Origin: Chitinophagaceae bacterium
GTDB taxonomy: Bacteria > Bacteroidota > Bacteroidia > Chitinophagales > Chitinophagaceae
Length of the DNA stretch: 23,919 nt
Assembly: GCA_003151295.1 (NCBI GenBank)
Contig: PLXD01000454.1
Location: forward strand, 1-23,919
Direction: 5' to 3'
Shown: piece after piece, positions 1 through 23,919 of the stretch
Layout: the number at the start of each line of letters is the position of its first letter
Numbering within the stretch: position 1 is the stretch's first letter
Made by a program: the position numbers and the translations under genes
Notes under the pieces: generated by a model
Seen by the model: only the letters and a program-made list of their open reading frames with translations
The model's database searches: none
What the model was told of the DNA's origin: nothing

Positions 1-583
1 CTATCGGTACATACCGTTCTTTATACCCCTTTCCTCTGCGTACATACAGCATTTTTCGGTCATGTAAGATATCGCTACATTCCAGGCTGGCCCCTTCCTG
101 CAAGCGCAGCCCGCAGCCATAGAACACCGATAGCATGGCTCGATCCCGGATACCTAACACATCGTCTTTTGTCGCTGCATATAACCGGCGGATCTCCGCC
201 CTCGTTAACCAGGTAGGGGTAGGACTGGTTTCGGCTAACCGCTCTAGGGTAAAGCCAATGCCGCTTTTACCGCTCTGCCGGATATAGCGGCTAAACAGTA
301 GCAAGACCTGTATGTACTTGTTGATATGCCCGGCGCTGAAGCCCTGGCGGGTACGCAAGCCGATCTTTGTTTGCTGCTGCTCGATGAAGCCCCTGGCATC
401 GCTGGCAGCCAGTTGTTGCAGGCCGTACTTTCCCTGTCCCTCCTGGTAGTGTAGGAACTCCACCAGGTGCTTCGGCATGGCCGCTACGCTCGTAGGCGCA
501 TAGCCTAAAACTTCCAGCCATTCCCCAAAGCCTTGCCGGAGTAATGTATGCTCATCGCTGGTGAGGGGGTATAGTATTCTCAT
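1..583 (-). CDS. Tyrosine recombinase A, module 1 (C-terminus beyond window)
   Basis: The reading frame is open on the minus strand from an ATG at 583 to the window edge, about 194 residues, beginning MRILYPLTSDEH. It aligns throughout with the complete recombinase at 9578-10498, at roughly 70% identity by eye. It contains the N-terminal SAM-like core-binding region, then the catalytic domain start with the first catalytic Arg in CGLRLQEGAS and the beta-hairpin Lys in RRGKGYKER. The HxxR, GH and Tyr motifs would lie left of base 1 and cannot be checked. It is the third gene of module 1, 125 bp after the primase-like gene, and is probably followed by a recombinase B outside the window. Expected role: strand exchange for integration or excision of the module. 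Confidence in the family is high; completeness is unknown. Confidence 0.9.
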   Translation of the reverse strand, partial: MRILYPLTSDEHTLLRQGFGEWLEVLGYAPTSVAAMPKHLVEFLHYQEGQGKYGLQQLAASDARGFIEQQQTKIGLRTRQGFSAGHINKYIQVLLLFSRYIRQSGKSGIGFTLERLAETSPTPTWLTRAEIRRLYAATKDDVLGIRDRAMLSVFYGCGLRLQEGASLECSDILHDRKMLYVRRGKGYKERYVPI

Positions 584-614
584 GGCAACTTTTTTTTGCT
601 ATTACTACAGTTTT

Positions 615-709
615 CCGGACTACCGGTCCACTGCCTATAAAAGATTGATGGTGATTTGGTTAAGTGGTCCACCGATATTAGTGGTCCACTGGTGGGCCAC
701 CGGACTACC
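615..709. repeat. Short direct/inverted repeats between primase and recombinase A, module 1
   Basis: The primase-recombinase gap holds GTGGTCCAC-type near-palindromes: AGTGGTCCACC (663-673), AGTGGTCCACTGG (680-692), the variant GGTGGGCCACCGG (691-703) and a half copy GGTCCACTG (625-633). The decamer CCGGACTACC occurs at 615-624 and 700-709 and brackets the cluster. Clustered repeats next to a primase and a recombinase suggest iterons or a recombinase/accessory binding site. The equivalent gap of module 2 has a different repeat word. The repeats are read directly; their function is inferred. Confidence 0.7.
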
Positions 710-3354
710 TACAGGGATCTTATTTTGTCCAGAATGGCTTGTAAATGCCCGTCTATAGAAGATTTCAGCTTGTCGTATTCGGTGTAGTCGGCAATGGCAT
801 ATTCATACTTGGTGTACCGGTTTCCGCCTTGCGTTTTGATGTAGCCATATCTTTGCAGCTCCACCAGGTGGCGCTTTAAAGTCGTGGGAGTGATGCGTAA
901 TTGCATACGGATCTGCCGGGTGTTAAAGGTTTCTTTACCCTGCTCCTTCAATAAGACTTTGAGCAGCTCTAAAAATCCCCGGCTCGCTTTAGTCAGCTCG
1001 TCGCTCTTGCTGAACAGGGCCTCTTTGAGTAGCGTAAAGGCCGCTTCAATATCTCCTATCGTGCTTTCCACATAGGGATTGCCTTGCCCGTCCCGCTTGA
1101 GCGTCCGTTGATATTGATGGTAAAACGTGATCGTTTCTATAAAGGCTAACAGGAGCGTCATCGTCCGGCGCGGCTTAAATACTTGCTCAGGGAGCTGTAT
1201 ATATTTTGCATAGGGATTGATCACCTGCACCGGCATCAGCACCCGTTGTAGGTGCTGGAACTGCTGGCGTATGTGGTGCTCCGCTTCGCGGTTGATCTCC
1301 CCGCCAGCCGCCCTGGTCTGGTAGTCCATAACCCGCCTGTCCTGGTCCTTACCGGTATCGATGTACAACAGCAAACATCGATTGGCGTTATCCTCATATA
1401 CTTTCTCCCGTGTGGTGCAGCCGCTCACACTCACCGGGCCTTCGACTGTCAGGGTGATCGTTTTCAGGTTGCCTTTACTGTCTTTCAGCGTCACGGTCTT
1501 GCTGATCCGGCGCTTGCTTTGCAGCTCCCGCAGCGGGTACATCGAAGATTCCGCGCCGTCTAGGTCCTCGATCAGCAGCAGCTTATTTTTCAGCTCGTCT
1601 TGTCTAAAGTAATAGAAAGCATTTTCGGTGATCTGCGTGATCTCGATCTTATCTTCTGCCGGGATCAGCTCGCTGACCTTCTCCTGCAACCAGGTCTTGC
1701 CGCTGCCGGAGCTGCCTAAAAACATAAGATGCAGCGGTACAGCCAGCTTCCGGCTGCTGTACACCAGGTAGGCGATCAGCCGGTTGGTTTCTTCCCCTAC
1801 CAGGCCCGACCGGCCTATATCTTCATTGGTTCTCGTTAGCAGGTTCGCTTGCTTCAGGTAGTTAATAGCAGCCTGCCGTTGCGCCGGGCTGAGTGGCGGC
1901 CTTTCTGCTGCCCTGGGTTGCAACGATTCAATGCGTTTAGCCCGATAGGATTCCAGTTCGCTCGTCAGCGCCGCGATGGTCTGCATCGTTCCTTGCGTAC
2001 TGATATCGAAGCTCTCCGCGACCTTGTTTACTAACTGCTCCGTATGGGGCTGGTTATACAAGTCCAGGTTATGCCGTACCGGCAAAACCTGTTTTGCCTT
2101 GTGTTCCACTTTAAGCGTCACCCGCAGCCTGTCCAGGCCCGTGATCTTGATGCCGCCCAGCACCGTGATCAGCAGCTCACAATTGTCATAGATCAGCAGC
2201 TCCGGGTTGGCCGTGATCAACTTGTTATCTGTGGGTTGCTTTGCAGTCGTGTGGGGGATTTCAGGAGACACCGGTTTTTCTTTTTCCATTGAAAAAGAAA
2301 ATTCCTTTCGCGCTCCGATCAGGTCTGCCAGGATCCTCGGGTCGTCATGGGTTTGCAACAGGCTGTTTACATCCTCGCCATCGGGTACGGCCACCTGGCT
2401 GATCTTTACACCTGGCAGCAGGCTCTTTAAAGTGCTGTAGTGCTTGGCTGTGGCGGCTTTCCCAGCCTCATCACCGTTCAGCATCAAAATGATTTCTTCT
2501 ACATGCTTTAACGATCCGATGGCTTGCTGATGTTCATCGGTCAGGCCATTCGTGCCATACAGGGCCAACACTTCATGCTGTAGCGTGATCGCCGGTTGTT
2601 GCAGCAGGGAGGCCGCGTCTAGTATGCTCTCCACCAGGATCAGCCGGGTGGTCGCCGCTTTCGGATAACCCGGATACAACCCTTCCCGGCCGGCCAGGTA
2701 AAAATGCCGTTGATCGCTGTCATTCGTTATGCTGCGACCATAGAGACTGACTATTTTATGCTCCGCGTTTCGCAACGGGAAGAGCACGCAGTCCCTGGCC
2801 CATACGCTGTGCCCCCGGGCTGGCAAGGGTTTCAGCAGGCCATACTTTTCCATGCTGCCCACCAGGTGATGGTTGTTACTTTCTCCATGCAGGCCGCCGC
2901 TGTTATAGCCGATCTCATGCAGCGTGTAATCAATGCACCGGCTCCATAAATACTCAACCGCTTTGCGGGTCAGCGGTAAGGACTTTTTATAATACCCGAA
3001 CACCTTGCCCAGCACGGCCGCCTTTTCCATCTCTTCCGCTTCTACAAACAACTTGGCGGGGGCGGGTTTCGCAGGAGGCGTAGGAGTAGAGCTGACCAGG
3101 GAAGCCGCTTTTACGATGGCTTCATGCTTGCTGCATTTTTCCATCAGCTCGATAAATTGGATGGTGTCACCCGTGCCGGCCGTGCAATTGCTGCTGAAGC
3201 AGCAGAACGTATTTGTCTTGGGGTAGATTTGCAGGCTCGGCGTTTTATCCGGGTGGAAGGGGCATAACAGCCGGCCGTGCTTGTCGGGTTTCAGGCCGTA
3301 ATGCCCTAAAACTGTCTCAATGGATAGCAGCGCTTTGATCTCTTTTATCTCCAT
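709..3354 (-). CDS. CHC2-TOPRIM-P-loop primase/helicase-like protein, module 1
   Basis: This 881-residue protein is a probable replication initiator/primase-helicase. The N-terminus has a CHC2-type zinc finger (CPFH at 31-34, further Cys at 51/52 and 57, then GTGDTIQF). A TOPRIM domain lies at about 236-330, with Glu242 and LNGDEAG at 292-298; the usual first Asp of the DxD motif is Asn. After a linker region comes an ATPase domain with Walker A GSSGSGKT (547-554) and Walker B LLLIEDLDG (592-600). The last ~100 residues look like a winged helix (RQIRMQLRITPTTLKRHL). Start: ATG at 3354, facing the divergent XRE gene across 164 bp with operator-like sites. Residues 511-672 are identical to those of the copy at 10620-13268, while the C-terminus is clearly divergent. 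An alternative is a phage/satellite-type helicase loader with an inactive primase domain. Confidence 0.88.
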   Translation of the reverse strand: MEIKEIKALLSIETVLGHYGLKPDKHGRLLCPFHPDKTPSLQIYPKTNTFCCFSSNCTAGTGDTIQFIELMEKCSKHEAIVKAASLVSSTPTPPAKPAPAKLFVEAEEMEKAAVLGKVFGYYKKSLPLTRKAVEYLWSRCIDYTLHEIGYNSGGLHGESNNHHLVGSMEKYGLLKPLPARGHSVWARDCVLFPLRNAEHKIVSLYGRSITNDSDQRHFYLAGREGLYPGYPKAATTRLILVESILDAASLLQQPAITLQHEVLALYGTNGLTDEHQQAIGSLKHVEEIILMLNGDEAGKAATAKHYSTLKSLLPGVKISQVAVPDGEDVNSLLQTHDDPRILADLIGARKEFSFSMEKEKPVSPEIPHTTAKQPTDNKLITANPELLIYDNCELLITVLGGIKITGLDRLRVTLKVEHKAKQVLPVRHNLDLYNQPHTEQLVNKVAESFDISTQGTMQTIAALTSELESYRAKRIESLQPRAAERPPLSPAQRQAAINYLKQANLLTRTNEDIGRSGLVGEETNRLIAYLVYSSRKLAVPLHLMFLGSSGSGKTWLQEKVSELIPAEDKIEITQITENAFYYFRQDELKNKLLLIEDLDGAESSMYPLRELQSKRRISKTVTLKDSKGNLKTITLTVEGPVSVSGCTTREKVYEDNANRCLLLYIDTGKDQDRRVMDYQTRAAGGEINREAEHHIRQQFQHLQRVLMPVQVINPYAKYIQLPEQVFKPRRTMTLLLAFIETITFYHQYQRTLKRDGQGNPYVESTIGDIEAAFTLLKEALFSKSDELTKASRGFLELLKVLLKEQGKETFNTRQIRMQLRITPTTLKRHLVELQRYGYIKTQGGNRYTKYEYAIADYTEYDKLKSSIDGHLQAILDKIRSL

Positions 3355-3434
3355 GTGGAAAATTGTTTTAAAACATATTCGTGTTGCAATGATACATTAT
3401 TGTTTTAAAAAATAATGCCTATATGTTTCAAGAT

Positions 3435-3443
3435 TTATCCACA
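3435..3443 (+). promoter_or_regulatory. DnaA-box-like sequence (TTATCCACA), module 1
   Basis: TTATCCACA matches the E. coli-type DnaA box consensus 9/9. An inverted, one-mismatch copy, TGTGGAAAA, lies at 3354-3362 and overlaps the primase start. In module 2 the corresponding pair has exactly the same 81-bp offset. This is a candidate part of a replication origin. Confidence 0.5.
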
Positions 3444-3469
3444 ATGTTTTAAACACCCCCTTTTTAAGG

Positions 3470-3477
3470 TAATTTTG
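3470..3477 (+). promoter_or_regulatory. TAnnTTTG-type -7 element for the module 1 XRE gene
   Basis: TAATTTTG matches the Bacteroidota -7 consensus TAnnTTTG. The operator-like site at 3445-3455 sits about 20 bp upstream, where a -33 element would be, so binding there should block the promoter. This is inferred from motif match only. Confidence 0.45.
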
Positions 3478-3518
3478 ATCTATTATAGGATGGTTTACAC
3501 ACCTAAATGTTTTAAAAC

Positions 3519-3866
3519 ATGACTGTAGGAGAACGTATAAAGGATTTGAGGGGGCAAAAGAAGCTGACACAGACTGAGCTGGCCAAGCTGGTGGGCCTTA
3601 GCTATATCCAGGTGGGCAGATATGAGACGAACAAGTCTAACCCTTCTGCCGATGTATTGCAACGCCTGGCCAGCGCCCTTGACGCAACTACCGATTATCT
3701 CATGAAGGGAACCGAAGATGAAGCCGTGGCCGCGCAGCTTACCGATAAAGAGCTATTGAAGCAATTTAAGCAGGTGGAACAACTGAACCAGGAGGACAAG
3801 CACCTGATCAAAACATTCATTGATGCCTTTCTTACTAAACGGCAGATTCAGCAACTGGCCAACTAA
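3519..3866 (+). CDS. XRE-family repressor-like regulator, module 1
   Basis: This 115-residue protein has an N-terminal HTH_XRE domain (about residues 3-62): GERIKDLRGQKKLTQTELAK, then VGLSYIQVGRYETNKSNP. A helical C-terminal tail ending TKRQIQQLAN is shared with the module 2 regulator and is probably for dimerisation. The start at 3519 fits the alignment with the paralogue and places the ATG inside an operator-like palindrome. It diverges from the primase gene and converges with the candidate immunity gene at 3950-4312. Likely role: autoregulation and repression of the primase-recombinase operon, like a phage or ICE repressor. The family is certain; the role is inferred from position. Confidence 0.9.
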   Translation: MTVGERIKDLRGQKKLTQTELAKLVGLSYIQVGRYETNKSNPSADVLQRLASALDATTDYLMKGTEDEAVAAQLTDKELLKQFKQVEQLNQEDKHLIKTFIDAFLTKRQIQQLAN

Positions 3867-3883
3867 CTGCTACTGCCTGGGCT

Positions 3884-3913
3884 AAAAACAAAAACCGCAG
3901 CAATGAGCTGCGG
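3884..3913 (-). terminator. Rho-independent terminator after the candidate immunity gene
   Basis: On the minus strand a 7-bp GC stem (CCGCAGC/GCTGCGG, 3895-3901 with 3907-3913, 5-nt loop) is followed by TTTTTGTTTTT (3884-3894). It lies 37 bp after the stop of the minus-strand gene at 3950. It would not work well for the plus-strand XRE gene, which lacks a T-tract on that side. Confidence 0.75.
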
Positions 3914-3949
3914 CTCGATATTTGGAAGGTTATTTTTTCCAATCCCTTT

Positions 3950-4312
3950 TCAATATTTCATTGGCCGACTTCTCTCTAATATTTCTCCTGTCAGGGGATC
4001 AACAATCAAGTAAATACTGCACCAATTATTGAGCCGAAGTTTTCCTTCAAAAATCAAAATATCAATAAAGGGACAATCGACTTCCCCGGTGATGTACTTT
4101 AATTTGGCAATCTGCCATTGAACCTTTCTTTCAGCAAGGCCGACGCCAAAGATGTTTTCATTATAAATTGTTCTAAAAGGCTTTTCTAACCGAACAATTA
4201 ACATGCCTGACACTTCAACAACCTGAACTATTGGAAAGTCAAATGTTATTATGGCATCTCCAATGACTAACTGATGGTCTTTGACCGTATACTTACTATT
4301 GGTTTGATTCAT
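3950..4312 (-). CDS. Candidate immunity protein for the orphan RHS tip
   Basis: This is a 120-residue protein that I do not recognise. It is rich in alternating hydrophobic/polar stretches that suggest a mostly beta fold (for example VVEVSGMLIVRLEKPF and WCSIYLIVDPLTGEIL), with no signal peptide or membrane segment, so it should be cytoplasmic. It starts 15 bp after the stop of the orphan RHS C-terminal ORF and is followed by a terminator, making a two-gene unit. In polymorphic toxin systems the gene directly downstream of the toxin tip normally encodes the cognate immunity protein; that positional rule is the only evidence for the assignment. Confidence 0.6.
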   Translation of the reverse strand: MNQTNSKYTVKDHQLVIGDAIITFDFPIVQVVEVSGMLIVRLEKPFRTIYNENIFGVGLAERKVQWQIAKLKYITGEVDCPFIDILIFEGKLRLNNWCSIYLIVDPLTGEILERSRPMKY

Positions 4313-4327
4313 CGTTTAATTATATTG

Positions 4328-5206
4328 TCAGGGTATAAGCTCTCCTGGAATAAACTCACCTTCTGGAATAATCGGTTCCTCTGGGAAAGAGATGCCTGGC
4401 ATTTCCATTGGAACTCTCGGAACAGGCAAAGCTGTTGGAATACCAAAAGAGGAACTAGGTATCGCTTCCATAACCTCAAACTGCACACCACCTCCTGTGC
4501 CCCACGCATTTGTTCCTGCGTAACCCACTTGCATTAATGTTCCCGCCGGCACCTCAACCTCAAGTATTTCCGAAGGAGCATTCTGGCCAGGCAATGCGAA
4601 CCTTTGCTGTATCTGTTCCGGGGATAGTCCCTGTATTTCGCTCTCCTTCATCATCCATTTCCCCATAGGAGAGTTTCCATTTTTTGGATTAAACACTCGA
4701 ACAAATTTCTGCTTCATCGTCGTTCGATACTGTGTAACTGTCGTTCCTTTTGCATAGGCCGGTTCTGAATACGCCTTATTTGCTACCCCTGCAGGTATAA
4801 AACGTGCTGTTGGATTAATCTGTGGTCGAGGAACTCCTACCCCTACATTGTCTGTTGCCATTTTCGGAAGACGGTATGGTAACAGAGGCAGGCTGCTCGT
4901 AGAATTTTTATGCGGTGTTACAGTAACGGGAGGAAGGCTATCCGGCATCAACCCGAAAGGATCATTCAGTAAAATCGGGTTATTGCCCGCAAACGAGTAA
5001 GTTGATACGTCTTCATTAATATCGGCCAACGGATCTATTTGCCAAAAACGACCCAACTGTGGATCTAGGCTTCTGTAATTGGTCTCATACAGCTCTAAGC
5101 CGCTTCCATCAGAAAACTCCTTATTCTGTAGCTCCGAACCCTTGTTGAATTTATACTTATTTTCAGCGTATTTCGTCTTGAGCGCCTTATCCGATATCCC
5201 CGCCAT
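4328..5206 (-). CDS. Orphan RHS C-terminal toxin tip (5'-truncated RHS)
   Basis: This 292-residue ORF starts directly in the RHS core end. Residues 1-86 ([10 protein letters not shown] through [17 protein letters not shown] to NDPFGL) match the same segment of the full RHS protein at 15242-22033. The homology extends a few codons upstream (YYPFGLT), and then an in-frame stop (5243-5245) cuts it off. Residues 87-292 form a different tip: a Pro-rich linker, then a domain with [35 protein letters not shown] and [12 protein letters not shown]. This resembles toxin tips seen on other polymorphic toxins, possibly ADP-ribosyl- or NAD-directed, but I cannot name it reliably. It has no signal peptide or shell, so it is probably a silent cassette, with immunity gene 15 bp downstream. 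Confidence 0.82.
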
Positions 5207-5247
5207 CGTTAGCCCAAACGGATAGTAACTACCAACCCCTTTTTATA

Positions 5248-5273
5248 CCGACCGCCTTTTTGGGGGCGTTCGG
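5248..5273. repeat. Inverted repeat at the broken end of the orphan RHS cassette
   Basis: Nine-base arms CCGACCGCC (5248-5256) and GGCGTTCGG (5265-5273) pair with one mismatch around an 8-nt loop. It lies about 20 bp upstream of the point where RHS homology begins and could be a terminator relic or a junction hairpin. Confidence 0.45.
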
Positions 5274-5325
5274 ATATTTGTATATTCAAAGAGCTTCTGA
5301 GCCTCCAAGATAACCGTTTTTTCCT

Positions 5326-5358
5326 TTCAGTTGAACTTTTCAATTGAGTTCAGTTGAA
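5326..5358. repeat. Direct repeat TTCAGTTGAA x2
   Basis: TTCAGTTGAA occurs at 5326-5335 and 5349-5358, with a related TTTTCAATTG between them. The stretch lies just downstream of the first micro-cassette. No function can be assigned. Confidence 0.4.
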
Positions 5359-5360
5359 AG

Positions 5361-5385
5361 AAAAAAATCCCCTATTGAGGGGATT
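5361..5385 (-). terminator. Terminator overlapping the stop of the 63-aa gene
   Basis: On the minus strand an 8-bp perfect stem AATCCCCT/AGGGGATT (5378-5385 with 5366-5373, 4-nt loop) is followed by a T7 run. The TAG stop of the gene lies in the hairpin. The flank AAAGAAAAAAATCCCC is shared with the next cassette's terminator. Confidence 0.8.
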
Positions 5386-5563
5386 CTTCCTGATCAGGAT
5401 ATTTCACGGCATCGGGTAGTTCCCCGTACTTCATCAGGGCCTCCATAGTACTGTTGCCGGATACCAGGATCTTTCCGGCGTAGTCGGCCTGGAAGTAGAC
5501 TTCCTGATCCGGCCGGACGGTGATGATCTTTAACTCCTTTCCTTCTTTTACGATGTAAGTCAT
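5372..5563 (-). CDS. Small protein, 63 aa, micro-cassette 1
   Basis: I do not recognise this protein. The preferred start is the ATG at 5563 (MTYIVKEGKELKIITV). Longer readings from 5641 would run through a hairpin that is also present before an unrelated gene, so the upstream part is not coding. The protein is small, acidic at the C-terminus (PDQEESPQ), probably beta-rich and cytoplasmic. It is embedded between a 5' hairpin (5573-5635) and a 3' terminator that overlaps its stop. The neighbouring gene 5784-6011 has the same flanks but a different protein, so the two look like members of a cassette family. Confidence 0.6.
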   Translation of the reverse strand: MTYIVKEGKELKIITVRPDQEVYFQADYAGKILVSGNSTMEALMKYGELPDAVKYPDQEESPQ

Positions 5564-5572
5564 AACGGTGTT

Positions 5573-5635
5573 TTTAAAATGAAAAAAGTAATGCCCCTCG
5601 CAAAGCACCAGAGGGGTTACTTTTTTTATTTTAAA
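5573..5635. repeat. Long hairpin before the 63-aa gene (copy A)
   Basis: Arms 5573-5599 and 5611-5635 pair almost completely (one 2-nt insertion and a few mismatches) around the loop GCAAAGCACCA. The core stem is CCCCTC/GAGGGG, and A/T tracts on both sides make it terminator-like in both directions. A near-identical copy lies at 6023-6083. Both end 9-11 bp before a start codon within the shared text ACCGTTATGA. Confidence 0.85.
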
Positions 5636-5770
5636 GGACATGGGCAGTCCCGTAAAAGAAAAGGAGTATAGACCGATCCGGGCAGATAAGCAAGGTTGAC
5701 GGGTACAGGCGGCAGGGATAGGTCAGCAGGAGCATTTTTACGGCTCTTTTCAATGCATACCAATGGAAAG

Positions 5771-5796
5771 AAAAAAATCCCCCTTATTGGGAGGAT
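5771..5796 (-). terminator. Terminator overlapping the stop of the 75-aa gene
   Basis: On the minus strand GGAT/ATCC and CCC/GGG arms (5789-5796 with 5777-5783, one bulged base) are followed by a T7 run (5771-5777). The TAA stop of the gene is in the loop. It has the same arrangement and shared flank as the terminator at 5361-5385. Confidence 0.7.
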
Positions 5797-6011
5797 CTTT
5801 CGGTGGTTTTATAGTGCGGACAATGCCGGCCGCGAAGCATAATAGCCTGGTGTAAGGCCCGGTAATACTGTTGTAAATGGCGCTCATCCCGGGATACGGC
5901 ATAGAGCGCCTGGTAAAACCTTCTGTCAACATCGTTCCAGCGCAGGGAACTCTCGATCGTAAATCGCATACGGGGTGTTTTTTGTTTTTCTGTTGGGATG
6001 TAATCGATCAT
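5784..6011 (-). CDS. Small basic protein, 75 aa, micro-cassette 2
   Basis: I do not recognise this protein. It starts at ATG 6011 (MIDYIPTEKQKTPRMRF). It is rich in Arg, His and aromatic residues and likely helical (DRRFYQALYAVSRDERHL, YYRALHQAIMLRGRHC), which would suit a nucleic-acid-binding or regulatory protein, but no motif decides this. Like the 63-aa gene it sits behind the conserved hairpin (6023-6083), ends in a terminator and is transcribed leftwards. Its sequence is unrelated to the 63-aa protein although the flanking DNA is shared. Confidence 0.55.
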   Translation of the reverse strand: MIDYIPTEKQKTPRMRFTIESSLRWNDVDRRFYQALYAVSRDERHLQQYYRALHQAIMLRGRHCPHYKTTERSSQ

Positions 6012-6022
6012 AACGGTTGGTT

Positions 6023-6083
6023 TTAAAATGAAAAAAGTAATGCCCCTCGCAAAGCACCGGAGGGGTTACTTTTTTCATTTTAA
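6023..6083. repeat. Long hairpin before the 75-aa gene (copy B)
   Basis: Arms 6023-6048 and 6060-6083 are exact complements apart from a TG insertion, around the loop GCAAAGCACCG. It is the second copy of the hairpin at 5573-5635 and lies 11 bp before the start at 6011. The near-perfect arms show the pairing is conserved, because base changes between copies occur on only one arm at weak positions. Confidence 0.85.
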
Positions 6084-6197
6084 CCGGATGGTCGGCTGAC
6101 AAAAACAAGGAGAAAGCGGTCCGGTTATACGGGAGAGATACCGGCGTTTCGATAACTGGCAGCAGCGCTGCCGATCAATAATCCTACCAGGTCAGGA

Positions 6198-6219
6198 TAC
6201 TTTTGTACATACAAAAGTA
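6198..6219. promoter_or_regulatory. Perfect palindrome containing TAnnTTTG on both strands
   Basis: TACTTTTGTA (6198-6207) and TACAAAAGTA (6210-6219) form a perfect 10-bp inverted repeat with a 2-bp spacer. TACTTTTG fits the Bacteroidota -7 consensus on each strand. On the minus strand it lies about 190 bp upstream of the 75-aa gene and could drive the two micro-cassettes, or be an operator. A convincing -33 element was not found. Confidence 0.5.
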
Positions 6220-6284
6220 CATCCTGCAATGGTTCAGATTAATATTTGCTCCAGATCTTCGATATGGATGCAACTAAGGATGGC

Positions 6285-6366
6285 TGTGGAAAAAGGGGGC
6301 TGTTCCGGCAATAATTGGGCAATAATTGTGAACGGCTGTGTAAAATTGTGTAATCCTGTGTAAAAA
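6285..6366. repeat. Iteron-like cluster: four tandem TGTG decamers and GGCAATAATTG x2
   Basis: The 11-mer GGCAATAATTG is tandemly duplicated (6307-6317, 6318-6328). It is followed by four contiguous 10-bp units beginning TGTG at 6327, 6337, 6347 and 6357 (TGTGAACGGC, TGTGTAAAAT, TGTGTAATCC, TGTGTAAAAA). A related TGTGGAAAAA is at 6285. The 10-bp period puts the units on one DNA face. This could be a protein-binding array or one of the degenerate intergenic repeats found in Bacteroidota. Confidence 0.65.
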
Positions 6367-6516
6367 TAAGGTTCGCACCCTTCCTTGCCCTCCGGGGAGA
6401 CGGGGCAACCTGGCCCTCAAGCATTTTAAGGCGTTTTACGGGGCTGCCGGCAAGGATGGAGGGAAGGGCTTCCCGGATCGGGTTAGCCGCTTTTTGGCCG
6501 GTTTATTTGCTGACAA

Positions 6517-6598
6517 CTATATATCTTGCTGTGTGCACCAGGCACACTCCCTGACCTGCCTTTAAAGCCATTTTTGTGCACAGCTATACATCTTGCTG
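6517..6598. repeat. Direct repeat CTATAYATCTTGCTG x2 with a small inverted repeat
   Basis: CTATATATCTTGCTG (6517-6531) and CTATACATCTTGCTG (6584-6598) differ by one base. Between them is GTGTGC-ACCAG-GCACAC (6531-6547), and the second copy is preceded by TGTGCACA. This gene-free stretch is otherwise unassigned; a mobilisation or recombination site is possible but unproven. Confidence 0.5.
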
Positions 6599-6625
6599 CT
6601 TCCTGCCGGAAGCTCTTGGGGGATA

Positions 6626-6898
6626 CTATTTAGCAGCTTGCGGACAGGTGAGGATTCCGCATGCCTTCTTTACTTCCTGGAACAGGAACGTATGCAGGGG
6701 TACGGTAGCATTCCTAAAGCCATCTTCTGCATATAAGCGGAGTAGAAGGTCGTCAACGACCTTGTTAGCCCGTTTGCTGTCCTCTAAAAGGATATAGGCC
6801 AGAATGGTCATATCCTCGGCATAGTCATAGCAAAGGGCCTTAAATGCCTTTATATTGCGTTGCTGTAGTTGATAGATTATTTCGGGGTCCTGGTTCAT
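6626..6898 (-). CDS. Sigma-70 region 2-like small protein (90 aa)
   Basis: From ATG 6898 (MNQDPEIIYQLQQRN) the 90-residue product resembles region 2 of ECF-type sigma factors. The pattern is AFKALCYDYAEDMTILAYI, then LEDSKRANKVVDDLLLRLY, then PLHTFLFQEVKKAC. There is no room for region 4, so it is either a truncated sigma factor or a minimal regulator or decoy that keeps the RNA-polymerase-binding part. A longer start at 6952 would include a GC hairpin and is rejected. The hairpin 6917-6948 followed by a T6 run lies directly upstream of the start. Family assignment is by pattern only. Confidence 0.55.
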   Translation of the reverse strand: MNQDPEIIYQLQQRNIKAFKALCYDYAEDMTILAYILLEDSKRANKVVDDLLLRLYAEDGFRNATVPLHTFLFQEVKKACGILTCPQAAK

Positions 6899-6916
6899 GT
6901 AGAGATGGTTAAAAAA

Positions 6917-6948
6917 GCGCCCCCGGTCCTTTCCAAAGAGGGGGGCGC
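6917..6948 (-). terminator. Strong GC hairpin with T-run directly before the 90-aa gene
   Basis: GCGCCCCC (6917-6924) pairs with GGGGGCGC (6941-6948), and CTTT/AAAG extends the stem near the loop. On the minus strand it is followed by TTTTTT and then, 12 bp later, the ATG at 6898. It would stop transcripts entering the gene unless relieved, so it may be an attenuator or simply the end of an upstream unit. Confidence 0.65.
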
Positions 6949-7133
6949 ACAATTAAGAAAATATCTCAGCCGGGAGTAGACACAAGCGACCGGCTACGTC
7001 AGTGCCTTATTAACCATTTAAACCTTATCCTATGAAAAAATTTATCCTGTGACAGCGCTAATATACGAAAAATCCGACAACAGTATGGATTCAGTCCTAC
7101 TAAATTTCTGTTCGGTTTGGTGATCTTTCGCCG

Positions 7134-7361
7134 ATGAACCGGAACCGGGATGCAAAAATAATTAACGATTTTGGCAAAAATTTGAAAACTATTCGGAAGG
7201 CAAAAAAATTGAGCATCCGGAAGCTGGCCGATATCGCCGATGTGGACTTCAGCCAGGTACACCGGATCGAGAAAGGAGAAAGCAACCCCACCCTCACAAC
7301 GATTATGGTATTGGCGGAGGCCCTACAGATAGATCCCTGCATCCTGCTTTCAAAGAAGTAG
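7134..7361 (+). CDS. Small XRE-family HTH protein (75 aa)
   Basis: This is a single HTH_XRE domain with little else: DFGKNLKTIRKAKKLSIRKL, ADVDFSQVHRIEKGESNPTL, then TTIMVLAEALQIDPCILLSKK. At 75 residues it is a typical minimal XRE regulator. It is not closely related to the two module regulators and lacks their C-terminal tail. The start at ATG 7134 gives the full first helix. It stands alone on the plus strand, with an 18-bp inverted repeat about 40 bp after its stop. Its target is unknown. Confidence 0.85.
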   Translation: MNRNRDAKIINDFGKNLKTIRKAKKLSIRKLADIADVDFSQVHRIEKGESNPTLTTIMVLAEALQIDPCILLSKK

Positions 7362-7397
7362 TCAACAGCAGCCAGGAAGTAAAGCATCATCATATCG

Positions 7398-7470
7398 GCC
7401 CGGAGGTATAAAAAGCCTGTTCTACCGCTGACCTGGTTACTACCGCCGCCGTGCTTTTATACCTGCGGGC
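7398..7470. repeat. Inverted repeat with about 18-bp arms, 36-nt spacer
   Basis: The arm at 7398-7416 (GCCCGGAGGTATAAAAAGC) pairs with 7453-7470 (GCTTTTATACCTGCGGGC) apart from one mismatch and one extra A. It lies downstream of the XRE gene. The long spacer makes a simple terminator less likely; a recombination hairpin or element end is possible. Confidence 0.55.
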
Positions 7471-7535
7471 TGATACGCCAACGGCGAACGGATGCCCGGA
7501 TTTATTCTACTGCTCATCGCCGGCGGCTGCTTGTT

Positions 7536-7715
7536 CTACGGCTTGTTTTCGAGACTGCCGATTTCATCAGCATAGACAGCGCAGGTCTTAGGGTCTTTCA
7601 AGCTGGGGTATTCTTCCTGGACAGCTTCCACTTCTTTTTCTGTCATCGGGCGGCTCTTTCCATTATCATCGTTATGGATCGCCCAGCAGTCGGCGTACTT
7701 TTTTACGTAATACAT
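7536..7715 (-). CDS. Small acidic protein, 59 aa
   Basis: This short frame runs from ATG 7715 to TAG at 7536-7538, beginning MYYVKKYADCWAIHNDDNGK and ending ADEIGSLENKP. The composition is protein-like (TEKEVEAVQEEYPSL looks helical) and the frame carries no rare-codon oddities. I do not recognise a family; it resembles the many small uncharacterised proteins of Bacteroidota accessory regions. The CDS is the best explanation for this stretch, but transcription is not shown by the sequence. Confidence 0.5.
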   Translation of the reverse strand: MYYVKKYADCWAIHNDDNGKSRPMTEKEVEAVQEEYPSLKDPKTCAVYADEIGSLENKP

Positions 7716-7739
7716 AGCTGTATATTTTAATGGTTATAA

Positions 7740-8150
7740 AAGGCTTTGCATTTGTGGCAGTGCAGCTTTCGGGAGAGAGGTACGAACGGACGAGAGCGAA
7801 GCGCCCGCCACCACCGCCATGTGGCCGGCAGTGCTGCACGGAAGAAGGCCGCAGGCCGCCGGGCAGCTACCCGCCGGATCGACCGCTGTGTTCCGCCGGA
7901 GCTTTAGCGGAGGCAAATAAAACCGATAAGCTGCTGGCCACCGGCAGGTGGCGGACAAACAAGAGGCAGCGGGTGGATGCGAAGCAGACACGGAAGCTGC
8001 CCGAACGGAGACGGGGTGAGCTGCAAGGGGCGTGACAGGTAGGCGGGCTACCGCCCGCCAGGCTACGCCGTTACCTGGCGCCCCACTTGCCGAACCCTGA
8101 CGGAGAGAGACCTATCTTCCTGCTTGGGGCGTAGGACTTGTACGGTGGGG
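7740..8150. other. GC-rich, hairpin-rich stretch without a convincing gene
   Basis: About 400 bp with much higher GC than the flanks. ORFs here have low-complexity Arg/Pro-rich translations and are unconvincing. The right part can fold: GGCGGGC/GCCCGCC (8042-8048 with 8053-8059), GCCAGG/CCTGGC (8057-8062 with 8074-8079, an alternative to the first stem) and CGCCCCA/TGGGGCG (8079-8085 with 8125-8131). It could be a structured RNA, a transfer-origin relic or decayed mobile DNA. Confidence 0.4.
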
Positions 8151-8693
8151 TTAGTCTTTTTCGTTCGATCTGCGGAAGCCTATCCGGGGCCGGGGCTCCT
8201 GCGGTGGGTTCAGTAGTTGTTTGAGGTATTTAAAAACGAGCTGTATGTCTTCATCATGCCCGGTTACTTTCCTTTCCATTTGTTCCAGCTTCAACAGTAT
8301 CTCCTGGTTGGTCATTAGCATCTCCCGCATCTGCGTGAAGATCCTTACTATCTGGATATTAACCTCAATGGCTCTATCACTATTCAACACACTGGCTAAC
8401 ATGACAGCTCCGTATTCTGTAAAAACATAGGGTAAAACAGGCGAGTATTTCAGGGATTCGAGGTGGTCGCATTTTGCGACCACCTCCTCTTTTTCTTCTG
8501 CCGTCAACTGGAACATAAAATCTTCCGGGAACCTTTTTGTATTGCGTTTTACCTGCTCGTTCAGTCTTTTGGTAGGTACTCCGTACAACGCTGCCAGGTC
8601 TCTGTCTATCATTACTTTCTTACCCCGGATGAGTAGTATTTTGCGCATCACTATTTCATCAGGTACGATCAGTTCATTTTTTTCCTTTGCCAT
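8151..8693 (-). CDS. ORF6N-domain DNA-binding protein
   Basis: This 180-residue protein has an N-terminal ORF6N domain: MRKILLIRGKKVMIDRDLAA, LYGVPTKRLNEQVKRNTKRF, PEDFMFQLTAEEKEEVV, then LPYVFTEYGAVMLASVLNSD. A predicted helical/coiled-coil C-terminus follows (MREMLMTNQEILLKLEQMERK). ORF6N is a DNA-binding domain of phages and mobile elements, often fused to KilA-type tails. Its start lies 37 bp after the stop of recombinase B on the same strand, so it may be co-transcribed as cargo of module 2, but it can also be independent. A perfect 27-bp palindrome lies within the coding sequence (8460-8486). Confidence 0.88.
   Translation of the reverse strand: MAKEKNELIVPDEIVMRKILLIRGKKVMIDRDLAALYGVPTKRLNEQVKRNTKRFPEDFMFQLTAEEKEEVVAKCDHLESLKYSPVLPYVFTEYGAVMLASVLNSDRAIEVNIQIVRIFTQMREMLMTNQEILLKLEQMERKVTGHDEDIQLVFKYLKQLLNPPQEPRPRIGFRRSNEKD
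8460..8486. repeat. Perfect 12+3+12 palindrome inside the ORF6N gene
   Basis: Arms GAGGTGGTCGCA (8460-8471) and TGCGACCACCTC (8475-8486) are exact complements around TTT. It encodes EVVAKCDHL of the ORF6N protein. Confidence 0.85.
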
Positions 8694-8730
8694 AAGATTG
8701 GGTTTAAGAGGTTACAAATTTATTTTTTAT

Positions 8731-9588
8731 TTAGCTCATCGGGTGATGTTTTTGCAGTTCGTTTTGCCAGTCATCGCCATTTAATACCTGGTAACGCTCG
8801 GTGCTGCTTACATACCGGTGTCCTGCCATATACTGCACCTGCCGCAGGTTGTACTGCTGCAACCAACCCGTGATCACGCTGCTGCGGATCTGGTTCGCGT
8901 TAATGACCTTCGGATTAAGCTGCTGCAACTGGCCCATCATGTGTTTGATCCGGTTGTTTACATTTCGTTTGCTGGCATCGGCCCGCGTCAGCCTGGCTAA
9001 AAAGATCCCTTCTTTGAACTTGTTGGCTTGCATGTACTGCTGCAGTTCCAGCGCCTGGTTAGCCTGCATGGGCAACCACCGCTCATTGCTTTTACGCGCC
9101 CCTTTGATAAAGATTTTCCCTTCCCGTAAATTAACGTGCGCCGCTTCCAGGTTCATTACCTCGTCCGTCCGCAGGCCCTGGTAGACCAGCAGCCCTAACA
9201 TGATCTTCTTTTCGCGGTCGACCCGCAACTGTAACTGGTACCAGCGGTAAAGATCCTCCATGTCCTCCCTGCTTAACAGGTTGCCCGGCAGCTTCCGTAC
9301 AATGCCTTTTACGTACAACCCAGCAGCCGGATTATCTTGCCGCTTACCTTCCAGGGTGAGGTAATTAAAATAATGCCGCAGGATGTTCAACTGATTATGT
9401 ACGGTCCGGTTACTTTTTCCTTTGGCCTTCATGTGCTGCATAAAAGCGATCACGTCATTGTAGCCCACCTCTCCGCCGTCCAGTTGCTCCTGGTTCAGCC
9501 AGTCCGTAAACACGACTCCGTATAGCTTGTAACGATGGATCGTGACAGCACTGTAACGTTTTTCCTGCAGGTACTGCTCAAAGTTCAT
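8731..9588 (-). CDS. Tyrosine recombinase B, module 2
   Basis: This is a 285-residue site-specific recombinase. The N-terminal SAM-like domain covers about 1-90 (YSAVTIHRYKLYGVVFTDWL). Catalytic-domain residues visible are Arg140 (YQGLRTDEV), Lys166 (GARKSNER), Arg235, His257 (VQYMAGHRYVSSTERYQ) and the nucleophile Tyr266. The usual HxxRH is NQIRSS (232-237), so the first His is Asn and the second is Ser; this variant is typical of a Bacteroidota subfamily rather than a clear inactivation. It overlaps recombinase A by 11 bp, so the pair is translationally coupled and probably acts as a heteromeric recombinase, by analogy with XerC/XerD. It is divergent from recombinase A. Confidence 0.92.
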   Translation of the reverse strand: MNFEQYLQEKRYSAVTIHRYKLYGVVFTDWLNQEQLDGGEVGYNDVIAFMQHMKAKGKSNRTVHNQLNILRHYFNYLTLEGKRQDNPAAGLYVKGIVRKLPGNLLSREDMEDLYRWYQLQLRVDREKKIMLGLLVYQGLRTDEVMNLEAAHVNLREGKIFIKGARKSNERWLPMQANQALELQQYMQANKFKEGIFLARLTRADASKRNVNNRIKHMMGQLQQLNPKVINANQIRSSVITGWLQQYNLRQVQYMAGHRYVSSTERYQVLNGDDWQNELQKHHPMS

Positions 9589-10498
9589 GGCTTTGTTGTT
9601 TAGGGATTTCGTTGATAAGATGCGTATAGAGCTGCGTGCTGTCCAGGGCAGTATGCCCTAAAAAATCCTTGATCCGTTCCAGGGTCATGCCGCTTTGCAG
9701 CAGGTGCGTAGCGATGCTGTGCCGCAGGCTGTGCGTCCCTACCTCCTTTTGGATGCCGGCCTTTCGTACCAGGCCCTTGATCCGGATATACAGGCTTTGC
9801 TTGGTGATCGGCCGGCCTTTGTTGGCATCGATAAAAAGGGCCTTGCAAGGCTTTTGCAGTAACTGCGGACGAGCTTGTTCGATATACACCTGGATGTCGG
9901 CATAACTCTTTGCTGCCACCGGCACATAGCGTTCCCGGTACATCTTTCCTTTGCGCACATACAGCATTCTCCGGTCAGCCAGTATGTCGCTGAGTTCCAG
10001 GCTGGCCCCTTCATTTAACCGTAGCCCGCAGCCGTAAAACACCGATAGCATGGCCCGGTCACGCACCCCTAATACATCATCTTTCGTGGCTCCGTACAGC
10101 CGGCGGATCTCGGGTCTCGTTAACCAGGTAGGCTTGCCCCTGATATCCGCCAATCGTTCAAGGGTGAAGCCGACGCTGCTCTTCCCACTCTGCCGGATAT
10201 AGCGGCTAAAAAGATGCAGGGCCTGTATGTACTTGTTGATATGGCCGGCACTAAACCCCTGCCGGGTCCTTACGCCCGTTTTTATTTGTAGTTGTCTGGT
10301 AAAGGCCGTCGCGTCAGTGGCCGTAAGCTGCTGCAAGCTGTACTTTCCGCGGGCCTCCTGGTCTGCCAAGAACTCCTGCACATGCCGCGGCAGGCTTACT
10401 ACGCTCGTACCGGCATAGCCCAAGACTGCCAACCACTCCGCAAAGCCTTGCCGGAGTAGTTTGTGTTCGTCACTGGTGATGGGATATAATATTTTCAT
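9578..10498 (-). CDS. Tyrosine recombinase A, module 2
   Basis: This is a complete 306-residue tyrosine recombinase. It has an N-terminal core-binding region (to about 115), then WLTRPEIRRLYGATKDD and a full catalytic set: Arg160 (GCGLRLNEG), Lys185 (RKGKMYRER), HSLRH at 256-260, GH at 281-282 and Tyr291 (STQLYTHL). All six catalytic positions are present, so it should be active. The start ATG 10498 corresponds to the start of the module 1 copy at 583. It lies downstream of the primase-like gene across a 121-bp repeat-containing gap and overlaps recombinase B by 11 bp. Confidence 0.95.
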   Translation of the reverse strand: MKILYPITSDEHKLLRQGFAEWLAVLGYAGTSVVSLPRHVQEFLADQEARGKYSLQQLTATDATAFTRQLQIKTGVRTRQGFSAGHINKYIQALHLFSRYIRQSGKSSVGFTLERLADIRGKPTWLTRPEIRRLYGATKDDVLGVRDRAMLSVFYGCGLRLNEGASLELSDILADRRMLYVRKGKMYRERYVPVAAKSYADIQVYIEQARPQLLQKPCKALFIDANKGRPITKQSLYIRIKGLVRKAGIQKEVGTHSLRHSIATHLLQSGMTLERIKDFLGHTALDSTQLYTHLINEIPKQQSHEL

Positions 10499-10530
10499 GG
10501 CAAATGATTTTTGCTAATGGTCTTTTTCGG

Positions 10531-10617
10531 TGTCGTAGTTGTCGCAGTAGGGTAAATCCGCTCGGGTATTGTGTTTTACTGCGACAGTAGGTCACTGTCG
10601 CAGTAGTGTCGCAGTAG
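10531..10617. repeat. Short direct/inverted repeats between primase and recombinase A, module 2
   Basis: GTCGCAGTAG occurs at 10541-10550, 10597-10606 and 10608-10617; the last two are 11 bp apart, one helical turn. The inverted TACTGCGAC is at 10577-10585, and a degenerate copy TGTCGTAGT is at 10531-10539. This is the same position as the GTGGTCCAC repeats of module 1 but an unrelated word. Candidate iterons or recombinase binding sites. Confidence 0.75.
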
Positions 10618-10619
10618 AT

Positions 10620-13268
10620 TCATAACCCCCGGAGCTGGGTCAGGATGGCTTGCAGGTGTTCATCTATGCCGCTTCTGAGCTGCGCGTATTCGCCCAGGTC
10701 GGTGATGCCATACTCAAAGCCCTTTCGGTGCCTGTAGCCGCTAACGGGCTTTATATACCCGTATCCGTATAACTCCCGGATGTATCGCTGTAGGGTGCGG
10801 GGCTGGAGTCTAAGCAGCTTGCGGATCTGCTGCGGACTAAAGCTACCCTGGCCACTCTGTTGCAGGTGCTGCTTTAACTGCTCCAAAAAATGCCGGGTGG
10901 CCTGGGTCAGCTCGTCGCTTTTGTGGAACAAGGCGTCTCCCAGCAAGGCAAAGGCTGCCTGGATATCGTCCACGGTGGTTTCCACATAAGGGTTGCCCTG
11001 AGGATCCCTTTTAACCGGTCGTTGGTATTGATGGTAAAACGTGATCGTTTCGATAAAGGCCAGTAGCAGCGTCATCGTCCGGCGCGGCTTAAACACCTGC
11101 TCCGGAAGGTTGAGGTATTTCGCATAGGGATTGATCACCTGTACTGCTGTCAGCACCCGCTGGATATGCTGGAACTGACGGCGGGTATGGTTTTCGGCTT
11201 CCCGGTCGATCTCGCCCCCGGCCAGCCGGGTCTGATACTCGATCACCCGCTTGTCCTGGTCCTTCCCCGTATCGATGTATAACAGCAAACATCGGTTGGC
11301 GTTATCCTCATATACTTTCTCTCGCGTGGTGCATCCGCTCACACTCACCGGGCCTTCTACGGTTAAAGTAATTGTTTTCAGATTGCCCTTGCTGTCTTTC
11401 AAGGTCACGGTCTTACTGATCCGGCGTTTGCTTTGCAACTCCCGCAGCGGATACATCGACGATTCGGCGCCGTCCAGGTCCTCTATTAAAAGCAGCTTGT
11501 TTTTCAGCTCGTCCTGCCTAAAGTAATAGAACGCATTTTCGGTGATCTGCGTGATCTCGATCTTATCTTCGGCCGGGATCAGCTCACTCACCTTCTCCTG
11601 CAACCAGGTCTTGCCGCTGCCTGAACTGCCCAGGAACATGAGGTGTAAAGGGACAGCCAGTTTCCGGCTGCTGTACACCAGGTAGGCGATCAGCCTGTTG
11701 GTCTCTTCTCCGACCAGGCCAGACCGTCCTATGTCTTCACCCGTTCGAGCTAACAGGTTTGCTTGTTTCAGGTAGTTGATAGCCGACTGCCGCTGCGCCG
11801 GACTAAGTATGGGCTTCTCTTCTGCTCTTGGTTGTAAAGATTCAATGCGTTTAACCCGGTAGCCCTCCAGTTCGTTCGTAAGAGCCGCTATCGTATGGGT
11901 CGTCGCTTGGGTGCTGATCTCGAAGCTCTCCGCGATCTTGTTCACCAACTGCTCGGTGTGTGGTTGATTATACAAGTCCAGGTTATGACGTACCGGCAAT
12001 ACCTGTTTTGCTTTGTGCTCTACTTTCAGCGTCACCCGCATCCGGTCCAGGCCCGTGATCTTGATACCCCCCAGCACCGTGATCAGCAGCTCGCAGTTGT
12101 CATAGATCAGCAGCTCCGGGTTGGTCGTGATCAGTTTGTTATCTGTCGGCTGTTTGGCAGGCGTGTAGGGGATTTCAGGAGAGGGCGGTCTTTCTTTTTC
12201 AATTGAAATAAAAAAATCCTTTCGCACTCCGATCACGCCCTCCAGGATCCGCGGGTCGTCATGGGTTTGCAACAGGCTGTTTACATCTTCGCCGGCCGGT
12301 ACCGCAACCTTTGTGAACTTTATGGCCGGCAGCAGCTCCTTTAACGTGCGGTAATGCTTGGCCGTGGCGGCTTCCCCCGCTTCATCCCCGTTCAGCATGA
12401 AGATGATCTCTTCCAGGTGCTTGAGTGCCAGGATCGCATGTTGGTGCTCATCGGTCAGCCCGTTCGTTCCATACAGAGCAAGCACTTCATGCTGTATTGT
12501 AATGGAAGGCTGTTGCAGCAGCGATACCGCGTCGATAATGCTCTCCACCAGAATCAGCCGGGTCGTGGCCGCTTTCGGATAACCCGGATACAACCCTTCC
12601 CGGCCGTTCAAATAAAAATGCCGTTGGTCGCTGTTGTTGGTAATGCTCCTGCCGTATAGACTAACGATCTTATGTTCACTATTTCGCAGCGGGAAGATCA
12701 CGCAGTCCCTGGCCCATACGCTGTATCCCCTGGCCGGCAAGGGTTTCAGCAGGCCCCACTTTTCCATGCTATGCACCAGGTGGTGGTTCTTACTCTCCCC
12801 ATGCAGCCCGCCGCTGTTGTAACCGGTCTCGTGCAGTGTGTAATCAATACACCGGCTTTGCAGGTACTCAACCGCCTTCCGGGTCTGCGGCAAGGATTTT
12901 TTAAAATAACCGAACACCTTGCCCAGCACGGCTTCTTTTTCCAGTGTCTCCGCTTCGATGAAGAGCTTAGCCGGGGCAGGTTTCGCGGGAAGCGAAGGAT
13001 TAGCACTGACCAGGGAGGCCGCTTTTACAAGCGCTTCATGCTTGCTGCATTTTTCCATCCGTTCGATAAACTGGATCTGATCACCCGTGCCGGCCGTGCA
13101 GTTACTGCTGAAGCAGCAATACGTATTTGTCTTGGGATAGACCTGCAGGCTCGGCGTGGTGTCCGGGTGGAAGGGGCAGCACAGCCGGTCGTGCTTGTCC
13201 GGTTTCAGGCCGTAGTGCTGCAAAACGGTCTCGATGGATAACAGGGCCTTGATCTCTTTTATCTCCAT
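10620..13268 (-). CDS. CHC2-TOPRIM-P-loop primase/helicase-like protein, module 2
   Basis: This 882-residue paralogue of the protein at 709-3354 has the same start context. It has a CHC2 zinc finger (CPFH, then CCFSSNC), a TOPRIM domain with the same LNGDEAG variant, Walker A GSSGSGKT, Walker B LLLIEDLDG and an SGCTT sensor-like motif. A block of 162 residues around the ATPase (511-672 in the paralogue's numbering) is identical in the two proteins, although the DNA differs at many third positions. The C-terminal winged-helix-like part (PQQIRKLLRLQPRTLQRYI) is only about half identical. It heads the operon for recombinases A and B. Likely role: initiation of replication of the element, by DNA unwinding and possibly priming. 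Confidence 0.88.
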   Translation of the reverse strand: MEIKEIKALLSIETVLQHYGLKPDKHDRLCCPFHPDTTPSLQVYPKTNTYCCFSSNCTAGTGDQIQFIERMEKCSKHEALVKAASLVSANPSLPAKPAPAKLFIEAETLEKEAVLGKVFGYFKKSLPQTRKAVEYLQSRCIDYTLHETGYNSGGLHGESKNHHLVHSMEKWGLLKPLPARGYSVWARDCVIFPLRNSEHKIVSLYGRSITNNSDQRHFYLNGREGLYPGYPKAATTRLILVESIIDAVSLLQQPSITIQHEVLALYGTNGLTDEHQHAILALKHLEEIIFMLNGDEAGEAATAKHYRTLKELLPAIKFTKVAVPAGEDVNSLLQTHDDPRILEGVIGVRKDFFISIEKERPPSPEIPYTPAKQPTDNKLITTNPELLIYDNCELLITVLGGIKITGLDRMRVTLKVEHKAKQVLPVRHNLDLYNQPHTEQLVNKIAESFEISTQATTHTIAALTNELEGYRVKRIESLQPRAEEKPILSPAQRQSAINYLKQANLLARTGEDIGRSGLVGEETNRLIAYLVYSSRKLAVPLHLMFLGSSGSGKTWLQEKVSELIPAEDKIEITQITENAFYYFRQDELKNKLLLIEDLDGAESSMYPLRELQSKRRISKTVTLKDSKGNLKTITLTVEGPVSVSGCTTREKVYEDNANRCLLLYIDTGKDQDKRVIEYQTRLAGGEIDREAENHTRRQFQHIQRVLTAVQVINPYAKYLNLPEQVFKPRRTMTLLLAFIETITFYHQYQRPVKRDPQGNPYVETTVDDIQAAFALLGDALFHKSDELTQATRHFLEQLKQHLQQSGQGSFSPQQIRKLLRLQPRTLQRYIRELYGYGYIKPVSGYRHRKGFEYGITDLGEYAQLRSGIDEHLQAILTQLRGL

Positions 13269-13276
13269 GTGGATAA
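13268..13276 (-). promoter_or_regulatory. DnaA-box-like sequence at the primase start, module 2
   Basis: TTATCCACA on the minus strand, 9/9 to the consensus, overlaps the primase ATG. A second box, ATATCCACA (8/9), is on the plus strand at 13349-13357, 81 bp away as in module 1. Confidence 0.5.
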
Positions 13277-13284
13277 TTTTTTAA

Positions 13285-13431
13285 TGATACCTCAAAGTAT
13301 TGCAATAATACCTATGATTTGTATCATATCCAAACGGAAGGTCTTAAAATATCCACATTGCGTATCAAAATGCTTTTCAAAAGCCCTATCTATAGGTTAT
13401 ATTTGTGTGGAAAAAATATTTCAACGTATCA
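13285..13431. promoter_or_regulatory. Four operator-like GTATCA sites, XRE-primase intergenic region, module 2
   Basis: TGATAC is at 13285-13290; GTATCA is at 13321-13326 (inside TATGAT-ttgt-ATCATA, 13313-13328), 13362-13367 and 13426-13431. The last overlaps the XRE ATG at 13431. Spacing from the primase start closely matches that of the TGTTTTAAAACA sites in module 1 for three of the four, but the word is different. These are likely binding sites of the module 2 XRE protein. Confidence 0.62.
13398..13405 (+). promoter_or_regulatory. TAnnTTTG-type -7 element for the module 2 XRE gene
   Basis: TATATTTG matches the Bacteroidota -7 consensus and lies 26 bp before the XRE start at 13431, leaving a very short leader. 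It sits between two GTATCA sites. Motif match only. Confidence 0.5.
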
Positions 13432-13781
13432 TGAACACCGTAGGAGAACGTATTAAAAAAAGCCGCACCCAGGCCGCAATGACCCAAAGCGATTTAGCCG
13501 CAAAGGTGGGGATTTCTTATGTGCAGATTGGCAGGTATGAAAAACGCGGAGCTGTGCCTTCTTCGGATGTGCTGGCTAAACTGGCCGATGCCCTTGGTAC
13601 TACCACTGATTTTTTAATGCACGGCTCCCTCCAGGATAAAGCCTCCTCTCAGATAAATGATAACGAACTGTTGAGCCTGTTTCGCTCCGTGGAGAAGATG
13701 AACAATGAAGATAAATCCGTTATCAAAACGGTTATTGACGCCCTGGTTACCAAACGGCAATTGCAACAACTGGCGCAGTAA
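13431..13781 (+). CDS. XRE-family repressor-like regulator, module 2
   Basis: The start at ATG 13431 gives 116 residues (MNTVGERIKKSRTQAAMTQS) and matches the module 1 regulator from its first residues. A longer in-frame extension to 13269 reads through the operator region and is not believed. The HTH_XRE domain covers about 4-63 (SDLAAKVGISYVQIGRYEKR); the tail ends VTKRQLQQLAQ as in the paralogue. It diverges from the primase operon and converges with the MNT-HEPN gene (25-bp gap). The recognition regions of the two XRE proteins differ at several positions, in line with their different operator words. Probable repressor of module 2. Confidence 0.9.
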   Translation: MNTVGERIKKSRTQAAMTQSDLAAKVGISYVQIGRYEKRGAVPSSDVLAKLADALGTTTDFLMHGSLQDKASSQINDNELLSLFRSVEKMNNEDKSVIKTVIDALVTKRQLQQLAQ

Positions 13782-13806
13782 AAACGAGCCCTGTAGACCG
13801 GTCCCT

Positions 13807-14667
13807 TTATTCCAACATATTGAACGATGCAATTTTTTCTTTGCAGATCCGCTCTGCGATCGCCTGTAGCTTTCTTACCCGCTCGATCAGGCGCGTAAGC
13901 TCGTCCGTTGTAATTACATAATCATCTTTATACCGGGCGTCAATATAGCCTTTCAGTAAAAGGTCGAACAGGTGGGCCTCCAACTCGCTGTTGCGCGGGA
14001 ATACCCCGGCCAACTCTACGGAGTAGCGTTTCGTATAACGGATCAGCTTGTCCAGGTTATGCGTCTTGGGCTTATAGCCCGTAAATACCAGGATGATCGC
14101 ATGGTAGGTACGCTCGGCCGCCTGGTGCAATACAAACGCAGATTCTTTCAGGGTGCCGTTTTGTTTGGCATAGACGCTCATTCCCAAAAAGTTAACGGCG
14201 CTGATAAACCACTTATCATAATCCGCCTGCGCCAGGGCCTTTGCCTCCGAAGGGTTGAGCTGCCGCCGCTCGGCCAGCGGCACGTTGCCGGCATCATACA
14301 GCATAATGCCCTCCTTCTCGATATCGCTAAAAAAATACTGCCCTTCGCTGAGGTGCTTGTTGATGTACCCGATGTTATGAGTGATCGCGTTTACCGGCGT
14401 CTTATACCGGCAACGGTTCTCTATGATGTCCTGGATCTCGTAGTCCTTTCGCTTCTCATCCGCCTTTGTGATCACCAGCAGGTCGTAGTCGCTCACATAC
14501 TCATACGTGATATGACCCTCCGTAAACCGGTCCTCTACCCAACGGCCCGTAGCATGGCTGCCGAACAAGATCACCTTCTCCGGGTCCACCGCACCCACGA
14601 TGATCTCCGTGATCTCTTTAAGCTGCGCTTGCTTATGCTCCGGTAAATGTTCGAGGGAAGTCTTCAC
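13807..14667 (-). CDS. Nucleotidyltransferase-HEPN fusion protein
   Basis: I prefer the GTG at 14667, which gives the start MKTSLEHLPEHKQAQ usual for this family (286 residues); an ATG at 14733 would add 22 residues. The N-terminus is a minimal nucleotidyltransferase with GSHATGR (36-42) and SDYDLLVI (59-66). The C-terminus is a HEPN domain with ESAFVLHQAAERTYHAI and KPKTHNLDKLIRY. Separate MNT and HEPN genes form known toxin-antitoxin systems in which the MNT modifies the HEPN RNase. In a fused protein of this type the activity is less clear. It lies directly downstream of the RHS immunity candidate and convergent to the module 2 regulator; module 1 has no counterpart. A defence or regulatory role is possible. 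Confidence 0.85.
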   Translation of the reverse strand: MKTSLEHLPEHKQAQLKEITEIIVGAVDPEKVILFGSHATGRWVEDRFTEGHITYEYVSDYDLLVITKADEKRKDYEIQDIIENRCRYKTPVNAITHNIGYINKHLSEGQYFFSDIEKEGIMLYDAGNVPLAERRQLNPSEAKALAQADYDKWFISAVNFLGMSVYAKQNGTLKESAFVLHQAAERTYHAIILVFTGYKPKTHNLDKLIRYTKRYSVELAGVFPRNSELEAHLFDLLLKGYIDARYKDDYVITTDELTRLIERVRKLQAIAERICKEKIASFNMLE

Positions 14668-14738
14668 AGCTAACAGTTTGCTATACTGTAAAGCTAGGGA
14701 AGTTTCAATAACCAAAAATAAAAAACCAGACAATGGCT

Positions 14739-15224
14739 CTAAACCTTTGAGGCATTAATTATATCACAAAAATACTCTTTTATAAAAGTTCCATAGTTAT
14801 AAAACTGATCGTATCGACTGGCGATATCAATCTTAATATTTTCAATCTCATTATCTTTTAACCTTAACACTTTTCTTAAGGCCCACTTAAATAAACTATT
14901 TTTCGGATTGCTCCGATATGCCTTATCGAGCAGTCTGACTCCATCTTCTTCCTTAAGTAAAGGGGCAAAATACCAGAAAGCTACCGTTAGCATCCATCCA
15001 ATAATAAAATTGTAGTCCGCATCATTGGTATAGGTATTCTGATAAGTTTCAACATTTCTCATTAGTATATCCTTTATGTCGCTCTCGGAGAAATTTTCAC
15101 AGGAGACTCCTTCGACTAATATATACCATGTTAGAAAGATTTCTATTATCAGCAATTCCTTATCGAGCCTCTTTTGCAAGAGCTTTGCTTCTATATTAAT
15201 AACCATGTCGTTAAAATCATCCAT
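14739..15224 (-). CDS. Candidate immunity protein for the full RHS toxin
   Basis: A 161-residue, strongly helical and acidic protein without a signal peptide that I do not recognise (EAKLLQKRLDKELLIIEIF, FIIGWMLTVAFWYFAPLLKE, RLLDKAYRSNPKNSLFKWAL). It starts 17 bp after the stop of the RHS gene, a spacing almost equal to the 15 bp in the orphan pair. Its AT-rich base composition is unlike the neighbouring primase genes and typical of exchangeable toxin/immunity cassettes. The immunity assignment rests on position; sequence and size fit other helical immunity proteins. Confidence 0.65.
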   Translation of the reverse strand: MDDFNDMVINIEAKLLQKRLDKELLIIEIFLTWYILVEGVSCENFSESDIKDILMRNVETYQNTYTNDADYNFIIGWMLTVAFWYFAPLLKEEDGVRLLDKAYRSNPKNSLFKWALRKVLRLKDNEIENIKIDIASRYDQFYNYGTFIKEYFCDIINASKV

Positions 15225-15241
15225 TACTTCTGTTATAAATT

Positions 15242-18200
15242 TTAGGGGATAAAAGCTGTGCCTATCCGAGGAACTCCGTTAACCACAGCCCCTCTAATTG
15301 TTACGTCATATCCATAAATACTAACCACTTTTTCAAAAACACCTGAAGCAGGCAAACTGCCGGTTTGCCCTAAAGACAAATACAAGCGTCTGATAATATT
15401 TGCTTCACTACCTGCCTTTGATAATAATAATCCAAGATTGTGTTTTGAGGCTAAGATATGAGATATGCTATTTGTATTAGCGAAAGTTGAAGCAATCCCT
15501 TGTCTCACTTCTGCCAAACCAATATCTGCTGTTACATTTACTATAGTCGATGATAATCGTCCAACAGGAATACTCGCCGCCAAATTTACCATCGCTTGGC
15601 CGGTATTCTGTTTAACATCATAAGAATCATGTCCAGTAACCCATGTATCTACAAGATTATATGCCTGTGCTAACGGATTGAACCTGTTTAACTCATAAAC
15701 AATATCAGTTCCAATATTATGATCACCTTGATCTTGACTAGCTGTATTATCCTTTGAATTTGAGGAACCACCTTGTATAGGCGCTGCTATTGTTGACGGC
15801 GGGGGGTCAACAGTTACTGTAGGTGCAGAAGCACCGCAGTTGCTTTTGCACGGAAGGGCTGCTGTTACAACAGCATCTGGCATTGGGGTAACCCCTGAAT
15901 CATGCGTACTATCATTGGCTAAACCCAACGGATCATTTAATAAAATGGGATTGTCATTAGCAAACGAATACGGACTATACCCTTCATTTAAATCGGCTAA
16001 AGGATCGGTTTGCCAGAACCTTCCAAGTTGCGGATCGTAACTGCGACAATCTGTTTCGTAGAGTTCTAAACCGGATCCATCGCTAAACTCTTTATTAGCT
16101 AGCTCTGTACCGTCATTGTACCTGTACTTATTTTCAGCGTAATTCGTCTTCAATGCCTTATCACTAATGCCGGCCATGGTGAGGCCGAACGGATAATAAT
16201 GCGTCTCTTCTAATAACGGCCCACGTTTGTCTTGTATTGTGACATTATCAAAGAACACATCCTGCGCACTCTCGTTGCTGACATATATATAAAGATACCC
16301 ATTTTTCGGAATGGTGGTAGGGAGATTTGCGGCCATCGCTTGTTTCTGCGCCGGACTGACAATGGTAGGGACTTGAGTCACTCCTCCTGTTACATAATTC
16401 ATTCGATCATCAAAAAGCGCCCAGTTCAAAAACGCTTTAGGGGAAGTGGGAGCGTAATCTGCATCCTTTGCACTTAAGAATGTTGGTAAGGAGGCTGCAA
16501 AGGCCGCATTAACACCCGTTTGTTCAGCCGGTATCAATTCGCCGCCACTTAGCCCGATAGCGCTCGTCGCCAGCATAGGCAACAAGCTATTGAGCAGGCT
16601 GGGTGGACTTGTTGGAACCTGCAAGGGCGCATTGTACCAGCCGTATGTACTGGCTGTCACGGTATCCCCTGCCATGACCTTTAAGATAATGGCTGGCCCT
16701 ACCCGTTTGTTGATACTGCTACTGGCGTTTAAGCGTGATACATAATGGTTGCTGGTATCGGTATCAAAGCCCGTTGGTTTGGCGAATTGGGTGCTACTTA
16801 CGCTATCAAATAAGGCATTTTCAACGGTCGCATTCGCCTGCTCCATCGTGGCGGCATAGGTATCCTGCTGGGTCTCTTCGGAGAGCACCATTCGTGTATT
16901 GCCTAGATGATCTTTTATAAAGTAATCGTATACATATTGGAGATTGGAAGGGGTATAACCGGTTGCGGGCGTATCAAGCTTTACCCGGATGCGGCCTTCT
17001 TCATCCCCGATAAATTGTAAGGTATCGTTGTGGTAAACATAGGCACCCGTATAGGTAGTGGTAGTCGTTTTTACAGGCGTAGCCGTGCTGTCCAAGGTGA
17101 TCTTTTTCCACTTGGTACCCGTAGCATCATAGAGATAGTTGACCGTACCCTTTCCTCTGATCGAGATCGTCTGCGGTAGGTTCAGGATATTATAGCTGAT
17201 ATTGCTAATGTTCTTGTTGCTATCTACCACCAGGTTTCCGTTGCCATCGTAGGCATAGTCATTGCCGGTATTCGTGCCGTCTTTAAAATCTCCCAAGGGA
17301 GCCGTATTACCGCTGTTATCGGTGACGCTGGCAAGTCTGTTGCTCCACCCCCCGGCCTGCAAGTAGCCGTATTGCAGATGGTCGATGACGGCCGAACTGG
17401 TTAGGACAATCCCTTTTTGCTGCATCTTCAGTATATTGCCATTGGCATCATACTGAAGACTATCTACATTGAAATCGATATTAGCGTCTTTCACATAACC
17501 GCTACCCTCGTTTTGAGTAAAATCCCCTTTTACTAAACGATTTGCATTGTCGTATGCATAGCCGTAGGCCCGCGCTACCGGATCACCCTTGCTGATCCAT
17601 GAAACACCTGCGATGTTGCCATTTAACTGGGTGAGGTTATAGCCATAGTCATAGCCGATATCCTCTCCAAACCAATTAGACGTGCTGCCGCCACTCACAT
17701 AGTTTCGATTGATTCCTTTGAGCCATCCTCGAATGGTGTAATTATAGGTTAGGGTTTCCACCGGTTTGGCACCGAGTGCTTTGGTCGATAATCTACCCAG
17801 TTTGTCATAGGTGATCGTGTTGATGGTTTCAGCGGTTGTGGACCCATTCAGGTATTGTTTGGTACTTAACGGTCGCCCCTGCGCATCATAATTGATTGCA
17901 GAAACAAGCATATTCCATTTGATGGGACCGACCGTAGAAACAAGGCTATGAGTGGCGCAGGAACTCAAAACCTTACCACTAAAATCATATTGTGTCGTGA
18001 GCGTGTCCCATCCGGCAGAAATATTTTGTACCTGTACTTGAGTCAACCGGTTGTAATCGTCATAGAAACTGGCGTTATTTAAATACTGGTTGTTGTTCAA
18101 TATTTTGACCCGTTTGCCCGTCGCTACGCCTCGGGTATGTAACGTTACTGCGGGGGTGATTGCATAGGCTCCACTCAGAATGACCGGCAAGTCGGTACTG

Positions 18201-21200
18201 TTGTTGAAATTGGTCGTGAACTGCTGGCTGATACTGATATCCGAGCGGGATTCCCAGCTATAGTCATCATAGAAGGTTTCAGTAAGCGCCGAATCAGCAG
18301 TTGTGATAGTAGGGTAGGTGATACTGGTATTGGCTAGGTTTTGATGATATACCCGGTTGTTCGCACTCGGAAATAGAGCCGTCTTTACCGGCCTGTCCAG
18401 GCTATCAAATACGGCCACCGTCCATTCATTTTGTGCCCGCAATAGCGAATCCTGTGTCATCACGACCCGGTTCCTGGCATCGTAGACCATATCCACCTCT
18501 CCTGCCCCAGGCACTCGTTTAGTGAGTATCTTTCTGGCCTGGTCATAGTTATACTGAAAACAGAGTTCATTGCGAACAGTTGGGTTCAGGTTCCATCCAT
18601 TAACCGAGGCATATTGCACGGCTTTGGGAGACAGCACATACCGCAATTGATTGAACACATCATATACATAATACGTGGATAGCCAACCCGTGTACCCGGC
18701 ATATAGCGTATCTGACAATTCCACCTTCTTCAAAATGGTTTTTCCCTCCATATCCTTATATTCCATGACCTTATTTTCTTGCTCATCGGTGGTTATCAAT
18801 AGCTTTAGGGTGCCAGGGGCATATTGGCCGGCTATCCTGGGCGTGTCGGTTAGGTTGGTACCGATCTTCCAGATATACACCGAATCCTGTGTCGTGTTGA
18901 AAGTATAATCCTTTCGCACTCCGATATTATTACCAGTCCAGCTATTGCCGGGAACGGTAGTCTTCAAAACCCTGTTCTCCGGTGATCCATCATAAATATT
19001 ATTGGAATAGTAGAATCCCTCCTGGTTATTAAAAAAGGAATTATAAAAAGCCGGCTGCGCTGTAGTAGGGTTGGTCCGGAAATTGCCCGTATTACTGCTA
19101 TCGTAATAAGGCAGGTATTGCTGCATTACCCGACCCAGGGGGTCGTAGTTCACCACCGAGATCAGGTCCTGGTTGTCTGGGGTTGCCTGCTTGACGACTG
19201 TCTGGATTTCCCGGCCTAGATCATCCAGGTAAGTCGTTGACTGTTTATAATCGGACACGGTAGTAAGCCCCTTGGCTGCCGCCAATGTCGTCACACCGGG
19301 TTTTTCCACTTCCCAGTTCCGCACGTAATTGATCTTAGTGGGGATGATCGCTGAAAGTGTATATGAATTTACCGGGACGGCCGTGATAGAACCACTGGCG
19401 GTGGATTGGGTGACGGTATTGGGCGCATTGAGGCCTGTCGTTCCCACGACCTTGATTTTTACTTCATTGTAATAACTGGGTACGTTGGAGTAGGCACTTT
19501 GGACCCCATTGGTGACATACCTGCGGAAATACGTGGTCTTGGTAAGGCCGGGCGTGGTATAGTTCTGCGCGTTGCCGCCGCTGATATTGGTCCAAACTAC
19601 TTCGTCATAGGATTGCCGCCATTGATACGAATAAGTAGCGACCGTTCCTCCATTGGCGGCTGTGCCAGTCAAATTCACAACGGTGCCGGAACTTACTGAC
19701 TGGGCAGGAGGGGATAGCGTACCGGGATCGTAGATGACTATTTTAACGGGGATAATGATTGTATTGGAATTGGCGGTAAGTCCCTCGCAGGTTACTTGCC
19801 GGTAATAGGACACAGAAGTCGCCAATAGCTGCGATGCCGGGGGTTGGTAATTGGGAAGCTGTCCGCCTTCGATAATCTCTCCCTGGGTGGAAGAATACCA
19901 TTGATACGTATAATTGGTGTCGATCCCTCCCGTTGGCGCTGTTCCGGTAATAGGAAGCGTGGGCGCCGTATTCCAGGGAAGTGAATCGGTACTGGCATAG
20001 GAAATGGTCCCCCCCATTAAAATCGGGAAAGAAACGACATGAGCGGTATCGCTATAAGCGGTATCGGATCCACCAATTACCCGCCGCCGGTAATAATTAT
20101 TCTGGGAGGCAACTGCATACGTTGTAGGTAAATTACTCCCTTGCTGGTAAGTAATATCGGTATAATTTATAGAATCCGTCGATTGCTGCCATTGGTAGGT
20201 ATAGACCCCCAGACAATTACCTCCATAAGATCCACTACAATTCAATGAAAAGGGTTGGCCTGTTTCTACATTGAGGATCGGGATTCCTATCGCACCTTTC
20301 GCTAACGGGAGGGTTTGGACATTTACTCCCAACGTATAATATTTCCCTCCAAATACCGTTACGGTTATCGATTTGTTGCCCGGAGAGGTCCATTGCGCGG
20401 TGACAGTTTTGTGCCCGTTCGGGAAAGCGGGCGCTACAATACTGCATCCTACACAAGTCCAGTTGTATTTGGTAGTATCCTCCAGCACTGTGAAACGGAA
20501 ATAATTCGCTGTCTGTCCTGTCCATACATTGACCAGCCCATTAAGGGTGTCGTTCTCAAAACCAATGGTGTCTACATTGCTATAAGCAGTCTGAAGTCCC
20601 ACCGACACTTGCAACCGGAAATAGGAGGTTGCGGTAATAGTGGGAATAGGTAGGGAGATAATATTAGCGCCACTTATATTTGTCCAGGTGCTGCTATTTA
20701 ATTGCTGCCATTGATACACATAACAATTTACTCCCGAGCAGGCGCCCCCCGTAACCGATTGTACCACCATCGGAACGCCCGTAGCCCCTGCTATATTCAC
20801 CAATTGATAGGCAGGAAGGGCTTTACCCACTATAAGAGTTGGTATTTTGACAACTACTTTTCCCGGGAAAGAATAAAGGGTAGGACCGCCATTTAAAGAA
20901 ATAGCCACCCGGTAATAAGTCGTGCTGGTAAGTAGTAAAGGCGTGAATACCGTATCGACTGCGTTTGTGATATTTGTCCAGATGCTGCTATCCGGAGAGC
21001 TTTGCCACTGATAGGCATTGGTCGAATAACTGCCATAAACTCCAGTGACCCTTAATTGTCCTGGGCTGGTATTATACAAAACAGAATCAATCGCAGGGGT
21101 GATCGTCCCGGTCTCAGGCATCATTTTCGCAGGAACACTATTGGCAGGTACGCTATGATTGGTTACCACGGCCCTGAAATAGGTGGTAGCCGTTAAGGCT

Positions 21201-22033
21201 CCCGGCGTATAGGTCGTACTGGTCGAACCGACATTGGACCATGTGACACTATCCGTGGAACTCTGCCATTGATAGGTATACGACGTACCATCTCCACCGG
21301 ATACCCCCGTCAGCGTTAAGGTTCCCGGGCTGGTATTATAGGTAAACGCTTTAACCGATGGAGAAACGACACCTCCATTCAATTGAGGATACACAAAAAC
21401 GGTGGCTACACCGGAATATCCGTTTACAGTAGTGGTACTGGAAAACACCCATCTTTTGTAATAAGTAGTCTGGGTGATCGCCGAACTTGCTGTAAAGTTT
21501 TGTGAAGTAGCCCCACTGACTGCCGAATAAGTGATATTGTCTGTACTTTGGTACCATTGATAGGAATAGGTGGTGGTGCCCCCCGAACAAATACCGCCAC
21601 TGGCAGCCGAGCAGGAAATCGTGGCCGGTGTCGTATTGTAATATATGGTTTGCGATCCTCCCGCAGTAATACTGCCTACCACCAGGGCCGAAGCCATCGT
21701 AAAAGTAAGCAATGCGCCTGACCCATAGGTAATGGATCCGCTTGTTGCCCCTGTGTTCCAGGTCACCTGCAATGAGGTAGTGCCCGTTGTCGTACCACAA
21801 TTAGGCCTACCGGACACTGTCCCATTAGTCACACAATAGTTATAAGTCCCCGAGCCTGATATATGGTATGTGTAGGCTATTCCCGTACTCACACACTGGG
21901 CCTGCCCCTGGCACTCGAGCATGCATATTATAGAAAAAAGCAGTGTGGTCAGTCTAAAAAGGATGGTCCGGTTTATTGTTAAGGGGTGCAACATGTAAAT
22001 TAGTTGATAGATCCGTATAATAAGGTTTAACAT
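15242..22033 (-). CDS. Secreted RHS/YD-repeat polymorphic toxin (2263 aa)
   Basis: Hydrophobic signal region at 1-44 (a start at Met14 gives a more usual signal peptide). Residues ~45-860 hold about seven Ig-like units, each marked by YQW (158, 254, 341, 440, 613, 710, 803) and a later YYR/YFR. A DUF6443-like segment begins near 899 (INYVRNWEVEKPG, TTYLDDLGREIQTVV). YD repeats follow to about 2000, building the RHS shell. The core ends with [20 protein letters not shown] and NDPLGL (~2038). The last ~225 residues form the variable tip, ending SISHILASKHNLG, VFEKVVSIYGYDVTIRGAVV and PRIGTAFIP. I believe this is a nuclease-type polymorphic toxin domain but cannot name it with certainty. Its ATG abuts the upstream gene's stop (TAAATG); immunity gene 17 bp downstream. 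Role: contact-dependent or secreted antagonism. Confidence 0.9.
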   Translation of the reverse strand: MLNLIIRIYQLIYMLHPLTINRTILFRLTTLLFSIICMLECQGQAQCVSTGIAYTYHISGSGTYNYCVTNGTVSGRPNCGTTTGTTSLQVTWNTGATSGSITYGSGALLTFTMASALVVGSITAGGSQTIYYNTTPATISCSAASGGICSGGTTTYSYQWYQSTDNITYSAVSGATSQNFTASSAITQTTYYKRWVFSSTTTVNGYSGVATVFVYPQLNGGVVSPSVKAFTYNTSPGTLTLTGVSGGDGTSYTYQWQSSTDSVTWSNVGSTSTTYTPGALTATTYFRAVVTNHSVPANSVPAKMMPETGTITPAIDSVLYNTSPGQLRVTGVYGSYSTNAYQWQSSPDSSIWTNITNAVDTVFTPLLLTSTTYYRVAISLNGGPTLYSFPGKVVVKIPTLIVGKALPAYQLVNIAGATGVPMVVQSVTGGACSGVNCYVYQWQQLNSSTWTNISGANIISLPIPTITATSYFRLQVSVGLQTAYSNVDTIGFENDTLNGLVNVWTGQTANYFRFTVLEDTTKYNWTCVGCSIVAPAFPNGHKTVTAQWTSPGNKSITVTVFGGKYYTLGVNVQTLPLAKGAIGIPILNVETGQPFSLNCSGSYGGNCLGVYTYQWQQSTDSINYTDITYQQGSNLPTTYAVASQNNYYRRRVIGGSDTAYSDTAHVVSFPILMGGTISYASTDSLPWNTAPTLPITGTAPTGGIDTNYTYQWYSSTQGEIIEGGQLPNYQPPASQLLATSVSYYRQVTCEGLTANSNTIIIPVKIVIYDPGTLSPPAQSVSSGTVVNLTGTAANGGTVATYSYQWRQSYDEVVWTNISGGNAQNYTTPGLTKTTYFRRYVTNGVQSAYSNVPSYYNEVKIKVVGTTGLNAPNTVTQSTASGSITAVPVNSYTLSAIIPTKINYVRNWEVEKPGVTTLAAAKGLTTVSDYKQSTTYLDDLGREIQTVVKQATPDNQDLISVVNYDPLGRVMQQYLPYYDSSNTGNFRTNPTTAQPAFYNSFFNNQEGFYYSNNIYDGSPENRVLKTTVPGNSWTGNNIGVRKDYTFNTTQDSVYIWKIGTNLTDTPRIAGQYAPGTLKLLITTDEQENKVMEYKDMEGKTILKKVELSDTLYAGYTGWLSTYYVYDVFNQLRYVLSPKAVQYASVNGWNLNPTVRNELCFQYNYDQARKILTKRVPGAGEVDMVYDARNRVVMTQDSLLRAQNEWTVAVFDSLDRPVKTALFPSANNRVYHQNLANTSITYPTITTADSALTETFYDDYSWESRSDISISQQFTTNFNNSTDLPVILSGAYAITPAVTLHTRGVATGKRVKILNNNQYLNNASFYDDYNRLTQVQVQNISAGWDTLTTQYDFSGKVLSSCATHSLVSTVGPIKWNMLVSAINYDAQGRPLSTKQYLNGSTTAETINTITYDKLGRLSTKALGAKPVETLTYNYTIRGWLKGINRNYVSGGSTSNWFGEDIGYDYGYNLTQLNGNIAGVSWISKGDPVARAYGYAYDNANRLVKGDFTQNEGSGYVKDANIDFNVDSLQYDANGNILKMQQKGIVLTSSAVIDHLQYGYLQAGGWSNRLASVTDNSGNTAPLGDFKDGTNTGNDYAYDGNGNLVVDSNKNISNISYNILNLPQTISIRGKGTVNYLYDATGTKWKKITLDSTATPVKTTTTTYTGAYVYHNDTLQFIGDEEGRIRVKLDTPATGYTPSNLQYVYDYFIKDHLGNTRMVLSEETQQDTYAATMEQANATVENALFDSVSSTQFAKPTGFDTDTSNHYVSRLNASSSINKRVGPAIILKVMAGDTVTASTYGWYNAPLQVPTSPPSLLNSLLPMLATSAIGLSGGELIPAEQTGVNAAFAASLPTFLSAKDADYAPTSPKAFLNWALFDDRMNYVTGGVTQVPTIVSPAQKQAMAANLPTTIPKNGYLYIYVSNESAQDVFFDNVTIQDKRGPLLEETHYYPFGLTMAGISDKALKTNYAENKYRYNDGTELANKEFSDGSGLELYETDCRSYDPQLGRFWQTDPLADLNEGYSPYSFANDNPILLNDPLGLANDSTHDSGVTPMPDAVVTAALPCKSNCGASAPTVTVDPPPSTIAAPIQGGSSNSKDNTASQDQGDHNIGTDIVYELNRFNPLAQAYNLVDTWVTGHDSYDVKQNTGQAMVNLAASIPVGRLSSTIVNVTADIGLAEVRQGIASTFANTNSISHILASKHNLGLLLSKAGSEANIIRRLYLSLGQTGSLPASGVFEKVVSIYGYDVTIRGAVVNGVPRIGTAFIP

Positions 22034-22663
22034 TTAATTGCCATCGACTGTCGCTTCATTGGAAAAAGCAATGGACCCTGAGGCCACTTCGACCACCTTC
22101 CTACGATAATAAATAATTTGGTTTCCAGGCGTCGAAAACGATAGATTTTGCTCCTGCGCTCCAGTGATATCTGTCCAACTCATCATATCATAAGATTCCT
22201 GCCATTGATACCTGTAGGAAGGGGAGCAGTTTCCCCCGGAAGCGGCAGAACAATGAATAGCAGCAGGAATATGATCGGCGAATACAGCCTGAAGATGAGA
22301 GGAAGAATCAATAGAGCCCCCTTGCAGTGCCTTCGTTATTGAAACCTTTATTGAAGCAGTTGCCGAATCACTGGTAACCAAAATATTACCTCCTTTATTT
22401 TGGTCGTTCCAATTCACCCGTACAAAAGAGATGGAATTGCCGGTAATACACGTACTATCGGTATTGAATATCGTTCCCCCGGTAATGCAAATCTGAAGGG
22501 TAGAACCGGCTTTCCAGGGTCCCGTGATATTATATTGATAACCCACTCCGCTTGTTACAAAAGCGGGACACGTTATGGCAATCTGTGCCGTACAAGGCGC
22601 CAGGCTTGAAAGCAGCAGGATAACAAATACGGGGGAATAAAGACGTCGTTTCAGACAGGTCAT
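22034..22663 (-). CDS. Secreted Ig-like protein, stand-alone copy of the RHS N-terminal unit
   Basis: A 209-residue protein with a signal peptide (RRLYSPVFVILLLSSLAPC, cleavage probably after TAQ) and one Ig-like unit: HCSAASGGNCSPSYRYQWQE, then IIYYRRKVV. It parallels residues ~45-200 of the downstream RHS protein (SCSAASGGICS and SYQW in the same order), so it looks like a duplicate of that protein's first module, complete with export signal. Its TAA stop is immediately followed by the ATG of the RHS gene, implying translational coupling. The function could be an export partner, an adhesin-like cap, or the N-terminal relic of an older RHS gene. Confidence 0.75.
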   Translation of the reverse strand: MTCLKRRLYSPVFVILLLSSLAPCTAQIAITCPAFVTSGVGYQYNITGPWKAGSTLQICITGGTIFNTDSTCITGNSISFVRVNWNDQNKGGNILVTSDSATASIKVSITKALQGGSIDSSSHLQAVFADHIPAAIHCSAASGGNCSPSYRYQWQESYDMMSWTDITGAQEQNLSFSTPGNQIIYYRRKVVEVASGSIAFSNEATVDGN

Positions 22664-22719
22664 ATCAGTCAGTTTGAAGATTAGGTCGAAATGGTTTATA
22701 ATTTATTTTCTCTTATCAA

Positions 22720-23919
22720 TTACCTGGATTGCCGTCCATAGTTATACTCAAATGCTTTGATGATATTGCCATATTGATCCTTGATATCGGTCACCCGGTT
22801 GAGCGCATCATATTGATAATAACTAATCGTGCTGTTTACACTACAGGTCGCTTCTAGTCGCATCAAGGCATCATATGTATAACTGGTCATCTGGCTGGTA
22901 GAGGGATATAGTCGCACCTCGTCCACATTGCCGCTGCCTGTTACACTAAGGGTGGTGGTGCCGGTGACTTTGATTTCATGGTAGGTCCAGCCGTTCAACG
23001 TTCTCCCGCTCACACTTCCAGATTGTGTCCCTCCGGTAATGCTGATGCTGGCGCCTGATTTCAACCAATAGGATACGATATAGGTCTGAGCCGTATTCAT
23101 CCCGGACTTTGTGATCGCAGTGCTTCCCAGCGTATATGCTTTTGTACCGGTGGGGGCTGTGGTATCGCTCACTACCGAACTGCTGCTAAAGGCCCAGTTA
23201 CCTGTCTCGGCCGTTTCAAAGCTGCAGTAGGCTACATCCGTAAAATAGGCGTTGTCCACCTGCGCCAGAGGTAGGTGCGCCTGATTGTCCCATATCAATG
23301 CCTGGTCCTTGTCGCTGACCAGTTTTTGTTCAATAATCCTTCCCGTGGTACCGTCAACATTAAAATCCGCTTTTTCCACAAAATTGGCATCGGGCAATAG
23401 CGTAGTAAATTGACCCGTGAGCGCAATACTTTCCCCTGCCTGCGTTGTTGTCAACGGAACGGTTGTCTCCATGGAATATATTTTGGCCGGGTTGATGAAC
23501 GTATCGGTACCAGCCGTCGCAAAATTCTTGTATTGGGTAACCGTTCCACCGATCAGGGTGCTATTCTTCCATACACGTGTTGCTACCGGGACCAGCATAT
23601 TCCGGGCACTCATCTTGCCGAATACGGTATCCGGTGTCGCCGTGTTCGCATAGTCAAAGGAATAGTACGTCTTTTTGACAATGGTGTCTCCCTGGCTATT
23701 GATCGCCGAGTCCCGGGTCTGCAAGGTGTGATAGGCGCTCTCATAACCATAGTAATGAGTAGTCGTCAGGCTTTTGCCATCTTTATAGTCCGTTACGGCC
23801 GAAGATGCCAGGTGCGAGATCCCCGTATGAAGTTTATAAAACGTAAAGGCGTCATAATACGGGAGCGTGTAGTCTCCCGTTGAATAAAGGCTTATGACAG
23901 GAGTTCTAAAGACCTTAAA
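22720..23919 (-). CDS. RHS/YD-repeat protein without toxin tip (N-terminus beyond window)
   Basis: The frame is open from the right edge to the TAA at 22720-22722, about 399 residues in view. There is no need for an internal start: the frame continues upstream through YKLHTGISHLASSAVTDYKD to the edge. Visible features are a carbohydrate-binding-like beta region (NWAFSSSSVVSDTTAPTGTK, YIVSYWLKSG) and YD-type repeats near the end (MTSYTYDALMRLEATC, YYQYDALNRVTDIKDQYGNI, then EYNYGRQSR and stop). There is no core RFWQTDP motif or variable tip, so this is a naturally ending RHS-like shell or surface protein rather than a toxin carrier. It is 56 bp upstream of the Ig-like gene in the same operon. 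Confidence 0.85.
   Translation of the reverse strand, partial: FKVFRTPVISLYSTGDYTLPYYDAFTFYKLHTGISHLASSAVTDYKDGKSLTTTHYYGYESAYHTLQTRDSAINSQGDTIVKKTYYSFDYANTATPDTVFGKMSARNMLVPVATRVWKNSTLIGGTVTQYKNFATAGTDTFINPAKIYSMETTVPLTTTQAGESIALTGQFTTLLPDANFVEKADFNVDGTTGRIIEQKLVSDKDQALIWDNQAHLPLAQVDNAYFTDVAYCSFETAETGNWAFSSSSVVSDTTAPTGTKAYTLGSTAITKSGMNTAQTYIVSYWLKSGASISITGGTQSGSVSGRTLNGWTYHEIKVTGTTTLSVTGSGNVDEVRLYPSTSQMTSYTYDALMRLEATCSVNSTISYYQYDALNRVTDIKDQYGNIIKAFEYNYGRQSR

Follow-up and report, generated by a model that had tools for sequence, protein, structure and literature searches.

A duplicated primase-recombinase module as the probable engine of an integrative element with its attachment site inside polymorphic toxin genes

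Organization of the locus

The window, i.e., the whole 23,919-nucleotide stretch analysed here (Chitinophagaceae bacterium, contig PLXD01000454.1), contains an intact RHS (DUF6443) polymorphic toxin gene encoding 2263 residues (15242..22033; PF20041, TIGR03696); this gene and all features below lie on the minus strand unless stated otherwise. Within it lies the left attachment site, TATTATCCGTTCGG (16185..16198), whose codons specify YYPFG from residue 1946 onward. The NCBIfam model Rhs_assc_core (TIGR03696) matches the protein at residues 1946-2038, that is from the site residue on, and the displaced tips of many related loci begin at this codon position. The stretch of the gene from 16198 to 15242 is the tip brought in by the element. 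Directly behind it come a 161-aa ORF without family match (14739..15224), a putative immunity gene by its position only, and a nucleotidyltransferase-HEPN protein (13807..14733; PF05168 above, PF18765 below cut-off), an accessory cargo that has a 69% homologue in the same position in locus L049. The next genes are those of the engine: an XRE regulator (13431..13781, plus strand; HTH_3), divergent from the gene for a fusion of a CHC2-TOPRIM (DnaG-type) primase and an MCM-like helicase with a winged helix (10620..13268), tyrosine recombinase A with its catalytic residues present (9578..10498; PF00589) and tyrosine recombinase B (8731..9588; PF00589). Comparison with the second XRE gene of the window indicates that this one most likely starts at ATG 13431 and not at GTG 13269. 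An ORF6N protein (8151..8693; PF10543) is anti-repressor-like (phrog_4792, anti-repressor, 1.5e-25) and may, together with the XRE protein, control the element.

The right end of the element (5228..8150) is mostly devoid of recognised genes; its 155 bp adjoining the site match the corresponding stretch of L049 at 79% identity, and an 89-aa ORF (5372..5641) has homologues ahead of the displaced tip in L033, L100, L101 and L102. The right attachment site, TACTATCCGTTTGG (5214..5227), marks the start of a displaced RHS core-end and C-terminal tip (4328..5206; 292 aa from the first ATG; TIGR03696), whose core-end shares 77% identity with that of the intact gene over 105 aa and which is followed by a 120-aa ORF without family match (3950..4312), again a putative immunity gene by position only. 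The distance between the sites, 10,971 bp, is that of repeat family D3, and the RHS core-end repeat spans the second module. The two copies of the site in the window have diverged at 2 of 14 positions (common core TATCCGTT), so that the insertion is old. Family libraries assigned no toxin domain to the displaced tip, and none to the RHS protein as a whole. In a search of 147 genomes of the family, the displaced tip was matched in its own genome only, and the current tip in one further genome, weakly. The window holds no tRNA that could serve as integration site, Rfam gave no match at E up to 0.5, and promoter and terminator counts in 4900-8800 were near the shuffled mean (8 versus 5.4 and 9 versus 5.2).

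The module occurs twice. An XRE regulator (3519..3866, plus strand), a primase-helicase (709..3354) and a recombinase A gene cut by the contig edge (2..583) make up copy 1 (1-3866), which is homologous to copy 2 (9916-13781) at a constant offset of 9914-9915 bp. The two primases are 84% identical as proteins and 83% as DNA over 2407 bp, the recombinase A genes 75% as DNA over 597 bp, and the XRE proteins 56% over 115 codons. The DNA and protein identities and the constant offset bear out the original prediction, in which the same gene order was seen twice on the same strand about 9.9 kb apart, and the order it gave for copy 2, from the divergent XRE gene to recombinase B, is as claimed. It had placed recombinase B of copy 1 beyond the left edge, which is the end of the assembled contig, and had missed that the recombinase A ORF also runs off this edge (194 aa left). 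The element was, on the other hand, drawn too short: 8731-13781 is the engine alone, and the unit that holds it extends over about 5228-16198. Its cargo was taken to be replication and integration genes alone, but an RHS toxin, a displaced RHS tip and small putative immunity genes flank them, and that the insertion point falls inside the toxin gene was overlooked.

Related modules and their attachment sites

A set of 69 related modules, picked by primase and not by RHS, was surveyed. A divergent XRE gene is present in 54 of 62 testable modules and a recombinase downstream in 56 of 59. The co-occurrence of the module genes in many genomes, a check that had been proposed at the outset, supports the earlier view of an integrating element that encodes recombinases, a primase-helicase and a repressor of its own. 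In all 36 cases with at least 3 kb of upstream sequence, an RHS core precedes the module on its strand, within 6 kb, and no RHS neighbour of a surveyed module lies on the opposite strand. With 2-22 RHS core-ends per genome (8 genomes searched), the probability of an RHS neighbour by chance is estimated at 1-2%. Downstream, a displaced RHS tip lies within 4 kb in 28 of the 32 modules with enough sequence; two observations count against the pattern, namely the lack of any RHS match downstream in the other 4 and a match to the downstream tip of L049 that begins only about 20 residues past the site. An intact delivery gene followed by core-end and tip fragments with small ORFs is the layout that defines an orphan-tip locus, and it is the one seen here. 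Strong matches are patchily distributed, being found in 4 of 32 other genomes of the genus, and the element may move between cells.

Tandem copies begin at the site. In Chitinophaga barathri they span 7,513 bp at 99.84% identity, starting at the site, and those in Aureispira, Aureibacter and a CdiA-type gene of Enterobacter also start inside the toxin gene, at a motif; in the Enterobacter gene the units lie at VENN. L115, L116, L117 and L119 share a single 14-base site in which one position varies. Among 31 modules whose site class was assigned by eye from the translated starts (L046 and L069, which have no clear displaced tip, were left out), 23 have YYPFG or a degenerate form of it, 4 have WYDYGAR and 4 are other or uncertain. 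On the recombinase A tree, these classes change 4 times against a mean of 7.7 in shuffled assignments, none of 200 shuffles being as low, a clustering that is inflated by near-copies among the modules; class C alone clusters no better than 82 of 500 shuffles. The attachment site used follows the recombinase tree; this is a correlation, and these enzymes may catalyse the event. Alignment of 17 sequences shows that R160, K185, H256, R259, H282 and Y291 of recombinase A are invariant; recombinase B (16 sequences) keeps the Tyr but conserves neither the first Arg nor the His of its HxxR box, a point against the mechanism proposed below. The helicase part of the primase-helicase folds like MCM, so that a DnaG-type primase and an MCM-helicase-like fold meet in one fusion in an apparently mobile bacterial element.

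Circular assemblies of 8.8 and 11.3 kb exist, the small circular records being NZ_CP055112.1 and NZ_CP072857.1, and could be assembly products of tandem repeats. The site motif is cut by both ends of loci L045 and L064, which is compatible with either a repeat junction or a circle; the ends of L084 have in common a 126-bp word that is part of a second module, and none of 22 short loci has an exact terminal overlap. The excised form would be circular and would be replicated by the primase-helicase.

An occupied and an empty rhs locus in Escherichia coli

Distant relatives of the window element are found in E. coli (27-33% for the primase, 29% for the recombinase). Comparison of the empty locus of strain Ec-U14-2 with the occupied locus of KW21 shows that they differ by an insert of 7,789 bp, which sits precisely at a 15-bp repeat encoding DPIGL and has its breakpoints at GACCCGATAGGGCTG. 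The left flank is 99.2% identical over 8,294 bp and the right flank 99.8%, gap-free, over 15,023 bp; over the 60 bases that precede the site, identity is 100% at the left junction and 13% at the right one. Between the empty strain and EC10, which is occupied, the Rhs proteins share 99.6% identity over 1,407 residues and then diverge past DPIGL, both reading frames being open. An occupied/empty pair with a short direct repeat, the mark of a site-specific integrative element, is therefore available for one E. coli pair. The rhs gene of KW21 is annotated as frameshifted and its insert holds two tips, so that this insert may represent two events. IH5 has a primase gene and xerC behind an rhs gene at a different locus, with no displaced tip annotated, which counts against the scheme. 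At least 80% of the displaced tip of SCU-113 is present in 50 genomes, one of which is Ec-U14-2; from the same search, KW21 and IH5 (the latter below 80%) were read at this locus or gene, and one array was read elsewhere. For SCU-111, 6 genomes contain 80% or more of the displaced tip, and no second empty site was seen among them. The comparison of occupied and empty sites that had been suggested with the original prediction has yielded an empty site for the E. coli relatives and none for the Chitinophagaceae elements themselves.

The 151-bp element end is present in 55 of 5,426 E. coli genomes, about as often as the recombinase (53 of 5,426). That this family is the source of all E. coli orphan tips was considered and rejected: most such tips are without trace of it. 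In the orphan array L121, for instance, ISAs1 genes are annotated and the annotation contains neither primase nor recombinase.

Origin of the arrays and relation to known systems

The duplicated module is very probably the replication-integration engine of an integrative element that has its attachment site inside polymorphic toxin genes and is dedicated to toxin-tip replacement. Sequence comparison provides the gene order, the fixed-motif junctions, the occupied/empty pair, the in-frame swap and the tandem copies starting at the site. The unit consists of a site, the remainder of the rhs core together with a toxin tip, a small putative immunity gene and optional accessory genes, followed by XRE, the DnaG-MCM primase-helicase, one or two tyrosine recombinases, an optional ORF6N anti-repressor, the end sequence and a site. 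Integration at conserved core codons, presumably carried out by the encoded recombinases, would fuse the new tip in frame with the delivery gene already present. The former tip of that gene and the gene next to it would be shifted behind the element and persist there as an 'orphan'; arrays would be built by repeated integration or by duplication between sites. A wider proposal, towards which I lean slightly, is that elements of this class are widespread and autonomous, replicate as circles and attach at the conserved junction codons of toxin delivery proteins that are unrelated to each other (RHS, CdiA/filamentous hemagglutinin and others). Each integration would re-arm the cell with a new toxin while keeping the old immunity, arrays would be ordered in time with the newest unit nearest the gene, and a single engine, common to Bacteroidota, Pseudomonadota and perhaps spirochaetes, would provide a dedicated natural route of toxin-tip exchange.

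Full-length Rhs or CDI toxin genes followed by displaced tips with small ORFs have been described, the tips being demarcated by DPxGL and VENN and circular intermediates being predicted (Jackson 2009, PMC2935791; Poole 2011, PMC3150448). Homologous recombination was proposed as the cause of tip displacement (Jackson 2009, PMC2935791), and the mechanisms were later called unknown (Poole 2011, PMC3150448). The layout of the genes is alike here; what differs is that the unit includes recombinases and a replication protein. If tips were displaced by homologous recombination between rhs cores via circular intermediates, the primase-recombinase genes would be passengers of the array. The core-ends behind the site are indeed alike between tips (70% over 60 bases; 71% over 280 bp in the window), and homologous exchange probably acts too, since backbones carrying different tips are in some cases 98.5-99.9% identical. 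This explanation is nevertheless improbable: it does not account for four loci with the same 14-base site, for sequence ahead of the right site that is unrelated to rhs in the occupied/empty pair, for a site class that tracks the recombinase tree, or for a same-strand RHS gene upstream of every testable module.

An element of the phage-satellite or plasmid type, tending to insert near RHS genes and of which the toxin is no part, is a good deal less probable still. Its appeal lies in the XRE, primase-helicase, integrase and anti-repressor genes, which resemble satellite logic and which had made phage satellites the closest comparison originally drawn. Here, the insertion point is within the toxin coding sequence and the tip inside the unit. 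No structural or packaging family was detected among 10 proteins (PHROGs), nor were packaging or helper-exploiting phage genes among these proteins or 20 ORFs (Pfam), and the latter include no relaxase or transfer gene, such as would characterise an ICE or a mobilizable element. A phage origin was likewise rejected, 0 of 54 phage records with a match covering 80% of the primase; the 20 phage matches listed cover at most 41% of it, in the DnaG part. A scan of viral_contigs, which detects close relatives only, returned 3 pattern-matching stretches, none of which encodes a relative. As for a fixed, non-mobile chromosomal rhs array with duplicated accessory genes, the drifted junctions of the window and the single assembly known would suit it; the patchy distribution and the near-identical tandem copies make it scarcely credible, and the empty site already contradicts it for E. 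coli.

An element dedicated to toxin-tip replacement would offer a mechanism, with an integrase, a replication protein and a defined site, for a swapping of toxins long noted and unexplained. Searches of an open-access library returned no description of such elements. Since E. coli strains with empty and occupied sites are already sequenced, the question of tip exchange becomes approachable at the bench. Some integrative elements integrate within a gene and provide its 3' end. They have a tyrosine recombinase and a direct repeat, and the target gene stays open; they restore the function of the gene, whereas here it is changed because the supplied 3' end is a different toxin. P4-like phage satellites also carry a repressor, a primase-helicase and an integrase, but differ from the present unit, which has a DnaG-MCM fusion and a toxin-gene target. 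In integrons and shufflons, cassettes are exchanged by a recombinase, whereas each unit here has its own recombinases and primase-helicase; recombinase A scores 104.4 bits with the integron integrase model, below the cut-off of 265. RIT (recombinase in trio) elements have three consecutive tyrosine recombinases, as compared with two in the window and one in the proteobacterial units read. The rAID arrays of Bacteroidales combine immunity genes with a tyrosine recombinase (PMC12247911). As described there, the likeness lies in a tyrosine recombinase beside polymorphic-toxin immunity genes in Bacteroidota, and the difference in that a rAID recombinase is followed by co-oriented immunity genes without toxins, whereas here it is accompanied by a tip, a primase-helicase and a site inside the toxin gene.

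Gene content of the window and conservation of the module

The original prediction of a duplicated module holds: the XRE regulator, the primase-helicase and recombinase A are each present twice, at an offset of 9,914-9,915 bp, and the primase DNA of the two copies is 83% identical. Annotation of the rest of the window changed the picture beyond this duplication, since it revealed a gene for an RHS protein of 2,263 aa (15242-22033, - strand; DUF6443 and Rhs_assc_core) and a displaced RHS C-terminal fragment (4328-5206, - strand; RHS core model match). The RHS core-end occurs twice, with a spacing of 10,971 bp, and module 2 lies in between, together with all that separates the RHS tip from the displaced tip. 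Residue 1946 of the window protein, at which the junction site lies, is also where the match to the RHS core domain model begins. The two sites of the window element differ at 2 of 14 positions, so this insertion is old. The toxin tips and immunity genes of the element are putative, being identified solely by where they lie. The contig that makes up the window ends inside copy 1 and belongs to a fragmented assembly (4.35 Mb in 669 contigs, 65.7% complete).

Survey loci were picked via the primase, RHS not being a criterion. Scanning a single genome of each species gave 62 loci, with titles nearly all from Bacteroidota, the exceptions being Peptococcaceae, Spirochaeta and Syntrophomonadaceae bins (three titles) and one Chlorobiota bin. 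The searched set (61 of these loci, the window, and a longer stretch of the L035 contig in place of L035) contained 69 modules with a primase match of at least 900 bp. Among modules with enough sequence, the XRE gene was divergent in 54 of 62 and a recombinase lay directly 3' of the primase in 56 of 59; the gene set thus co-occurs in other Bacteroidota genomes, as the original prediction had proposed to check. All 36 modules with enough upstream sequence have a same-strand RHS core within 6 kb upstream, and 28 of 32 with enough downstream sequence have an RHS core-end within 4 kb downstream (not L039, L060, L091 and L092), counts that are not of independent events, several modules being neighbours or near-copies. 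In none of these modules was RHS found on the opposite strand. Since the eight genomes searched contain 2 to 22 RHS core-ends each, chance adjacency is estimated at 1-2%. In the genus of the window the element is patchy, because strong primase matches, some partial, were obtained in 4 of 32 other genomes (G007, G012, G030, G031) and short fragments in two more (G002, G015).

In L064-L066, L069-L072 and similar loci the replication protein is a variant that matches the query from about residue 375 only, the CHC2-TOPRIM part being absent from the match; most of these loci nevertheless keep the same neighbours. Towards its right end, where genes are few, the window element has two copies of a strong, terminator-like 66-nt hairpin (5569-5634 and 6018-6083; 95% identical, about -27 and -29 kcal/mol). 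The gene-poor stretch also holds an XRE remnant (about 7173-7387, + strand; 37% identity with the XRE protein of copy 1) that may have been left by an older unit, since decayed. The ORF6N protein encoded at 8151-8693 matches the PADLOC candidate defence family PDC-S05 (1.7e-65), and an ORF6N gene follows recombinase B in several other loci as well.

Junction sites and tandem units

With site classes assigned by eye in 31 modules, the displaced tip starts at YYPFG codons, exact or degenerate (TATTATCCGTTTGG and similar), in 23, at WYDYGARFYD in 4 and elsewhere in 4; the sequence 5' of this start is generally non-RHS. The two tandem units of C. barathri, each 7,486 bp long, show 99.84% identity over 7,513 bp, from the site in the intact rhs to about 26 bp beyond a third site. 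Tandem units are also found on plasmids of Aureispira (99.6% over 7,918 bp), Aureibacter (99.96% over 4,738 bp) and Enterobacter (100% over 4,480 bp), the last two matches reaching the end of the fetched stretch. Two Hufsiella units have backbones that match at 99.88% over 5,796 bp; their tip-bearing stretches have no such match. Adjoining units in the Hufsiella (L097) and Aureispira (L058) loci have backbones 98.5-99.9% identical around tip regions with no such match, a pattern suggestive of subsequent homologous exchange among the units.

Of 31 gaps that separate a recombinase from a displaced tip (L066, L040 and L082 among them), 20 contain a TTCTTTGA-like word, which we take to resemble the boxA antitermination signal, against 6.9 expected from its overall frequency; in 15 of the 20 the word precedes the start of the displaced-tip match by no more than 150 bp.

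Occupied and empty sites in E. coli

Of 5,426 complete E. coli genomes, 53 have the recombinase encoded by a small circular record from Shigella (8,758 bp), and 44 hold at least 80% of the circle itself. SCU-113 and EC10 have vgrG, then rhs, then the unit, all between ansP and pptA; part of this neighbourhood is visible in SCU-111 and KW21. In IH5 the primase and xerC follow rhs at another locus, where an annotated displaced tip is absent.

Comparison of occupied and empty sites, proposed in the original prediction, succeeded for one E. coli pair; for the window element no empty site was found. In Ec-U14-2 the ansP-pptA locus is element-free and the tip is fused to rhs, and in KW21 this tip is found displaced, along with the gene beside it (WP_023155668.1). 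Left of the insert the two strains are 99.2% identical over 8,294 bp, and right of it 99.8% identical, gapless, over 15,023 bp. The KW21 insert amounts to 7,789 bp, with both breakpoints at GACCCGATAGGGCTG, the DPIGL codons. Over the 60 bases preceding the site, identity is complete at the left junction and 13% at the right, where the 1,000 bases after the 15-bp core match fully. The insert may represent two events, because it contains two tips. The KW21 rhs is annotated as frameshifted; the rhs proteins of Ec-U14-2 and occupied EC10 are both open, 99.6% identical up to DPIGL and divergent after it. A search with the displaced tip of SCU-111 yielded no second pair.

These relatives are remote from the window element, judging by a recombinase 29% identical; primase identity to the enterobacterial plasmid records of Lonsdalea and Shigella is 27-33%. 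The element end is present in 55 of 5,426 E. coli genomes, barely more than the 53 with the recombinase, so that the primase-helicase element family cannot be shown to be the source of most E. coli orphan tips. An ISEc1 (ISAs1 family) transposase adjoins displaced tips in two E. coli arrays (L115, L117).

Plasmid units and a proposed mechanism of tip displacement

A translated search returned 59 plasmid records matching the primase, 19 of them covering at least 80% of it; many weaker matches are ordinary DnaG. Neighbourhoods were read in eleven annotated records (two from Bacteroidota, the others from Pseudomonadota and Leptospira) and one unannotated record. The Pseudomonadota units read carry a single recombinase, annotated xerC, in place of the recombinase pair. 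The gene 5' of the unit is annotated as filamentous hemagglutinin in Paraburkholderia, hemagglutinin repeat protein in Enterobacter, TpsA2 in P. aeruginosa, FG-GAP protein in Janthinobacterium and, farther upstream, invasin-domain protein in Providencia. On the Enterobacter plasmid the repeat starts at the VENN codons, the motif demarcating CdiA tips according to Poole et al. 2011 (PMC3150448). Thirteen Leptospira plasmid records match the primase and 13 the recombinase; the two neighbourhoods read (L122, L123) contain the engine, and no toxin gene was recognised in them.

Full-text searches of an open-access collection with few subscription journals listed no paper that describes an integrative toxin-tip element in its title or the opening of its abstract. 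Jackson et al. 2009 (PMC2935791) proposed that tips are displaced by homologous recombination between rhs cores by way of circular intermediates. Other earlier papers call the mechanisms of tip exchange unknown (Poole et al. 2011, PMC3150448), place XerC/D genes beside some polyimmunity loci (Zhang et al. 2012, PMC3482391), deal with rAID arrays (PMC12247911) and report displaced cdiA tips in Proteus (PMC11278526).

The most likely mechanism begins with recombination between the two sites of the element, which would excise a circle joining the end sequence to the element's own core-end. This circle would be copied by the element's primase-helicase and would integrate at the corresponding codons of rhs, cdiA or a gene like them. 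The target gene would then end in the new tip, with the old tip and its putative immunity gene behind the element. The end product is observed in the sequences, and the circle, its copying and the roles of the enzymes are proposed. Retention of the old putative immunity gene could protect the cell from kin carrying the old toxin, and excision could restore the old tip. Two circular records (8,758 and 11,289 bp) are built of such units, the smaller also carrying ISEc1 and a further rhs core piece; such records can be misassembled tandem chromosomal copies.

Toxin-antitoxin-like accessory genes recur in the units (window 13807-14733; loci L110, L114, L115 and L124): nucleotidyltransferase-HEPN in the window and L049, SymE in Lonsdalea and E. 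coli, a VbhA-family antitoxin in Pseudomonas and Janthinobacterium, and RelE/ParE in several units.
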